A DNA stretch of 64,000 nucleotides, taken from positions 558,001 to 622,000 of the forward strand of contig NZ_RBCI01000003.1 in the NCBI RefSeq assembly GCF_003628535.1, given 5' to 3'. The notes under the pieces are model-generated. The model did no database searches and had not been told where the DNA came from. It saw nothing but the letters and a program-made list of their open reading frames with translations. Source of the DNA: Flavisolibacter nicotianae (GTDB lineage: Bacteria > Bacteroidota > Bacteroidia > Chitinophagales > Chitinophagaceae). Made by a program: the position numbers and the translations under genes. Below, piece by piece: positions 1 through 64,000 of this stretch (positions are counted from its first letter, which is position 1; the number at the start of each line of letters is the position of its first letter).

Positions 1-183
1 CGCATTCGTGCGAAAATCTTTGCTCACAGGATAAAACTGCAGATCCTTGCGATCTTCACCTCTCACCACTTCATGTGTGCCTACATAATTCTTTAAAAAT
101 GCGGTCATGGAATCTTTATAGGTTGCCTGGGCAAAAGCACTGAAGGACACATAAAGAATGGGGAGAAAAACAAAGTGTTTCAT
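1..183 (-). CDS. DUF1684 family exported protein, N-terminal part only
   Basis: The gene starts at the ATG at 181-183 and runs off the left edge; 61 codons are visible. The first 18 or so residues form a signal peptide (MKHFVFLPILYVSFSAFAQ) ending at an AFAQ-type cleavage site. After it come a YVGTHE segment and RKDLQFYPVSKDFR, which resemble the start of DUF1684 proteins (a TH.E stretch followed by a FYP.D..yR motif). DUF1684 has no agreed enzymatic role. The protein is probably periplasmic. The family call rests on a short stretch, so it is moderate. Confidence 0.6.
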   Translation of the reverse strand, partial: MKHFVFLPILYVSFSAFAQATYKDSMTAFLKNYVGTHEVVRGEDRKDLQFYPVSKDFRTNA

Positions 184-250
184 GGTCGTTTGAACGTTGT
201 TCGGTTAATGCTCCAAAACTGTACAAGTGCCCGTGAAGATGGACAAAAGC

Positions 251-293
251 CTTTCAGTTCCAGGTTTGCCATCTGGTGTTTCTCGTCTCACGA
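251..293 (-). repeat. heptamer word array after arginase
   Basis: On the minus strand, just after the arginase stop codon, consecutive 7-base words read GTGAGAC, GAGAAAC, ACCAGAT, GGCAAAC, CTGGAAC. Three of the five end in AAC and the phase is constant. This is the weakest member of the intergenic word family described in the findings. Confidence 0.4.
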
Positions 294-296
294 TCA

Positions 297-1244
297 TCAA
301 CTCATCATCAGCACGTTCACGCTGCGTTGCAGGATGTTGAAGGCGATTTCCGCCATCAGGTTCTCTTTGTCGAGGGTAGGATTGACTTCGGTGATCTCAA
401 CACAACAGACCTTGCGGTTTTGCATTAGTTTGCTTACCAGGTCTTCGGCTTCGCGTTCCCGGAGGCCATTGCTTACCGGCGTGCCGGTCCCTCTTGTCAG
501 CGAAGAGTCGAGACTGTCCACGTCAAAAGAAACATAGATGTCGGTGCAGTCGCTGAAATAACGGGTAATGGACCGCACGATATTTTCCACCCCCTTGCTA
601 CGCACCTCTTTGGTGGTGATCACCTTCATGCCGTATTTGTCGATCAGGTGCTTTTCTTCCTTCTCGTAATCCCGAAGGGAAATGTACAGCACGTCTTCGG
701 GTAGTACTTTGGGAGCGATCTTGCCAATCTGCTTCAGGTAGTTCCACTGTTTGGCAGTTTCGGGATCCAGGTCGTGCACCGCGCATTCCCTGTTGTCTTC
801 GTTGATGGCGGCGGCCAGCGGCATGCCGTGCATATTGCCCGACGGCGTGGTATAGGGCGTGTGCAGGTCGGCATGCGCATCGATCCAGATCACACCCAGT
901 TTGCTTTTGGGTTTGGCCATTTTGATCCCGGCAATGGTGCCGCCGGAAATGCTGTGGTCTCCGCTGAGCACCACGGGAAAAAAGTTGGATTTGATGGTTT
1001 CCTGCACGGCCTTGCTCACTTTATCGTACATGGCCACGATGCCTTTGATGCGTTTGGCATACGGTGATTCGATGGGTTCGTAAAGAAGCTTGTTTTCGGA
1101 CGGGATTTTTTCGGAAGGAAAATGGATAAAAAAACTGCTCATGAAATCCAGCGCCGCAATTTTGATCGCTTCAATTCCAAGTGAAGCACCACGGGTTCCG
1201 GCGCCGATTTCCGAAGGGACTTCAATAATCTTTATGTTCTTCAT
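297..1244 (-). CDS. rocF: arginase family ureohydrolase
   Basis: The 315-residue protein probably hydrolyses L-arginine to ornithine and urea with a binuclear manganese centre in the cytoplasm. The ureohydrolase metal motifs are present in order: GDHS (residues 95-98), DAHADLHTP (122-130) and SFDVDSLD (239-246), with the later glutamate in VEITEVNP (282-289). HGMPLA at 139-144 is more typical of arginases than of agmatinases. The length is normal for the family. A good promoter lies upstream at 1291-1321. Arginine decarboxylase (27533) and P5C dehydrogenase (36614) in the same window fit arginine catabolism. An agmatinase-like activity cannot be excluded from sequence alone. Confidence 0.88.
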   Translation of the reverse strand: MKNIKIIEVPSEIGAGTRGASLGIEAIKIAALDFMSSFFIHFPSEKIPSENKLLYEPIESPYAKRIKGIVAMYDKVSKAVQETIKSNFFPVVLSGDHSISGGTIAGIKMAKPKSKLGVIWIDAHADLHTPYTTPSGNMHGMPLAAAINEDNRECAVHDLDPETAKQWNYLKQIGKIAPKVLPEDVLYISLRDYEKEEKHLIDKYGMKVITTKEVRSKGVENIVRSITRYFSDCTDIYVSFDVDSLDSSLTRGTGTPVSNGLREREAEDLVSKLMQNRKVCCVEITEVNPTLDKENLMAEIAFNILQRSVNVLMMS

Positions 1245-1290
1245 ACAGCGAGTTTACGTCAGCCGATCCACCGTTCTGGTCTCTGTATGC

Positions 1291-1321
1291 CGAAGATAGG
1301 CGAAGACCAGCGAGGGGCAAA
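1291..1321 (-). promoter_or_regulatory. Bacteroidota-type promoter for arginase
   Basis: Read on the minus strand, TTTG (1318-1321), a 19-base spacer and TATCTTCG (1291-1298) match the Bacteroidota -33/-7 consensus TTTG and TAnnTTTG with one mismatch. The leader to the ATG at 1244 would be about 43 bases. Confidence 0.6.
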
Positions 1322-1379
1322 ATAGCAAAAGCCGTAACTGTACGAACGGCGGCAGAATGCTGTTGACCACCGGAATGAA

Positions 1380-1679
1380 TTACCGCAGCAACCGCAGCGT
1401 GATAAATAAAATGATCAGCAGAATCCCAATAAGTGATGCTATGAAAAGGAAATCCGCGGTGGTTTCGAGTGTTTGTGATTTTTTTGGATGGGACGAGCGG
1501 ATCGAGAAAAAAGACAAAATGCTGGAAAGGGATAAGCAAATTGCAACCAGGGCCGTAAATTCATCGATGCTGCTGGTTTCTGATATGTTGGTAATATGGA
1601 ACGACGTGATCACGAAAAGACAGAACCCCAAGAGGTTTACGGAGGTGTTCAGGATGTGCTCTGATGTATTTTTTGCCAT
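1380..1679 (-). CDS. small membrane protein, unknown function
   Basis: The 99-residue protein has a non-polar segment near residues 14-25, a second at about 40-60 and a long one at 74-98, so two or three membrane spans. The loop around 62-72 is basic and polar (SIRSSHPKKSQ), which would place it in the cytoplasm. The C-terminus ends in RLLR. No enzymatic motif is visible. It lies between arginase and a universal stress gene on the same strand, with gaps of over 130 bp on each side, so it is probably its own transcript. I do not recognise a named family. Confidence 0.6.
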   Translation of the reverse strand: MAKNTSEHILNTSVNLLGFCLFVITSFHITNISETSSIDEFTALVAICLSLSSILSFFSIRSSHPKKSQTLETTADFLFIASLIGILLIILFITLRLLR

Positions 1680-1963
1680 GGGACAATGATTGAGTACCGT
1701 ACAAAACGTTTAACGCAGCGACCAATGGAATGAAGGTAAAGGTTTTGCAAAATGTATTTTTCCGGTCAAATGGCACACGCCATAACAGCCGGAAAGCTCA
1801 ATATCTACAATAGAATATCCTTCTCCTGTCTCGGCACAGGATCATCATTCCCGCATAAAAGCCGCTGGTAAAAGTCAACGGCTGGATGCTTGTTTCAACA
1901 AAAGATCTTTCGGGATAGGATACGTCTCTTCCGCCTGGTTCTCCCAGCGGGATAGGGCTGGGT
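1680..1963. other. intergenic stretch, nothing recognised
   Basis: About 280 bp lie between the small membrane gene and the stress-protein gene. I see no convincing ORF, hairpin with T-tract or promoter of good quality here. Confidence 0.5.
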
Positions 1964-2737
1964 TTATTCATGCGTTGCCAGAACCGGCACATCTGCTTCG
2001 TACACCAGTTTGCGGGTATTGGTCCCTCTCACCAGGTAATTAAAGAAACTGTGTTTGCGGGGGAAGGTCAGCACCATGTCGATGTTTTTGTCGGCTATAA
2101 AGCGGCGCAGGGATTCGTGAAAACCGTAGGTTTTGATAAAGTGGAAGTCCGGTTTGTAGTCGGCAAACATTTCTTCAAGGGCAGCTTTCTGGGCACAGTA
2201 TTCTTCGTCGAGGGTAATGTATAGATTGCTGTTCACATTGACGATGTGCAAAGAGGGCTTGAACATCTCCAGGATTTTTTTTACGTGCGACACCGGGATC
2301 GAGTCCCGCACTTTGCGAAAGTCGCAGGCAAGCGCCACGTTTTTTACTTCATGGAAGGTGAAACCCGGCGGGATAACCAGTACCGGGCAAATGTTTTGCG
2401 CAATCATTTGCAGCGAAAAGCTTTCGGCCACGATCTTGGTGCGGGCCGTAACGGCCATCACCAGAAGGTCGGCATCTTCGAAGCGGGAAAGGCGGCAAAG
2501 GTTGTTGATAAAATTGTCGCCCTGCTCGGCTTTGCACACCACATTGACCTCGTATTTGTACGCATAGCTTTCTTTTAACCACTCCAGGTTTTTGTACGCC
2601 AGCGAGGCCTCACCCTCATCGCGGTACATGTGGTACAAAAGAATGGTGACGTTGGTCCGGCCGCGGAATAGTTGGGCCGTGAATTCGGCTGCATTCAGCG
2701 ACACATCGGAGAAATCAACAGGTACAATCGCTTTCAT
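1964..2737 (-). CDS. universal stress protein, two-domain type
   Basis: This is a cytoplasmic UspA-superfamily protein of 257 residues when started at the ATG at 2735-2737, where MKAIVPVDFSD gives the typical first beta strand of a Usp domain. An in-frame ATG 14 codons further upstream exists but adds a serine/glutamine-rich stretch that the family lacks. The length fits two fused Usp domains: one at about 1-140 (VPVDFS; LLVMAVTART; PVLVIPPG) and a degenerate second half (VKNVALACDF; VLTFPRKHSF; DVPVLATHE). The ATP-binding G-2X-G-9X-G motif is not clear in either half. Family function is stress tolerance; the ligand is unknown. Confidence 0.8.
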   Translation of the reverse strand: MKAIVPVDFSDVSLNAAEFTAQLFRGRTNVTILLYHMYRDEGEASLAYKNLEWLKESYAYKYEVNVVCKAEQGDNFINNLCRLSRFEDADLLVMAVTARTKIVAESFSLQMIAQNICPVLVIPPGFTFHEVKNVALACDFRKVRDSIPVSHVKKILEMFKPSLHIVNVNSNLYITLDEEYCAQKAALEEMFADYKPDFHFIKTYGFHESLRRFIADKNIDMVLTFPRKHSFFNYLVRGTNTRKLVYEADVPVLATHE

Positions 2738-2930
2738 TTTCGTTGGTTTTTGTTGAAACGAAGATGCCCCGGATGCCATTTTTCACCAATGAAGTTCAGC
2801 GTGCAAAAAACTGATTTTGATCATTTATCGGCGCGAAAGCCGGCCCAAAACAGGCTCCGGCCGCGGTTGTTAAAGGCCCGCATTTATTGCCCGCAAAGGT
2901 TATATTTGCTGCCTTCTAAAAACTGAAAGA

Positions 2931-5900
2931 GTGCGATTAAAATCTTTAGAGATCAAGGGGTTTAAAAGTTTTGCCGATAAAACCCAGGTGAATTTCGACG
3001 AAAATATCACCGGGATCGTGGGCCCGAACGGTTGCGGGAAAAGCAACATCGTGGACAGCATCCGCTGGGTGATCGGCGAACAGAAAATCTCCCATCTCCG
3101 GTCCGAAAACCTGGAAAGCCTGGTGTTTAACGGCTCCAAAACCCGCAGTGCCAGTGGACTGGCCGAGGTGAGCCTCACCTTTGAAAACACCAAAAACCTC
3201 CTGCCCACAGAATTCAGCACCATCACCATCACCCGGAAGTTTTACAAAAACGGGGAAAGCGAATACCGCCTGAACGATGTACAGTGCCGCCTGAAAGACA
3301 TTCAAAATCTGTTCATGGATACGGGGGTTTCTACCGACAGCTACGCCATCATCGAGCTGGGAATGGTGGATGACCTGATCAAGGATAAGGACAACAGCCG
3401 CCGCCGCATGCTCGAACAGGCTGCCGGTATTTCTATTTATAAGACCCGGAAAAAAGAAGCCAGGCAAAAGCTGGATGCCACCGAGCAGGACCTGGCGCGG
3501 ATCGAGGACCTGCTGTTCGAGATCAACAACCAGTTGAAGACCCTGGAGAACCAGGCGAAAAAAGCGCAGAAGTATTACGAGATCAAAAAAGAATACCGCG
3601 AGATCAGCATCGAGCTGGCCAAAGCGGCGCTGGAAGGATTTAACCTGACCTACAAAGACCTGAACGAAAAGCACGAAACCGAAACCGACAAGCGCATTGC
3701 CCTCGAGGCGGAAATTGCAACCTCGGAAGCCGGGATTGAACAGGAGAGAGTAGGCTTTATCGAAAAAGAGCGGGAGTTGCATTCGCTGCAACAGTCGTTC
3801 AACGAACTGGTGCAAACCCTGCGTACGAAAGAAAACGAAAAGAACCTTGCCACGCAGCGCCTTCAATACCTGCGGGAGCGGGAAGAAAACCTGTCGCAGT
3901 TCCTAAGCCGTGCCGAAGGCCAGATGACAGGGATCGAAGAAAGCATCGCCTTTACCCAAAAGCAAATTGGGGAGGAAGAAGAGGTGCTGAAAGGGCTGAA
4001 CAAGCAGTTGGAAGAACTGCGCACCCAGGTCGATGCCCGCCGCGCCGTGGTAGACGAAAAGCGGTCAGTGGTCAACCAGCTACGCTCTTCGTACCAGCAG
4101 GTGCAGCGCAGCCAGTTTGACGCCGAGAAAAAAGTGGCCGTTGCGGACACGTCGATCCAAAACCTGCAACGCACCATCTGGCACATGGAAGAAGACAAGG
4201 CGAACCGGGAAGACCAGATTGCGCAATTGCAAAAAGACAAGGGAGCGAAAGAAGAGCAGCTGTCGGCGAAGCAAACCGATTTGGAACAACTTCAAACGCA
4301 TCATAACAATACCAAAGAGCAGATCCTGAAAACCCAGGGTGTGCTGGAAACGCTGCGGGCCAATCTTGCACAGGAGAACCGCAAGCTCGATGCAAAAAAG
4401 AACGAGCATGACCTACTGAAAAGCCTCGTTGATAAAATGGAAGGCTACCCGGAAAGCGTCAAGTTCCTGCACAACAACAAGGGCTGGAACCACACGGCTC
4501 CGATTCTTTCCGATATCATCTATGTAAAAGAAGAATACCGTGCAGCAGTGGAAAATGTGCTGGAGCCCTACCTGAACTACTACGTGGTCAATAACCTACA
4601 GGAAGGATTGCAGGCCGTGCACCTGCTGGACAATGCAAAAAAAGGCAAGGCAAACTTTTTTTTGCTGGATAAAGTAGCCGGTGCCGCCTCCGATGCACAC
4701 CAGCCGGAAGGCACCACAGCCGCCATGGATGTGATCGAAGTGGATGAGCAATACCGTCCGCTGGCCGAGCAGTTGCTGCACAACGTGTTTATTGCCGACG
4801 ATGAATCGGTGCTGGAAAACAGCAACGGCGCCGTTATACTTGAAAAGCACGGCAAATATGTAAAAGGATCCTACACGCTGAGTGGCGGTAGCGTAGGACT
4901 GTTTGAAGGGAAAAAGATCGGCCGTGCAAAGAACCTGGAAAAGCTTCGCGACCAGATTGCAGCGCAGCAGGCTGTTGTAGCGGAACTGAACGCCGAGATC
5001 CAGGCAAGGCACAACGAAGTGATTGCCTACAATGCCGATTTGAAAGAAGGCGTTATCCGGCAAACGGAACGAGAAATCCAGCAACTCAACAACGAGTTGT
5101 ATGGTTTGCAAAACAAGCTGGAGAACCTGCAACATTCGCAGGCGACGTCGCAGAACCGCATCGAAGAACTGAACGAGCAGTTGGAAAATACCAACCTGTC
5201 CATTCAAAATGTACGCAACGAACTGACCGAGTTGAATGCTTCGCTGTCGGAATATGCCGAAGGCCTGCAAAAAGCAGAAGAAGATTACCGGTCTATCGAA
5301 GTGGAATACAGTACGCTGAATACGCAGTACAACAACCTGAACCTGCAGGTTACCCGTGAGCAAAGCAAGATTGCCAGCCTGAAACAGGAGTTGCAGTTCA
5401 AGAGCAACCAGTTGAACGACCTGCGTACGCAGGTGGAAACCAATACCTCGCAGTTAAAGCTCACGGCGGAAGACATTGTTCAGTCGGACGAAGCATTAAA
5501 AGAACTGGAAGAAGGTTTGTATGGACTGATGCGCAGAAGGGAAGCCGAGGAAAGTGCGCTGAACGAGGCCGACCAGTTCTATTACAACCTGCGCAACCAG
5601 TTGAGCACAAAAGAAAGTGCCCTGCGCCAGAAGGTAAAAGAAAAAGAAAGCATCGAGCACCTGCTCACGGAGATCAAGGATAAGCTGACAGACGTGAAAC
5701 TGCAACTGGCCGGGATGAAGGAGCGACTGAATGTTGAATTCAGGATCGTGCTGGAAGATATTCTCGATGAGCCCCGCACCACCAACACGCCGGTGGAAGA
5801 ACTGCAGGAGAAGTCGGATAAAATGAAAAAGCGGCTGGAGAACCTGGGCGAAGTCAATCCCACGGCCATCGAAGCATTTGAAGAGATGCGCAAGCGCTAC

Positions 5901-6449
5901 GAATTTATCGTGGAGCAAAAGAATGACCTGGTGAATGCCAAGCAAAGCCTGATGCAAACCATTGCCGAAGTGGAGACAACCGCCAACCAGAAGTTTCTCG
6001 ACACCTTTAACCAGGTGCGGGAAAACTTCATCAAAGTGTTCAAGGCGCTGTTCACCGAAGACGACCAGTGCGACCTGATTTTGGAAAATCCCGACAACCT
6101 TGCGGAAACCGGCATCGACATCATGGCGAAGCCCAAGGGGAAACGTCCAAGCAGCATCGGGCAATTGAGCGGGGGAGAACGTACACTGACGGCAACGGCA
6201 CTATTATTTGCCATTTACCTGATCAAGCCGGCGCCATTTTGTATCCTCGACGAGGTAGATGCGCCACTGGACGATGCCAACGTGGGCAAGTTTACCAAAA
6301 TGATCCGGGAGTTCAGCAACAACTCGCAGTTCATTATCGTCACGCACAACAAGACAACGATGAGCGCCGTGGACGTGATCTATGGTGTAACGATGCAGGA
6401 GCCTGGCGTGAGCCGGCTGGTGCCGGTGGATTTTAGAAGCCTGAACTAG
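2931..6449 (+). CDS. smc: chromosome segregation protein SMC
   Basis: This is a full-length SMC ATPase of 1172 residues, the dimeric core of the bacterial condensin that compacts and segregates chromosomes. Walker A GPNGCGKS is at 31-38, followed by a long coiled coil, a globular hinge at about 500-660 (AAVENVLEPYLNYYV, GGSVGLFEGKKIG), a second coiled coil, the ABC signature LSGGE at 1079-1083 and Walker B CILDEVDAP at 1104-1112. The start codon is GTG at 2931, fixed by the conserved MRLKSLEIKGFKSF opening. No scpA or scpB lies nearby. The gene ends before a strong bidirectional terminator. Confidence 0.97.
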   Translation: MRLKSLEIKGFKSFADKTQVNFDENITGIVGPNGCGKSNIVDSIRWVIGEQKISHLRSENLESLVFNGSKTRSASGLAEVSLTFENTKNLLPTEFSTITITRKFYKNGESEYRLNDVQCRLKDIQNLFMDTGVSTDSYAIIELGMVDDLIKDKDNSRRRMLEQAAGISIYKTRKKEARQKLDATEQDLARIEDLLFEINNQLKTLENQAKKAQKYYEIKKEYREISIELAKAALEGFNLTYKDLNEKHETETDKRIALEAEIATSEAGIEQERVGFIEKERELHSLQQSFNELVQTLRTKENEKNLATQRLQYLREREENLSQFLSRAEGQMTGIEESIAFTQKQIGEEEEVLKGLNKQLEELRTQVDARRAVVDEKRSVVNQLRSSYQQVQRSQFDAEKKVAVADTSIQNLQRTIWHMEEDKANREDQIAQLQKDKGAKEEQLSAKQTDLEQLQTHHNNTKEQILKTQGVLETLRANLAQENRKLDAKKNEHDLLKSLVDKMEGYPESVKFLHNNKGWNHTAPILSDIIYVKEEYRAAVENVLEPYLNYYVVNNLQEGLQAVHLLDNAKKGKANFFLLDKVAGAASDAHQPEGTTAAMDVIEVDEQYRPLAEQLLHNVFIADDESVLENSNGAVILEKHGKYVKGSYTLSGGSVGLFEGKKIGRAKNLEKLRDQIAAQQAVVAELNAEIQARHNEVIAYNADLKEGVIRQTEREIQQLNNELYGLQNKLENLQHSQATSQNRIEELNEQLENTNLSIQNVRNELTELNASLSEYAEGLQKAEEDYRSIEVEYSTLNTQYNNLNLQVTREQSKIASLKQELQFKSNQLNDLRTQVETNTSQLKLTAEDIVQSDEALKELEEGLYGLMRRREAEESALNEADQFYYNLRNQLSTKESALRQKVKEKESIEHLLTEIKDKLTDVKLQLAGMKERLNVEFRIVLEDILDEPRTTNTPVEELQEKSDKMKKRLENLGEVNPTAIEAFEEMRKRYEFIVEQKNDLVNAKQSLMQTIAEVETTANQKFLDTFNQVRENFIKVFKALFTEDDQCDLILENPDNLAETGIDIMAKPKGKRPSSIGQLSGGERTLTATALLFAIYLIKPAPFCILDEVDAPLDDANVGKFTKMIREFSNNSQFIIVTHNKTTMSAVDVIYGVTMQEPGVSRLVPVDFRSLN

Positions 6450-6579
6450 CGAGTGGCGAGTCTCCATTAAAGTCATAGAATTCTTACAATACAAAAAACC
6501 TCCTGAGCTACAGGAGGTTTTTTATTGAAGGAAAAGATTTTACCGAGAGGCTACTTGCCACTCGCCATGCACTACTCGC
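6447..6579. repeat. inverted 7-bp word arms flanking the smc/galM terminator
   Basis: Directly after the smc stop the plus strand reads GCGAGTG, GCGAGTC in 7-bp phase (6449-6462). Directly after the galM stop the minus strand reads GCGAGTA, GTGCATG, GCGAGTG, GCAAGTA in the same phase (6552-6579). GCGAGTGGCGAG at 6449-6460 is an 11 of 12 inverted match to 6554-6565. The terminator at 6493-6523 sits between the two arms. Confidence 0.65.
6493..6523. terminator. bidirectional Rho-independent terminator
   Basis: A perfect stem with strand AACCTCCTG, loop AGCTA and strand CAGGAGGTT is flanked by an A-tract and a T-tract. It therefore works for the convergent smc (plus) and galM (minus) genes. Confidence 0.9.
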
Positions 6580-7582
6580 TTTTTGAGAATTTATAAATCG
6601 TTTTTGAGCTAAACGTTTGCCCTGCCACCAAAATGGTATTGGGAAAAGAAGGTTCGTTTGGCGAGTTGGGAAAATGCTGTGTTTCGAGGCAAAAGCTGGT
6701 GCGGTAACTGTTGGGTAACGTAGCATTATCAAAGTTTGCGGAAAAAAGCTGCACACCCGGTTCTTCGGTAAAGGTTTCCATCACGATGCCGCTTTTGTCG
6801 CCGATGGCCGTGGCGGCCAGGCTGAGGCGGTTTGGCTCTTCTTTGTTCAATACAAAATTGTGATCGTAGCCGCCGCCAATTTTTATCTGTTTTTCATCAT
6901 TGTCAATGTCTCTTCCGATCGGCTTTGACGACCTGAAATCAAAGGCCGTTCCTGCCACCGGTTCAATGCCGGTCGGGATCAGCGTTTCATCAACGGGGGT
7001 GTAATGATCGGCATTGATCTGCAGTTGGTGGTTCTTCGCTGTGCCGCCGCCATTGAGGTTAAAGTAGGCATGATTGGTCAAATTAACCGGGGTCGCTGCA
7101 TCGGTTGTTGCCCGGTACACAATTTCCAATGCATCATCCTCGGTCGTAGTGAAGGTGACCGTTGCATCCAGGTTGCCGGGATAGCCTTCTTCGCCGTCTT
7201 TGGAATGGTAGCGCAGGGAGATGCTGTTTTCTTTTTGCTCCGTAATTTCCCATACCTGGTTGTGAAAGCCATTGGGACCGCCATGCAGGTGATTGGGACC
7301 GTTGTTGACGGGCAGCGTGTAAATCTCTTCATGCAGTTTGAATTCGCCGTTTTTGATCCGGTTTCCATAGCGGCCGATAGTAGCCCCGTGATAACAGACC
7401 GGCGGCACAAAATAGTCTTCGATCTTGCCGAAGCTTACGATCACATGCACGTCGTTGTATACCAGGTTGACCAGCCGTGCACCGAAATTACTGATGGCTG
7501 CACGCAGGTTTTTTCTGTTCTGGATGGATACGAGTTTGATTTCTTTCCCTGCAATTGTCGTTTCAAAGTTTTTGGCATCCAT
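6572..7582 (-). CDS. galM: aldose 1-epimerase (mutarotase)
   Basis: This enzyme interconverts alpha and beta anomers of galactose and related sugars. Starting at the ATG at 7580-7582 the protein has 336 residues, normal for GalM; the open frame continues upstream to 7696 but the extra residues are not family-like. Catalytic and binding motifs are GRYGNRI (70-76), HLHGGPNGFH (98-107), NHAYFNL (170-176) with the conserved histidine, and the late CLETQHFPN segment carrying the catalytic glutamate. No signal peptide is visible, so a cytoplasmic location is likely. The gene is divergent from the ABC exporter at 7709. Confidence 0.92.
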   Translation of the reverse strand: MDAKNFETTIAGKEIKLVSIQNRKNLRAAISNFGARLVNLVYNDVHVIVSFGKIEDYFVPPVCYHGATIGRYGNRIKNGEFKLHEEIYTLPVNNGPNHLHGGPNGFHNQVWEITEQKENSISLRYHSKDGEEGYPGNLDATVTFTTTEDDALEIVYRATTDAATPVNLTNHAYFNLNGGGTAKNHQLQINADHYTPVDETLIPTGIEPVAGTAFDFRSSKPIGRDIDNDEKQIKIGGGYDHNFVLNKEEPNRLSLAATAIGDKSGIVMETFTEEPGVQLFSANFDNATLPNSYRTSFCLETQHFPNSPNEPSFPNTILVAGQTFSSKTIYKFSKSE

Positions 7583-7680
7583 AATGCTTCCAGTTGGGTT
7601 TAACGTTTCCAAAGGCAAATCAGGAAAAGATAGGAGAGAATTGCAAAACTTCCTTTTCACATCCCACGTTTTACCTGCCT

Positions 7681-7688
7681 TACCTTTG
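7681..7688 (+). promoter_or_regulatory. -7 element for the ABC exporter gene
   Basis: TACCTTTG matches TAnnTTTG exactly and lies 20 bases before the TTG start codon at 7709. No clear -33 TTTG was found at the expected spacing. Confidence 0.45.
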
Positions 7689-7708
7689 TCGTTCAAATAT
7701 ACTCAGGC

Positions 7709-9535
7709 TTGAAGCATCTAAAGGCACTCAACAAATATTTCTGGAAGTATCGCGTTCGCCTGTCCATTGGCGTTCTCTTCATTATCATCTCCAACTATTT
7801 CGGTGTGCTGGCGCCGCAGATCACGGGTTTTATCCTCGACTTTGTGCAACGCCACCTGCCTGGCTACAAGCCGAGAGCAAAGCAGCCTTCCTACGATATC
7901 GTCGTGCAAAAATTCATTCATTGGATCGAGGGCCTGCAGTACACACCCATCCAGATCGTTCTGATCTGCGGGATTGTGATCCTGGCGACAGCCCTGGTCC
8001 GCGGCTTTTTTATGTTCCTCATGCGCCAGACCATCATTGTGATGAGCCGCCATATAGAGTACGACCAGAAGAACGAAGTCTACGAACACTACCAAAAGCT
8101 TGATGCAACATTTTATAAAACGCATAGCACGGGAGACCTGATGAGCCGCATGGCGGAAGACGTAAGCCGGGTACGCATGTTTACGGGGCCGGCCATTATG
8201 TATTTTATCAACCTGGCAACACTCATTTCCATGAGTGTTTACTTTATGCTGAAGCGGGATGTGGAACTGACCTTGTATGTGCTGTCGCCGCTGCCCATCC
8301 TTGCCGCCACCATCTATTTTGTCAACACCATTATTCATCGCAAAAGCGAAGCGGTGCAGGCTGCTCTCGGGCAGTTGACCACCACCGCCCAGCAGGCCTA
8401 TTCGGGTATCCGGGTGATCAAGTCCTTTGTGCAGGAAGATGCCATGCAACGGGCTTTTGAAGACAGCAGCGAAAAGTATCGCAGCGGGGCTGTGGGACTG
8501 GCCAAGGTTGAAGCTCTTTACTTTCCTTCCATGACTCTGCTGATCGGCCTGAGTACGCTGCTCACGATCATGATTGGCGGTATTTACTATCTCAATGGCA
8601 ACAAAGACATCGGCCTTGATACGATCGTTGAATTTGTTATTTACATCAACATGCTTACGTTCCCGGTGAGTGCCATCGGCTGGACGGCGAGCATGATGCA
8701 ACGCGGGGCGGCGTCGCAAAAACGGCTGAATGAATTCCTGGAAACCAGGCCCCAGATCCAGGATGCAGCCGGCTCCGAAGCACGCAGTCTTAACGGTGAC
8801 ATCAAGCTGCAAAACGTTTCGTTTACCTATTCTCATACCGGCATCGAGGCCATCAAAAATTTATCGCTTCATATCCGGCCGGGTGAACGTGTGGCCGTCG
8901 TTGGTAGAACCGGCAGCGGCAAGACAACGCTTGCCCAACTCATTCTTCGTCTTTACGAAGCCACCGAGGGCGCCGTGTTACTGGATGATGTGGCAATTGA
9001 GCGGATACAGTTGGATAGCCTGCGCAACCAAATGAGCTATGTGCCCCAGGATGGTTTTCTTTTCAGCGACAGCATTGCCAACAATATTTCTTTCGGTACC
9101 CGCTGGCATGACCCGGAAAAAGTTCGGCAGGCAGCGCAACTGGCGGCCGTGGCCAAAGACATTGAAGGGTTTGCCAAAGGCTACGAAACAGAGATCGGCG
9201 AAAGAGGTGTGACGCTGAGCGGTGGGCAAAAGCAACGCATTTCGATTGCCCGTGCTTTGCTTAAAGAAGCGCCTGTGATGATCTTCGACGACTGCCTCAG
9301 TGCCGTGGATGCCCGGACCGAAAAAGAGATCATCACCAACCTGACCGGCTACCTCCGGGGCAAGACAGCGGTGTTCATTACCCACAGGGTGTTTAACCTG
9401 TTTGGCTTCGATAAAATTGTTGTGCTGGATGAAGGCGAATTAAAGGAAATCGGAACCCACCAGGACCTGATGGAACTGCGTGGATTGTATTACCAAATGT
9501 ACCAGCGACAACTGCAGGAAGAAGAGGCGGAATAA
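7709..9535 (+). CDS. ABC transporter, fused permease and ATPase (MsbA/MdlB type)
   Basis: This 608-residue half-transporter should form a homo- or heterodimeric exporter in the inner membrane. The N-terminal half (about 1-330) has six predicted membrane spans. The C-terminal nucleotide-binding domain has Walker A GRTGSGKT (399-406), a Q-loop near SYVPQDGFLF, the signature LSGGQ (503-507), Walker B VMIFDDCLSAVD and an H-loop in VFITHR. The start codon is TTG; MKHLKALNKYFWKYRVRL is a usual opening for Bacteroidota exporters, which supports it. The substrate (lipid, peptide or drug) cannot be told from sequence. Confidence 0.92.
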   Translation: MKHLKALNKYFWKYRVRLSIGVLFIIISNYFGVLAPQITGFILDFVQRHLPGYKPRAKQPSYDIVVQKFIHWIEGLQYTPIQIVLICGIVILATALVRGFFMFLMRQTIIVMSRHIEYDQKNEVYEHYQKLDATFYKTHSTGDLMSRMAEDVSRVRMFTGPAIMYFINLATLISMSVYFMLKRDVELTLYVLSPLPILAATIYFVNTIIHRKSEAVQAALGQLTTTAQQAYSGIRVIKSFVQEDAMQRAFEDSSEKYRSGAVGLAKVEALYFPSMTLLIGLSTLLTIMIGGIYYLNGNKDIGLDTIVEFVIYINMLTFPVSAIGWTASMMQRGAASQKRLNEFLETRPQIQDAAGSEARSLNGDIKLQNVSFTYSHTGIEAIKNLSLHIRPGERVAVVGRTGSGKTTLAQLILRLYEATEGAVLLDDVAIERIQLDSLRNQMSYVPQDGFLFSDSIANNISFGTRWHDPEKVRQAAQLAAVAKDIEGFAKGYETEIGERGVTLSGGQKQRISIARALLKEAPVMIFDDCLSAVDARTEKEIITNLTGYLRGKTAVFITHRVFNLFGFDKIVVLDEGELKEIGTHQDLMELRGLYYQMYQRQLQEEEAE

Positions 9536-9548
9536 AAATTTTCACAAA

Positions 9549-9579
9549 TTTGGCTGTTCGGAAAATGCAATTATATTTG
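9549..9579 (+). promoter_or_regulatory. consensus promoter for the DUF3276 gene
   Basis: TTTG at 9549-9552, a 19-base spacer and TATATTTG at 9572-9579 match the Bacteroidota promoter consensus exactly. The leader to the GTG start is about 47 bases. This is the best promoter match in the window. Confidence 0.75.
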
Positions 9580-9628
9580 TAAGCAAGTAAACCAAAACTT
9601 TTTCAATTCATTGTAAAAATCTACAACT

Positions 9629-10048
9629 GTGGCGTACGATAACAACGACAAGAAAATGGAAAGCATTTACAGCAAGCGGATTCGGGCTGGTAAGCGCAGA
9701 ACGTACTTTTTTGATGTGAGAGCAACCCGTGGCAATGATTACTATCTGACCATTACCGAAAGCCGTAAACGTTTTAATGACAATGGTTACGACCGCCACA
9801 AAATTTTCCTTTACAAAGAAGACTTCAACAAATTCATCAAGGCCCTGAATGAGGCGGTTGATTATGTCAAAACACAGTTGATGCCGGATTTCGATTTCGA
9901 TGCGTTCAACCACGAAGATGCGGAAGTGGATGGCGAAGACATCGGTGTTGAAGTGAATGGGGTGCAGGCTGAAGTTCCTGAAACAGTTGCGGTGGCTCCA
10001 ACGCCAACAACAGCTACGGCATCTACCGAAGATGTAGACAAATGGTAA
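9629..10048 (+). CDS. DUF3276 (PUR-alpha-like) nucleic-acid binding protein
   Basis: The 139-residue protein starts with GTG at 9629. Residues about 11-80 carry the PUR/DUF3276 fold: IYSKRIRAGKRRTYFFDVRATRGNDYYLTITES and the following KIFLYKEDFNKFIKAL. Bacteroidota and spirochaete PUR-domain proteins bind single-stranded or purine-rich nucleic acid, so a cytoplasmic DNA- or RNA-binding role is likely. The last 50 residues are acidic, then rich in alanine, threonine and proline, and look disordered. It has its own strong promoter and terminator, so it is monocistronic. Target sequences are unknown. Confidence 0.85.
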   Translation: MAYDNNDKKMESIYSKRIRAGKRRTYFFDVRATRGNDYYLTITESRKRFNDNGYDRHKIFLYKEDFNKFIKALNEAVDYVKTQLMPDFDFDAFNHEDAEVDGEDIGVEVNGVQAEVPETVAVAPTPTTATASTEDVDKW

Positions 10049-10068
10049 TTGTGCACTAAAAGAATAGG

Positions 10069-10095
10069 AAAGCCCCGGTCACCCGGGGCTTTTTC
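10069..10095. terminator. bidirectional terminator between DUF3276 gene and pgi
   Basis: Perfect stem AAAGCCCCGG / CCGGGGCTTT with a 4-base loop followed by T residues. The A-rich 5' side makes it usable from the minus-strand pgi gene as well. Confidence 0.9.
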
Positions 10096-10113
10096 ATTTG
10101 GGGGAAACGCAGG

Positions 10114-11796
<1,683 letters not shown>

Positions 11797-11848
11797 TTAC
11801 TTCTTTGAAAAGCGAAAAAGGGTAGAAGTTTTTGCGCTTTCGGGTTGA

Positions 11849-12865
11849 TCAAATCGCATCGATCGTCTGGATGGTTTTTTCGATCATCTCGGGGGTAACA
11901 TCCAGGTGGGTGACAATTCTCACCTGGGTAGGAGAGATGGCATACCAAAGAATATTTTCTTCTTTCATCCTGGCCACCAGCGACGGTGAAGTGAAACGGC
12001 CTTTGACGGAAAAAATAATGATGTTGGTTTCAACCGGCAGTACGGTTTCGACAAAATCTTTTTTGGCCAGCGCTTCCGCCAATTGTTTTGCTTGCAGGTG
12101 ATCCTGCTTCAGGCGGTCAACGTTGTTTTGCAAAGCATAGATCCCGGCCGCTGCCAGGTAACCGGCCTGCCGCATGCCGCCGCCAAACACTTTGCGTACA
12201 CGTCTTGCTTTGCGAATAAAATCGGCGGAGCCGAGTACAAGGCTTCCCACGGGACAGCCAAGGCTTTTGCTCAGGCAAACGGAAATCGTGTGAAAAACCT
12301 CTCCATAGGCTTTGGGATCTTCCTTCCGGGCGACGATCGCGTTGAAAAGCCGTGCGCCGTCAAGGTGAAGCGCCAGGCCGTGTTCATCGCAAACCTTCCG
12401 GATGCGGCGGATCTCGTCGAATTCGTAACAGCTGCCACCACCACGATTAGAGGTATTTTCCAGGGAAACAAGACTTGTACGGGCTTTGTGCACATCATCG
12501 GCGTTGATGGACTCGGCCACCTGTTCTGCCGTAATGCGACCGCGGTTGCCGGAAACCAGTTTGACCTGTGCGCCGGAATTTAGCGCAATCCCACCGCCTT
12601 CGTATTGATAGATATGAGAACTGCCGTCACAAATAACCTCGTCGCCGGATTGTGTGTGGCACTTGATGGCAATCTGGTTGGTCATTGTGCCGGAGGGGCA
12701 AAAAAGAGCCGCCTCCATGCCAAACAGGCTGGCCGCCATTTTTTCGAGCTGATTGATAGAAGGGTCTTCACCAAAGACATCATCGCCGACGGGTGCCGCA
12801 AACATGGCGTCCTTCATTCCGGCTGTTGGTTTTGTCACTGTATCTGAGCGGTAGTCAATAATCAT
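11849..12865 (-). CDS. ltaE: low-specificity L-threonine aldolase
   Basis: This PLP-dependent enzyme (fold type I) cleaves L-threonine or L-allo-threonine to glycine and acetaldehyde. At 338 residues it has the standard opening [21 protein letters not shown], the PLP-stacking region [10 protein letters not shown], and the Schiff-base lysine in [14 protein letters not shown]. The ATG at 12863-12865 is the only sensible start. A perfect -7 element (12870-12877) lies so close that the mRNA would have almost no leader; see the findings. It probably forms a two-gene unit with pgi. Confidence 0.93.
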
Positions 12866-12869
12866 CGGC

Positions 12870-12877
12870 CAAATTTA
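12870..12877 (-). promoter_or_regulatory. -7 element immediately before ltaE
   Basis: On the minus strand TAAATTTG matches TAnnTTTG exactly and ends only four bases before the ltaE ATG. No -33 TTTG is seen at 19-21 bases. Confidence 0.4.
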
Positions 12878-13430
12878 AACAGTTCGCGTCGTTCCTTTCC
12901 TTCCGTTTCATTCAGATAACCGATTCCCTTAGTTTTTCGCACCATCGACCTCTATACCGCTGGAAAAAAATTGCGGTTAGGCCAGCCTGTGCGACGAACA
13001 GATATGCCGAAATCGTGTCCGGATGTCCAGCGTAAGTTGAAAATGCCCGTCAAAAAAACGGCTTGTCCCATTTTCCGGCCTTTCCATCCCATTTCAGAAC
13101 AGCCGCACAGGCGGTTCCGGTAGTTTCGAAATCACAAGAAAGGAATCGATGTCCTCAGCTACCTATCCCAATGCCTCATTCGTCTTCGAATTCGAAACCT
13201 GGAATGCCCGGACTTTGTTTTTGAAACAATTGCCAGCAGAAACGCCGGCTGCCCTTTGCGGGGGAAAGGCCGTTTGCCGTTCGGCCGGCGGATTTTTCCG
13301 TTTGTCAATCCTTTTGCCGGAACTGTAACGCACCATGCAACCCTGCGTCCTATACCTGTCGAACGTTTACCGGTCATCATGAAAATGCAACGTTCATAAG
13401 AAAACAATGTACTTTACATTGCATAGTACC

Positions 13431-13438
13431 TAAGTTTG
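13431..13438 (+). promoter_or_regulatory. -7 element for the first receptor gene
   Basis: TAAGTTTG matches TAnnTTTG exactly and lies about 41 bases before the ATG at 13480. No matching -33 box is evident. Confidence 0.45.
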
Positions 13439-13479
13439 ACATGAAACTAACCTAAACAAGTACTTAAAAAGACAATAGA

Positions 13480-15957
13480 ATGAAACAGTTTTTTACACTC
13501 CTTACAACGCTGCTTCTTTTTGGCTTTACCAGCCAGGCACAACAAACCGGTAAAGTGACCGGTTCAGTGATTGATGGAAATCAAAAGACGATCGAGTCGG
13601 CCACCATCAGCCTGCTGCGAGCGAAAGACTCCACCGCCATCAAGTTTGCCGTTGCTTCCAAAGAGGGCACATACGCATTCGACGGCATTGCCGATGGCCG
13701 CTACGTTGTATCGGTTTCGGCCGTTGGTCACCAGAAGGGTTTTTCGCCGCAGTTCGAGGTCAGCCCGGAAAAGCCGGACGTAAAATTAGGTGTGATTGAA
13801 CTGGTGCCTTCGCCCAAAGCCATGAACGCCGTCACCGTTGTGGCCCATAAACCGTTTATCGAGCAGAAGATCGACCGGACCGTGATCAACGTGGAAGCGT
13901 CCGTGACCAACGCCGGTACCACGGCCCTGGAAGTGCTGGAAAAATCCCCGGGTGTGACCGTGGATAAAGACGGCAACATCAGCCTGAAAGGCAAGCAGGG
14001 TGTGATGGTGCTGATGGACGGCCGCCCCGCCTACCTGTCGGGTGCCGAACTGGCCAACTACCTGAAAAACCTCCCGTCCAGCGCACTGGATCAAATTGAG
14101 ATCATGACCAACCCGCCGGCGAAATACGATGCTGCCGGTAATGCCGGGATCATCAACATTAAAACCAAGAAAAACAAGATCCAGGGTTTCAACGGCAGCG
14201 TGTCGCTGAACTACGGCCAGGGCGTTTACTGGAAAACCAACAACAGTGTAAACGTCAATTTCCGCACAGAGAAGATCAACGTGTTTGCCAATGCGAGTCA
14301 AAGCCAGTGGAACGGCTTCCAGGAACTGAACATCAAACGGACATTCCGAAATGCGTCTACCAAAGAAGTCAATGCCATCTTCGAACAGGTGTCGCGAATG
14401 CACAATGAAAATGGCAATTACAATTTGAAACTGGGCGCCGATTATTTTATCAATAAAAAGTCAACCGTCGGTTTCGTGGCGAGCGGTTTTTTAAACCCCG
14501 AACATTTTCGCAGTGCCAACACCAGCTATCTGATGAATCCGTCGCGCCGCGTTGACTCGATTGTTTACGCCACCAGCACCAACAACAATAAATGGAAGAA
14601 CGGCAGCCTGAACCTGAATTTCCGCACTCAGTTCGACAGCCTCGGAACAGAGCTGACGGCTGACGTGGATTACGTGAAATACACCTCCGACGGCGACCAG
14701 ACATTTGTGAACAATACCTATGATCCGTCGTGGGCAAAAACCGGTGCGAAACTCATTCGCAGCAACCTGCCGATCGACATCAACATCCAGTCGGCAAAAA
14801 TGGATTTTGCACGGCCTTTCAAGAACGGCGTTAAGCTGGAAGCCGGGTGGAAAACCAGTTTTGTCAAAACAACCAACGGTGCCTTTTACTACAACGTTTT
14901 CCCCGACTATGAAGCGCCGGATTTTACAAAAACCAACGAATTCCTGTACAAGGAAAACATCAATGCCGCTTACGTGAATATCAACAAGCAGTTCAAGAAA
15001 TTTGGCCTGCAAACCGGGCTGCGTTACGAAAACACCAATTACAACGGCAAGCAATTTGGCAACCTGCAGCAAAAAGACTCGGCGTTCAAAAAAAGCTATG
15101 GCAACCTGTTTCCCACGGTTTTTCTCAGCTACAACGCAGGCAAAAATCACCAGTTTGGGCTTTCGCTCGGCCGCCGTATCCAGCGCCCTTCTTACCAGGA
15201 CCTGAACCCCTTCCTGTTCTTCCTGGATGAATACACCTACCAGTCAGGAAATCCCTTTATTCGTCCGCAGTTCACCAACAACATCGAGCTGACGCATACG
15301 TTCAAAGGCATCCTGACAACCACGCTGAACTACAACCATACGAAAGATTACCACATGGAAACATTCACCCAGGAGCAAAGCAGCGCCACGTCGAATGGGT
15401 ATGCAACCATAGTTCGCCGGGGTAATATCGGGAAAGTGGATGCAGCAGGCATTTCGGTCAGTGCAAACATCCCGGTGGCCAAATGGTGGAATGCCATGCT
15501 GTACTCCAACCTGAATTACAACCGTTTTTATGGCGAACTATATGGCGAAAACCTGAACCTTTCGGCGACCAATGTTTTGTTCAATGTCAACAACCAATTC
15601 CGGTTCAGCAAAGGCTGGAGTGCAGAGCTGAGCGGCTTTTACAGAACCAAAGGTGTAGAAGGACAAATCATCATCCAGCCACTTGGCCAGACTTCTGCCG
15701 GTGTGAGCAAACAGATTTTCAAAGGAAAGGGCACCGTGAAGCTGAATGTACGCGACCTGTTTTATACCAACCGTGTGACGGGTAACATCAATTTCAAAAC
15801 GACCGAAGCACATTTCGAAAACTTCCGTGACAGTCGCGTAGCCAATCTTTCCTTCACGTACCGCTTTGGCAAGCCCTTGAAAGGCGGACAGCCCAAGCGC
15901 AAGATCGGTGGTGCTTCCGATGAGCAAAACCGCGTGAAAGTCGGCGGCAACAATTAA
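13480..15957 (+). CDS. outer-membrane beta-barrel receptor with carboxypeptidase-regulatory N-domain (first of pair)
   Basis: This 825-residue protein is of the TonB-receptor-like outer-membrane family (OMP_b-brl_3). A signal peptide (1-21, ending SQAQQ) precedes a carboxypeptidase-regulatory-like beta domain (about 23-105: GSVIDGNQKTIESATISLL, DGIADGRYVVSVSAVGH). A plug-like region follows (about 110-230: TALEVLEKSPGVTVDKDG, MTNPPAKYDAAGNAGIINIKTKK), then a barrel full of alternating aromatic strands ending in LSFTYRFGKPL. The last 25 residues are basic and hydrophilic. No SusD partner is present. It shares the plug core and overall plan with the next gene (16148). The ligand is unknown. Confidence 0.88.
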   Translation: MKQFFTLLTTLLLFGFTSQAQQTGKVTGSVIDGNQKTIESATISLLRAKDSTAIKFAVASKEGTYAFDGIADGRYVVSVSAVGHQKGFSPQFEVSPEKPDVKLGVIELVPSPKAMNAVTVVAHKPFIEQKIDRTVINVEASVTNAGTTALEVLEKSPGVTVDKDGNISLKGKQGVMVLMDGRPAYLSGAELANYLKNLPSSALDQIEIMTNPPAKYDAAGNAGIINIKTKKNKIQGFNGSVSLNYGQGVYWKTNNSVNVNFRTEKINVFANASQSQWNGFQELNIKRTFRNASTKEVNAIFEQVSRMHNENGNYNLKLGADYFINKKSTVGFVASGFLNPEHFRSANTSYLMNPSRRVDSIVYATSTNNNKWKNGSLNLNFRTQFDSLGTELTADVDYVKYTSDGDQTFVNNTYDPSWAKTGAKLIRSNLPIDINIQSAKMDFARPFKNGVKLEAGWKTSFVKTTNGAFYYNVFPDYEAPDFTKTNEFLYKENINAAYVNINKQFKKFGLQTGLRYENTNYNGKQFGNLQQKDSAFKKSYGNLFPTVFLSYNAGKNHQFGLSLGRRIQRPSYQDLNPFLFFLDEYTYQSGNPFIRPQFTNNIELTHTFKGILTTTLNYNHTKDYHMETFTQEQSSATSNGYATIVRRGNIGKVDAAGISVSANIPVAKWWNAMLYSNLNYNRFYGELYGENLNLSATNVLFNVNNQFRFSKGWSAELSGFYRTKGVEGQIIIQPLGQTSAGVSKQIFKGKGTVKLNVRDLFYTNRVTGNINFKTTEAHFENFRDSRVANLSFTYRFGKPLKGGQPKRKIGGASDEQNRVKVGGNN

Positions 15958-15981
15958 ACTTTTCACCCTCCGTGATAACCG

Positions 15982-16003
15982 AAGGGGCTGCAAGGCCCCT
16001 TTG
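15982..16003 (+). terminator. hairpin after first receptor gene
   Basis: Stem AAGGGGC / GCCCCTT with a 6-base loop, then a short T-rich stretch. Probably a modest terminator separating the two receptor genes. Confidence 0.6.
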
Positions 16004-16147
16004 TTCATTTCACGGAAAAACAAAGGCGGAACGGCTGCTTTAACAGGTGGTTTCTTTCATCACTGAATAAGCGCAATTCATCACATTTCGCATGCAGGCC
16101 CCGCATCTTTTAAAAACATTTGCAGTGTACACTTCAAACCAACCAAT

Positions 16148-18604
16148 ATGAGAAAGCGACTACCATTCTTCTTTTTTTGTTTTCTTGCCTGGACTGGTGC
16201 CTTTGCGCAGGCCACCGGAAAACTGTCCGGAACCGTAAATGATGAAAGCGGAAAAGCGCTGGCGTCTGCAACCGTGTCACTTCTCCGTTTGAAAGATTCC
16301 GGCCTGGTAAAACTGGCCATCACCGACAAGAGTGGCCGCTTTGATTTTATCAACCTCAAAGACGGCAAATACCTCCTTTCGTTTACGTCGGTTGGTTTTG
16401 AAAAAAAATATTCTTCGCCGCTAACGGTTGCCGGTGGCGAGGCCGAACTGCCGCCGGTTGTCCTGTTGCCATCTTCCAAGGATTTGAACAACGTAACGGT
16501 ATCGGCAAAAAGGCCGTTCATTGAATCCAGGATTGATCGAACGGTGGTTAACGTGGAAGCGTCGCCGAGCAGCGCCGGTGCAACCGCCCTGGAAGTGCTG
16601 GAAAAGTCCCCCGGTGTCACGGTCAATTCCGACGGCGTGGTGAGCCTTCGCGGCAAGGCGGGAGTCGTGATGATGGTCGATGGCAAACCAACCTATCTCT
16701 CTGCAACCGACCTGGCCAACCTGTTGAAGAACATGCCAGCATCGGCACTCGACCAGATCGAGATCATGACCAATCCTTCCTCGAAGTACGACGCATCGGG
16801 TAACGCCGGTGTCATCAATATCAAAACAAAAAAAGGCCGTGCCCCGGGTTGGAACGGAAGCATTACTCTGGGCGCCGGTACGTCGGTCTACCGCCTTGGC
16901 AATACGACCTACCTGATGCCCAAATCGCAAAACAGCTTCAACTTCAATTATAAAAAAGGCAAGTACAATTTTTTTGGCAACTACAACCCCAATTATTTCC
17001 GCGGTCGAAACACCATGACATTCGACCGGAACTTTACCGAGAATGGCGTCATCAGCGGGTCGTCGGTGCAGGAAACAAAGTTCAAGTTTGGCAATAACAA
17101 CCACACGTTGAAACTCGGCGTGGATTATACGGCCGACAAGAAAAATACGTTCGGCGTCGTGGTCAGCGGATTTGTTTTTGACGGTCATCCCACACCCATC
17201 TCAACACAGACCCTCAAAGATGCGGCTGGCAAAACCACTTCCGTTATCGTTTCCAAAACCGACAACGATATCAGCTTCAATAATTTTACCGGTAACCTTA
17301 ACTGGCGCCACACGTTCGACAGTACAGCGAAAGAGCTGACCGCGGATTTCGACTATGTGAAATATGCCAACACATCGGACATGCTGCTGGCCAGTGAGTT
17401 CTTCAACGGCAGCAACCAGCGCACCGGCGATTTGTTGCTGAAGGGGCACCTGCCGTCGAACATCGACATCTATTCGTTCAAATCCGACCTGACCATTCCG
17501 TTCAAAGGCGGCAGGATGGAAGCCGGCGTCAAGTCGAGTTATGTTAGCAACGACAATGAAGTGGACTACCGCCGCCAGTTGATCGATAAATCCTGGATTG
17601 CCGATAACCGCTCGAATCATTTTATCTACGACGAAAACATCAACGCGGCTTATCTCAATGCCAATAAGCAATTGGGCAAATGGTCGGTGCAGGGCGGTTT
17701 GCGGTTGGAAAACACCATTGCCAAAGGAAAACAGGTCACGAACGATTCTACCTTCAGGCGGAATTTCACCAACCTGTTTCCAAGTGCTTTTGTGAGTTAC
17801 GGGATCAACAAAAACAACCAGCTTACCCTGTCATACAGCCGTCGCATCACCCGCCCCAATTACCAGGACCTGAACCCGTTTACCTTCTTCCTCGATTCGC
17901 TGACATACAGGGTGGGAAATCCCTACCTGCTGCCACAGTTTACCAACAACGTGGAATTGAGCTATGCATATAAAAGCCGGTTCATCGTGACGGCCAACTA
18001 TAACGGCACAAACGACGTGATCTCGCAGATCCTGCGGCAGAACAACGAGAAGAAAATCACCTATCTCACTGCCGAAAACGTGGCGAAGTTTCGCAACATG
18101 GGCTTGTCCATTACGGCACCCATTACGGTTGCAAAATGGTGGAATGCCAACCTGTTTACCAATGTGTACAGCAACCGTTACCAGGGAATCTACAACGACA
18201 AGCCGTTTGATATTTCGTTTACATCCTTTTCTGCCAACCTTTCCAATACGTTCCAGTTGGGCAAGGGGCTGACCGGAGAGATCAGCGGTTTTTATCGCTA
18301 CAAGACGGTTGACCAGCTGGCTGTCATAGAGCCGTTGTACCAAATGAGCCTGGCCGCTTCCAAACAGATATTGCAGGGGAAGGGTACGGTGCGCCTGAAT
18401 ATCCGCGATCCGTTTGCCTGGATGCGGTTCAGCGGGGAAAACAAATACGGCGATATAGACATGCGTTTCCAGAACCGGCCCGACACAAGGCAGGTAGCGG
18501 CCACCTTTACCTATCGATTCGGTAAGGCAAGCCCGCAGTCGCAGCCCCGCCGCCGCAATTCTTCCTCGCAGGAAGAACAAAGCAGGGTAGGACAGGGCAA
18601 TTAA
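16148..18604 (+). CDS. outer-membrane beta-barrel receptor with carboxypeptidase-regulatory N-domain (second of pair)
   Basis: An 818-residue paralogue of the upstream receptor, in the same orientation 190 bp away. The signal peptide is 1-20 (TGAFAQA); the regulatory domain is at about 22-105 (GTVNDESGKALASATVSLL, NLKDGKYLLSFTSVGF). The plug carries TALEVLEKSPGVTVNSDG and MTNPSSKYDASGNAGVINIKTKKG, nearly the same words as its neighbour. The barrel ends in VAATFTYRFGKAS, followed by a basic, serine/glutamine-rich tail. Both members share the late NPYLLPQFTNNVELSY-type strand. A tandem duplication is the simple explanation. A terminator lies on each side, so the two can be expressed separately. 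Confidence 0.88.
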   Translation: MRKRLPFFFFCFLAWTGAFAQATGKLSGTVNDESGKALASATVSLLRLKDSGLVKLAITDKSGRFDFINLKDGKYLLSFTSVGFEKKYSSPLTVAGGEAELPPVVLLPSSKDLNNVTVSAKRPFIESRIDRTVVNVEASPSSAGATALEVLEKSPGVTVNSDGVVSLRGKAGVVMMVDGKPTYLSATDLANLLKNMPASALDQIEIMTNPSSKYDASGNAGVINIKTKKGRAPGWNGSITLGAGTSVYRLGNTTYLMPKSQNSFNFNYKKGKYNFFGNYNPNYFRGRNTMTFDRNFTENGVISGSSVQETKFKFGNNNHTLKLGVDYTADKKNTFGVVVSGFVFDGHPTPISTQTLKDAAGKTTSVIVSKTDNDISFNNFTGNLNWRHTFDSTAKELTADFDYVKYANTSDMLLASEFFNGSNQRTGDLLLKGHLPSNIDIYSFKSDLTIPFKGGRMEAGVKSSYVSNDNEVDYRRQLIDKSWIADNRSNHFIYDENINAAYLNANKQLGKWSVQGGLRLENTIAKGKQVTNDSTFRRNFTNLFPSAFVSYGINKNNQLTLSYSRRITRPNYQDLNPFTFFLDSLTYRVGNPYLLPQFTNNVELSYAYKSRFIVTANYNGTNDVISQILRQNNEKKITYLTAENVAKFRNMGLSITAPITVAKWWNANLFTNVYSNRYQGIYNDKPFDISFTSFSANLSNTFQLGKGLTGEISGFYRYKTVDQLAVIEPLYQMSLAASKQILQGKGTVRLNIRDPFAWMRFSGENKYGDIDMRFQNRPDTRQVAATFTYRFGKASPQSQPRRRNSSSQEEQSRVGQGN

Positions 18605-18635
18605 AAAGAGTACTTTTTATTTTTCTCATGTGCAA

Positions 18636-18665
18636 AACCGGCTCCTTTTTCCAAAGGAGCCTTTT
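18636..18665 (+). terminator. terminator after second receptor gene
   Basis: Perfect 9-bp stem GGCTCCTTT / AAAGGAGCC with a 4-base loop and a following T-tract. Confidence 0.85.
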
Positions 18666-18751
18666 GATTTTCGAATACCAAACAAGGGATGATGAATGCC
18701 GAAGGGTTTTAGGGCATCTTTCCCTCTCTTCTCAGGAAGCTTGCTTTGTTG

Positions 18752-18819
18752 GGAAGAGAGATGAACAGAGGATTTCACTTCAATATTCTTTCCTCCTTGT
18801 TCATCTGTTCTTCTGTTCA
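18752..18819. repeat. octamer word arms upstream of yajQ
   Basis: Plus-strand words GGAAGAGA, GATGAACA, GAGGATTT run at 18752-18775 in 8-bp phase. Minus-strand words TGAACAGA, AGAACAGA, TGAACAAG, GAGGAAAG occupy 18788-18819 in the same phase. GATGAACA at 18760 is an exact inverted match to the right arm. Confidence 0.6.
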
Positions 18820-18855
18820 TTTTCCTATCTTCAACGCCCAAAACCACAACCCCTT

Positions 18856-19347
18856 ATGCCTTCTTTCGATATTGTTTCCAAAGTAGACGCACAGGCACTC
18901 GACAATGCTGTGAACGTTACCAAGAAAGAGATTACCAATCGCTTCGATTTTAAGAATGCCCATATTGTCATTGATTTGAACAAAAAGGATTTCAAGCTCA
19001 ACGTCGAAACCGACGACGACATGAAAATGCGGCAGCTGATCGATGTGCTCATCAACCGGGCGCACAAGCAGGGGATTGCCCCCGAGGCATTCGATACGTC
19101 GAAGGATGGCTACCAAAGCGGCAAAGTGTGGAAAAAAGAAGTGCAGGTACGCAACGGCCTGAAGCAGGAGGATGCCAAAAAGATCGTCAAGCAAATCAAA
19201 GACAGCGGGCTGAAGGTGCAGGCCGCGATCATGGACGACCTGGTTCGGGTGACAGGGAAAAAAATTGACGACCTTCAGACCGTTATCCAGGCCGCTAAAG
19301 GCTGGGACTTGGGTATTCCGCTCCAGTTTGAGAACATGCGAAGCTAA
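18856..19347 (+). CDS. yajQ: YajQ family nucleotide-binding protein
   Basis: This 163-residue cytoplasmic protein has two ferredoxin-like halves, typical of YajQ/UPF0234. The start is the ATG at 18856 because MPSFDIVSKVD is the conserved opening; an open frame upstream to 18628 crosses a terminator and repeat words and is not coding. Key stretches are ALDNAVNVTKKEITNRFDFKN, IDVLINRAHKQGI, KIVKQIKDSGLKVQAAIMDDLVRVTGKKIDDLQ and LGIPLQFENMRS at the end. Family members bind nucleic acid, GTP/ATP or, in some pathogens, cyclic di-GMP. Which of these applies here is unknown. Confidence 0.95.
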   Translation: MPSFDIVSKVDAQALDNAVNVTKKEITNRFDFKNAHIVIDLNKKDFKLNVETDDDMKMRQLIDVLINRAHKQGIAPEAFDTSKDGYQSGKVWKKEVQVRNGLKQEDAKKIVKQIKDSGLKVQAAIMDDLVRVTGKKIDDLQTVIQAAKGWDLGIPLQFENMRS

Positions 19348-19391
19348 TTTGGTTCAGGGGTTTGGGGACCACAAACCGGGTTCCCCGCTTC

Positions 19392-19415
19392 GTGAACGTG
19401 TGAACAAGTGAACTC
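19392..19415 (+). repeat. three tandem 8-bp words
   Basis: GTGAAC recurs exactly every 8 bases at 19392, 19400 and 19408, each followed by a variable dinucleotide. The array lies between yajQ and the L31 promoter. Confidence 0.8.
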
Positions 19416-19463
19416 GAAAACGATCTCTTTCAACATCTGCTTAACAAAAAAAGTTTTCCGGGT

Positions 19464-19496
19464 GTGTAATTTTTTAGAAGGGTTTACTTACTTTTG
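19464..19496 (+). promoter_or_regulatory. promoter for rpmE2
   Basis: TACTTTTG at 19489-19496 is a perfect -7 element. TGTG at 19464-19467, 21 bases before it, is a weak -33 candidate. The leader to the L31 start at 19542 is about 42 bases. Confidence 0.55.
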
Positions 19497-19541
19497 CGCC
19501 TTCAATTCAAGCAATCACACGATATTTATAAAATCATTTTT

Positions 19542-19790
19542 ATGAAAAAGGGTCTTCATCCGGCAAATTACCGTTATGTGGTTTTCAAAGACATGAGTAA
19601 CGGGCACAGCTTTTTAAGCCGTTCTACCGCAGCAAGTAAAGAAACCGTAAAATGGGAAGATGGAAACGAATATCCCCTGATCAAATTGGAGATTTCCAAT
19701 ACGTCTCACCCTTTCTTCACCGGTAAAAACATGTTGGTAGATACTGCCGGCCGTATCGACAAGTTCAAGAAAAAATACGCAAAGAAATAA
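19542..19790 (+). CDS. rpmE2: 50S ribosomal protein L31, type B
   Basis: The 82-residue protein begins at the ATG at 19542 ([15 protein letters not shown]); an upstream in-frame ATG would fall inside the promoter. The sequence [30 protein letters not shown] and the basic end FKKKYAKK are those of the type B, zinc-independent form, since the CxxC pairs of type A L31 are absent. It is a component of the large ribosomal subunit at the intersubunit bridge. The gene is a single unit with its own promoter and terminator. Confidence 0.95.
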
Positions 19791-19814
19791 CTGTTGCAGT
19801 TTTCATAACAGACT

Positions 19815-19843
19815 ATCCCGCCTTTCCAGGCGGGATTTTTTTG
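19815..19843 (+). terminator. terminator after rpmE2
   Basis: Perfect stem ATCCCGCCT / AGGCGGGAT, loop TTCC, then seven T residues. Confidence 0.92.
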
Positions 19844-19964
19844 TTGGCTGGATGGCAGGCTTCCGGGTGAGCGCAGTTGCCGTTTCGATAGGTAAATTCT
19901 TTTACCTTCGGAGAATTGAGACAAATCAACGGTAATAGATCACCAAAGACAAGCATCCAGTCAT

Positions 19965-21143
19965 ATGTATAAGATTGTTTTTACCGAAGAGTTTTGCAAC
20001 CCGGGTAACCTTTTCCCATTCACCCTGACCCGCCAGGTTCAGGACATTCGTGTCGGCATTTTAACCATCCGGGAAAAATGGGAAACGGCCCTCCAGGCCC
20101 CTTCCTTCGATAAGTTTGAAGAAGACTACAAAGACCTGGAAAGGGCGGTGAAGATCAGCGAAGTGATTGGTGGTGACCGGGTTTACCTCATTCACGGGAA
20201 TGTGCTCCCCACCAAAAAAATCGTCAAGCAGGTAAAAAAGTTGAAACCCGGTGAGTTCCTGGCGGTGCCCGACCGCGAAAGTTTTGTTTACTGCATTTCC
20301 CAAAAAGAAGTGCTGGATGAAAACAACATCAAGATGGGAAAGCCGGTAGAGATTGAAAGCGAATTGAAGGAGATCAGTTTGCCCTGGCATATTTTTCAGC
20401 TGAACGCCTGGGCCATCGAGCAGGATTTTGCCCTGCTGACAGAGGGACGGAAATCGCAGAAAATCTCGGAAACAAACAATGTCAACAACCCATCCAATGT
20501 CTTTATTGAAAAAGGGGCGGTCGTGGAATGTTGTTACCTGAACGCCCAGGAAGGACCGATCTATATCGGGAAAGATGCCGTGGTCATGGAAGGTGCCCTG
20601 CTTCGCGGTCCACTGGCAATCTGCGAAGGCGCCGTGGTGAAGATGGGAGCAAAAATCTATGGCGGTACCACCATCGGGCCCAAATGCACGGCAGGGGGAG
20701 AAATTAAAAACTCGGTGATGTTTGGAAATTCCAACAAATCGCACGATGGCTATATGGGTGATGCCGTGATTGGCGAGTGGTGCAACTGGGGCGCCGGCAC
20801 CTCCAATTCCAACATAAAAAACAATGCGTCCGGTGTGGTTGTGTGGACGCCAGGCGGCGCCATCAACGTGGGGCTGAAATGCGGTGTGCTGATGGGCGAC
20901 TATTCCCGCACGGCGATCAATACTTCCATTAATACGGGTACCGTGATTGGCACCTGTGTGAATGTGTATGGCAATGGCCTTACACCCAAATATATTCCTC
21001 CATTTGCCTGGGGCAGCGACGGCTTGCAGCGGTATGAATTTGAGAAAGCCCTTGCGGATATCAATAACTGGAAACTCCTGAAGGGGAGCGCACTGACTTC
21101 AGCAGAAAAAACGATCCTGAAACATATCTTTGACCACTATTAA
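19965..21143 (+). CDS. putative sugar nucleotidyltransferase with left-handed beta-helix (GlmU-like)
   Basis: This 392-residue cytoplasmic protein belongs to the Bacteroidota GlmU-like family. The N-terminal half (about 1-180) corresponds to a nucleotidyltransferase-like domain, but the usual GGxGTRM nucleotide-binding loop is not present. The opening reads VFTEEFCNPGNLFPFTLTRQVQDIRVGILTIREKW instead. Residues about 185-340 form hexapeptide-type repeats (PIYIGKDAVVMEGALLRGP, AKIYGGTTIGPKCTAGGEI, GEWCNWGAGTSNSNIKNN), the left-handed helix of acyl- or nucleotidyl-transferases. It probably acts in activated-sugar metabolism, but the substrate is not known. It is followed by tpiA after 94 bp. Confidence 0.8.
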   Translation: MYKIVFTEEFCNPGNLFPFTLTRQVQDIRVGILTIREKWETALQAPSFDKFEEDYKDLERAVKISEVIGGDRVYLIHGNVLPTKKIVKQVKKLKPGEFLAVPDRESFVYCISQKEVLDENNIKMGKPVEIESELKEISLPWHIFQLNAWAIEQDFALLTEGRKSQKISETNNVNNPSNVFIEKGAVVECCYLNAQEGPIYIGKDAVVMEGALLRGPLAICEGAVVKMGAKIYGGTTIGPKCTAGGEIKNSVMFGNSNKSHDGYMGDAVIGEWCNWGAGTSNSNIKNNASGVVVWTPGGAINVGLKCGVLMGDYSRTAINTSINTGTVIGTCVNVYGNGLTPKYIPPFAWGSDGLQRYEFEKALADINNWKLLKGSALTSAEKTILKHIFDHY

Positions 21144-21237
21144 AATTGGAAACAGCCAAACCTGCAAATACACGTTTGGCGTTCTCGGGATTTTCGATTT
21201 TTTAATTTTCTTATTTACATAGTAAACTACCAACACA

Positions 21238-21999
21238 ATGCGGAAACAAATTGCAGCAGCGAACTGGAAGATGAATCTCACGCTGGAAGGAGCGCAAGGT
21301 TTATTGGATGATATTTTAAAAGAAGCCGTGCAACCCGGCGCCAACCAGCAGGTCATTTTTGCGGTGCCTTTTCCCTACCTGATGATGGCAAAAGAACGGG
21401 TAACACAGCAAGGCTACGCTGTAGCTGCGCAAAACTGCAGCAACAAGAAAAGCGGGGCTTATACCGGCGAAGTATCCGTAGAAATGCTTCGCTCCATTGG
21501 GATCGACCATTGCATAATCGGCCATAGCGAACGACGCGAATATTACGGGGAGATCGACGAAATCCTGCAGCAAAAGCTGGCTCTTTGCCTCGATCATGGC
21601 GTGACGCCGATTTTTTGTTGCGGCGAGGCGCTGGATGTCCGGGAAAAGGGAAAACAAAACGACTTCGTCCGGGAACAACTGGAAAAGGCGCTGTTCGAAT
21701 TTTCCGGTTCGGAAATGAAGAAGATCGTCATTGCCTACGAACCCATTTGGGCCATTGGGACCGGTAAAACAGCAACAGCGGAACAGGCGCAACAAATGCA
21801 TGCGTTTATCCGTTCTGTATTGGCGGAGAAGTGGGGCCTGGATGTCGCGAATGACGTTTCCATTTTGTACGGCGGCAGCGTGAAAGGTGCCAATGCAAAT
21901 GAACTTTTTGGTTCACCCGATGTCGATGGCGGCCTGGTCGGCGGCGCTTCTCTCAATGCGTCAGAGTTTATCCAGATCATCAAAGCATTAAAGCATTAA
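21238..21999 (+). CDS. tpiA: triose-phosphate isomerase
   Basis: This glycolytic enzyme interconverts dihydroxyacetone phosphate and glyceraldehyde 3-phosphate. At 253 residues it is of standard length. The opening AAANWKMN carries the active-site asparagine and lysine. The catalytic histidine lies in CIIGHSERREYYGE, and the catalytic glutamate in AYEPIWAIGTGKTA, which also starts loop 6. The phosphate-binding YGGSVKGAN and GGLVGGASL are present near the end. The small membrane gene starting 43 bases downstream may share its transcript. Confidence 0.98.
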   Translation: MRKQIAAANWKMNLTLEGAQGLLDDILKEAVQPGANQQVIFAVPFPYLMMAKERVTQQGYAVAAQNCSNKKSGAYTGEVSVEMLRSIGIDHCIIGHSERREYYGEIDEILQQKLALCLDHGVTPIFCCGEALDVREKGKQNDFVREQLEKALFEFSGSEMKKIVIAYEPIWAIGTGKTATAEQAQQMHAFIRSVLAEKWGLDVANDVSILYGGSVKGANANELFGSPDVDGGLVGGASLNASEFIQIIKALKH

Positions 22000-22042
22000 A
22001 CCATCAACCCAATACAAGATCGTTGTTGTTCAAAAAAACCAT

Positions 22043-22408
22043 GTGCTCCTGCGATTTTTAAAGCTGCGGCTCGTGGTAAACGGGATGCATATTTATCCGC
22101 TTCGCAAAAACAACCCGGTCCTGGTTACCATGCCCACCAATCCGTCACGGATCGTTGTGACCGATGGTTTTCACATAACGCAACCCCTTGAACTGAAGTA
22201 CCGGCAACAGACTTCGTACTTCAACATTGTTTGCGCCATCGACAACGACGTGCTGGTTGGCGGGCTCATTTTTATGCTCATGTTTTTTGCGATGGGTGCC
22301 ACCTCCGGCGTGTGGCTGCTGCAATTTTTCAGCCTGTTACCCATCGGCTATATTCTTTTTCTGTATTACATCCGCCGGAAAGAATTTATCCGGATCCTGC
22401 CTGCATAG
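22043..22408 (+). CDS. small membrane protein downstream of tpiA
   Basis: The 121-residue frame starts with GTG at 22043. The frame stays open upstream (Q-Y-K-I-V-V-V-Q-K-N-H) almost to the tpiA stop, so a rarer upstream start is possible. The first 70 residues look like a beta-rich domain (RLVVNGMHIYPLRKNNPVLVTMPTNPSRIVVTDGFHITQPLELKY). Residues about 86-118 form one long or two short membrane spans, and the end is basic. An overlapping ATG at 22041 reads only a few codons. I do not know a characterised homologue. Confidence 0.65.
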   Translation: MLLRFLKLRLVVNGMHIYPLRKNNPVLVTMPTNPSRIVVTDGFHITQPLELKYRQQTSYFNIVCAIDNDVLVGGLIFMLMFFAMGATSGVWLLQFFSLLPIGYILFLYYIRRKEFIRILPA

Positions 22409-22444
22409 CCGGACAGTGCAGGCCTTCATGACCGTTCTCTCTGT

Positions 22445-23263
22445 ATGCCCAAAGCATTGATTTTTGACGTTGGTGCCCACCGCGGCGATGACAGCTTTGT
22501 TTATCTGAAACAGGGCTATCGGGTGGTTGCCGTGGAAGCCAACGAATTGCTGACGGCAGAACTGCAAAAGCGGCTTCAGGCGGAAATAAAGGCTGGCGAT
22601 TTCAGCATTGTTCACTGTGCCGTTAGCTCGACCGATGACCAATGCATCAATTTCTACCTTGCCCGGGATACAAGCCGGAGCTCTGTATTCGAATCGGCAC
22701 AGGCCATTGCCACAAAGGTGCAGTCGCAACGCCTTGATACCCTTTTTGCCAAATTCGGTGAACCGTTTTACTGCAAAATAGATATCGAAGGTTCGGACCT
22801 GGTGGCGCTTCATTCCATAGGAAACTATCGTCCGTCCTGGGTTTCTGTCGAAGTGAGTGGCCATTCCGTTGCGGAGCTTGAAATGCATACAGGAAAACTG
22901 TTTGATACGCTGGAGGCATTGCACCAATTCGGCTATACGCAGTTTAAACTGGTTGACCAGGAAAACCTGGTTGTTCTTTCCAGGCAGTCCTATTACCGAT
23001 ATCGCAAAACCATTCCGGGCGGCGTACGGGAATTTATCTGGAAAAAGTTTCGGTTGTCGCCCCGCGATCATTTCCGGCGAAAATTTCATTTGCCTGCGGA
23101 CAGTGAACTTTCCGGTTACCCGTCCAACGGATTAGGTGGCGTGTGGTCTAGTTATGCAGAAGCAAAAGACCTTCTTGCCTTTCACTTTGCTGAATACCGC
23201 GAAGTGTGCAGGGATAAAAACCTGCTTTTTTGGGTGGACATCCATGCCGGTTTAGGGACGTGA
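22445..23263 (+). CDS. FkbM family methyltransferase (first)
   Basis: This 272-residue cytoplasmic SAM-dependent methyltransferase is of the FkbM type, often used to O-methylate glycans or secondary metabolites. The SAM-binding motif I is IFDVGAHRGDDSF (6-18), motif II is VVAVEAN (27-33), and the FkbM core KIDIEGSDLVAL is followed by VSVEVSG. A C-terminal extension beyond about 190 is basic and rich in aromatic residues. The 3' end overlaps the opposite-strand glycosyltransferase by 12 bp. It shares the local cluster with a second, clearly different FkbM gene at 25695. The acceptor is probably a surface sugar. Confidence 0.85.
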   Translation: MPKALIFDVGAHRGDDSFVYLKQGYRVVAVEANELLTAELQKRLQAEIKAGDFSIVHCAVSSTDDQCINFYLARDTSRSSVFESAQAIATKVQSQRLDTLFAKFGEPFYCKIDIEGSDLVALHSIGNYRPSWVSVEVSGHSVAELEMHTGKLFDTLEALHQFGYTQFKLVDQENLVVLSRQSYYRYRKTIPGGVREFIWKKFRLSPRDHFRRKFHLPADSELSGYPSNGLGGVWSSYAEAKDLLAFHFAEYREVCRDKNLLFWVDIHAGLGT

Positions 23264-24397
23264 ATTTGCGGCTGCGAGGCCGGTTAGCATTTGATTCAAT
23301 GTGGCGATCCCTCTTTCCAACGAAAAGTTTTGCGCATTCAGGAAGGCCTCATTGGAAAGGCGCAAAAAGTATTCGTCCCCAAGAAAAAATTGGCTGGCCA
23401 GGTCGAAAGCTTCATTGGCCGATGCGTACCGGATGCAGCTTGACCCTAGCTCGTTTGGAACGGTGAGCCAATCCGGAACGAGGAGTGGCTTCCCGTGGCG
23501 GATGGCATCGTACATGTTGCCGCTCACTTTTGTCTGGCCGTAAGTTTCCTTAATGGCATCGTGGATGGCAGTGCTTTTACACAGAGGAGACCACAACAAA
23601 CTGCTCCGGGAAATGAGATCCTGGAATGTTGCCTCGGGTATTTCATCCGTATAAAACGTGATAGCAATGCCCTTGCGCTGCTGTTCCCGAGCTTTTGCCA
23701 GGATCGTCTCTCCATAAGCTCCCACGGGCCGGCCAGCGAGTACAAACCTGATTTTATACGACAGCGCTTTTGCCAGTTTTTGAAAAACCTGAAGCACCAG
23801 GTGATAGTCACGCCGTTTTTCATCGATTGAACCCGGCACAGTAAGGACCGGTACTTCCGGTCTTCCGGCCGGTGGTTTTGCCCGGGTAATCACCGGCGGC
23901 AGCCAGTAAACGGGTTTCGTTGTTAACTGGTTCGACAAAATATAGTCTCTCATCGCGTTGGCATTTACGATAAATCCACCGGCCTTTTTTAGCAGCAGGC
24001 GTTTGCCGATGGTTCGAACCAATTTCCGGGGATGAGGCGATAGCGGACTCCGGAAAAAGTTGTTGATGTCGTGAACATTAATGAGGACCGTTGCCGTGCC
24101 GGACCGGATGGCTTCAAAGAGTAAGAGGTGCCGGAAATCGATGCTGTTGAGAATAATGACATCCCAGGATTGGGATAAAAAAAAGTGTTTGATTTTGTGA
24201 CGAAACACATGCCGGCTCTCGTCCAAACGAAAGTAATAAAATGTGAAGCGGGAATAGTTGGCACCAAGAACGGTTTTGAGGTCGGCTTCAAACGCGTCGG
24301 ACGTAAAGAAGGAAACGTCGTGCGACAGATGAGAAAAAAACTCGCAATAGGGAAGGACCCAGTCGAGATGGATTGGTTCGTATATTGCAATCTTCAT
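23252..24397 (-). CDS. glycosyltransferase, GT-B fold
   Basis: This 381-residue protein has the two-lobe layout of GT-B enzymes. The N-terminal lobe starts MKIAIYEPIHLDWVLPYCEFFSHLSHDV and includes WDVIILNSIDFRHLLLFEA. The C-terminal lobe has LTVPGSIDEKRRDYHLVLQVFQKL, RFVLAGRP, and a late KVSGNMYDAIRHGKPLLVPDWLTVP stretch equivalent to the donor-binding region of GT4-like families. No signal peptide is seen; the protein is probably cytoplasmic at the membrane. Donor and acceptor are unknown. Its start codon is two bases from that of the divergent flippase gene, and its 3' end overlaps the first FkbM gene. Confidence 0.8.
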   Translation of the reverse strand: MKIAIYEPIHLDWVLPYCEFFSHLSHDVSFFTSDAFEADLKTVLGANYSRFTFYYFRLDESRHVFRHKIKHFFLSQSWDVIILNSIDFRHLLLFEAIRSGTATVLINVHDINNFFRSPLSPHPRKLVRTIGKRLLLKKAGGFIVNANAMRDYILSNQLTTKPVYWLPPVITRAKPPAGRPEVPVLTVPGSIDEKRRDYHLVLQVFQKLAKALSYKIRFVLAGRPVGAYGETILAKAREQQRKGIAITFYTDEIPEATFQDLISRSSLLWSPLCKSTAIHDAIKETYGQTKVSGNMYDAIRHGKPLLVPDWLTVPNELGSSCIRYASANEAFDLASQFFLGDEYFLRLSNEAFLNAQNFSLERGIATLNQMLTGLAAANSRP

Positions 24398-24399
24398 AA

Positions 24400-25734
24400 A
24401 TGTCGGCTCACCATTTTTCTTTTGTTCGGTCGCTCAAAAAAACGAAAGCTTTTGTTGACTTCAATGCACTCAAGCCCGTTTTTTATCGTGTTGTACGGTT
24501 GGGTGTGATGAACGTTGCAGGCGTCGCCCTGGTTTTCCTGACCAATTATCTCTTAATCCGTGTTGCCGGGGAAACGGCCTACGGGAACTACAGCATTATC
24601 ACTGTGTGGGTAAACCTGTTTCTGGTGCTCGTTGTTTTTGGCTATGATGATTATTTCATTGCAAAGGTGCCGCAGCTACAAAGCCGGAACCAATCTCTCC
24701 GGCCCCTGTTGCAACAGGCTCTTAAACTGACTTCTTTTGTGTTTGTGGTCGTGGTGGCAGTGGTGATTCTCCTGTTCCTTGCCAATCTTTTGCCACCCGT
24801 GATCGCCGGTTACAAAGTCCTTTTCTTCGCGGTGTTGGCGTTAACGACGTTGTTTACGCTCCTGCAGGCTTTTTTCCGCTCGGTCAACCTAATCGGGTTG
24901 GGACAGGTTTTCGAAAAAATCGTTCGGCCCGGGCTCGTGCTGGCCGGGATCTTTGCCTTTTACCTGCTACAACGCCATGTGGTTTTTGAGAGCATCCTCC
25001 TGGTGCATTTGCTTTCCCTACTTGCCGTTTGCCTGCTTTTAATCCGGCGGCTTCGCAAGATCACAAGCATGGAGGCGATTACCGGAGAGTTTTTAAAGCC
25101 GGAGGTTAAGTCAAACTTATCATTCTTGGGTATTTCGCTGCTTTACCTGCTCAGTACACGTCTCGACCTGATTTTTCTCTCACAACAGGTTGTGCCGCAG
25201 GAAGTCGGTTATTACAACCTGGCTGCCCGCATTGGCGACCTGGTTGGTTATCCGCTCACCGCCATCAATTTGGTGATTCATACCATGCTTTCGCAGCAGT
25301 ATGCCGGCAATAACAAGGACCGGATTTTTCAAACAACGGCCAGGATTACGGTATTTTCCTTTGGAATGACGGCCTTTGTTTTTTTGGTAATCCTGCTTTT
25401 TGGAGAAAGCATCCTCGGGATTTTTGGCGAGTCGTACCGGAAAAGCTTTCCGGCGCTGCGCATTCTTTCCTGCTCACACCTGGTTTATTCACTATCGCTG
25501 CCTTTTAACGCTTATTTTATGGTAAGCCAAAACGAGCGGCTTTCCCTGGCAAGCCTGGCCGCCAATGTGATTGCAACATTTCTACTGGCCTTTTTTTGGG
25601 TACCGGACATGGGCAGCCGGGGCGCCGCCCTGGCAGTATTGGGCGGAAGTATTGTTTATTTTCTGGCGACCGGCCTGTTTGCGTTCCGGCAGTATCAACT
25701 TGGCAAAGAGCAACGGGCTATCACTTCAAAATAG
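24400..25734 (+). CDS. oligosaccharide flippase (Wzx-like, MOP superfamily)
   Basis: This 444-residue integral membrane protein has about 12 hydrophobic segments. The first membrane segment is VMNVAGVALVFLTNYLLIRVAG, preceded by an amphipathic N-terminus. FLGISLLYLLSTRLDLIFLSQQVVPQEVGYYNLAARIGDLV in the second half matches Wzx-type translocases, which flip lipid-linked oligosaccharides across the inner membrane. The start at 24400 is two bases from the divergent glycosyltransferase start; an internal ATG at 24508 would remove the amphipathic segment and is less likely. Its last 40 bp overlap the opposite-strand second FkbM gene. It fits a small glycan assembly set. Confidence 0.85.
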   Translation: MSAHHFSFVRSLKKTKAFVDFNALKPVFYRVVRLGVMNVAGVALVFLTNYLLIRVAGETAYGNYSIITVWVNLFLVLVVFGYDDYFIAKVPQLQSRNQSLRPLLQQALKLTSFVFVVVVAVVILLFLANLLPPVIAGYKVLFFAVLALTTLFTLLQAFFRSVNLIGLGQVFEKIVRPGLVLAGIFAFYLLQRHVVFESILLVHLLSLLAVCLLLIRRLRKITSMEAITGEFLKPEVKSNLSFLGISLLYLLSTRLDLIFLSQQVVPQEVGYYNLAARIGDLVGYPLTAINLVIHTMLSQQYAGNNKDRIFQTTARITVFSFGMTAFVFLVILLFGESILGIFGESYRKSFPALRILSCSHLVYSLSLPFNAYFMVSQNERLSLASLAANVIATFLLAFFWVPDMGSRGAALAVLGGSIVYFLATGLFAFRQYQLGKEQRAITSK

Positions 25735-26501
25735 GGTAATTGCCTCTCCTCAATAAAAGTCAAAAGATTTTCCTTGGTGGTGAAATGCGGGAGCAGCAGT
25801 GCTTCGTCAAAAGCAAGGTTAAAAGAAACCGCTTCAGGACAGAAGCCTTCCAGTCTCGACAGGATTTCCCGCAACTCGGGTTTGTATTCCGGGTAGATGC
25901 ACTCGAAGCTAAGGCAGGGCAGGGGTTGAGATAGGCCTTTTAGAACGTCCAGCTCAAAGCCTTCCGTGTCGATCTTGACAAAGTCGGGACGACCAAACGT
26001 TTTAATGAGGTTGTCCAGCGTGTCGGCTTCAACCGCAGTTTTGCGGGGGAACAGAACCTCTTCGCCCCATTTTTGCGCACCGGTGCTTTCGGCCAGGGAT
26101 TTGAATTTGGCACTGGCCGTGTTAAAAGCGGAGCCTTCTGCCGGCGAAAAGAAATCGAGTGTTGATGCGGTGGCCGCAAGGGCTTTGTTCAGCAAAACAA
26201 CTCTTTGCTTTAATCCAAGAAAACGCAGTGTGAGGATGCGAAAGTTATGCTGGTCGGGCTCACAACAAACAACCTTCTTCGCAAGGCGGAGGAAAGCCTC
26301 GGTTTTGTGTCCATCGTAGGCGCCAATGTCAAAAATCAGTTGGCAGGGTGGAAGAAAGGAACGGTAAAACCGGGTTTCCCTTTGCAGTTCGTCCCGCCAT
26401 TTCCCCGGCAAGGCCTGCCGCAGCCACAGGGTTATACGGTTGTATTTGAGAGGGTAAAACCAGCCCCATTTCAGCAAGCGTTCTTTGATCCTTTGTTTCA
26501 T
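25695..26501 (-). CDS. FkbM family methyltransferase (second)
   Basis: Starting at the ATG at 26499-26501 (MKQRIKERLLKWGWFYPLKYN), the protein has 268 residues. The frame extends upstream to 26627, but that part is cysteine- and serine-rich and unlike the family. Motif I is LIFDIGAYDGHKTE, motif II VVCCEPD, and the FkbM core is FVKIDTEGFELDVLKGL followed by CLSFECIYPEY. The N-terminus is basic and amphipathic. It shares only fold-level motifs with the first FkbM protein, so a recent duplication is unlikely. Its 3' end overlaps the flippase gene tail to tail by 40 bp. Confidence 0.85.
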   Translation of the reverse strand: MKQRIKERLLKWGWFYPLKYNRITLWLRQALPGKWRDELQRETRFYRSFLPPCQLIFDIGAYDGHKTEAFLRLAKKVVCCEPDQHNFRILTLRFLGLKQRVVLLNKALAATASTLDFFSPAEGSAFNTASAKFKSLAESTGAQKWGEEVLFPRKTAVEADTLDNLIKTFGRPDFVKIDTEGFELDVLKGLSQPLPCLSFECIYPEYKPELREILSRLEGFCPEAVSFNLAFDEALLLPHFTTKENLLTFIEERQLPYFEVIARCSLPS

Positions 26502-26680
26502 GCGATGTTGGCAAATGTATTCATCCTGTGTTGTGCAGCCTTTTGTTATTGGCGAATTGCCGGAGGATTTTGTACAGGATGCCTCTGTTTTCCCGGAAGC
26601 ACAGGAAATTGGGGGCTGCACAAGCATCGAAACAGGAAGGACTTAACAAAATTCTTCCCGAAAATTTCAATCGGCCCGCT

Positions 26681-26688
26681 TATCTTTG
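26681..26688 (+). promoter_or_regulatory. -7 element for rpmI-rplT
   Basis: TATCTTTG is a perfect TAnnTTTG match. It leaves a leader of about 95 bases before rpmI, long enough for the L20 autoregulation known in other bacteria, though I cannot show an L20 binding fold here. The leader contains a small hairpin TTCCG / CGGAA. Confidence 0.5.
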
Positions 26689-26787
26689 CGCCTCTTCCGG
26701 AAAACGGAAGGCATTGCTCCGAACAGGCTCCCCAAGTATTCTCCTGTGAGAATCGCCTCAAGGGCTGAACAATAAAGCATTCGTAAA

Positions 26788-26985
26788 ATGCCGAAGGTTA
26801 AAACAAACTCCAGCGCCAAAAAAAGATTTAAAGTAACGGCCACTGGAAAAATCACACACCAGAAATCTTTCAAGCGTCACATCCTGACCAAAAAATCGAA
26901 AAAGCGGAAGCGTTCATTGCGCCAGGACGGCGTGGTAGCAAAAGCCAACCTGGATTTTGTAAAACGCCTTTTAGCGCTGAAATAA
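26788..26985 (+). CDS. rpmI: 50S ribosomal protein L35
   Basis: The 65-residue basic protein has the L35 signature [21 protein letters not shown] and the [20 protein letters not shown] middle. It is a late-assembling component of the large subunit. It is followed by rplT after 88 bp, the usual pairing. infC, which often precedes these two, is not next to them; the promoter directly before rpmI suggests a bicistronic unit. Confidence 0.97.
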
Positions 26986-27041
26986 GCGGTCAGCCGTGGA
27001 TCGTCAGCAACCAGGAAAAAGCTGACTGCTGATAGCCAAAA
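26986..27041 (+). repeat. heptamer word array between rpmI and rplT
   Basis: Eight consecutive 7-base words fill this spacer: GCGGTCA, GCCGTGG, then ATCGTCA, GCAACCA, then GGAAAAA, GCTGACT, then GCTGATA, GCCAAAA. Most start with GC. GTCAGC at the left and GCTGAC at the right are inverted copies. The array lies inside the rpmI-rplT transcript. Confidence 0.7.
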
Positions 27042-27073
27042 CCACATTCATTTAACTTTAAACTAATTCAGAT

Positions 27074-27418
27074 ATGCCTCGTTCCGTAAACGCTGTTGCT
27101 TCAAGAGCACGCAGAAAGAGAATTTTAAAGCAAGCCAAAGGCTTCTATGGCAAGCGGAAAAACGTATACACCGTTGCCAAAAACGTCGTTGAAAAAGGGA
27201 TGACCTATAGCTATGTAGGTCGTAAACTGAAGAAAAGAGAATACCGTCGTCTGTGGATTGCCCGTATCAATGCGGCCGTTCGCGAAGAAGGGATGACATA
27301 TTCGCAGTTCATCAATGCCCTGAACAACAAAGGCATTACCCTCGATCGTAAAGTACTGGCAGACCTGGCCATGAACAACGCAGAAAGCTTCAAAGCGCTG
27401 GTTGCTCAGGTGAAATAA
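27074..27418 (+). CDS. rplT: 50S ribosomal protein L20
   Basis: The 114-residue protein opens [29 protein letters not shown], the rRNA-binding and assembly tail of L20, followed by the globular domain with [26 protein letters not shown] and [13 protein letters not shown]20 is needed for early large-subunit assembly and represses its own operon in other phyla. It ends 20 bp before a strong terminator. Confidence 0.98.
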
Positions 27419-27438
27419 GTCGCCGCGACTCGTTGTTG

Positions 27439-27473
27439 AAAACCGTCCTGGAATTTCAGGACGGTTTTCTTTT
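27439..27473 (+). terminator. terminator after rplT
   Basis: Perfect 12-bp stem AAAACCGTCCTG / CAGGACGGTTTT, 6-base loop, followed by a T-rich run. Confidence 0.93.
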
Positions 27474-27484
27474 TGCATATATCC

Positions 27485-27492
27485 TACTTTTG
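27485..27492 (+). promoter_or_regulatory. -7 element for arginine decarboxylase
   Basis: TACTTTTG is a perfect TAnnTTTG match 12 bases after the rplT terminator T-run and about 40 bases before the ATG at 27533. Confidence 0.5.
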
Positions 27493-27532
27493 CCAAAATC
27501 TTTTAAAAAGGAATAACCCATTTCAACTGTCA

Positions 27533-28933
27533 ATGAACAATACCTACATTGATCTCGTTCAGCAAACTTTCAATTTTCCGCAGCCCGGACTGGATGTTAA
27601 AGACGGTTACCTTCACTTCAACGGTCTTGACTTAAAAGCCATCATTGAAAAGTACGGAACGCCATTGAAGCTAACGTATCTGCCCAAAATCGGCATGCAG
27701 ATCAACAAGGCCAAGGATATGTTTGCCAAAGCGTTCAAAAAACACAAGTACGAGGGCGAGTATTACTATTGCTATTGCACCAAGAGCTCGCATTTCAGCT
27801 TTGTGGTGGAGGAAGCGCTCAAGCACGGCATTCACCTGGAAACATCCTATGCGTACGACATTGAAATCATCAAGAAGCTCTACGAGAAAAAGAAGATCAC
27901 GAAAGATATCTTCATCATCTGTAACGGGTTTAAACAAAAAGGGTATACGCGTCGCATTGCGCAGTTGTTGAATGGCGGGTTTAAAAATGTCATCCCGGTG
28001 CTGGATAACAAGGATGAATTATTGGCCTACCGCAAGTCGGTACGGGTGCCTTTCAAAATTGGGATCCGTGTAGCGGCTGAAGAAGAGCCCACCTTTCCTT
28101 TTTACACCTCCCGCCTGGGAATCCGTGCAAAAGACATTCTCGAGTTTTATGTCGACAATATCGAAGGATACGAGGACAAGTTTCAACTGAAAATGCTCCA
28201 CATTTTCCTGAACAAAGGCATCAAGGACGACATTTATTACTGGTCTGAACTGAACAAGATCATCAACCTGTATTGCCAGCTCCGCAAAATCTGTCCTGAA
28301 CTGGACTCCCTGAACATCGGCGGCGGCTTTCCGATCAAGCACTCCCTGGGTTTTGAATACGATTACCAGTTCATGATCGACGAGATCGTCAGCAATATCA
28401 AGGCGGCCTGCAAGCGCAGCAAGGTGCCGATGCCGAATATTTACACGGAATTTGGCAGCTATACAGTGGGTGAAAGCATGGCCCATATCTACAGTGTGAT
28501 TGGCGAGAAAGTGCAGAACGACCGCGAAAACTGGTACATGATCGATTCGTCGTTTATCACGACCCTCCCTGATACCTGGGGCATTGGAGAGAAGTTCCTG
28601 ATGTTACCGATTAATAAATGGGAAAATGAATATCAGCGGGTCGTCCTGGGCGGTATAACCTGCGACAGCCATGATTACTACGATTCCGAAGAGCATATCA
28701 ACGAGGTTTTCCTGCCTAAGATTAATGGCGGCGAGCCGCTTTATGTGGGCTTTTTCCATACCGGGGCTTACCAGGACCAGATCAGCGGCTATGGGGGCAT
28801 CAAGCACTGCCTGATCCCTTCTCCGAAACACGTCATCATCGAGTACGATAAAAACGGGAAGCTCGAAGACTGGGTTTATGCCAAAGAGCAATCCGCACAA
28901 AGCATGCTGAAGATTTTAGGCTATATCAAGTAA
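27533..28933 (+). CDS. speA: arginine decarboxylase-like PLP enzyme (fold type III)
   Basis: The 466-residue protein starts at 27533 (MNNTYIDLVQQTFNF); the open frame starting at 27473 precedes the promoter -7 element. The PLP lysine lies in YYCYCTKSSHFSF, the alanine-racemase-like barrel follows with ICNGFKQKGYTRRIAQLL, and NIGGGFPIKHSLG binds the cofactor phosphate. The C-terminal domain contains VLGGITCDSHDYYDSEEHINEVFLPKINGGEPLYVGFFHTGAYQ, with the cysteine and tyrosine typical of the active site. The usual reaction is arginine to agmatine and carbon dioxide, the first step to polyamines. It is shorter than E. coli SpeA; a related amino-acid decarboxylase is the alternative. Confidence 0.8.
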   Translation: MNNTYIDLVQQTFNFPQPGLDVKDGYLHFNGLDLKAIIEKYGTPLKLTYLPKIGMQINKAKDMFAKAFKKHKYEGEYYYCYCTKSSHFSFVVEEALKHGIHLETSYAYDIEIIKKLYEKKKITKDIFIICNGFKQKGYTRRIAQLLNGGFKNVIPVLDNKDELLAYRKSVRVPFKIGIRVAAEEEPTFPFYTSRLGIRAKDILEFYVDNIEGYEDKFQLKMLHIFLNKGIKDDIYYWSELNKIINLYCQLRKICPELDSLNIGGGFPIKHSLGFEYDYQFMIDEIVSNIKAACKRSKVPMPNIYTEFGSYTVGESMAHIYSVIGEKVQNDRENWYMIDSSFITTLPDTWGIGEKFLMLPINKWENEYQRVVLGGITCDSHDYYDSEEHINEVFLPKINGGEPLYVGFFHTGAYQDQISGYGGIKHCLIPSPKHVIIEYDKNGKLEDWVYAKEQSAQSMLKILGYIK

Positions 28934-28959
28934 AAAGAACAACGTTCGCTATAAAATAA

Positions 28960-28990
28960 AAATCCCCGGTTATCGGGGATTTGCTTTTTA
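28960..28990. terminator. bidirectional terminator between speA and lipoprotein gene
   Basis: Stem AAATCCCCG / CGGGGATTT, 5-base loop, T-rich on the plus side and A-rich on the other, serving the convergent genes on both sides. Confidence 0.88.
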
Positions 28991-29005
28991 GGTTCGGCGA
29001 ACATG

Positions 29006-29401
29006 TTAGTTGCCTAGTACTTTTCTGCGGGCTTCGTCTCTGTTCTGCCTGATCTCTTCGCGGGATGGAGCTTGCTGCACGGTTCCGCCGCGCTGATAAA
29101 CGCCGCCGCCTCTGCTATAGCTTCTGTTATAACCACGATTGTATCCGCCATAGGGATAACTTCTGCTGTATCCTGTTCCGTATCCAGAACCATAGGTAAC
29201 ATCATAGTAGCGGCCGGTGTATGGATCTCTCTCCAGTACGACGGTACCATAGTAGGGATCCTGCATGTAAACACGGTTGCCAATACGCTGCGTACCCCGG
29301 GTGTCCAGGTATTCATCGTCTGCGGCGCCTTGTGTGGTGACACAACTGGTCATGATCAGCACAACGGTCAAAAGCCCCAATAGAAATTTGATGTTTTTCA
29401 T
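29006..29401 (-). CDS. glycine/tyrosine/arginine-rich lipoprotein
   Basis: This 131-residue protein has a lipoprotein signal (LIMTSC, cysteine at about 20), so Lgt encoded at 32177 could modify it. A short folded part (RGTQRIGNRVYMQDPYYGTVVLERDPYTGRYYDVTY) is followed by a low-complexity stretch rich in Y, G, S and R (about 72-108) and a charged C-terminal helix REEIRQNRDEARRKVL. The middle looks disordered, as in surface linkers. No function is known to me. A near-consensus -7 element, CAAATTTG, lies at 29429-29436. Confidence 0.7.
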   Translation of the reverse strand: MKNIKFLLGLLTVVLIMTSCVTTQGAADDEYLDTRGTQRIGNRVYMQDPYYGTVVLERDPYTGRYYDVTYGSGYGTGYSRSYPYGGYNRGYNRSYSRGGGVYQRGGTVQQAPSREEIRQNRDEARRKVLGN

Positions 29402-29546
29402 GTATCGGTTTGTTTACATGATTAACGTCAAATTTGTCGCCAAAATTTTACTGAAACCCTTTTCTGTGGCGGGTTTGCGCAATATTAACATTGCCTTCCT
29501 GTACGGGCGGGAGCGGGGGTAGAAAAAGCTAAAAAACGTACTTTCT

Positions 29547-30827
29547 TTAACCTTTCAGGCGGTACTTGCGCTGCACTTTAGGGCTGTTGAAATAGCGGTT
29601 CAATTCCTCTTCTGACATGTCGTTTGTAAACTCCAGCGGCACGTCGATGAGCTGCATCTGGCTTTGTTTTAATTCATCCTTCAGCTTGTTGATCTTTTTC
29701 ATGATATCGGGATCTTTTTCGCCAATCAACTGGTTGTCCTGGAGCATGTATTCGAGCCGTTTAATGGACGTACGAATAACAGATGCCTGGTTTTGATCGA
29801 TGGGCTTGTTAGGAACTGATGCTTCTTTGATTGGAACAAGGGCGAGACCCACGCTGGGCAGGATTTTGCCGGTTCGTTGGTCTTCCGAATTGCCCGAGGT
29901 CGAAAGCACCGTACCGGTCAGCGACGTAGAGGCGGAAGTTAGATCAAAAACGACACGGGTGTTTTTGGTGCGCTTCAGCTTTTTATCCAACTGGAGAAAG
30001 GTATATTTTAACTGAAGCACGTACTTGTTGATGCTTTTTACGACCTGGTTATATTCTTCTCTTGCCAGCACCTGGTTCAGTGCATCCCGCACGATGATCC
30101 GAACGGTAGCCGTGTCCCGCTGCCCCATTTTGGTACTGCCGATAAAGCTAAGCAGCACCGGGCGCACTTTTGCTGAGTCGGATTCCCTGGCAAAGTCGTA
30201 ACCGGGTGTCCAGGTAAAATCGTCGCCGCATTTTTGTACGCTCTGGTAACCGGTAATGGGTACAGAGGAAGTCATGATCAGGTTTTCGATCGGGTAGCTG
30301 CCCGTTTCGCAAAGGATTTTAAAACTGATCGTTTCCGCTTCATCAATCCAGATCGTTCCGCCCACGGTTGGTTTCACCTGGGAGGGGATAATTTCAGTAT
30401 TGAAGAAAACGATGTTAAAGCTGGTGTCTTTCCGGTCTGAAGGGTCATACAGGTTTTGAACCCCAATGGCGACTTTGTACGTCACGTCGTATTTCAGTCG
30501 GCCGGAAAGGAAGTAACTTTTCTCTGCTCTAAAGGAAATCAGCCCATTGTCTTTACCAATGCGGAGGCCGACAGGGGCATTTTTCAGGTACCAGAAATAA
30601 TTTTCAGGATTTTTATTGATTTGAAGCTGGTACAGCAGCGACGAATCCACATGCAAGGTAAAATAGGGGTTCAGGTTGACGATGCGCAGCGACGTATCAC
30701 CGGCGGGTACACGGACCATTGTATCAACGGGCGGCATCTGAACACTATCGTCTTGAGCTGAAAGGGTAAACTGGAAAAGGATGAAAAGAAAAACGCCAAC
30801 CAGTTTTCGCAAATTTTCGCACATCAT
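29547..30827 (-). CDS. exported protein of unknown function with C-terminal coiled coil
   Basis: The 426-residue protein has a signal peptide ending LSAQD at about 25. Residues 40-250 are beta-rich (NPYFTLHVDSSLLYQLQINKNPENYFWYLKNAPVGLRIGKDNGLISFRAEK) and resemble the putative Ig-like domains of Bacteroidota secreted proteins. Later parts contain SINKYVLQLKYTFLQLDKKLKRTKN and a heptad-like region near 345-395. No catalytic motif is seen. Two ATGs are adjacent at the start, and either is possible. It is probably periplasmic. Confidence 0.65.
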   Translation of the reverse strand: MMCENLRKLVGVFLFILFQFTLSAQDDSVQMPPVDTMVRVPAGDTSLRIVNLNPYFTLHVDSSLLYQLQINKNPENYFWYLKNAPVGLRIGKDNGLISFRAEKSYFLSGRLKYDVTYKVAIGVQNLYDPSDRKDTSFNIVFFNTEIIPSQVKPTVGGTIWIDEAETISFKILCETGSYPIENLIMTSSVPITGYQSVQKCGDDFTWTPGYDFARESDSAKVRPVLLSFIGSTKMGQRDTATVRIIVRDALNQVLAREEYNQVVKSINKYVLQLKYTFLQLDKKLKRTKNTRVVFDLTSASTSLTGTVLSTSGNSEDQRTGKILPSVGLALVPIKEASVPNKPIDQNQASVIRTSIKRLEYMLQDNQLIGEKDPDIMKKINKLKDELKQSQMQLIDVPLEFTNDMSEEELNRYFNSPKVQRKYRLKG

Positions 30828-30969
30828 CGTGGCTGCAAAATACAGAAATTAAGAAGGTTTGGAAAACATGATTTGCCTGCAAAAGGAAGGGCTCGGTATC
30901 GGCCGGCGATTACCGCTGTGTTTGACACTTGTTCCCAGCGCCTTTTTACCGGCAATGGATAGGTGCAAA

Positions 30970-30996
30970 AAAGTAAACCCCCGTAGAAACGGGGGT
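30970..30996 (-). terminator. terminator after the Hsp20 gene
   Basis: Stem ACCCCCG / CGGGGGT with a 6-base loop; on the minus strand it is followed by a T-rich stretch, as expected for a gene ending at 31044. Confidence 0.75.
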
Positions 30997-31043
30997 CGAT
31001 AAACCAAAACCAACTGCTTATGAGAAAATCGGTCAATTATTTT

Positions 31044-31478
31044 TTATTGAACAGAAATCTGTTTTACTGCAGGTTTGACTTCTGCTTTCTTCGGAAGGTT
31101 TACTGTCAGAAAACCATTAACATATTGTGCAGAAATCGCCTCTGTGTCAATCTTTTCGTCCAATGTAAAAGAGCGTTTAAATGCGTTGTGCCTGTATTCG
31201 CGGCGAACAAAGGTTTGATTGGCGTCTGCGTTCTCTTCCTTTTTTTCCGCTGAAACCGTAAGAAGATTGTTTTCAATATCGATCTTAAAATCCTCTTTGG
31301 CCAGTCCGGGTGCTACGATATCCAAAAAATATTCCTTTTCGGTTTCCCGGATATTTACCGGTACTGCTTGTTTGAATTCGTCTCTATTCAAAGACGGAAA
31401 AGGCGTAAAAAGGTCGCTTAGCAAATTGTTAAAAGCCGGCTCGCCGTTGATCCTGTTTTTATAACGTACAACTGTCAT
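31044..31478 (-). CDS. small heat-shock protein, Hsp20/alpha-crystallin family
   Basis: This 144-residue ATP-independent holdase chaperone protects unfolding proteins in the cytoplasm. The alpha-crystallin domain spans about 38-130: VNIRETEKEYFLDIVAPGLAKEDFKIDIENNLLTVSAEKK, the AFKRSFTLDEKIDTEAI stretch and NGFLTVNLPKK. The C-terminal anchoring motif is a weak KQISVQ (I-x-V type). The gene is divergent from the bacilliredoxin gene, 192 bp away, a gap that should hold both promoters; no clear one is seen on the minus strand. Confidence 0.93.
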   Translation of the reverse strand: MTVVRYKNRINGEPAFNNLLSDLFTPFPSLNRDEFKQAVPVNIRETEKEYFLDIVAPGLAKEDFKIDIENNLLTVSAEKKEENADANQTFVRREYRHNAFKRSFTLDEKIDTEAISAQYVNGFLTVNLPKKAEVKPAVKQISVQ

Positions 31479-31622
31479 AGGTAAAAAGTTTTTTGGTTAT
31501 GAAAAGTTTGGTTTCCGTTCTTGTTTTTCAAACTGTGTACCGGGTGCTGATTTCGTTGAAAAGCCTGCCAGAACAGCATTTTGATTCTTTTGCTTCTGTC
31601 ATATTGTACAAAATGTTATTCC

Positions 31623-31654
31623 TTTCAGGCAATTCTTTCAGTTTCGTAGATTTG
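31623..31654 (+). promoter_or_regulatory. promoter for the bacilliredoxin gene
   Basis: TTTC at 31623-31626, 20 bases, then TAGATTTG at 31647-31654; only the last base of the -33 box deviates from consensus. The leader is about 14 bases. Confidence 0.6.
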
Positions 31655-31670
31655 CCAAAATTTTTTCGAT

Positions 31671-32087
31671 ATGTATCCAAGAGAGATAGTGCAACCCATG
31701 AAAGAGGAGCTGACCGAAAATGGGTTCAAGGAGTTATTGAACCCCGAAGAAGTGGAAGCGCAGTTGAAGGAAAAAGGTACCACGCTGGTAATGATCAATT
31801 CCGTTTGTGGCTGCTCGGCAGGTACGGCCCGTCCCGGTGTGTTGATGGCCGTCGCCAATACGCCGAAAAAGCCGGACCATTTAACAACGGCTTTTGCCGG
31901 CTACGACATTGATGCTATTCAAACCCTGCGTCAGCACCTGATGCCTTACCCGCCTTCTTCACCGGCGATCGCCTTGTTTAAGGACGGCGAGCTGGTTCAC
32001 TTTATTGAGCGTCATCAAATTGAGGGTCGTTCGGCGCAAATGATCGCTCATAACCTCATTGCTGCATTTGAACATTATTGCAACTAA
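31671..32087 (+). CDS. BrxA/BrxB family bacilliredoxin
   Basis: This 138-residue thioredoxin-fold protein is of the YphP/YqiW (DUF1094) family. The CGC active site is at residues 46-48 in INSVCGCSAG, the expected motif. In Firmicutes these proteins remove bacillithiol from mixed disulfides under oxidative stress. Some Bacteroidota make bacillithiol, but no synthesis gene is visible in this window, so the thiol partner is inferred. HLMPYPPSSPAIALFKDGELVHFIERHQIEG is the conserved C-terminal half. It is followed after 89 bp by lgt. Confidence 0.9.
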   Translation: MYPREIVQPMKEELTENGFKELLNPEEVEAQLKEKGTTLVMINSVCGCSAGTARPGVLMAVANTPKKPDHLTTAFAGYDIDAIQTLRQHLMPYPPSSPAIALFKDGELVHFIERHQIEGRSAQMIAHNLIAAFEHYCN

Positions 32088-32106
32088 GGCAATGTTTCTG
32101 ATTCAT

Positions 32107-32168
32107 GTTTAAAGTTTAAGGTTTACAGTGGCTAATCTACTTTGAACCTTAAACTTTACACGTTTAAA
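32107..32168. repeat. inverted heptamer word arms between bacilliredoxin and lgt
   Basis: Left arm words GTTTAAA, GTTTAAG, GTTTACA start at 32107, 32114 and 32121 in 7-bp phase. The right arm carries AGTTTAA, GGTTCAA on the minus strand. A perfect 14-bp inverted repeat pairs 32110-32123 with 32145-32158 around a 21-base loop. It lacks a T-tract of terminator quality. Confidence 0.8.
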
Positions 32169-32176
32169 CCCTCCCG

Positions 32177-33475
32177 ATGTATCCTAACCTCTATTACGTT
32201 TTCGACGATTTATTTGGTATCAAGATTGGCTTTCTGCGGTTCATCAACTCTTTTGGCTTTTTTGTGGCAATTGCTTTTCTCGTGGCGGCTGCCCTGTTAG
32301 CAAAGGAATTGCGCCGGAAGAGCAAAGAGGGCCTGTTTCAGCCAACCGAACGGAAACTGGTTGTCGGCGGTCCGGCCACACCGGGTGAATTGATCGTCAA
32401 TTTCCTGTTGGGATTTCTTTTCGGGTTTAAAATCCTGGCGCTTTTCCTTATCGGCTCTACGGCCGTGCAGGATCCGCAGGCTTATATTTTTTCCAAAAAC
32501 GGTAGTTTATGGCTCGGGCTTCTTACCGGTGGGTTTTTTGTTTGGATGAAATGGCGCGAACGCCGCAAGCAGCAACTGAAAAGCCCGGAAGAGCGGACGG
32601 TTCGCATCTGGCCGCACGACAGGGTGGGAGACATTACCGTTATTGCCCTCATCGTTGGACTGTTGGGCGCCAAGCTTTTTGATATTTTCGAAAACTGGAG
32701 CGATTTCCTGCAACACCCTTCCGATTATATTTTTTCCGGTGGGGGTTTGACGTTTTATGGAGGACTGATCTGCGCCGCGCTGGCCATTATTTATTATGCC
32801 AGGAAAAACAAATTCAGCATACGCCATCTTGCCGACGCCATTGCACCGTCGCTGATGATCGCCTATGCCATTGGCCGGATTGGTTGCCAGACCGCCGGCG
32901 ACGGCGACTGGGGCATTTACAACAGTGCCTACAAAGTTGATTCAACCAACCATGTCGTCCTGGCGCAGCCAACCGATTTTAAGGATACCGTTTCTTCCCG
33001 GGCCAGCTATTTCCTGCAGCATTACGGCAGCCTGGATTCTATTCCGCACAAAAGTTTTGAAAAACCTGGTTTTCTCGGGTTTCTGCCAAACTGGATGGTT
33101 GCCTTCCACTACCCGCATAATGTCAACAAGACGGGTGTGCCGATTGCGGATTGTAACGATATGTATTGCAATCGATTGGTGATTCCAGTATTTCCCACAC
33201 CCTTGTATGAAATCCTTTTTTGTACAGTCCTGTTTTTTATCCTGTGGGCAGTGCGGAAAAAGATGCGGCCTTATGGCGCATTGTTCTGCCTTTACCTTAT
33301 CCTGAATGGATTTGAGCGTTTCTTGATCGAAAAGATCAGGGTCAACAACCGGATGAATTTTCTGGGAATGCACCCCACCCAGGCGGAGGTTATCTCTTTT
33401 GGGCTGATGATCGCCGGCGCTGCCATTTGGATTTTTCTCCTTCAAAAGAACCGGGCCAACCTCAGGAAAGTGTGA
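32177..33475 (+). CDS. lgt: prolipoprotein diacylglyceryl transferase
   Basis: Lgt attaches diacylglycerol from phosphatidylglycerol to the lipobox cysteine, the first step of lipoprotein maturation in the inner membrane. The 432 residues form at least seven hydrophobic segments. The family signature appears as AYAIGRIGCQTAGDGDWG around residues 229-246, where GRIG is conserved and CQTAGDGDWG replaces the usual N-F-x-N-G-E-x-x-G. The late HPTQAEV motif is present. The protein is longer than the 291 residues of E. coli Lgt because of an insert at about 55-140 and another at 250-330, as is usual in Bacteroidota. Confidence 0.9.
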   Translation: MYPNLYYVFDDLFGIKIGFLRFINSFGFFVAIAFLVAAALLAKELRRKSKEGLFQPTERKLVVGGPATPGELIVNFLLGFLFGFKILALFLIGSTAVQDPQAYIFSKNGSLWLGLLTGGFFVWMKWRERRKQQLKSPEERTVRIWPHDRVGDITVIALIVGLLGAKLFDIFENWSDFLQHPSDYIFSGGGLTFYGGLICAALAIIYYARKNKFSIRHLADAIAPSLMIAYAIGRIGCQTAGDGDWGIYNSAYKVDSTNHVVLAQPTDFKDTVSSRASYFLQHYGSLDSIPHKSFEKPGFLGFLPNWMVAFHYPHNVNKTGVPIADCNDMYCNRLVIPVFPTPLYEILFCTVLFFILWAVRKKMRPYGALFCLYLILNGFERFLIEKIRVNNRMNFLGMHPTQAEVISFGLMIAGAAIWIFLLQKNRANLRKV

Positions 33476-33529
33476 ATAAGTTCTGAACCCCACCCCGGAA
33501 AATTTTTGATAAGCCTTAACGGGGCCGCA

Positions 33530-33561
33530 TTTCCGGCAAAACTGTTGTAGTACAATATTTG
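33530..33561 (+). promoter_or_regulatory. candidate promoter for rpoD
   Basis: TTTC at 33530-33533, 20 bases, AATATTTG at 33554-33561; one deviation in each box. The leader would be about 148 bases. Confidence 0.45.
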
Positions 33562-33712
33562 TAGAAAGAAAATGTGTCAGGCGGCTATGAGGTTTGCCGT
33601 TTGGAGCGTACTTTTGCAGACAGTCTTGGGCAGTATTAACCTTTTCATTGCAACGATCTGTTACAGTACATTGTCATTTATTTATTCATCTATATAACTA
33701 AGGATTTAATTT

Positions 33713-34570
33713 ATGAGGCAGCTTAAAATTGCTACCCAAATTACCAACCGGGATTCGCAAGCCGTAGAAAAGTACCTTCAGGAGATCTCCAAGATCCCGA
33801 TGATCACCCCTGAAGAGGAAACGACTCTGGCGCAGCGCATCAAAATGGGTGACCAGCGTGCATTGGACAAACTGGTTCAGGCCAACCTGCGTTTCGTGGT
33901 ATCGGTAGCCAAACAATATCAACACCAGGGTTTGTCACTGAGCGATCTGATCAATGAAGGAAACCTTGGTTTGATTAAAGCCGCCCAGCGTTTTGATGAA
34001 ACCAAAGGTTTTAAGTTCATTTCTTACGCTGTGTGGTGGATTCGTCAATCGATCTTACAGGCATTGGCCGAGCAGGGCCGCCTGGTTCGTTTGCCCCAAA
34101 ACAAAATCGGTACCTATAACAAAGCCAACAAAGCCTACATGGCGTTTGAGCAGGAACACGAGCGGGAGCCTTCTACCGAAGAGCTTGCAGATATCCTGGA
34201 AATGAGTGAGACCGAGATCAACAATATTTTCCAAAGCAATACCCGCCATACTTCCCTCGATGCACCAGTTCACGAAGCGGAAGATGTGGCCATGGGTGAT
34301 CTCCTGGAAGGCAGCGACGATACGGATGATGATGTGATGAAAGATTCATTGCGCAACGAGATCCGCCGCGTGCTGAAATCACTTTCCCCGCGTGAAGCCG
34401 AGATCGTGAACGCTTATTTTGGGCTGGATGGCGAGAATGGGACGACTATTGAGCAGATAGGCCAGAAATACGATCTGACAAAAGAACGTATTCGCCAGAT
34501 CAAGGAAAGAGCGATTAAACGCCTGCAAAAAGCTCGTTACAGCAGCGCCTTAAAAGCATATTTGGGATAA
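33713..34570 (+). CDS. rpoD: primary RNA polymerase sigma factor (RpoD/SigA), short Bacteroidota type
   Basis: This 285-residue sigma-70 protein lacks region 1.1 and the non-conserved insert of E. coli RpoD, as is usual in Bacteroidota. Region 1.2 is SQAVEKYLQEISKIPMITPEEE. Region 2 carries LVQANLRFVVSVAKQYQHQGLSLSDLINEGNLGLIKAAQRFDETKGFKFISYAVWWIRQSI. Region 3 is at about 130-200, and region 4.2 is TIEQIGQKYDLTKERIRQIKERAIKRLQ. It would recognise the TAnnTTTG promoters annotated here. An acidic patch (EGSDDTDDDVMKD) separates regions 3 and 4. Confidence 0.96.
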   Translation: MRQLKIATQITNRDSQAVEKYLQEISKIPMITPEEETTLAQRIKMGDQRALDKLVQANLRFVVSVAKQYQHQGLSLSDLINEGNLGLIKAAQRFDETKGFKFISYAVWWIRQSILQALAEQGRLVRLPQNKIGTYNKANKAYMAFEQEHEREPSTEELADILEMSETEINNIFQSNTRHTSLDAPVHEAEDVAMGDLLEGSDDTDDDVMKDSLRNEIRRVLKSLSPREAEIVNAYFGLDGENGTTIEQIGQKYDLTKERIRQIKERAIKRLQKARYSSALKAYLG

Positions 34571-34573
34571 ATT

Positions 34574-34644
34574 ACGTGAAGCGTCAAGCGACAGAAGTGA
34601 AACTTGTTTCTTTTCTATTCCGTTTCACTTCCCACGTCTCACGT
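34574..34644. repeat. inverted heptamer word arms after rpoD
   Basis: Plus-strand words ACGTGAA, GCGTCAA, then GCGACAG, AAGTGAA lie at 34574-34601 in 7-bp phase. The minus strand of 34617-34644 reads ACGTGAG, ACGTGGG, then AAGTGAA, ACGGAAT in the same phase. GAAGTGAAAC at 34594-34603 and GTTTCACTTC at 34622-34631 form a perfect 10-bp inverted repeat. Confidence 0.75.
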
Positions 34645-34670
34645 TCGAAATAGCAAATTTGATGGGTTTT

Positions 34671-34709
34671 ACAGCAGCCTCTGTCTTTTTTGACAGGGGC
34701 TGTTTTTTT
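34671..34709 (+). terminator. terminator after rpoD
   Basis: A hairpin pairs CCTCTGTC with GACAGGGG (one T-G wobble) and extends by ACAGC / GCTGT around a small bulge, followed by seven T residues. Confidence 0.75.
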
Positions 34710-34738
34710 AGCATAACTGCAAACGTTACCAGCGAATC

Positions 34739-34867
34739 CTATTGTTCTAAAAAGGAATTCAGCATTTCATCCCGCTTCAGCTGGGATTCGTACCGTTTGT
34801 ATTTCCAGTAAAATAATCCGGAAACCAGCAGGCCAAGTACGAGTGAAATTTCGTGTGAAGTAACCAT
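34739..34867 (-). CDS. 42-residue single-span membrane protein
   Basis: Reading the minus strand from the ATG at 34865-34867 to a TAG at 34739-34741 gives a 42-residue protein. After a short MVTSHE start comes one membrane span (ISLVLGLLVSGLFYW, about 7-21), then a basic segment KYKRY and a charged C-terminus QLKRDEMLNSFLEQ. The hydrophobic-then-basic order would put the C-terminus in the cytoplasm. It lies convergent to rpoD and divergent from prfB. Its size escapes ordinary gene calling. No function can be assigned; the compositional plausibility is the only evidence. Confidence 0.5.
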   Translation of the reverse strand: MVTSHEISLVLGLLVSGLFYWKYKRYESQLKRDEMLNSFLEQ

Positions 34868-34993
34868 CGTGTCGAATTTTTGATAAACGAAACAATTCCG
34901 GCGGCTCTTCATTTACCATTCAAAGGACTTGCCAAGCTCGTCATCCGTAGGAGAGAAAGTCGGTTTCTCTAAGTTAGACAATCTGCTAGAATC

Positions 34994-35025
34994 TTTCGCC
35001 GGTGCCTTGCAATCGCCTATCTTCG
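34994..35025 (+). promoter_or_regulatory. candidate promoter for prfB
   Basis: TTTC at 34994-34997, 20 bases, TATCTTCG at 35018-35025; each box has one deviation. The transcript would have only a few leader bases before the ATG at 35034. Confidence 0.45.
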
Positions 35026-35033
35026 CACCCGCT

Positions 35034-36126
35034 ATGACACAAGAACAAATTAAGGATATGAGGGACCGCGTGGTTGTCCTGAGGAGGTTTCTTTGACGTC
35101 GAGAACCGACAACAAAAAATAACTCAAGACAAACAACTTTCGCTTTCACCCGGCTTTTGGGATGACAACCAGCGGGCTACCGCCATCCTGAAAGAAATCA
35201 AGCTGAATGAATATTGGGTAAATCTCTACAGCGAGGTAGACGCTGCTGTGGAAGATTTTGCCGTGTTGTTCGAGTTTTGGAAAGAAGGGGAAGGGACGGA
35301 GGAGGAAGTCAAAGCCTCCTACGAAAAAGCCCTTGTTGCCATCGAAGAGGCGGAGTTCAAAAGCACGTTGAACCAACCCGAGGACGAACTGCCCGCCGTC
35401 TTACAAATCAATTCTGGCGCCGGCGGCACCGAAAGCCAGGATTGGTCCGAAATGCTGGCCCGCATGTACCGTATGTACGGCGAAAAGCAGGGCTGGACTG
35501 TGACCATTCTCGACTGGGTGGACGGCGATGGTGCCGGCATCAAGACCTGCACCATGCAGTTTGACGGACCGTTTGCCTACGGCTTCCTAAAAGCTGAAAG
35601 TGGTGTACACCGCCTCGTTCGAATTTCACCGTTCGACAGTAATGCTCGCAGACACACTTCATTTGCTTCAGTTTTCGTTTACCCGTTGGTCGACGACTCC
35701 ATTAACATTGAGATCAAGGACAGCGAGGTGAAAATGGAAACTGCCCGAAGCGGTGGTGCCGGCGGACAAAACGTAAACAAGGTGGAAACGAAGGTGTTCC
35801 TGACGCACATTCCGACCGGCATTACGGTTGTTTGCCAAACCGAGCGGACGCAAATGGGCAACCGCGAAAAAGCCATGCAAATGCTGAAAAGCCGGCTATA
35901 CGAAGAGGAGTTGCGCAAACGCGAAGAGCTGAAGAACGCCGCCAATGCCAATAAGAAAAAAATCGAATGGGGCTCGCAAATCCGGAGCTATGTTTTCCAC
36001 CCCTATAAGATGATCAAAGATCACCGCACCGATTTTGAAGTTGGTAATGTCGGACCTGTGATGGACGGCGACCTTGACGGTTTTATCAAAGCCTATTTAA
36101 TGCTGGAAAAAGAACAGGAAGCCTAG
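35034..36126 (+). CDS. prfB: peptide chain release factor 2 with programmed +1 frameshift
   Basis: RF2 releases the finished peptide at UGA and UAA codons. The gene starts at the ATG at 35034 and reads 20 codons to an in-frame TGA at 35094-35096. It must shift +1 at CTT (35091-35093) by skipping T35094, after which it stays open to 36126 (363 residues in total). An internal Shine-Dalgarno AGGAGG at 35082-35087, three bases before CTT, is the classic stimulator, giving autoregulation by RF2 level. The stop-reading tripeptide is SPF at about 198-200 and the peptide-release GGQ at about 243-245. A start at 35248, as a simple ORF search would give, removes the N-terminal domain. Confidence 0.97.
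35082..35097 (+). promoter_or_regulatory. prfB recoding site
   Basis: AGGAGG, a TTT spacer, then CTT TGA C: internal ribosome-binding site, slippery CTT and in-frame UGA stop, as in many bacterial prfB genes. Confidence 0.95.
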
Positions 36127-36230
36127 CAGAAGTAAAAACGAAAAAGGCGAATTTCAAAAGCATTGCGGATGTATTGAAGACTCCTTTTTATAGTTTAACT
36201 TTTGAATTTTGACGTTCAAACAACTGCTAT

Positions 36231-36587
36231 ATGAAAATAAAAGGAATCGACGGCCTGACGGTTTCACAAATTCAAAACGAAGTTGACGGCGGAGGAAAGT
36301 TCGTATTCTATTCGTATTGCTTTTCCCTGGTCGTCATGACGTTCAAAAAAACATCGGCTGTTTATTTTATACGGGAAAACGAGAGTGCGTTTTTGAAAGG
36401 AACGCCTTTCACGCTCATCTCTTTCCTTTTCGGCTGGTGGGGAATTCCCTGGGGCATCATCTATACCATCGGCAGCCTGGTTACGAACCTTGGCGGCGGT
36501 AAAAACGTTACCGCGGAGGTCTTGCAGTTACTTCACAAACAAACCAGCGGCCATGTTTTTGAATTTGAAACGGCAGCGGTGCAATAG
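36231..36587 (+). CDS. small membrane-associated protein, unknown
   Basis: The 118-residue protein starts with a polar segment (MKIKGIDGLTVSQIQNEVDGGGKFVFY). It has one hydrophobic stretch at about 28-37 and a second around 59-85 (LISFLFGWWGIPWGIIYTIGSLVTNLGGG) that looks membrane-embedded or hairpin-like. The end is a helix LQLLHKQTSG. The GWWGIPWG signature recurs in small Bacteroidota proteins, but I know no assigned role. It is followed by pruA after 26 bp and may be cotranscribed with it. Confidence 0.65.
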   Translation: MKIKGIDGLTVSQIQNEVDGGGKFVFYSYCFSLVVMTFKKTSAVYFIRENESAFLKGTPFTLISFLFGWWGIPWGIIYTIGSLVTNLGGGKNVTAEVLQLLHKQTSGHVFEFETAAVQ

Positions 36588-36613
36588 CGATTATTAACCC
36601 TTGTAAAAGATAA

Positions 36614-38266
36614 ATGATGAATTTCGGCTACTTCTCGTATCCCATACCCGTCAACGAACCCGTTCTATCATATGCTCCCGGTTCGCCGGAAAGAGATGCA
36701 TTGAAAAACACGTTGGCCGAATTAAAAGGTCAGCAACTGGATGTTCCCATGTACATCGGTGGCGAAGAAGTTCGCACCGGCAAATTGGAAGCAATGCACC
36801 CGCCGCACGAAACCGGCCACTTGCTGGGACACTACCATGCAGGCGACGAAAACCACGTGAAGCAAGCCATTGCCTGTGCGCTCGATGCCAAGGAGGCCTG
36901 GGCAAACATGGCCTGGGAAGACCGGGCCGGTATCTTTCTCCGTGCCGCAGAATTGATCTCGACCAAATACCGTTACCATATGAACGGGACAACCATGCTT
37001 GGTCAAAGCAAAAATGCTTTCCAGGCCGAGATCGACAGTGCCTGCGAATTGATCGACTTCCTGCGATTCAACGTGCATTTTTTAAGCGAGATTTATCGCC
37101 AGCAGCCCATCAGCGGCCCGGGCATGCACAACCGCATGGAGTATCGTCCGCTGGAAGGATTTGTACTCGCCGTTACCCCGTTCAATTTTACGGCGATTGG
37201 CGGCAACCTGCCGACGAGTGCGGCCATGTGCGGCAACGTCGTGGTTTGGAAGCCGGCGCATACACAGGTTTATTCGGCGCAGATGTTCATGCGCATTTTA
37301 AAGGAAGCCGGTTTGCCGGATGGCGTCATCAACCTGATTTATGTAGATGGCCCTACACTTGGTAAAGTTTGTTTTTCGCACCGCGATTTTGCCGGTGTCC
37401 ATTTCACCGGGTCAACCGGCGTCTTCAACGAGATGTGGAAGACCATCGGGGAAAATGTGTCCAACTACAAAAGCTATCCGCGCATTGTTGGTGAAACGGG
37501 TGGAAAGGACTTTGTCATTGCCCACAATTCGGCTGATCCGCAGGTCGTTGCTACGGCCTTGCTTCGTGGTGCATTCGAATACCAGGGACAAAAATGTTCT
37601 GCAGCCAGCCGTGCCTATATTCCTTCGAACCTGGCAGAAGAAGTGAAGCGACTGTTGGTGGAAGGCGTGAACTCGTTCTCGATGGGTAGTGTAGAAGACT
37701 TTGGCAACTTTGTGAATGCCGTGATCGATGAGAAAAGCTTTGACCGCATTGTCAACTATATCAACAATGCAAAGGCATCACAGGATGCGGAAATCCTGGT
37801 GGGCGGTTCGTACGATAAATCCAAGGGTTATTTTGTACACCCTACTATCGTTGAAGCAAAAGATCCAAAATATGTTTCGATGTGCGAAGAGATCTTTGGC
37901 CCCGTGCTGACGATCCACGTTTACGACGAAGCTTTGTTCGGTGAAACGCTACACCTGGTGGATGAAACTTCACCTTATGCCCTCACCGGTTCTGTGATTG
38001 CCAATGACCGCTATGCAATTGAACTGGCAACGGACCGCCTGCGCAATGCTGCTGGTAACTTTTATATTAATGACAAGCCCACCGGTGCTGTTGTCGGGCA
38101 GCAGCCTTTTGGCGGTGCAAGAGCCAGTGGTACCAACGACAAAGCCGGCTCCATGCTGAACCTCTATCGCTGGTTGAGTGCCCGCACCATTAAGGAAACC
38201 TTTGTGCCGGCTACCACCTACCCATACCCGTTTTTGCGGGGTGAAAGCGAATGGAAAGGTTGCTGA
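36614..38266 (+). CDS. pruA: L-glutamate gamma-semialdehyde (P5C) dehydrogenase
   Basis: This NAD-dependent enzyme oxidises glutamate semialdehyde to glutamate, the last step of proline and arginine/ornithine catabolism. It has 550 residues, and an alternative ATG lies one codon later. The Rossmann region has TPFNFTAIGGNLPTSAAMCGN and FTGSTGVFNEMWKTI. The glutamate lies in GETGGKDF (E294) and the catalytic cysteine in QKCSAASR (C328). EEIFGPVLTIHVYD and QPFGGARASGTNDKAG close the family pattern. No PutA proline dehydrogenase domain is fused. A near copy of its last 213 bases sits at 39160-39372. The downstream terminator begins inside its last codons. Confidence 0.96.
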   Translation: MMNFGYFSYPIPVNEPVLSYAPGSPERDALKNTLAELKGQQLDVPMYIGGEEVRTGKLEAMHPPHETGHLLGHYHAGDENHVKQAIACALDAKEAWANMAWEDRAGIFLRAAELISTKYRYHMNGTTMLGQSKNAFQAEIDSACELIDFLRFNVHFLSEIYRQQPISGPGMHNRMEYRPLEGFVLAVTPFNFTAIGGNLPTSAAMCGNVVVWKPAHTQVYSAQMFMRILKEAGLPDGVINLIYVDGPTLGKVCFSHRDFAGVHFTGSTGVFNEMWKTIGENVSNYKSYPRIVGETGGKDFVIAHNSADPQVVATALLRGAFEYQGQKCSAASRAYIPSNLAEEVKRLLVEGVNSFSMGSVEDFGNFVNAVIDEKSFDRIVNYINNAKASQDAEILVGGSYDKSKGYFVHPTIVEAKDPKYVSMCEEIFGPVLTIHVYDEALFGETLHLVDETSPYALTGSVIANDRYAIELATDRLRNAAGNFYINDKPTGAVVGQQPFGGARASGTNDKAGSMLNLYRWLSARTIKETFVPATTYPYPFLRGESEWKGC

Positions 38267-38287
38267 AATGTTCAGCAACCTTTTTGT
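38255..38287 (+). terminator. terminator overlapping the pruA stop codon
   Basis: Perfect 13-bp stem AAAGGTTGCTGAA / TTCAGCAACCTTT with a 3-base loop and T-run. The TGA stop (38264-38266) is part of the left arm. Confidence 0.92.
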
Positions 38288-38485
38288 TTTTCTCCTTACA
38301 GCGATCCACTGCGTATAAAAGTGTAGCCATTCTCGTCATGCAGTTAGCAAAGGCAGGAGCCGCTGTTAGAATCCGATACAGAGACGCTTTACCACGATGT
38401 AAAAGGGAAAGTGGTAACCTGTAGGTGTATTTTCGTATTTTTTTAAAAATGTAGAGGCTGCTCTATGAAAGCTGGGTGCGATAGA

Positions 38486-38493
38486 TATCTTTG
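38486..38493 (+). promoter_or_regulatory. -7 element for the first barrel gene
   Basis: TATCTTTG matches TAnnTTTG exactly, 36 bases before the ATG at 38530. No -33 TTTG at the expected distance. Confidence 0.45.
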
Positions 38494-38529
38494 CTTCTCA
38501 TTTTATAAACCTCAAAAGACTACTGTTTT

Positions 38530-39081
38530 ATGAAGAAAGTTCTCCTTTCAATGGCTCTTTGTGTGTCTACTCTAACGTTAATCCATGCCCAGGAAGGCAA
38601 AAGCAATGCCTTTAAAGTTAACATCCTTAGCCCGGTTGTAAAATCTGGTTCTTTCTTTTATGAAAGAGCCGTAAACGAAACGTCAAGCTTGCAGCTTGGT
38701 GTCGGTTTCACAGCGTATAATGCCAACCAGGTCAAAATCTCTGGTTTGTTCTTTACGCCGGAATACCGTTTTTATATGTCAGGTCAGGCAATGAACGGTT
38801 TTTATATCAGCCCGTTTTTACGTTACCAGAACCTGAAGATCGAAGACACTGAAAGCGATCCTGCCAACCCAGACAAGGCGACGTTGACAACAATCGGTGG
38901 TGGCCTGACGGCTGGCCGTCAATGGATGTTCAAAGACATTGTTACCCTGGATATCTTTCTTGGACCAAGCTACAATAGCGGAAAAATGAAAGTTACCAGC
39001 GGTAGTGATGTGGAAGATGTGCCGGGGGCACTCAATGGTTTCGGTCTGAGAACAGGTGTTACGCTGGGAATTGCATTCTAA
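38530..39081 (+). CDS. outer-membrane beta-barrel protein, DUF3575-like
   Basis: The 183-residue protein has a signal peptide ending IHAQ at about 20. The mature part is an eight-strand-type barrel with alternating residues (NAFKVNILSPVVKSGSFFYERAVNETSSLQLGVGFTAYN, LFFTPEYRFYM, GFYISPFLRYQNLKIED) and a terminal strand GLRTGVTLGIAF ending in phenylalanine, the usual signal for barrel insertion. It resembles DUF3575 proteins. It is the first of five barrel genes on this strand and is followed by a terminator. No ligand is known. Confidence 0.8.
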   Translation: MKKVLLSMALCVSTLTLIHAQEGKSNAFKVNILSPVVKSGSFFYERAVNETSSLQLGVGFTAYNANQVKISGLFFTPEYRFYMSGQAMNGFYISPFLRYQNLKIEDTESDPANPDKATLTTIGGGLTAGRQWMFKDIVTLDIFLGPSYNSGKMKVTSGSDVEDVPGALNGFGLRTGVTLGIAF

Positions 39082-39119
39082 TAGCATTCAACCCTTCTGG
39101 CTGCAATCCGAAAAAATTG

Positions 39120-39145
39120 GAGGCTCGCACTGCGAGCCTCTTTTT
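39120..39145 (+). terminator. terminator after first barrel gene
   Basis: Perfect stem GAGGCTCGC / GCGAGCCTC with a 3-base loop followed by five T residues. Confidence 0.92.
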
Positions 39146-39159
39146 GTGTCTTTTCAAGA

Positions 39160-39372
39160 CTGCGCAATGCCGCCGGTAACTTTTATAGTAGTGACAAGCC
39201 CACCGGTGCCGTTGTCGGGCAGCAGCCTTTTGGCGGTGCAAGAGCCAGCGGTACCAACGACAAAGCCGGCTCCATGCTGAACCTCTATCGCTGGTTGAGT
39301 GCCCGCACCATTAAGGAAACCTTTGTGCCGGCTACCACCTACCCATACCCGTTTTTGCGGGGTGAAAGCGAA
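39160..39372 (+). pseudogene. duplicated 3' fragment of pruA
   Basis: These 213 bases match 38039-38251 of pruA at a constant offset of 1121, with 6 substitutions that I counted by eye and no gaps. The mismatches all lie in the first 90 bases; the last 120 or so are identical. The frame still reads through the QPFGG, GARAS and TKETF-like end of P5C dehydrogenase, with Ile-Asn changed to Ser-Ser, then runs into unrelated codons and a TGA. There is no start codon, no dehydrogenase core and no ribosome-binding site. It is a dead gene fragment and not a working gene. It lies 436 bp of barrel-array spacer away from any other coding claim. Confidence 0.93.
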
Positions 39373-39393
39373 GAGGGCTTTTTTTATGCCCTC
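39373..39393 (+). terminator. weak hairpin at the end of the pruA fragment
   Basis: GAGGGC and GCCCTC pair around a T-rich loop. The T-run is in the loop rather than after the stem, so termination is doubtful. Confidence 0.35.
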
Positions 39394-39445
39394 GTATGAA
39401 CCGGAAAATCGGGTGAATGAACTGTCAAACTATCGGATGGACTTT

Positions 39446-39476
39446 TTTGCCTCGCGGGTTTTCCGGTTCATTTTTG
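39446..39476 (+). promoter_or_regulatory. promoter for the second barrel gene
   Basis: TTTG at 39446-39449, 19 bases, CATTTTTG at 39469-39476; one deviation in the -7 box. The leader is about 38 bases. Confidence 0.6.
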
Positions 39477-39517
39477 CATTGCAATAAATTATTTAACCAA
39501 CAAATCAAGATTTACTT

Positions 39518-40039
39518 ATGAGAAAAGTGTTTCTAACTGCAGCAATCGTCGCAATGGCGACAGCAGGCTTCGCCCAAACCGGAAAAAATCAAATTGGCAT
39601 CGGCGCAGAATTGGGTATCGCTACACAAAGTGGTGGGGGGACGGCTTTCGGTGGTACGGCCAAATATCTTTACGGTATTGGTAAGGCAGGACAGTTGACC
39701 TTCACGGCAGGTGCAATGTTCGATTCGGAGACGGAAGACAATGTCAAAATCACAGCCACCAACATTCCTTTGCTGGCCGGTTACCGGCATAATTTCAACG
39801 GGCTTTATGTTGAGCCGCAGCTGGGCTACATGACATCGAAATTCACGATGAAAGTCGATGGTCAAAAGTACCTGAGTGGTTCTGATGGTGCGTTTGCCTA
39901 CGCTATCGGTGGCGGTTATGCATTTACCAACGGCCTCGATCTTGGCCTTAGTTTCCGCAACGCGGCACAATCCGGTGCCACAGGCATGTTGGTTGTCCGC
40001 GCCGGTTACAACTTTGCACTTGGCCGTTTTGGAAAATAA
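39518..40039 (+). CDS. outer-membrane beta-barrel protein (second of five)
   Basis: This 173-residue exported barrel has a signal peptide ending TAGFAQ at about 20. Strands alternate polar and aromatic residues (IGIGAELGIATQS, GLYVEPQLGYMTSKF, AYAIGGGYAFTNGLDLGLSFRNA). The last strand MLVVRAGYNFALGRFGK ends in basic residues after F, so the C-terminal phenylalanine signal is shifted inward. It is the smallest and most glycine-rich of the set. It has its own promoter and terminator. No known function. Confidence 0.8.
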   Translation: MRKVFLTAAIVAMATAGFAQTGKNQIGIGAELGIATQSGGGTAFGGTAKYLYGIGKAGQLTFTAGAMFDSETEDNVKITATNIPLLAGYRHNFNGLYVEPQLGYMTSKFTMKVDGQKYLSGSDGAFAYAIGGGYAFTNGLDLGLSFRNAAQSGATGMLVVRAGYNFALGRFGK

Positions 40040-40051
40040 GGGCCGCCGTCC

Positions 40052-40090
40052 GCAATAAAAAAGCCGGTGATTTCACTGGCTTTTTTATTG
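40052..40090 (+). terminator. terminator after second barrel gene
   Basis: A long stem with outer arms GCAATAAAAAAGCC / GGCTTTTTTATTGC and inner GTGA / TCAC, separated by one mismatch. Confidence 0.9.
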
Positions 40091-40129
40091 CGAAGACTTT
40101 CCATTCAAATGAAAATTTATGGCGGGTAA

Positions 40130-40161
40130 TTGATGGAAGGTACGGTGCATTTATACTTTTG
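40130..40161 (+). promoter_or_regulatory. promoter for the third barrel gene
   Basis: TTG at 40130-40132, 21 bases, perfect TACTTTTG at 40154-40161. It gives a leader of about 108 bases that contains a hairpin and a T-tract at 40221-40249. Confidence 0.6.
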
Positions 40162-40220
40162 TCCATCAGGTAAAACCCCGCAAAAAACAGTTCAGTTCGT
40201 TAAGATCGCTGTTCAATTGC

Positions 40221-40249
40221 CGTTTTTAACAAAAGCGGCCTCTTTTTTG
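40221..40249 (+). promoter_or_regulatory. leader hairpin and GCGGCC/T-tract element, copy 1
   Basis: CCGTTTT pairs imperfectly with AAAAGCGG, and the segment GCGGCC-TC-TTTTTTG at 40235-40249 follows, ending 23 bases before the ATG at 40273. The same block occurs before the next two barrel genes. Confidence 0.5.
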
Positions 40250-40272
40250 ATTTTACCCTGAAAACGCGATCT

Positions 40273-40869
40273 ATGAAAAAGATTTATTTACTCGCCCTTG
40301 TGGCGATGGCAGGCTTTGCAGTACAGGCTCAAAACGCTGATATTGGTTTAAAAGGTGGATTGAACCTGGCCACATGGTCCAATAACGGCAGTGGTGCCGC
40401 TTATGCCAACCGTTTAGGATTCAATGGAGGTTTGTTTGCCCAATTTCGAGTGACGCCCCAGTTTGCTGTGCAGCCGGAGGTGGTCTATTCAAGCCAGGGA
40501 ACCAAATACACCATCGGTAACCAGGAGCATGATCTGAAGCTCAATTACGTTAACATTCCCGTGATGCTTCAGGCAATGGTTGGACGGGGTTTTTATGCAG
40601 AAGCAGGCCCGCAAATCGGATTTTTAACCGGTACCGCCGACAAAGTTGGCGATGTTGAAACCGGTTATTTTACGACCAACGATTTTAAAAAGAATGATGT
40701 GGGGCTCGGCGTTGGCCTCGGCTTTTCCGGCGCATCGGGTTTGGGTATCAATGGCCGCTACAATTTTGGCCTGACCAACATCAACAATGCGGGTACCAAC
40801 AAGATTAAGAACAATGTGCTGCAGGTAGACCTGACGTATAAATTCAATGGTGGCGGACGCCGGTACTAA
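40273..40869 (+). CDS. PorT-like outer-membrane barrel (third of five)
   Basis: The 198-residue protein has a signal peptide ending AVQAQ at 20, then the porin-family pattern ADIGLKGGLNLATWS, AQFRVTPQFAVQPEVVYSSQGTKY, LNYVNIPVMLQAMVGRGFYAEAGPQIGFL and GINGRYNFGLTNIN. It closes with NNVLQVDLTYKFNGGGRRY. The QPE(V/I)xYSSQG and Y(V/I)N(I/V)P stretches are shared with the next two proteins, so this is one gene family. It is probably an outer-membrane barrel; PorT-family members include T9SS components, but similarity is too general to claim that role. Confidence 0.82.
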   Translation: MKKIYLLALVAMAGFAVQAQNADIGLKGGLNLATWSNNGSGAAYANRLGFNGGLFAQFRVTPQFAVQPEVVYSSQGTKYTIGNQEHDLKLNYVNIPVMLQAMVGRGFYAEAGPQIGFLTGTADKVGDVETGYFTTNDFKKNDVGLGVGLGFSGASGLGINGRYNFGLTNINNAGTNKIKNNVLQVDLTYKFNGGGRRY

Positions 40870-40891
40870 AAAAAAGTTTTCCAGAAAATTG

Positions 40892-40919
40892 AAAGGCCGC
40901 ACATGCGGCCTTTTTTTTG
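40892..40919 (+). terminator. terminator that also forms GCGGCC/T-tract element, copy 2
   Basis: Perfect stem AAAGGCCGC / GCGGCCTTT with loop ACAT and an 8-T run. The run plus the next G (TTTTTTTG) lies 20 bases after an ATTG, so the hairpin could be the spacer of a weak promoter for the gene starting at 40943. Confidence 0.75.
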
Positions 40920-40942
40920 ATTGCGTGGTGAAAACGTTTTTT

Positions 40943-41554
40943 ATGAAGAAGTTGAATGCTTTTGCTCTGGCAATGTGTGCTGCTTTGGTTGTTGCAGCGC
41001 AGGAGAAACCGAAATTTGGCCTGAAGGCAGGATTGAATGTCGCAACCCTGAAATACAGCAACAATGCTGAAGCCGACTACCGTTCCGGTTTTCATGTGGG
41101 CGCACTGGCGCACGTTCACATTACACCTTCCTTTTCGCTGCAGCCTGAAATTTATTATTCAAGCCAGGGAGCCAAAATTCCTTACAACGGCGACAAGATG
41201 AACCTCGGTTTGGATTACATTAATGTGCCTGTCCTGTTGCAATACAATTTTGCCAACGGCTTTCGTTTGCAGGGTGGTCCACAGGTTGGCTTTTTGGTTG
41301 GTGTGAGTGATAAAGTGAATGGTGCCGAAATGAACGCTTATACCACCGACAATTTTAAAACGGTGGAAGTGGCCATTCCGCTGGGCGTGAGCTACCTGGG
41401 ATACTCCGGTTTCGGTATTGATGCCCGCTACAACATCGGGCTTTCCAACATCAACCAGGTAACGCCACCAACGGCAAAGAACAAAGTATTCCAAGTTGGT
41501 GCTTTTTATCTCTTCGATCACAAGCACAAAGTTGAATCCCGCAAAAAGAAATAA
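40943..41554 (+). CDS. PorT-like outer-membrane barrel (fourth of five)
   Basis: The protein starts at the ATG at 40943 (MKKLNAFALAMCAALVVAAQEK) and has 203 residues; the open frame from 40847 crosses the previous terminator. It closely follows its upstream neighbour: FGLKAGLNVATLKYSNNAE, FSLQPEIYYSSQGAKI, LDYINVPVLLQYNFANGFRLQGGPQVGFLVGVSDKV and GIDARYNIGLSNIN. It ends in a basic tail HKHKVESRKKK. The gap after the third gene is 73 bp and is almost filled by the terminator, so expression depends on read-through or on a promoter inside that element. Confidence 0.82.
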   Translation: MKKLNAFALAMCAALVVAAQEKPKFGLKAGLNVATLKYSNNAEADYRSGFHVGALAHVHITPSFSLQPEIYYSSQGAKIPYNGDKMNLGLDYINVPVLLQYNFANGFRLQGGPQVGFLVGVSDKVNGAEMNAYTTDNFKTVEVAIPLGVSYLGYSGFGIDARYNIGLSNINQVTPPTAKNKVFQVGAFYLFDHKHKVESRKKK

Positions 41555-41599
41555 CCGGCTTTTGCTGCGAGAGAAATTTCCTGTTCGGGTTTTATTCAG

Positions 41600-41636
41600 A
41601 TGCCCTGCACAGGCCAATGCCGGCAGGGCATTTTCT
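41600..41636 (+). terminator. hairpin after fourth barrel gene
   Basis: ATGCCCTGC / GCAGGGCAT with an inner GGC / GCC stem, followed by TTTCTT. Confidence 0.7.
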
Positions 41637-41694
41637 TACCCGCATATAGCATTATAATTGCTCGCTCTTCACGGATTATCCACAGGGGAATAGG

Positions 41695-41709
41695 GCGGCC
41701 TTTTTTTTG
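41695..41709 (+). promoter_or_regulatory. GCGGCC/T-tract element, copy 3
   Basis: The 15 bases are identical to 40905-40919 (GCGGCC, eight T, G). Here no complementary left arm precedes it, so it is not a hairpin terminator. It ends 31 bases before the ATG at 41741. Confidence 0.55.
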
Positions 41710-41740
41710 TAAGTCAATGACTGTCAAAAAAATTAACCGT

Positions 41741-42433
41741 ATGAAAAAAAGTAGTTTAGTGGCATTAGCAGCAGTGATGAGTGTGGGCGTATTTGCGCAG
41801 GAAACGCAACCACAGTTACGGACACCAATGGCCGTTCAAACGCGGATTGGATTAAGGGGAGGCGTGAACCTGGCCGACTTGTCGGCGAAGAATTTGCCAA
41901 GTAGTAGTATGTATACCGAAGCGCAGGCGAAAACGTCTTTCAATGCAGGCATATTTGCGAATATCCCGCTGGGTGGATCGATGCTCCGTTTTCAGCCGGA
42001 ATTAAATTTCAGTTCGCAGGGTGGTAAGGTTCAGGGCCCGTCAGGTACCACGTCGGGTGGGACTTATGAGCAGGATCTGCATTACGTTAACCTGCCCCTG
42101 AATTTTCAGTTGATGGCGAAAAATGGGTTTTTTGTGCAGACAGGACCGCAACTCGGTTACCTGGTGTCGGCAAAAATTAAAAATCCTTCCGGAACCGGTG
42201 CACCTGCAGCAACAGACGACAACAAGGACGATTTCGACAAGCTCGATTTTTCGTGGACCGGCGGTGTCGGATATCTCTCACGGATTGGTCTTGGTGTGGA
42301 TCTACGCTACAACCTTGGTATCGCTAATATTGTTGCCGATGATGCCCGTGCCGCAGCACCGTTTAAAGGCGGAACATGGAAGAACAGCGTTGGGCAATTC
42401 AGTTTGATCTACCAGTTTGGCGCCTACAAATAA
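41741..42433 (+). CDS. PorT-like outer-membrane barrel (fifth of five)
   Basis: Starting at MKKSSLVALAAVMSVGVFAQ (41741), this 230-residue protein carries a signal peptide of about 20 residues and the family pattern RIGLRGGVNLADLSAKN, MLRFQPELNFSSQGGKV, LHYVNLPLNFQLMAKNGFFVQTGPQLGYLVSAK and GVDLRYNLGIANI. It has a longer loop with DDNKDDFDKLDF. The final strand FSLIYQFGAYK ends with a basic residue. The relation to the third and fourth genes is clear from the shared Q-P-E-L-x-F-S-S-Q-G and N-L-P motifs. Confidence 0.82.
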   Translation: MKKSSLVALAAVMSVGVFAQETQPQLRTPMAVQTRIGLRGGVNLADLSAKNLPSSSMYTEAQAKTSFNAGIFANIPLGGSMLRFQPELNFSSQGGKVQGPSGTTSGGTYEQDLHYVNLPLNFQLMAKNGFFVQTGPQLGYLVSAKIKNPSGTGAPAATDDNKDDFDKLDFSWTGGVGYLSRIGLGVDLRYNLGIANIVADDARAAAPFKGGTWKNSVGQFSLIYQFGAYK

Positions 42434-42449
42434 ACTTGATTCAACAACT

Positions 42450-42482
42450 GGAAAAAGCCCTGCATCGCGGGGCTTTCCTTTT
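42450..42482 (+). terminator. terminator after fifth barrel gene
   Basis: AAAGCCCTGC / GCGGGGCTTT with one T-G wobble, 3-base loop, then CCTTTTTG. Confidence 0.75.
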
Positions 42483-42544
42483 TGTATCTATCCGGCAACA
42501 AGGTTCGAAAACAAGGAATACCTATTTTTATCAAAATTTCATTT

Positions 42545-43066
42545 TTGAAAACGCTTCTCACCGAACAACAGATTGGATTAACAGTGAAACGTCTTGCTCA
42601 CCAGTTGCTGGAAAACCATGTCGCGTTGAACAATACCGTTTTGATTGGCTTGCAGCCACGGGGTATTTTTTTATCCGATCGGATCGTTCGCGAAATAAGG
42701 CAAAGCGGGGAAGCGGAAAACATCGTGTACGGAAAGTTGGACATTACCTTTTACCGGGATGATGTGCGCAAAGAAATCCACGTTCCCAATCAAACAGATA
42801 TCCGGTTTTCGGTCGAAGACAAACATGTGGTCCTGATCGATGATGTGCTCTACACCGGTCGCACCATTCGGGCTGCACTGGATGCGCTGATGGATTTCGG
42901 CCGCCCGGCAAAAGTGGAATTAATGGTGCTGGTAGACCGGCGTTACAGCCGACAGCTTCCCATCCAGGCCGATTACATCGGCAAGTCCATCGACTCCATC
43001 ATTACCCAACGCGTCAAAGTTTTGTGGGCCGAAAAAGATGACAAGGACGAAGTGGTGTTGGTTTAA
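42545..43066 (+). CDS. pyrR: bifunctional PyrR: pyrimidine regulator and uracil phosphoribosyltransferase
   Basis: In many bacteria PyrR binds RNA and has UPRT activity. The protein is 173 residues from the TTG at 42545 (LKTLLTEQQIGLTVKRLAHQLLE), which matches family length; the frame from the ATG at 42482 adds a poor N-terminus. The PRPP-binding loop is HVVLIDDVLYTGRTIRAALDAL. DITFYRDDVRKEI and VDRRYSRQLPIQADYIGKSI are typical. No pyr biosynthesis gene is adjacent, so it is an orphan regulator or simply a salvage enzyme. The upstream T-rich region may be its promoter, but no clear match is seen. Confidence 0.88.
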   Translation: MKTLLTEQQIGLTVKRLAHQLLENHVALNNTVLIGLQPRGIFLSDRIVREIRQSGEAENIVYGKLDITFYRDDVRKEIHVPNQTDIRFSVEDKHVVLIDDVLYTGRTIRAALDALMDFGRPAKVELMVLVDRRYSRQLPIQADYIGKSIDSIITQRVKVLWAEKDDKDEVVLV

Positions 43067-43190
43067 GAAATACCATCAACTTCGGGCCTGCTGTCGTAAA
43101 TGAACGCCTGGAGCGCTGGGTGGTTTACGATACCAAAACCGGAGTTTTGCCCAATTCTACAGCGGCAGTAAATCGCATTGCGGTCCGGGT

Positions 43191-43198
43191 TAAATTTG
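43191..43198 (+). promoter_or_regulatory. -7 element for the exported T9SS-type protein
   Basis: TAAATTTG is a perfect TAnnTTTG match 26 bases before the ATG at 43225. Confidence 0.5.
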
Positions 43199-43224
43199 TT
43201 TACACCAAAGCAAATGCGATCCCT

Positions 43225-44706
43225 ATGAAGCATTATTCGCTGCTTGTCCTGTTATTTGCCACTTGCAGTTCTGCCGGCGCACAAACGCCTATTACCCATG
43301 TGATCTTCGAACATACGACTGCTTCTTCGGGGCTGACATATTCATTGTCGGCAAAAGAGTACAATTTCGGCAACCGTTCCGGAACCATCCGGAACATGCA
43401 GAATGCAACCGGGATCATTTTCCCCAGCCAAAACTTTTACTACAATTCATTCGTGAATGGCGAAGTGCGAATCAGGCGGGTGAACAACGGCGTGACGAAA
43501 GGACGAAAAAGTCTTGTCTGGATGGAATCGGTTGAAAAGCCGACGGCTTATAATATTTCACTTCCGTATCAGGATGCCATGGAGGTTTTTTTGCAAGGCA
43601 GAATCATTAACCAGGGTACAGATAATTTATTTGGCAACCAGGGCGATGGCAGCGGCAACAACAACAACATCGAGCGGGTAGATTGGTTGACACCGGGCGG
43701 GATGAAAACCGCTAATGTCAGTCAGGCCGGCTTTGCCATTCTTGAACGCGGCGACGACAACCAGCACGATCCGTTTTGCATCGCAGCCATCCTCGACGTT
43801 GACGAATTGGGAAACCCAATAAAATATGGCAATATCCTGCGGGTTGCTTCCAGCAAATTTGGCAACATTGTTAGTTCCTCCGTTACCTATTCCATCCTCC
43901 GGAAAGAGGAGTCGGAGACCCGTCTTTCCCGTAGTTCCGGTGGAACACAAAACCGCGGTGGCGTGTTTGTGTCGCTACAGGACCTTGGCATTGTTGCCAA
44001 CCAGGTTGTTTATGGCTATTCGCTGTTTGCCAACGATCTGCCACTTTCTGCCACGCCGGCCAATTTGCTCAACTATACAGATACCCGTTATTTTCCTACA
44101 ACTACCTCGGCCAACACAGGAGATGGTGGCATTGATTTGATCGCCATCACCGGGTTGTTTAATACTGCGGGCAATGCCGTTGTTTTGCCTGCCAAACTTT
44201 TTTCGTTTAACGCAAAGGCAACAAACGGTGCTGTAAAACTGGACTGGGAAATCGCCCAGTCCGAAGAAATCAAGCAGATCGAAGTTGAAGAAAGCAACGA
44301 CGGAAATATTTGGAAAAGCTGTTCCGTACTTGCCGGCAGTGTGCGTTCTTGCAATGCACCGGTGATAGAGGCCGGCAAGCATTACTACCGGTTGCGGTTG
44401 GTTTCAAAAGATGGGGGTGTCATTTATTCTGGCGTAAAAATGGTGCTGGCAGCAAAACCGGGTTTTTCTAATCTATTGGTCCATTTTTCTGCGCAGGAAT
44501 TGCGACTTTGGTTTCAGCAAAAAACCGCACAGCCAGTTACCGTGCGCATTTACGATCTGCAGGGAAAACGCATTTGGCAAACATCTTTTTTAGGCCAATC
44601 CGGCGATAACCAGTTGCAGTTTTCCGGCATTCCCTTCAGGGGCGAAGGGCTTCTGGAACTTTGCACGCCGCAGTCTGTCATTCGAAGAAAAGTTATTGCG
44701 CAATAG
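43225..44706 (+). CDS. exported protein with T9SS-type C-terminal domain
   Basis: The 493-residue protein starts at MKHYSLLVLLFATCSSAGAQ, a signal peptide of about 20 residues. The frame is also open upstream to 43120 and reads protein-like residues, but those codons overlap the promoter. The middle is a beta-rich domain of unknown kind. From about 325 the sequence LPAKLFSFNAKATNGAVKLDWEIAQ is the linker module common in T9SS cargo, and the last 80 residues (VTVRIYDLQGKRIWQTSF, then LLELCTPQSVIRRKVIAQ) resemble a type A sorting domain. It should be secreted to the cell surface. Its last 14 bp overlap the opposite-strand M20 gene. Confidence 0.8.
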   Translation: MKHYSLLVLLFATCSSAGAQTPITHVIFEHTTASSGLTYSLSAKEYNFGNRSGTIRNMQNATGIIFPSQNFYYNSFVNGEVRIRRVNNGVTKGRKSLVWMESVEKPTAYNISLPYQDAMEVFLQGRIINQGTDNLFGNQGDGSGNNNNIERVDWLTPGGMKTANVSQAGFAILERGDDNQHDPFCIAAILDVDELGNPIKYGNILRVASSKFGNIVSSSVTYSILRKEESETRLSRSSGGTQNRGGVFVSLQDLGIVANQVVYGYSLFANDLPLSATPANLLNYTDTRYFPTTTSANTGDGGIDLIAITGLFNTAGNAVVLPAKLFSFNAKATNGAVKLDWEIAQSEEIKQIEVEESNDGNIWKSCSVLAGSVRSCNAPVIEAGKHYYRLRLVSKDGGVIYSGVKMVLAAKPGFSNLLVHFSAQELRLWFQQKTAQPVTVRIYDLQGKRIWQTSFLGQSGDNQLQFSGIPFRGEGLLELCTPQSVIRRKVIAQ

Positions 44707-45871
44707 CGCCAAACAGCGCCATCATGCCCATGCCTGTTTCGATAGCGCTTTCGTCGATATTAAATGTTGGCGTATGCACGCCGGACGTCAGTCCTTTTGC
44801 TTTGTTGGCGGTTCCAAGGCGAAAGAAACAACCCGGTATTTTTTGCGAATAAAAACCAAAGTCTTCTGCACCCATGCGTATTTCGGTTTCCTCAACATTC
44901 TCCCGGCCCATCCATTCTTCAGCCAATGCACGGGCCTTTGCGTTTAAGTCTTCATTGTTGTATACCGTCGGGTAACCGACATCGATATGCACATCGGCCT
45001 CGGCGCCCATGGCGTGAACCAGTTCCGTGGTGTGTTTTCGAATGAGATCGTGGGCCCTGAAACGCCAATCTTCATCCATGGCCCGGAAGGTGCCCATCAG
45101 CTTTACTTCTGCCGGGATCACATTGGTGGTAAAACCGCCCTGGAAAGAAGAGATAGAGAGCACCGAAGGCGAAAGTGGATTGCGGTTGCGACTGATGATT
45201 TGTTGCAGGCTTACCACAAGGTGCGACGCTATCAGGATCGTATCGGCCGTTAAATGCGGTGCCGCCGCATGGCCTCCTTTGCTGCGAACCGTGATGTAAA
45301 GTTCATCGGCGCTTGCCATTACCTTTCCGCCGCGAAAGCTCAATTTTCCCACTTCCAGTTGCGGGTTCACGTGCAGGCCGAAGATGCATTGTGGCGCAGG
45401 ATTTTCCAGCACACCTTCCTTGATCAGCAGGCTGGCGCCGCCCGGATTTCTTTCTTCGCCGGGTTGAAAAATGAGTTTCACCGTCCCTTCCCATTCGTCA
45501 CGTGTCTCGGACAGGAGTTTGGCCGCACCCAGCAGGCAGGTGGTGTGCACGTCGTGGCCGCAGGCATGCATCACACCCGGCACTGTCGACTTGTAGGCAA
45601 TGTCGTTTTCTTCCTGGATAGGCAATGCATCCATATCCGCCCGCAGGGCAACAATCCTTGAGTCCGGATTTTTACCCTGGATCAGGCCAACGACACCGGT
45701 CGTGGCTTTTATGTCAAATGGGATGGAATAGTCTGTCAACTTTTGCTGAACGTATTTCGATGTTTCAAATTCCTGGTAACTCAGTTCCGGGTGCGCATGC
45801 AGGTAATGCCGGATCTCGATGAAGTCCGGTGCATATTGTTTGGCTAAGGCTTTGAGTTTTTGTTGAAGCAT
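44693..45871 (-). CDS. M20 family amidohydrolase (N-acyl-amino-acid type)
   Basis: This 392-residue zinc peptidase family M20D enzyme has RHYLHAHPELSYQEFETS near the start and ALRADMDALPIQEEN. MHACGHDVHTTCLLGAAKLL carries metal ligands, IFQPGEERNPGGASLLIKEG the catalytic glutamate pair, and the lid domain spans about 190-300. The late RMGAEDFGFYSQKIPGCFFRLGT completes the metal site. No signal peptide is seen, so it is cytoplasmic. The substrates are probably N-acyl-amino acids or hippurate-like amides. It ends inside the 3' end of the T9SS-type gene on the other strand. Confidence 0.92.
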   Translation of the reverse strand: MLQQKLKALAKQYAPDFIEIRHYLHAHPELSYQEFETSKYVQQKLTDYSIPFDIKATTGVVGLIQGKNPDSRIVALRADMDALPIQEENDIAYKSTVPGVMHACGHDVHTTCLLGAAKLLSETRDEWEGTVKLIFQPGEERNPGGASLLIKEGVLENPAPQCIFGLHVNPQLEVGKLSFRGGKVMASADELYITVRSKGGHAAAPHLTADTILIASHLVVSLQQIISRNRNPLSPSVLSISSFQGGFTTNVIPAEVKLMGTFRAMDEDWRFRAHDLIRKHTTELVHAMGAEADVHIDVGYPTVYNNEDLNAKARALAEEWMGRENVEETEIRMGAEDFGFYSQKIPGCFFRLGTANKAKGLTSGVHTPTFNIDESAIETGMGMMALFGAIAQ

Positions 45872-45933
45872 GCGGCGAAGATACAGCCCACCGATCCGCT
45901 TCCGTTACTGAAAAATGTGATTTCGCGTCGTGC

Positions 45934-48900
45934 TTATTGATTGATGAATGTTGGCGGATTGACCAAAGGCGCACCTGTGCTGTCGGTGTTTCTTCGCGGA
46001 TTTCTACGGCCAAAAAGGAATTCGCTGAAGTTGTCAAATTCTTTGTTGTACGACAGGCTGGTTCCGTAGCGTCTTGTTTGCGGACTGCCGCTGGTGGTAA
46101 ACCCGTTAAGGAAGTCGACATTCTGCCGGTAAAAAAATGTTGCCCGCAGCGAACCTGTTTTGTTGAGCAAAATCTGCAGGCTCACATCCGGCAAAATCTG
46201 GAAGGTTTGCTGCACATTCGCCTCCAACGGAATATCAAAGCTGCCGCCAACTGAAAGAATGGCCCGCCCGTTGAACAGAGACGTACCCACGCTAATGTTG
46301 GAGGTGGCCTGGTTGAAAAGACGGATACCCCTGGCATTGGGGTCGAACAGGTTGCGGTTGTAAAGCGAACCGGAAAAGTTAAGCGTAAACCGGTTGCGAA
46401 GCACCCGTGACAGGATCTGGTTCAGTTCGCGATTGATTACATTGAACAAGACACCGGAAATGGTATTGTAAGCCAGTTCCTCAAACGGACGTTGTACCGA
46501 TTGCGTGCTTTCGTATGGCGCAAAAGAGTTCGTAACGATCAGGAAAGTGACTTGCTTCGTCAGTTCATTCCTGTTGCGTTCCAGTTGTTGAACGGCAAAA
46601 GAGATCTTTGGATTCGAATAAATACTGTTTGGAAACTCCAGGCGGAAATCAATATCAGGTGAAAAAAGTTTTCCCGTCAATGTTGCGGCCACAACCACGT
46701 TTTCACGAGTGCGGTTTAGAATATCCTGGTCCTGCTTGTCCACCACCAGGGTAGAAGCCAGCGGGGCAAAACTGACTTTTTCGGCAGTATAAAAGGCATC
46801 AAGATGAATGTTTGCATCGTAAGGGTCGCCGTTCCATTCGATGTAATTGTTGGCGCCTTTTCGTACAATAAATGGCCGTTTGAAAACGGATTGGAACGTA
46901 AACAGGTAGTTTCCTTCTTCGATGTTGTAGCGGCCGGAAAGGCGCAGCGGTGCGATGGTGCCGGCTGTGATCTTCAAGGTGCCGTTCCCTCTTCCTTTGA
47001 TGATATCGCCGGTCAGTTCATCAAGGACGACTTCTACGTTAACCAAAGGTGTCGCGGTCATATTCACCTCGTACGTGATGTTGCTTTCGCCGCCGCGCTT
47101 CTCAATCTCCGTCATCTCACGGCCGTATTTTTTCTCCACCATGAAAGTGGTTTGGCCGGTCACTCTTGTTTGTGCCGGCGGCAGCGTAATGTACGAACTG
47201 TCCGTTGTGGAGGCCTTCACATCGATGTACATGTTCATGTCGTACTGCGGTCCGATCAGCACAAAAGAGCCGGCCCCTTTTGCCCGTCCGTAAAACTGTT
47301 GATTATCCCTGTACGTGGTGTTGATCAGTTCCATTTGCCGTGATACGGTTTGCACGGCAAGGTCAAAATACATATTCTTAAATCCATGATGCGTGATGCC
47401 GCCCTTGATCTGCGCAAGGTTGCCTTCACGGTCGTGCAGCTTGAGATTGGAAAGATCGAGGTAGTCTTTTTTTAGTTCAATGTCTGTGTCTTCCAGCGTA
47501 TAAGGCACCTGGGTAAAGACCACTTTGAAGCCGGCGTTTTTGAGTCGCACTTTTGCCAGGAAGTCACGGTTGTCGCCCTCGCCTACGATATCCACCTTGC
47601 CCGTCATGGTGCCCTGGATATTGGTGAAAAGTGTACCAATGAAACGCTCCAGGATTTTCAGTTGAAAGTTGTCTGGCCGCAGCGTAATCCTGTCCTGGAA
47701 GGTGTTGGCGCTGTCTTTAAAATCCATCGCCATGTCGAAATCAATCTTGTGTTCGGGATCGACATTGTTGCCGCGGGCCGTCAGCATACCGTCAACGTTA
47801 TTGTACCTGCCATTGATCAGCACATCGCCGATGGAGTCGTTGTCCAGTCTTATTTGCCCGCCTCTGACATTCGCATCGATCACCAATTTTTCCGTTGGAT
47901 TTTCGGCAACGATGCTTCCCGACAGCGTTCCTTCCAGCCGCATGTCCTTTATAAAAAGGGGTGAAAGGTCGGCCAGGTTGAGGTCCCGCATGGTCACATG
48001 AATGTCGTTCCAGCTACCGATATCGGAGGCCACCGTTTCTATACGCACTTCCTGCGGTCCTTCACGCAAAAGCACCTGGCCATTGGCAACGGCACTTTTG
48101 CGGAGGTTTAGCTCTCCGCCTTGTTCGATGTTCCAGGTTTTTCCGTTGAGCACAAACGAAGATGGAAAAAACAGCACGGAGATTCCATCGTTGAAAGTTT
48201 TGACCTGCGCGGCCAGTGAAGCCCTGTTGATGGCCTGGTTGGCCGTGGTATTGAGCACGATATTCGAAACGTCGTTACTGGCCCGTATGCTGAATGTGGT
48301 TTGCGGCAGTTTAATCGCACGACTCAGTGTCGCATCGCTGGCACTGCCGTTCAGTACAAGGCTGTCGAGGTTTCCGGCACCGGTCAGTTTGATGGCTGTG
48401 AATGAATATTGCTTGTAGCCAAACGCCGGCACATCGGCATCAATGGTCATCGTGTTGGCCGTCGTGTTCAGTGAGCCAATGAGGCGGCTGTTGTTCAAGC
48501 CGGAAAGATTTGAATCGAGCAGGCGTACATAATCTTCCACCAGGCCGGTTGTAATGTCGAATGTAAAGTTCTGCGGGATAAAATGCGTAGGCTTGGGAAT
48601 GTAGGCAGGGTAGTAGCGGCTCAAGAAAAGCTTAAAGGCAGAAGGCAGGGTGCTGATGTCGAAGTCACCGGTAATCCGTCCGTCGAATTCGTTGGAACTC
48701 ACATTGAGGCTTCTCTCGTTGTTGATATAATAAGAGGCCACGTTCAGAAAGTCGAAGGAAAGCGGCTGCCCGTTGGCCACCAGTTCGGCGTTGCTGATGC
48801 GGGCCGTGCCAATGAGGTTGGACAAACTGTTGCCCTGCAAGTTCAATGTAAAATCTCCTTTCAGCTTGATGTCTTCTTTGGTCAGTTGAAGGGCTTTCAG

Positions 48901-50727
48901 GTCAGCCTTGCGGATTTGTGCCGTCGCATCAAAAACGGGAATACGCTTGCTGAAGTCGATCAGGCCATTCAAGTGCAGGTCGGCGTTGGGGTCGTTGATG
49001 GTAAAATCGCCATTCAGTTGCTGCTTTTTAATTGTTCCCTTGCCTTTGATATTTTGGTAAGTATACCCGCCATACCGGATGCGGTGCACGATGCCGTCGA
49101 TATCCAGGCTGATCTTGTTCCAGTCGAAACTGCGGCCTTTCACGTTACCGTGAAAATCCACAATTCCCAAATCCTTGTTGTTGATCAGGGTACCCAGTTG
49201 AAAACCGTCGGTAGAGACCGAACCGGAATAAACCGCTTCGCCGCCCTTCGGTAGTTTCATGTTGATATCGGTGGTGAGTGTGCCAAGCGCTGTTTGGATG
49301 GTGCCGTACGAGACAAAGTCGTTGACGAAACCCGTGAACGTTCCTTTAAAACGCAGGTAGCGAAGCGCCCTGGCATTGGGATTTTTCAGCCGGCCCAGCT
49401 CGGGGAAAAAGCTGACGGCATCGTCGTATGTTGTGCTGAGTTCTTTAGCCTCAACGTTTAATAATGTCTTGTTGATGTCGGGCAGGCCTACCACACTCAC
49501 ATTGCCGTTGATCACCGTGTTTTTTCCCAGCCGGACCAGGAGGTCATCGGCATTCAACCGGTCAACGGCACCGTTTACTTTTCCTTCGATGCGGATGTCT
49601 TTGTTCCAGTTGCGGGCACTGGGAATGAAATAAGCCAGATCGTCCGATGAAATGGTGGCGTCGGCAAAATCCGCATCCATGGTTACACTGTGCAAAAAAT
49701 CGCTGAATCCTTTGGGACCTTCTGCCCGCAGGGAAAACGACCGGTGCAACCGGCTTTTGGGTGTTTCCAGAAGCAGGTCGGCAAAGGTGTATGCTTTCGG
49801 CTGGAGAGTGACAAAGGATTGAAGATTCTTGACTACAAACCCGCTGCGTTCGGCAGTAGAAAGCTTTACGCTTGCCTGAACCGTGTCTCCCCTGAACCAT
49901 AAATTATCTGCGGTACCGTTAATGCGGCTAAAGTCCAGGTGGTTCCCATCGAAATACGTCACGGTAGGCGTATAATTGTCTTTGTCGAGACGGAAACGTC
50001 CATTTTTCATGCTGGCATGGGTAACCCGGATTGTCCAGGTATTGGGGGAGGAGCTTGTGTTTTTGAATTTGCCTTTGTACGACAGCGATGAAAAATACGG
50101 GTCGGTCAGCTCCACGTTCCGCAGCAACACATTCTGGCGGCTGACGCTGATGTCCTGGGCATCCAGGTCGAGTGCGCCGACTTTTACTGTGAGATCGTTG
50201 CCGGCCCAGGCATCCCGCTTGTAAAAAGCCACGTTATCCAGTTCCACCCGCTGCAGGTTGAATTGAATCCCGGCGTTCTTTTTCACTTTCACCGTGTCGG
50301 TTGAAGCAAAGTACTTGGCGAGAAAGCCATAGTTCCAAACCGAGTCTGTCCGGTTAAAATGTATGGTGGCGTTTTCCAGCCCGATGTATTTCAGGTCGGC
50401 TTTGTCCTTGAAAAAAAACCAGTCCGTGATGCGGACCTTTACAGCACCGGCATAGAGCAGTGTATCTTGTTTCTGATCTTCCACATAAACACCTTCCAGT
50501 TCCATACGATTAAAAAAGCCGATGCTGACATGTTTAATGGCAATTTTGGTGCGGAGGTCTTTGGAGAGTTTGCTGGTTACCTGCCCGGCAAGCCAGTTCT
50601 GGCCCCAATCTGTTTGCACAAATGCCCAGATTACGATGAGCAGCAAAACGATGGAGAGAAGGACGCGGCCAAGTATTTTGAAAAATCTCCTCAATGGCAA
50701 ATTTGTGTAAATGTAGGTATATGCCAT
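45934..50727 (-). CDS. tamB: translocation and assembly module protein TamB
   Basis: This 1597-residue AsmA-like protein spans the periplasm and supports outer-membrane protein insertion and lipid transport between membranes. The start is the ATG at 50725-50727 (MAYTYIYTNLPLRRFFKILGRVLLSIVLLLIVIW), which gives one N-terminal anchor at about 17-35; the frame upstream to 51012 crosses the repeat words. The long middle is repeated beta-strand material (NVKGRSFDWNKISLDIDG, GTARISNAELVANGQP). The last 350 residues form the TamB C-terminal domain, with NITYEVNMTATPLVNVEVVLDELTGDIIKGRGNGTLKI and a closing barrel-like segment. A TamA partner is not in the window. Confidence 0.92.
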   Translation of the reverse strand: MAYTYIYTNLPLRRFFKILGRVLLSIVLLLIVIWAFVQTDWGQNWLAGQVTSKLSKDLRTKIAIKHVSIGFFNRMELEGVYVEDQKQDTLLYAGAVKVRITDWFFFKDKADLKYIGLENATIHFNRTDSVWNYGFLAKYFASTDTVKVKKNAGIQFNLQRVELDNVAFYKRDAWAGNDLTVKVGALDLDAQDISVSRQNVLLRNVELTDPYFSSLSYKGKFKNTSSSPNTWTIRVTHASMKNGRFRLDKDNYTPTVTYFDGNHLDFSRINGTADNLWFRGDTVQASVKLSTAERSGFVVKNLQSFVTLQPKAYTFADLLLETPKSRLHRSFSLRAEGPKGFSDFLHSVTMDADFADATISSDDLAYFIPSARNWNKDIRIEGKVNGAVDRLNADDLLVRLGKNTVINGNVSVVGLPDINKTLLNVEAKELSTTYDDAVSFFPELGRLKNPNARALRYLRFKGTFTGFVNDFVSYGTIQTALGTLTTDINMKLPKGGEAVYSGSVSTDGFQLGTLINNKDLGIVDFHGNVKGRSFDWNKISLDIDGIVHRIRYGGYTYQNIKGKGTIKKQQLNGDFTINDPNADLHLNGLIDFSKRIPVFDATAQIRKADLKALQLTKEDIKLKGDFTLNLQGNSLSNLIGTARISNAELVANGQPLSFDFLNVASYYINNERSLNVSSNEFDGRITGDFDISTLPSAFKLFLSRYYPAYIPKPTHFIPQNFTFDITTGLVEDYVRLLDSNLSGLNNSRLIGSLNTTANTMTIDADVPAFGYKQYSFTAIKLTGAGNLDSLVLNGSASDATLSRAIKLPQTTFSIRASNDVSNIVLNTTANQAINRASLAAQVKTFNDGISVLFFPSSFVLNGKTWNIEQGGELNLRKSAVANGQVLLREGPQEVRIETVASDIGSWNDIHVTMRDLNLADLSPLFIKDMRLEGTLSGSIVAENPTEKLVIDANVRGGQIRLDNDSIGDVLINGRYNNVDGMLTARGNNVDPEHKIDFDMAMDFKDSANTFQDRITLRPDNFQLKILERFIGTLFTNIQGTMTGKVDIVGEGDNRDFLAKVRLKNAGFKVVFTQVPYTLEDTDIELKKDYLDLSNLKLHDREGNLAQIKGGITHHGFKNMYFDLAVQTVSRQMELINTTYRDNQQFYGRAKGAGSFVLIGPQYDMNMYIDVKASTTDSSYITLPPAQTRVTGQTTFMVEKKYGREMTEIEKRGGESNITYEVNMTATPLVNVEVVLDELTGDIIKGRGNGTLKITAGTIAPLRLSGRYNIEEGNYLFTFQSVFKRPFIVRKGANNYIEWNGDPYDANIHLDAFYTAEKVSFAPLASTLVVDKQDQDILNRTRENVVVAATLTGKLFSPDIDFRLEFPNSIYSNPKISFAVQQLERNRNELTKQVTFLIVTNSFAPYESTQSVQRPFEELAYNTISGVLFNVINRELNQILSRVLRNRFTLNFSGSLYNRNLFDPNARGIRLFNQATSNISVGTSLFNGRAILSVGGSFDIPLEANVQQTFQILPDVSLQILLNKTGSLRATFFYRQNVDFLNGFTTSGSPQTRRYGTSLSYNKEFDNFSEFLFGRRNPRRNTDSTGAPLVNPPTFINQ

Positions 50728-50768
50728 TTTCAGACAAATTAAGGGCCGCGGGGTTTGTTCAAAGAATT

Positions 50769-50928
50769 GTGAAAGGTGAAAGGCTGAGGGCAAGCGGCAA
50801 TCGGCCATCAGCTGTTGGCAGGTGACGATTGGTAACGCTACAAACATTTCTATTTTTATTCCGTTCATCCTCTTCCTTCCCATTGGCAGGTTTCTATTAC
50901 TGATGGCTGATCGCTGTTGGCCGATCGC
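50769..50928. repeat. large inverted heptamer word element between tamB and the isoaspartyl peptidase gene
   Basis: Left arm, plus strand, 50769-50831: nine words in strict 7-bp phase, including GTGAAAG twice, GCAATCG, GCCATCA and GCTGTTG. Right arm, minus strand of 50887-50928: GCGATCG, GCCAACA, then GCGATCA, GCCATCA, GTAATAG, again in phase. GCCATCA is present on both arms, and 50795-50811 matches 50900-50916 in inverted form at 14 of 17 positions. Confidence 0.85.
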
Positions 50929-50982
50929 AGCTTGCTTCGTGGCATATTTGCTGCATACCTTTTCCTCACGATCAACTGAGAC

Positions 50983-51939
50983 ATGAAACAGAAAATAGCC
51001 CTTGCGATACACGGGGGAGCGGGCACCATCCTCAAAAGCAAGATGACCGCTGCTCTCGAAAAAGCGTATAAGGAAGCCCTCCGGCTTTCACTTCAAAAAG
51101 GTTACGATGTTTTGACGGCCGGTGGCACCTCCCTCGATGCCGTGGAGACTGCGGTGCGTGAACTGGAAGATTGTCCCCTGTACAATGCGGGCAAAGGGGC
51201 CGTGTTTACAGCCGATGGCCGAAACGAAATGGATGCATCGATTATGTCGGGAAAAGACCTGGCCGCAGGAGCGATTGCCGGTGTGACCTGCCTTAAAAAC
51301 CCGGTTACGGCTGCAAGGGCGGTCATGGAAAAAAGCGATCACGTGATGCTGATCGGGAGTGGGGCGGAAGCATTTGCGCGGCTGCACGGAATAGAGATGG
51401 TCGCACCTGATTATTACTTCACCCGGGAACGCTGGGAGGCACTGCTCAAAATCCGCGAAGAAGACCCGGACCGTACCGACCTGGATCATGGAAGCAGTAA
51501 ATCCTATCGGAAGAAAAAGAAGGAAGAAAAGTTCGGCACCGTCGGCGCTGTGGCCCTGGACCGCGAAGGCAACCTGGCGGCTGCAACCAGCACCGGCGGC
51601 ATGACCAACAAGAAATGGGGCCGCGTTGGCGACTCGCCGGTTATTGGCGCCGGCACCTATGCCAACCGGTTGTGTGCGGTAAGTTGCACCGGCTGGGGAG
51701 AATACTTTTTACGGTTGTGTGTTGCAAAGACTGTGGCTGACCTGATGGAGTACAAGGGATACTCGCTTTTGCGTGCAGCCAATGAAGCCATTTTAAAAAA
51801 GCTTCCGGAGATTGGTGGCGATGGTGGCCTGGTGGCCGTTGATGCACAGGGGGCTGTTGCACTACCGTTCAATACAGAGGGCATGTACCGTGGCTATGTA
51901 AAAAACAACGGGAAGATTGTCGTGGATATTTATGCCTGA
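50983..51939 (+). CDS. iaaA: isoaspartyl peptidase / plant-type L-asparaginase
   Basis: This N-terminal-nucleophile hydrolase, 318 residues, hydrolyses beta-aspartyl dipeptides and asparagine. The opening LAIHGGAGTI is typical. The precursor cleaves itself before the nucleophile threonine in KFGTVGAVALDREGNLAAATSTGG (T186), giving alpha and beta chains. GDSPVIGAGTYANRLCAVSCTGWGE and the late GDGGLVAVDAQG are substrate-binding stretches. An insert of lysine-rich residues (SKSYRKKKKEE) precedes the cleavage point. No signal peptide is visible, so it is cytoplasmic. Confidence 0.95.
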   Translation: MKQKIALAIHGGAGTILKSKMTAALEKAYKEALRLSLQKGYDVLTAGGTSLDAVETAVRELEDCPLYNAGKGAVFTADGRNEMDASIMSGKDLAAGAIAGVTCLKNPVTAARAVMEKSDHVMLIGSGAEAFARLHGIEMVAPDYYFTRERWEALLKIREEDPDRTDLDHGSSKSYRKKKKEEKFGTVGAVALDREGNLAAATSTGGMTNKKWGRVGDSPVIGAGTYANRLCAVSCTGWGEYFLRLCVAKTVADLMEYKGYSLLRAANEAILKKLPEIGGDGGLVAVDAQGAVALPFNTEGMYRGYVKNNGKIVVDIYA

Positions 51940-52104
51940 TTGTTGATAAGGAAATAGCTTCGAGAACGACGCAAAACTTCAGGGAATATGGTTGCTATCA
52001 GTTTACGGGTATGTACAGGCGTCAATGAATCAAATGTTCTGCCTGGGAGAACGAATGGCCGTGAATTCCGACCCAAAGAACAAAAGGCAATCAGATACGT
52101 ACCC

Positions 52105-52752
52105 TTATTTCCGTCCTAATTTCCACTCCACTGAAATACCGACTACCCGCTGGAGGATCATGGGTCCCAGGTCGGCGTTATTGAAATTGCTCAGGCCATG
52201 CTCGTAATTGGCATAGACACTAAAGCCGCTACTGTGAACAAACCCTACCTGTATATTGGCAAACGCGGTTGCCGGGCTGTACCCGAGCGACCCGAAGACC
52301 ATCGGACGGTTGACCTGCTTGCCCGCTGCCGAATCAAACGTTTCTTTCCCTGAAAAGGCGACGTCAACACCCGGTCCAAAGCGGACAAAGTAGTGCGATT
52401 TGGTGCCTGATAAATTGAATTGCAAAAGCGGTGTAAAAGCAATCGTGTTGTACGAGGTATTGTTGTTCAGTGCTGCGGAGTCGGGGAGGACGGCCTGGCG
52501 GTTGAACGACACTTTATAGCCTTTCCGGCTGTAATAAAGAGAGGGAGAAAAGTAAAGATTGCCTTCTACCGGTGTTGTCAACCGCAAACCGGCCATATAG
52601 CCCTGTTTGAATTCTTTGTCCTGCTTGGCATTTCGAATATGGTATTTGGCCGTTGTAAACTGTGGGCCGGCAAACAGGCTGACCTGGGCCATGGAACGGT
52701 TGGCAAATAAAACAAAAAGAAAAAGTATGCTTAGAGTCCTGGCTTTTCTCAT
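52105..52752 (-). CDS. outer-membrane beta-barrel protein, PorT-like
   Basis: This 215-residue exported barrel has a signal peptide ending SMAQ at 23 and then strands VSLFAGPQFTTAKY, KQGYMAGLRLTTPVEGNLYFSPSLYYSRKGYKV, TIAFTPLLQFNLSGTKSHYFVRFGPGVDVAF, VHSSGFSVYANYEHGLSNFNNADLGP and a final VVGISVEWKLGRK. It has the same general plan as the barrels at 40273-42433 but is on the opposite strand 10 kb away and not part of that array. Ligand and role are unknown. Confidence 0.78.
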   Translation of the reverse strand: MRKARTLSILFLFVLFANRSMAQVSLFAGPQFTTAKYHIRNAKQDKEFKQGYMAGLRLTTPVEGNLYFSPSLYYSRKGYKVSFNRQAVLPDSAALNNNTSYNTIAFTPLLQFNLSGTKSHYFVRFGPGVDVAFSGKETFDSAAGKQVNRPMVFGSLGYSPATAFANIQVGFVHSSGFSVYANYEHGLSNFNNADLGPMILQRVVGISVEWKLGRK

Positions 52753-53249
52753 AACGCTTGAAAAGGCGTAAAAATAAGGGAAACTGCTTAATTGAGTCGC
52801 TTCAGGGGAAAATCAGTTGCATGGCGGATTGCGCGTCGAATCAGGCAGGCCATGTTTTGGGTAAAAAGAAGGCGGGACTGGCTGGGGTTGGCGTTTCGCC
52901 CATGGCTTTTTGTGGATTCGAAATCGTTAATCCCGAACCGGGCAATTGGTAAGACAACAGCGCAATTTGTTGCAGCACCGAAAGACCTGCTGGTCCAATT
53001 CTATCAAGCCGGTACCGGCCTGTCAGATAAATATTTCCTCCTCTCAGGAAACGAATGGAGCAGGAGGTAGTATAAGGTGCCTGGCCTGACTGGTAGCAAG
53101 TGTGTCGCGATAAAGAAACTGTTACCTCGCGAACACCGCTTCGGTTACCGCTTTTCCATTCAATTGATACGCCATTTCTGGCGGTTCATTCCTGTTCCGC
53201 TTTTCCTGCTGCCCGTTTTCGACAAGTTTTGTTATTCAAACCACCCAAC
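52753..53249. other. 497-bp intergenic region
   Basis: Between the barrel gene at 52105 and the small membrane gene at 53250. A 92-codon open frame at 52792-53070 is arginine- and tryptophan-rich without recognisable pattern and I do not call it. I see no terminator and no promoter of good quality. Confidence 0.4.
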
Positions 53250-53408
53250 GTGAACAAAGTCCTTTTCTTCGTCCTGTTTCTCCTGGTCTTCATCAATGCC
53301 CTGCTCTTTTGGCAAAGCCACCGGGAAAACAATCAATCCGCAAAAAACAACGGGTCGTGGCCGGCGAAAACCATGGTTTTACCGGGGACGTTACTCACTG
53401 TGAATTAA
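53250..53408 (+). CDS. 52-residue single-span membrane protein
   Basis: From the GTG at 53250 the frame gives a 52-residue protein with one strong membrane span, KVLFFVLFLLVFINALLFW (about 3-21), then a polar, charged tail SHRENNQSAKNNGSWPAKTMV. The frame is open further upstream but with cysteine- and proline-rich content, so GTG is the most economical start. It ends 28 bases before the hemerythrin-domain gene and may be cotranscribed. No function can be assigned. Confidence 0.45.
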   Translation: MNKVLFFVLFLLVFINALLFWQSHRENNQSAKNNGSWPAKTMVLPGTLLTVN

Positions 53409-53436
53409 CCTCGTTTCACCCATAAATATTTCAACT

Positions 53437-54123
53437 ATGCAACGACTTCGATTCAATCCCTTTGGCCAGGTGCACAAAGGCCTGCGGGCACTTTTGTATG
53501 ATACGGCTCTCCTGCTCCAGCACACGGATTTTTCCAATGAAAAGGAGATTTACGCTGCGATTGACCGCGTTAAGCTGGTAGCCCGGCTTTTCGAGCATCA
53601 TGCCCATATTGAGGACAGCCAGGTGTTTCCAATGATTGGGAATACAGCGCCGGAGATCGTCGCTGACTTTGAAGCGCAGCACCAAACCGATCACGAACTT
53701 TCGGCGCAACTGGAAAAATGCATCGCACTGTTCGCCGAAACCAACACAACAGATCAAAACCGTTACGCCGGCAACGAATTGGCGCAAAGCTTTCATTCTT
53801 TCCTGGCCTTTAACGTGGAGCACATGAAAAAAGAAGAAACGGTCGTAAACGAATGTTTGTGGCGCCACTACTCCGACGAAGACCTGCAACGGAAAGTGCA
53901 GGAGATCGCGGCTTCCGTTCCCCCTGCCGACAACCAGCTTTTTTCTTACTGGATGCTGAAAGGCATGGCGGCACACGAAATCGTTGACTGGTTTACTGCG
54001 ATCAGGCAAACCGCGCCGCCACCGGTCTTTGCTTTTTTCTGCAACCTTGCAGAGACGGCACTGTTGCCGAATGAATGGCAACGTGTGCAGGAAAAAATCC
54101 GGGAAGTTGCATTGCTTGCCTGA
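53437..54123 (+). CDS. hemerythrin-domain protein
   Basis: This 228-residue, all-helical cytoplasmic protein has hemerythrin/HHE-type motifs. Conserved histidine and acidic positions lie in FEHHAHIEDSQVFP, EAQHQTDHELSAQL and FNVEHMKKEETVVNECLW, consistent with a di-iron or related metal site. The C-terminal third (about 150-228) is a further helical segment. Roles in the family include oxygen or nitric oxide sensing and iron-sulfur repair. Here the neighbouring cytochrome c lipoprotein makes a redox context plausible but not proven. Confidence 0.82.
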   Translation: MQRLRFNPFGQVHKGLRALLYDTALLLQHTDFSNEKEIYAAIDRVKLVARLFEHHAHIEDSQVFPMIGNTAPEIVADFEAQHQTDHELSAQLEKCIALFAETNTTDQNRYAGNELAQSFHSFLAFNVEHMKKEETVVNECLWRHYSDEDLQRKVQEIAASVPPADNQLFSYWMLKGMAAHEIVDWFTAIRQTAPPPVFAFFCNLAETALLPNEWQRVQEKIREVALLA

Positions 54124-54138
54124 TTTTTTGTATATTTC
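54107..54138 (+). promoter_or_regulatory. promoter for the cytochrome c gene
   Basis: TTG at 54107-54109, 21 bases, TATATTTC at 54131-54138; the last base of the -7 box deviates. The -33 box lies inside the 3' end of the hemerythrin-domain gene. Confidence 0.5.
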
Positions 54139-54173
54139 TGAACGCAGTTTTTTTACCAAATAACCAAACCACT

Positions 54174-54791
54174 ATGCGCAACACGAAACGAATCCTCTCC
54201 GCACTGCTTTCTGCTTCGGTCCTGATCTGGTCTTGCGAGTCTGCAAACAAGAACGTCAGGCAGGACGAAGAACCCCTGGTGAAAGCCTCCTCCACAAAGG
54301 AAGAAATGATTGATCACGGCCGGCTGCTGGTCACGGCAGGTGGTTGTAACGACTGCCATTCGCCCAAGAGCATGGGTCCTTATGGACCGGCAGTCGATTC
54401 CGCAAAAGCCTTGTCTGGTCACCCGGCTTCGATGCCGACACCACCGGTGATCGAAAGCGCATTGAAGCCAGGCGGGTGGGTCCTGATGGGACCCGATGTT
54501 ACTTCGTTTGTCGGGCCCTGGGGCATTTCCTATGCCGCCAACCTGACGCCGGACAGCGCCACGGGAATCGGCGCCTGGACCGAAGGCGAATTTATTCAAA
54601 CATTGCGGAAGGGGAAGCACCTGGGAGCGGATAATGGTCGCCCCTTGCTGCCTCCAATGCCGTGGCCGGGCCTGGCCCGTCTGTCCGACCAGGATCTCAA
54701 GTCAATCTTTGCCTACCTGCAGACCCTTACACCTGTCAGTAACCGTGTTCCCGGACCCGTATCGCCGGACAAGGCAGTGGTCGCGAAATAA
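54174..54791 (+). CDS. monoheme c-type cytochrome lipoprotein
   Basis: The 205-residue protein starts at MRNTKRILSALLSASVLIWSC, a lipoprotein signal with cysteine at 21. The single heme-binding CNDCH (58-62) lies in TAGGCNDCHSPKS, and a likely methionine ligand is in LLPPMPWPGLARL near 175. The rest carries DVTSFVGPWGISYAANLTPDSATGIGAWTEGEFIQTLRKGKHL, a pattern seen in cytochromes of alcohol dehydrogenase or diheme-like families. It would be membrane-anchored and exposed to the periplasm as an electron carrier. The partner oxidase or dehydrogenase is not in this window. Confidence 0.87.
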   Translation: MRNTKRILSALLSASVLIWSCESANKNVRQDEEPLVKASSTKEEMIDHGRLLVTAGGCNDCHSPKSMGPYGPAVDSAKALSGHPASMPTPPVIESALKPGGWVLMGPDVTSFVGPWGISYAANLTPDSATGIGAWTEGEFIQTLRKGKHLGADNGRPLLPPMPWPGLARLSDQDLKSIFAYLQTLTPVSNRVPGPVSPDKAVVAK

Positions 54792-54807
54792 CAGTCATTC
54801 CATTTTG

Positions 54808-54840
54808 AAAAAGAGCAGCAATTCGCTGCTCTTTTTTTAT
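54808..54840. terminator. terminator after the cytochrome c gene
   Basis: Perfect 12-bp stem AAAAAGAGCAGC / GCTGCTCTTTTT, 5-base loop, followed by more T residues; symmetrical enough for both strands. Confidence 0.92.
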
Positions 54841-55021
54841 AGAAATCTTGCTTCTGTTGTTCGGCTGTTTGATGATTCTAAGGGACAATACCACTGCCGC
54901 CGTCTAAGCGAAACGGTCATCTGCAAAAAGCGCTGTGCTCTCGCTAAAGTCATCCCTCATCAAAATACCTTTCCAAAATGAAAAGGGTTGGGTGAATGAC
55001 CGTAAATGGCCAGGTTACCGG

Positions 55022-55561
55022 CTATTGATTTTTCTGACCTGCAACCATTTCGGCAGTAAAATTTGCAGACGCTCCTTTTGGGATGGATAATGATTGCCAT
55101 TCTGCATCCTTCATCCACCGGCCGAGATAAACAATTTGTCCTACGTGGTAGCTGTAATGGGCCAGTTGCCGGTTGATTGCGTCCACGACGATCAACGGTT
55201 CCGAGCGGATCGTGATCGTCTTTTCAAGGTCGCTTTCCTTCAGCGAATGGAGCGTGTCGAACAGGGTTTGCCATCCGTCTTGCCATAATTGCAGCAATTG
55301 GTCTTTACTCAGGTGATGCGCCTCGAATTCATCGTCCCGTTTGCGCCAGGTTTTTTCACCGTCTTCGGAAAGAAAATTGGTCCAGCGGCTAAGCATGTTG
55401 CCATGCAGGTGCTGAATAATAACCCCGATGCTGTTGGATGCATCGTTCGGCTGGCGAAGCATTTGTTCGTTGTTTAGCTGGGCAAACGTTTTTTCGCCCA
55501 AAACTTTGTAGCTCTCAAACCGTTTGATGGCCGAATCTAAAAATTCAGTGGCGAGTGACAT
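55022..55561 (-). CDS. DinB-like protein (DUF1572)
   Basis: This 179-residue four-helix protein is of the DinB/DUF1572 superfamily. The characteristic histidines are in VIIQHLHGNMLSRWTNFL and INRQLAHYSYHVGQIVYLGRWM. In related enzymes three histidines bind a metal used in thiol-dependent reactions, for example with bacillithiol or mycothiol; the bacilliredoxin gene at 31671 is a possible link, but distant. It is a cytoplasmic protein of unknown substrate. A minus-strand neighbour, ggt, lies 119 bp upstream. Confidence 0.85.
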   Translation of the reverse strand: MSLATEFLDSAIKRFESYKVLGEKTFAQLNNEQMLRQPNDASNSIGVIIQHLHGNMLSRWTNFLSEDGEKTWRKRDDEFEAHHLSKDQLLQLWQDGWQTLFDTLHSLKESDLEKTITIRSEPLIVVDAINRQLAHYSYHVGQIVYLGRWMKDAEWQSLSIPKGASANFTAEMVAGQKNQ

Positions 55562-55680
55562 AACAGCGTTTTAAAGGTGTATGGCTCTTCAAATCGTGCA
55601 ACGATCACGGACGATTTTTCATTCACTCCTCTTGAAAAAACAAGTGCAATATCAAAACGTCAGATCTTCGTTTGGATTGC

Positions 55681-57393
55681 CTACCAGCCTTCCGCCGCAT
55701 CGTCGCCACGGTTGTCGGCAACGGCTTCGAAACTGCCGTTTGGCAATACTTTAATGGCTTCTACACGGCCTATGGAACCCCGCTCTGTGATCTTGTAACC
55801 CATTTTTTCAAGGGCTGTTCGCACATCGGTCGGAAAAGATTTTTCCACGGCAATTTCATCGGGCAGCCATTGGTGATGAAACTTCGGCTTGTACACGGCA
55901 TCTTCCGTACGCAGGCCAAAATCGATGATGTTCAAAATGGTTTGGTAAACAGACGTGGGGATCGTGGTGCCTCCCGGTGTTCCCACGACTAGGAACGGTT
56001 TGCCATCTTTTAGTACGATGGTCGGTGTCATGGAACTCAGCATGCGCTTTCCCGGTGCAATTGCATTGGCTTCGCCGCCAACAGCGCCATAAAGATTGGG
56101 CACGCCGGGCTTTACGCTAAAATCATCCATCTCATCGTTGAGTAAAAAGCCGGCTCCGCCAACTACCGTTTTACTGCCATACGAATTATTGAGTGTGGTG
56201 GTGACTGAGACGGCATTTCCCGCGGCATCGATCACGCAGAGATGCGTGGTTTCTTCGCTTTCATGTGTCAACTTGCCGGGCCTCGTTGCCTGGCTGCTGC
56301 CGGCTTCGCCGGGCTTATAGTCACGCATCCGTTGGTTCAGGTAAGCCGTGTCGGTCAGTGCCTTTTCCGGCACTTTCACAAAATCGGCATCGCCCATGTG
56401 CTCGGCCCTGTCGGCATAGGCACGACGTTCGGCTTCCACCATCAATTGCACCGCTAAGGGCGACTGAAAGCCGTACGTCACCAGCGGCTTTTCCTCCACC
56501 ATTTTCATCATCTGGTGTAAAAGAATACCGCCGCTGCTGGGCATGGGCATGCCAACAATGGTGTAACCCTTGTAGGAAAATATGTGAGGTTCTCGCCATT
56601 TCGCCTTGTAGTTCTTCATGTCTTCCAGCGTGATGATGCCAGCCCCCCGGCTCATTTCTTCAATCACCAGTTGCGCGGTTTTGCCTTCGTAAAACCCGGC
56701 CGCACCAGCGTCACGAACCCGCTTTAGCGTATTGGCAAGATCGGTTTGCACCAACGTGTCACCGCCATGCCAGGGTGATTCTTTTTGAAACGCATTTTTC
56801 ACCGTGTTGTATTTAGCCAGGTCGGCTTGTATGGAATTGAGCGAACCGGCTTCTCTGTCCGTCAGTACAAATCCTTTTTCTGCAAGGTCAATGGCCGGCT
56901 GAATCAGTTTTGCAAAAGGCAGGTTGCCATATTTGGCGGTTTCAAAGAGACCTGCAATGGTGCCCGGTACACCGGCCGCCAAATGGCCATTCAGGCTTTT
57001 GCCCTGCAGCACATTGCCGGCCGCATCGAGGTACATGTCGCGGCGGGCCAGCGACGATGCCGTTTCGCGGTAATCGAGAGCCACGGTTTCGCCGCTTGCC
57101 CTGCGGGCTACGAGAAAACCGCCTCCACCAATATTGCCGGCGGTGGGATACACCACCGCCAGTGCCAGTTGCGTGGCAATGGCCGCGTCGAACGCATTGC
57201 CGCCCTGTCGCATGATTTCCATTCCCACCTTGCTGGCCAGCGGGTGCGCCGATGCCACGGCACCGTTTTGCACAACAACTTTTTTACTGCTGGTATACTG
57301 GTAGGGATTCACGGCGCCTTTGGGGCCAACCAGGTTTTTAGGTGTGCTGCATTGGAGGAAAAGAACAGAAAGAAGAAGAATTGTGTAACGCAT
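55681..57393 (-). CDS. ggt: gamma-glutamyltransferase, lipoprotein form
   Basis: This Ntn hydrolase of 570 residues cleaves gamma-glutamyl bonds of glutathione and related compounds in the periplasm or at the surface. The start is the ATG at 57391-57393 (MRYTILLLSVLFLQCS); the earlier ATG at 57417 overlaps the -7 element. The lipobox is LFLQC. The precursor cleaves before the nucleophile threonine of EETTHLCVIDAAGNAV (T382), with TLNNSYGSK and GFLLNDEMDDFS following. The large-subunit motifs RQGGNAFDAAIATQLAL and GNIGGGGF are also clear. Its substrate pool here is unknown. Confidence 0.95.
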   Translation of the reverse strand: MRYTILLLSVLFLQCSTPKNLVGPKGAVNPYQYTSSKKVVVQNGAVASAHPLASKVGMEIMRQGGNAFDAAIATQLALAVVYPTAGNIGGGGFLVARRASGETVALDYRETASSLARRDMYLDAAGNVLQGKSLNGHLAAGVPGTIAGLFETAKYGNLPFAKLIQPAIDLAEKGFVLTDREAGSLNSIQADLAKYNTVKNAFQKESPWHGGDTLVQTDLANTLKRVRDAGAAGFYEGKTAQLVIEEMSRGAGIITLEDMKNYKAKWREPHIFSYKGYTIVGMPMPSSGGILLHQMMKMVEEKPLVTYGFQSPLAVQLMVEAERRAYADRAEHMGDADFVKVPEKALTDTAYLNQRMRDYKPGEAGSSQATRPGKLTHESEETTHLCVIDAAGNAVSVTTTLNNSYGSKTVVGGAGFLLNDEMDDFSVKPGVPNLYGAVGGEANAIAPGKRMLSSMTPTIVLKDGKPFLVVGTPGGTTIPTSVYQTILNIIDFGLRTEDAVYKPKFHHQWLPDEIAVEKSFPTDVRTALEKMGYKITERGSIGRVEAIKVLPNGSFEAVADNRGDDAAEGW

Positions 57394-57414
57394 GGTATAG
57401 TAAAATCGGTGATA

Positions 57415-57422
57415 CAAACTTA
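57415..57422 (-). promoter_or_regulatory. -7 element for ggt
   Basis: On the minus strand TAAGTTTG is a perfect TAnnTTTG match, with a leader of about 20 bases to the ATG at 57393. It decides the start codon, because the upstream ATG lies inside it. Confidence 0.55.
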
Positions 57423-57645
57423 CTGCGCTGCAGCGATATGCCGTCTATCAAAATGTGCATAGAAAAGCTATGTGAATTCTGCAGAAGGCCTTACCTTTCC
57501 TACCTCTTTCACTGCAGAACATTCCCCGTTCCCTAAAGACTGATTTGTTTTCGATTGCCAGCAACGTACGAAAGCGTTAGCGATGGACTTCCCAAAGGAA
57601 CCGGAAGCCTGTCTCCACATATTTCGAAAAACAAAACGAAAATCT

Positions 57646-60480
57646 ATGACAAAGATTTACCCGAAACTTCACAGAACCTTTCTGGCAGTGATTACTTTAT
57701 TCATGGCGACAGTAGCATGGGCGCAAAACACAACTATCAGGGGAACGATAACCGATGCAAGTGGGCAGGGGTTAGCCGGCGCATCCGTAACGGTGCAGGG
57801 CACGTCGAAAGGAGCTTTTGCCGACAACAGTGGTAATTATTCGCTGGCTGTAACTCCCGGCCGTTATACAATAGTGGTTTCCTATGTGGGCTATACCACC
57901 CAGTCGGTGGCCGTCACTGTAGGACAAACGGGGGCGGTACAGGACATCATCCTCAGCGGGGCAAGAGACCTGGGTGCAGTTACAGTAGTCGGATCCCGCA
58001 GCGCAGCGCGAACCCGGACCGAAACACCCGTACCCGTTGACGTTATTCCACTGGCACAGGTGGTGAACGAAATCGGGCAGGTCGACCTGAACCAGATCAT
58101 GAACTACGTGGCGCCTTCCTTCCAGTCTGCACGCCAAACCATCGCCGATGGTACCGACCACCTCGATCCGGCTCAGCTCCGTGGACTGGGAACCGACCAG
58201 GTGCTGGTGCTCATCAACGGAAAGCGCCGTCACCAGGCCGCACTGGTGAATGTGAACGGAACGGTTAACAGGGGGCAAACCAACACTGACCTGAGCGCCA
58301 TCCCGGCAACGGCCATTGAGCGCATCGAAATCCTTCGCGACGGGGCTTCCGCGCAATACGGGTCCGACGCAATAGCAGGAGTGATCAATATCGTGCTGAA
58401 GAAACGGACAGGCCTACTCGAAGCCGGCAGCAGCTATGGCTTTTATGACACCAAGTATCCCAAGAACTATGCGTTGTATAAAATCCAGGGCAAATCCGAC
58501 GATCCGGATGTACATGTAACGGACGGCGGTACCTACCAGGGCTCTCTTGGATATGGCTTCAACCTGGGCAAGGGTTATTTGACCCTTTTTGGTGAATACA
58601 TCAGCCGCGATGCCACCAACCGTACCGGCACCTACACAGGACAGGTGTTCCCGTCTGTAAACGGGCAAATTCGGGACGACTCTATTCTTTCAGCCCGTGG
58701 ATTAACCCGTAACTTTTTTGATATCCGCGCCGGTAATTCGGAGATGAAAGGCGGGGCGGCTTTTTACAACTTCGGCTATCCTGTTGGCAAAAGTGGTGAG
58801 TTGTATGCATTTGGCGGCTGGAGCAAGAAGAGCGGGAATTCGGCAGGCTTGTACCGTTATCCCAGCAGCATTGTCCTGGCTTCCAATGCCGGCAAATATG
58901 CCCCCAATGTTTTTGCGCTTTACCCCAATGGGTTCTTGCCCAACATCGATACCGATATTGAAGACTTCTCCACGGCCGTTGGCTTTCGCACCAAGTTTAG
59001 CCAATGGAATTTTGACATCAGCAATACCTACGGGATCAACACCTTTGATTTCGGGGTGAGCAATTCTGTGAACTATTCACAATTCGCCGTCACGTCAAAT
59101 CCGCAGACCAGCTTCGACGCGGGTGGGCTGAAGTTCTGGCAGAACACGGCCAATGCAGACGTTTCGAGACGCTACGAAGTTTTGCAGGGGCTGAACGTAG
59201 CGGCAGGATTGGAATACCGGATCGATGCATTTGGTATTCGTAGTGGAGAAGAAGCCTCCTATAAAAACTACGACGTACCGTCGGGAGTGGGCCCTGCTGC
59301 ACAGGTTTTTCCCGGTTTTATCAACACCATCGGTGATACAAAAACCCGAAATGCCAAAGCCGTGTACGTGGACCTTGAACAGGATTTTACGCAAGCCTTT
59401 TTACTGACAGGAGCGTTGCGCTTTGAAGACTACAGCGATTTTGGCCACACATTGAATTATAAGTTCAGCAGCCGTTATAAGCTTACCAGCTGGCTCAACC
59501 TGCGGGCTTCGGTAAGCTCTGGTTTTCGTGCGCCGTCGCAGCAACAGAAGTATTATGCCAAGACAAACACACTCTTCATCCAGCAGGGTGGAAACCTGAC
59601 TCCGGTGCAGGCGGGCACATTTACCAATGACAGCCGCCTGGCCGAACTGCTTGGTATTCCAAAGCTAACTGAAGAAACCAGCAACAATTATGCAGTGGGA
59701 TTTACGGCGAAGCCATTCAGTGGTTTCGAGTTTACGTTTGATGGCTACCAGATCGACATCAAAAACCGCATCATCCTGACGAACAATTTTACCGGCGCTA
59801 CAAACGCCCAAATCAAGCAGATACTGGATGCCGAGGGAGCGTCGACGGCGAACTTTTTTACAAATGCGATCGATACCCGGGCCCGGGGCTTTGAGGCCGT
59901 GGCTTCGTACAACAAGACGTTTTTGAAAAGCCATTCCCTGCGCACCGTCCTGGCGATAAACATTACCGATAACAATGTGAAAAAAGGTTCCGATGGAAAG
60001 CCTATCATTCATGCATCGCCGCTGCTGGTGAACGGAGGCCAGCTTGGAAATTATTTCAATCGTGAGGACGAGAGCCGCATCGAAGTGGCCAACCCGAAAG
60101 ACAAGGTCAGCCTTTCGTTCAATTACCGGCACAGCCGGTTGGGCGCCATGCTACGGCTGGTGCGTTTTGGAACGGTGCAGTACCTTGATGCGAGCGCCAA
60201 CCCGTTTTCTGCCAATGCCTTCAACGGTGGCGCTGTTGAAAGTTTAGACCAGGTATTCGCGGCAAAGACAGTCACCGATCTTTCGATCTCTTACGACATC
60301 CTGAAAACGCTGACAGCTACGGTTGGTGCAAACAATCTTTTCGATGTCTATCCTGATGTGCAAACCCATAGCGGGAACCAAAGCTTAGGACGGTTCGTTT
60401 ATAGTCGTCGTGTGCAGCAAATGGGCTTCAACGGCGCTTACTATTTTGCCCGGTTAAAGCTGGCCCTGCCAACACGTTAG
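57646..60480 (+). CDS. TonB-dependent outer-membrane receptor
   Basis: The 944-residue receptor starts at MTKIYPKLHRTFLAVITLFMATVAWAQ (57646); the frame upstream to 57583 is not signal-like. After a signal peptide of about 28 residues comes a carboxypeptidase-regulatory-like domain (TIRGTITDASGQGLAGASVTVQG, at about 30-110). A plug domain follows (VTVVGSRSAARTRTETPVPVDVIP, DQVLVLINGKRRH, RIEILRDGASAQYGSDAIAGVINIVLKK). The barrel continues to YYFARLKLALPTR. The plug motifs are those of TonB-dependent receptors of the FhuA/CirA plan. There is no SusD gene beside it, so a non-glycan ligand such as a siderophore or peptide is possible. Confidence 0.92.
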   Translation: MTKIYPKLHRTFLAVITLFMATVAWAQNTTIRGTITDASGQGLAGASVTVQGTSKGAFADNSGNYSLAVTPGRYTIVVSYVGYTTQSVAVTVGQTGAVQDIILSGARDLGAVTVVGSRSAARTRTETPVPVDVIPLAQVVNEIGQVDLNQIMNYVAPSFQSARQTIADGTDHLDPAQLRGLGTDQVLVLINGKRRHQAALVNVNGTVNRGQTNTDLSAIPATAIERIEILRDGASAQYGSDAIAGVINIVLKKRTGLLEAGSSYGFYDTKYPKNYALYKIQGKSDDPDVHVTDGGTYQGSLGYGFNLGKGYLTLFGEYISRDATNRTGTYTGQVFPSVNGQIRDDSILSARGLTRNFFDIRAGNSEMKGGAAFYNFGYPVGKSGELYAFGGWSKKSGNSAGLYRYPSSIVLASNAGKYAPNVFALYPNGFLPNIDTDIEDFSTAVGFRTKFSQWNFDISNTYGINTFDFGVSNSVNYSQFAVTSNPQTSFDAGGLKFWQNTANADVSRRYEVLQGLNVAAGLEYRIDAFGIRSGEEASYKNYDVPSGVGPAAQVFPGFINTIGDTKTRNAKAVYVDLEQDFTQAFLLTGALRFEDYSDFGHTLNYKFSSRYKLTSWLNLRASVSSGFRAPSQQQKYYAKTNTLFIQQGGNLTPVQAGTFTNDSRLAELLGIPKLTEETSNNYAVGFTAKPFSGFEFTFDGYQIDIKNRIILTNNFTGATNAQIKQILDAEGASTANFFTNAIDTRARGFEAVASYNKTFLKSHSLRTVLAINITDNNVKKGSDGKPIIHASPLLVNGGQLGNYFNREDESRIEVANPKDKVSLSFNYRHSRLGAMLRLVRFGTVQYLDASANPFSANAFNGGAVESLDQVFAAKTVTDLSISYDILKTLTATVGANNLFDVYPDVQTHSGNQSLGRFVYSRRVQQMGFNGAYYFARLKLALPTR

Positions 60481-60506
60481 GAGGGAACAAGCATACTTCT
60501 TGTTAG

Positions 60507-60530
60507 ATGGCTATCCGCAGGGATAGCCAT
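60507..60530 (+). terminator. hairpin after the receptor gene
   Basis: Perfect 10-bp stem ATGGCTATCC / GGATAGCCAT with a 4-base loop and a weak T-rich tail. Confidence 0.65.
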
Positions 60531-60603
60531 TGTTGTGTTTACAAAAATTTGTTGATCGGGGACCGTATTTCAGGCAGTGGATGTTGACATGTTCGGCTAA
60601 CTG

Positions 60604-60628
60604 TTTCGGAGAACCGAAATATTTTTTT
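60604..60628 (+). terminator. small hairpin with T-run
   Basis: TTTCGG / CCGAAA with loop AGAA followed by A then seven T residues. It could end a short transcript inside the non-coding region. Confidence 0.45.
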
Positions 60629-60769
60629 GCAATTCATATTTATTTTAATAACTTGGCAAAGTGAAGTTAGAATCGTTCGTTTTTCCACCTACGCTATTCG
60701 ATTTTTAAGCGCCGACTGAACGATTGCCGTAGAACCCTTTTACCGACCCTTGAACAACTCCTTCGGAAG

Positions 60770-60806
60770 ATATCCTATCGTTTTAGCTGAGAATATCCTA
60801 TTGTTT
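60770..60806 (+). repeat. 23-bp-period direct repeat
   Basis: ATATCCTATCGTTT at 60770-60783 and ATATCCTATTGTTT at 60793-60806 differ at one position of 14. The centre-to-centre spacing of 23 bp is about two helical turns, as in dimer binding sites on one DNA face. Confidence 0.7.
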
Positions 60807-60988
60807 CAATCCATTTTTTAGGCATTGACTATTTGTGCATTTTTCTAATGTCCGGCGACTCTGCAGTAAATGCTTGTCGCTAGCATCGAAATTCTATTTG
60901 TCATGATGAAACGCATGGATATAGTTTTATTCGGTACCGGCCTGCAGTCATGGAAATGCGGGCATATTAAAAACAGGAGCCCTGAAAA

Positions 60989-61012
60989 TTCGGGATCGCA
61001 TGCGATCCCGAA
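60989..61012. repeat. 24-bp perfect palindrome
   Basis: The half-site TTCGGGATCGCA is followed directly by its exact complement, giving a perfect 24-bp palindrome without a spacer. It has no T-run and lies in non-coding DNA. Confidence 0.85.
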
Positions 61013-61569
61013 ACCGTATCTCCCGAATTTCACCCGCAGTGTATTACGAAAACCAATAACTAAGCATAACAACAGTCCCTAAAGTGAAAGCTCATGATAC
61101 AGCTCCCCAATCGCTGTGACGTACAACCGAAACAAAGTACTGCTGTTTACCGCTTTTTGTTCAATTGGTCATCTTTCGGTTTTCTCAACGCCTGTCACAA
61201 AAGGCAGCCTTTCGTGCGGAATTACTTCGTCGAATGGGGCTGGCCAATTCGCTTACCTGCAGGGAGAAAATGGGGGTAAATGCGATTACGCCTAATCCTT
61301 GGGATCGTTGCAGCTTATAAACTGACCAAATATTCAGACAATATCACAAAAAAGAAAAGCAACAGGACTTTCACGTAAATGCAAATTGATCGCAAGGCTT
61401 ACCCCTGGCTGCTAATCATCGCAATTGCTTTATGATGGCTTTGTTGTCCTCGCAATAACGTTGCCGGCTGGTCTTTGGTTTCGGCTTTTGTATTTAAAAT
61501 TTAGACACAGCTAATCCATTTTATCAATCACTAAAATCGAATCAATTGTTCACTTCAAATTATACGCAC

Positions 61570-64000
61570 ATGAAAAGAACACTATGCACGTTTCGTAGTC
61601 GTTTATTGAGCTGCCTGGTCCTGCTGCTGGCCCTGGGAATCAGCAGTTCGCTCCTGGCACAAAAACTCGTTCCGGGTACATTTTCAAAATCAAGCTCCGA
61701 TCGGTTTTTAACCCAGAAATCGAACCAGGCCGCTTTGGCAACTGCTGTCGGTTTACAGCAGGTGTATAGCTCCACTGGTCACTATACAATATCTGCTGAT
61801 GGAAAAGGGACAACGGGAACGTCGATGAACATTCGGGTTGACAAACCCAGTGCAGCAGCAACGGTTGCAAAAGCCTTTCTCGTTTCGTCAGTGACCAGCA
61901 GTACCATTCCTGATGGTTGTGTAACCATCAATGGCACACCAATCAATTGGGACGGGAATGCAGCCGTTTCTTACTTCCGGAATTACTGGGCTGATGTGAC
62001 AACCACAGTAGCGCCTATCATCAACGCTTTGCCTGCTGGTATTTCAAACCTGGCCTTAACTGAATGCAGTTCCAGTGTGGTTGAAGGCGAAGCACTGGTG
62101 GTTGTATTTAACGATGCTGCTGCTACGGAAAAGACGATTGTGATCATGCTGGGGGCTATGAACCCTTCAGGCGACAACTTTTCTGTAACGCTGGCACAGG
62201 CGATCAATCCCAGCCAGCCTGGTGCCCTGCTGGATATGGGCCTTGGAATTGGGTATAGTTACCAGGCCAATGGAAGCAACCAGGCTTCCCAGGTATCGGT
62301 TAACGACCAAAGGCTCACCTCGTCTGCTGGTGGAGAAGACGACGGACAATCTACCAATGGTGCCCTAATTACAGTGGGGGGTATTGGGGACGCAAACGAT
62401 AACCCGGCTGACCCGATGGCCAACCCAACCAATCCCCGTTCGGACGATGAATTGTACAACATTTTGCCTTTCATCAACAGTTCGACAACCAGCCTGACAA
62501 TCCATACGTCCAACCCCTCACTGGATGACAATATCTTCCTGGCCTATTTTGCTTTGTCGGGAGCGGCTGTTATCGGTGAAGGAATCCTGTTGTCGCAAAC
62601 AACAAACTCAGGAACCGTAGGCACCAATCATACGGTTAAAGCATCTGTTGTAAACTCGCTTGGCCAACCAATCGCTAATCGCCAGGTCACTTTCCAGATC
62701 ACGTCCGGGCCAAATGCTGGCAACACATTTTCTGTTAACACCGATGTAAATGGCGTGGCAGAATATACCTATACAGGTTCCGGAGGTGCTGGTACAGACA
62801 ATATCCAGGCCTGCTTTACCAACAGCCAAAGCACGCAAAGCTGTTCCAACACCCTTTCTTTCCAATGGGTTTCAGACAATAATAACACGTGTACTACACC
62901 GCCAACGTTCCTCAACGATATGACGATCGTGCTTGACGCCAGTACCTGCGGTAATGATGGTTTGATCACCATTATTCCGACGTCAGGCACGGCACCATTC
63001 ATGTACTCGATCGATGGTGGGGCCACTTATGTGGAAGGTCCGGCTACCGGCTATTCCTTCCAGGGCCTGGCTGCCGGCATGTATCAGCTTCGACTGAAAG
63101 ACGCCAATGGATGTCAATCAGAAGTCATCTCCAGAGAAGTGAAAGCTTTGTATCCATGTCCAACCACATGCACACCGCCGACCTTCCTCAATGACCTGAC
63201 AATTGTACTCGATGCAAGCGAGTGCGGTAATGATGGTTTGATCACCATTATTCCGACGTCAGGCACAGCACCGTTTATGTACTCGATCGATGGTGGGGCC
63301 ACTTATGTGGAAGGTCCTGCGACCGGCTATTCCTTCCAGGGCCTGGCTGCCGGCATGTATCAGCTTCGACTGAAAGACGCCAAAGGTTGCGAATCCGCAG
63401 TGGTAACAAGAGAAGTCAGGGTATTGTTCCCCTGTCCGGCTAAGTGTACGAAACCAACTTTCCGGAACGACAACACCATTGTGCTTGATGCATCCTGCCA
63501 GGGCAATGACGGTAACATCTCCATCATCCCGACGTCCGGTACCGCGCCGTTCATGTATTCGATCGATGGTGGTATGACTTACGTGGAAGGTCCGGCTACC
63601 GGCTACACATTCATGAATCTTGCCGCCGGCACGTACCAACTGCGGCTGAAGGATTCGAAAGGTTGTGAATCCGAAGTCGTTACCAGAGAAGTGAAGCCCG
63701 ATGCCTTTGGTCCATGTAATGTCACAACGGTCTCTCCGCGTCAACGTGTGCAAAACCTGGCCTCACTTGCCGAGGTGACGGCTTATCCAAATCCGAGCAG
63801 CGGCCAGTTCCAGGTGCAGCTGAAGCGCTTTGGTGCACAAACTGTGCAGGTTCAGATCCTTGACAGCCGCGGTGTTGTGGTTGAACAGCGCCGGGTGAAT
63901 GCCGAGCAAAGCACCACCTTGCCGATCAACCTGTCTAACAGGGCGAAAGGTCTCTACCTGATCCGCGTGGCGAGCAGCAACGGTGTGCAATCCACCAAGG
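61570..64000 (+). CDS. large T9SS repeat protein, cut by the window end
   Basis: The gene starts at the ATG at 61570 and stays open to the right edge (810 codons visible). A signal peptide (about 1-34, SSLLAQ) precedes an N-terminal domain of about 300 residues rich in S, T, A and N. A Big_1-like Ig domain lies at about 345-425 (NHTVKASVVNSLGQPIANRQVTF). Three 92-residue repeats follow, each with a conserved CGNDG or similar, PTSGTAPFMYSIDGG and a late cysteine in GCxSEV, like the SprB-type repeats of gliding adhesins. The end reads AYPNPSSGQFQVQL and NRAKGLYLIRVAS, the T9SS type A sorting domain, so only a few residues are missing. It is probably a surface adhesin. Confidence 0.85.
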   Translation, partial: MKRTLCTFRSRLLSCLVLLLALGISSSLLAQKLVPGTFSKSSSDRFLTQKSNQAALATAVGLQQVYSSTGHYTISADGKGTTGTSMNIRVDKPSAAATVAKAFLVSSVTSSTIPDGCVTINGTPINWDGNAAVSYFRNYWADVTTTVAPIINALPAGISNLALTECSSSVVEGEALVVVFNDAAATEKTIVIMLGAMNPSGDNFSVTLAQAINPSQPGALLDMGLGIGYSYQANGSNQASQVSVNDQRLTSSAGGEDDGQSTNGALITVGGIGDANDNPADPMANPTNPRSDDELYNILPFINSSTTSLTIHTSNPSLDDNIFLAYFALSGAAVIGEGILLSQTTNSGTVGTNHTVKASVVNSLGQPIANRQVTFQITSGPNAGNTFSVNTDVNGVAEYTYTGSGGAGTDNIQACFTNSQSTQSCSNTLSFQWVSDNNNTCTTPPTFLNDMTIVLDASTCGNDGLITIIPTSGTAPFMYSIDGGATYVEGPATGYSFQGLAAGMYQLRLKDANGCQSEVISREVKALYPCPTTCTPPTFLNDLTIVLDASECGNDGLITIIPTSGTAPFMYSIDGGATYVEGPATGYSFQGLAAGMYQLRLKDAKGCESAVVTREVRVLFPCPAKCTKPTFRNDNTIVLDASCQGNDGNISIIPTSGTAPFMYSIDGGMTYVEGPATGYTFMNLAAGTYQLRLKDSKGCESEVVTREVKPDAFGPCNVTTVSPRQRVQNLASLAEVTAYPNPSSGQFQVQLKRFGAQTVQVQILDSRGVVVEQRRVNAEQSTTLPINLSNRAKGLYLIRVASSNGVQSTK
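62896..63723 (+). repeat. three tandem 276-bp coding repeats
   Basis: The phenylalanine codon TTC recurs at 62908, 63184 and 63460, so the period is exactly 276 bp (92 codons). Copies 1 and 2 are nearly identical over long runs (for example about 63230-63370 against 62955-63094); copy 3 has diverged more. Units are about 62896-63171, 63172-63447 and 63448-63723. Confidence 0.92.

Follow-up and report, generated by a model that had tools for sequence, protein, structure and literature searches.

The intergenic DNA of Flavisolibacter nicotianae was found to contain arrays of short degenerate words repeated at a strict pitch of 7 or 8 bp, in large excess over shuffled gaps, and such arrays form a major, apparently unannotated part of the intergenic DNA in this and related genomes. 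The window, a stretch of 64,000 nucleotides, is part of contig 13 of an assembly of 6.09 Mb in 70 contigs (genome G000), of which 1.26 Mb were covered by the scan. For the contig-scale scan, a 700-kb stretch of the same contig was put together piecewise; after gene calling with a home-made codon-score script (one 18-kb "gap" being an island with missed genes), the gaps, 139 kb of non-coding DNA, were scanned. At lag 7, 34 segments reached a score of at least 14 against 0.2 expected, and 82 reached at least 10 against 5.7; at lag 8 the corresponding counts were 14 against 0.5 and 39 against 4.4. Lags 4, 5, 10, 11 and 13 gave no excess in this DNA, and over lags 4–30 nothing was prominent beyond 7, 8, their harmonics (14, 16, 21 and 24) and multiples of 3, which reflect missed coding sequence. 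By extrapolation there are about 745 arrays per genome, and roughly one fifth of gaps of 60–600 bp hold one. The proposal of an earlier note on the window, that gaps between genes here harbour a repeat family strictly phased at 7 or 8 bp, was thereby borne out.

Each site within the window was tested on its own: its highest local score at the lag in question was compared with 1000 dinucleotide shuffles of the gap that contains it. Five of the eight sites listed in the earlier note clearly exceeded their shuffled gaps: 50769–50928, 34574–34644 and 32107–32168 (P 0.001 each), 19392–19415 (P 0.005) and 18752–18819 (P 0.006), the last with its periodic portion limited to 18798–18832. Two were borderline at lag 7 and were lost once any lag of 4–13 was allowed (26986–27041, P 0.096; 6447–6579, P 0.196), and periodicity at 251–293 was at chance level (P 0.25, gap shuffles). 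The arrays are as follows.

50764..50826, plus strand: left arm of the main site, 7-bp words GTGAAAG GTGAAAG GCTGAGG GCAAGCG GCAATCG GCCATCA GCTGTTG GC; score 21.0, P 0.001 against gap shuffles
50896..50941, minus strand: right arm of the main site, 7 bp, inverted relative to the left arm, words ATTACTG ATGGCTG ATCGCTG TTGGCCG ATCGCAG; score 14.5 at lag 7
34574..34603, plus strand: 7-bp left arm, ACGTGAA family, directly after the stop of the sigma-70 factor gene 33713–34570 (identified by Pfam)
34622..34644, minus strand: 7-bp right arm, inverted (GTTTCAC TTCCCAC GTCTCAC GT), within segment 34575–34644
32107..32131, plus strand: 7-bp left arm, GTTTACA family (GTTTAAA GTTTAAG GTTTACA GTGG); P 0.001
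32137..32168, minus strand: 7-bp right arm, inverted partner of 32107..32131
19392..19421, plus strand: 8-bp array GTGAACGT GTGAACAA GTGAACTC, single arm; P 0.005
18798..18832, minus strand: 8-bp array TGTTCATC TGTTCTTC TGTTCATT; P 0.006, hairpin z −2.95
26986..27041, no strand assigned: borderline site (P 0.012 at lag 7) with weak 7-bp words, GCGGTCA... and in inverted orientation GCTGACT...
6447..6579, no strand assigned: short 7-bp arms (GCGAGTG...CACTCGC), borderline; P 0.019 at lag 7
21973..22011, plus strand: 8-bp array CATTAAAG CATTAAAC CATCAACC, absent from the list of the earlier note; lag-8 score 20.5

The gap of the main site is divergent and lies between a large minus-strand gene (45934–50727) and an Asparaginase_2 gene (50983–51939). 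Segment 34575–34644 scored 15.75 (P 0.001, gap shuffles) with a hairpin z of −2.9, and site 32107–32168 gave a hairpin z of −4.5 with mirrored word order, as in few sites. The words at 19392..19421 consist of the hexamer GTGAAC (GTTCAC on the opposite strand) and free 2-nt linkers, and the array at 18798..18832 has a partial inverted partner, GATGAACA, near 18760. The array at 21973–22011 had the top lag-8 score of the whole window; it spans a gene's stop codon, so arrays can provide the end of a reading frame. Among the top scorers of a window scan over lags 2–20, those well above shuffled sequence had lag 7 or 8, except for one of lag 17 and several whose lag was a multiple of 3. Bulk lag-7 autocorrelation over the gaps of the window, taken with a crude gene mask, was not raised; the signal is local.

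The observation that the word differs by site was half right, as words return in about a dozen families common to sites and species. Word pairs from different gaps with a similarity of at least 0.7 numbered 192 for 8-bp words (7 with permuted columns) and 250 for 7-bp words (71 with permuted columns). The main 8-bp words, GTTCACNN, GATAATNN, GATATTNN and GAAAATNN, are each composed of a fixed hexamer and two free bases; in the families GATAAT, GATATT, GAAAAT and GTTCAC, letters 1–6 hardly vary, whereas letters 7 and 8 float. GTTCAC was paired at pitch 8 in 15 instances and at pitch 7 in none, and within arrays of GTTCACAA the mismatch was 0.03–0.08 in GTT versus 0.73 and 0.50 in the final two letters. 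A rotation test of core against linker, carried out per gap, gave P ≤ 0.0005 in 10 of 15 families, a pattern that alignment to the family could inflate, since the families were defined on the same data, as were thresholds and the word orientations chosen by eye. For four 8-bp families, linker positions chosen in G000 predicted those of other genomes (0.42–0.68 versus 0.11–0.18). The 7-bp families have fewer fixed letters, with cores of three to five bases, and two of them showed no significant core/linker pattern. Arrays without a detected partner arm displayed the pattern unchanged, so it is not caused by arm pairing. The pattern GTTCACNNGTTCACNNGTTCAC matched 17 times in this genome, the array at 19392..19421 among them, and three times in G003; no further genome among those sampled from the class contained it, and the reversed control had no match in this genome.

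Arrays were densest in convergent gaps (15.1 per 10 kb), followed by codirectional (10.6) and divergent gaps (6.0). Their position usually right after a stop codon, as claimed before, was corroborated, with medians of 11.5 nt past the stop in codirectional gaps and 4 nt in convergent gaps. Opposite orientation of two arms holds as a tendency: among 57 pairs of neighbouring arrays with the same period in one gap, the word was inverted in 38 and direct in 5, and most array gaps hold a single array above threshold. At two-arm sites the G-richer word points inward from both sides. This polarity agreed at 116 versus 34 word-matched two-arm sites (null 75 ± 6), a comparison independent of the orientations picked by eye, which gave 49 to 5; in G009 it was indistinct, the left arm being G-richer at two of five sites. 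Two arrays of one word make up a strand-symmetric pair, which tends to be placed just behind a stop and keeps away from short promoter gaps. The order of words in one arm hardly mirrors that in the other (mean z 0.5), and a mirrored inverted duplication was rejected on this ground. Three further candidates were also rejected: a mobile element with a common loop, as loops have nothing in common beyond a tRNA and a handful of short matches; a stop-codon backup, in which words that are not multiples of 3 would place stops in all frames (286 stops on the outward strand versus 339 ± 22 with permuted columns); and seeding of the array by the stop codon, where periodic identity drops (0.37 in the stop versus 0.48–0.77 after it).

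Between related species the location of an array is kept, and words, copy number and even pitch change. At the main site, the flanks are conserved in the two nearest relatives, G006 and G014, and the array is replaced, by a two-arm 7-bp array of another word family in G006 and a one-arm 8-bp array in G014; the tRNA-Gly gap holds two 8-bp arms in G006 and two 7-bp arms in G014, with similar cores. Orthologous gaps of these two genomes contained arrays in both in 13 cases, in one in 10 and in neither in 54, which indicates that location is kept. The two findings by which the earlier note's proposal was to be refuted, namely no excess over shuffled sequence or orthologous gaps free of any phase, were looked for; the excess was large, and orthologous gaps in two relatives keep an array of other words. 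Letters differed between species about twofold more often in linkers (0.30) than in cores (0.14), with pairs partly counted twice and alignments possibly one word out of register. Upstream of the Asparaginase_2 gene (L123, L124, L125), the changing array is flanked on either side by the conserved motifs TTCAAAGAATTGTGAAAG and TTTGCTGCATA, which are probably parts of a promoter.

A like excess at lags 7 and 8 was present in the close relatives G006, G014, Cnuella, G015, G009 and G016. Loci of Sphingobacteriaceae gave a weaker excess (10 versus 1.3 at lag 7), and none was seen in a Flavobacteriaceae-type set or in G019. In G009 and G016 (L221–L228), 7-bp arrays prevail with other words (ATCTCTG, AATATTC, AAAATTC), so that the vocabulary is lineage-specific.

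A search of open-access papers turned up no description of these arrays. The STRR of cyanobacteria and long simple sequence repeats are heptamer tandem arrays of uniform words in intergenic DNA and are not known to follow a polarity rule or a core/linker grammar; the arrays described here are likewise intergenic and heptameric, but the letters of their words change from copy to copy at set positions. The REP/BIME elements of enterobacteria are intergenic, lie at gene 3′ ends, form inverted pairs and are strand-symmetric, all of which applies here too; a REP, however, is a longer conserved palindrome, whereas here the array is stepped at 7 or 8 bp and a common loop or flank was not found. The earlier note had named STRR as the closest described thing and characterised them by uniform words; as a view of STRR-like elements this was too narrow, since the Xanthomonas heptamers are heterogeneous (GGGANTN) and convergently paired (PMC4692102). 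The closest described system is the GGGAATC/GGGANTN heptamers of Xanthomonas, with which nearly every feature is common; these have a 7-bp pitch and heterogeneous words with positions 1–4 and 6 conserved, are mostly intergenic at on average 28 nt past the upstream ORF, are rarer between divergent genes, often form convergent array pairs on opposite strands (70–75 cases per genome), and keep the same gene neighbours in two species while length and sequence vary (PMC4692102). A related heptamer of Nostoc is GGGGA(C/T)T (PMC4692102). The intergenic 7-bp excess, the convergent pairs, the proximity to the upstream 3′ end and the constancy of neighbours with a varying array all recur here. In contrast to the single G-quadruplex-forming word per Xanthomonas genome, about a dozen families occur here, most of them without GGG, so that G-quadruplex formation is not the common basis; the shared grammar argues against it as the common basis in Xanthomonas as well. 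A second pitch of 8 bp and another phylum are further differences. The finding therefore brings a known kind of element into Bacteroidota, where its words are many and its pitch may also be 8 bp. TAACTGA direct repeats, intergenic heptamers of Beggiatoaceae, some cyanobacteria and five Bacteroidetes, resemble them in unit length, intergenic location and occurrence in Bacteroidetes, but consist of one exact word placed mostly just upstream of start codons, with rarely repeated near-variants and essentially no inverted pairs (PMC4679880). No TAACTGA array was among the lag-7 arrays listed, and the arrays here prefer the position after stops.

We tentatively favour, at somewhat less than even confidence, arrays that grow by slippage, whose cores are kept by sequence-specific DNA recognition through a putative reader protein and which are paired inward. 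Fixed-pitch degenerate arrays would expand and contract by replication slippage, as near-perfect arrays, the similarity of neighbouring words and differences in copy number suggest. Selection would preserve the cores as recognition sites and leave the remaining one to three bases to drift freely; a core has some six bases, the first of them G, in 8-bp families and three to five bases in 7-bp families. The core/linker pattern itself is observed, and selection on cores is what we infer from it. The likeliest reader, a putative DNA-binding protein, would align head to tail along consecutive cores, and a site could outlive the replacement of its word or copy number provided that pitch and polarity persist. 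Since words or pitch are in some cases quite different at orthologous sites, one specific protein would be ill-suited, and a protein family or a looser reader would be needed. Candidate roles between transcription units may include a roadblock, an insulator or a nucleoid-anchoring site. In favour of recognition are the confinement of the excess to lags 7 and 8, with relatives showing it too, the vocabulary common to sites, the core/linker pattern, polarity, kept location, the greater divergence of linkers than of cores, depletion in divergent gaps, and stems without wobble bias. Against it, identity between 7-bp words declines from 0.66 one step apart to 0.60 at three and 0.50 at five steps, the gradient that plain slippage gives.

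The main rival to DNA recognition, and only a little less probable, is slippage accompanied by drift alone. The arrays would then be functionless, neutral palindromic microsatellites: slippage would favour steps of 7–8 bp, perhaps a length held by the polymerase, template switching in small hairpins would yield the inverted partner, and arrays would survive where harmless, after stops and outside promoters. Besides the neighbour gradient, near-perfect arrays fit this account (GTTCACAA repeated about 30 times, TCGAACC 12 times), as do copy-number differences between orthologues and the depletion in divergent gaps. In many bacteria, moreover, heptamers outnumber all other long repeat units, and a polymerase footprint was suggested for heptamer repeats by Mrazek 2007 (both as cited in PMC4679880 and PMC4692102). 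Neutral growth, however, does not predict the same fixed word positions at independent sites, words common to sites and species or a single polarity, and the arms are barely mirrored although simple inverted duplication would mirror them. The word-by-word copying with a fixed step proposed in the earlier note fares similarly: local copying by slippage is supported by neighbour similarity and near-perfect arrays, but copying alone leaves fixed and floating letters, recurring words and the single polarity of arms unexplained. The long-standing question of why seven becomes testable as polymerase slippage versus a reader stepping along the DNA. About 30 nearly perfect consecutive units of GTTCACAA in G015 (contig 1, 5158785–5159027; L182) represent a recent expansion.

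A wider form of the recognition reading, in which the arrays would be strand-symmetric boundary elements of core words read on DNA by a putative family of array-binding proteins, with a grammar common to distant phyla (a core beginning with G, a free linker, arms that point inward and placement behind the stop codon) and Xanthomonas GGGANTN as one case, appears possible but rather unlikely in its entirety.

Improbable, by comparison with these, are RNA hairpins acting as terminators or 3′-end stabilisers, in which tandem words would keep the stem pairable in any register. Inverted repeats scoring at least 14 are present in 46–53% of array gaps in all gene contexts, as opposed to only 3–6% of array-free codirectional or divergent gaps; with the placement directly after stop codons and good folding at some sites (such as 32107), this would suit a hairpin. 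Yet a T-run followed the 3′ arm in only 5 of 45 cases (control 7.5%), and stem mismatches in codirectional gaps comprised 65 GT and 65 AC, a lack of wobble bias that points to DNA rather than mRNA. The arms of the main site (50764–50826 and 50896–50941) folded no better than shuffles (DNA z −0.95), and cores are no different in arrays that lack a partner. The arms at 6447–6579, in a gap between convergent genes, enclose a separate, ordinary terminator hairpin with a T-run, in keeping with the earlier view that arrays and terminators are distinct. RNA hairpins are thus disfavoured by the lack of T-runs and wobble bias and by the barely mirrored word order, and no Rfam family matched above its gathering score within the window. 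For genome annotation this is a warning, in that inverted repeats after stops in these bacteria are often not terminators.

Templated addition, by which a telomerase-like or DRT10-like reverse transcriptase would extend broken ends into facing G-rich arrays, is highly implausible and, for resident RVT_1-type enzymes, largely refuted: polarity and non-mirrored order would fit broken ends that are extended and then joined, and DRT10 produces tandem-repeat DNA from an RNA template (PMC12632851), but no RVT_1 was detected at E ≤ 0.001 in the complete G000 genome or in the array-rich G009, G012 and G016, and what lies between arms may be native sequence, for example a terminator, and not just a junction.

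Two minor observations were made alongside. In locus L011, positions 6704–20000 (contig 13, approximately 166704–184746) contain ORFs rejected by the codon-score caller, several longer than 250 aa, and their atypical codon use suggests an imported island. In G012 (Cnuella), the gap on contig 1 orthologous to that between genes 429 and 430 of G000 contig 13 (L173–L179) holds a different repeat family of nested perfect palindromes, e.g. AAACCTTGAAGGTTT and ACACCTCACAGGTCTTTAAGACCTGTGAGGTGT.
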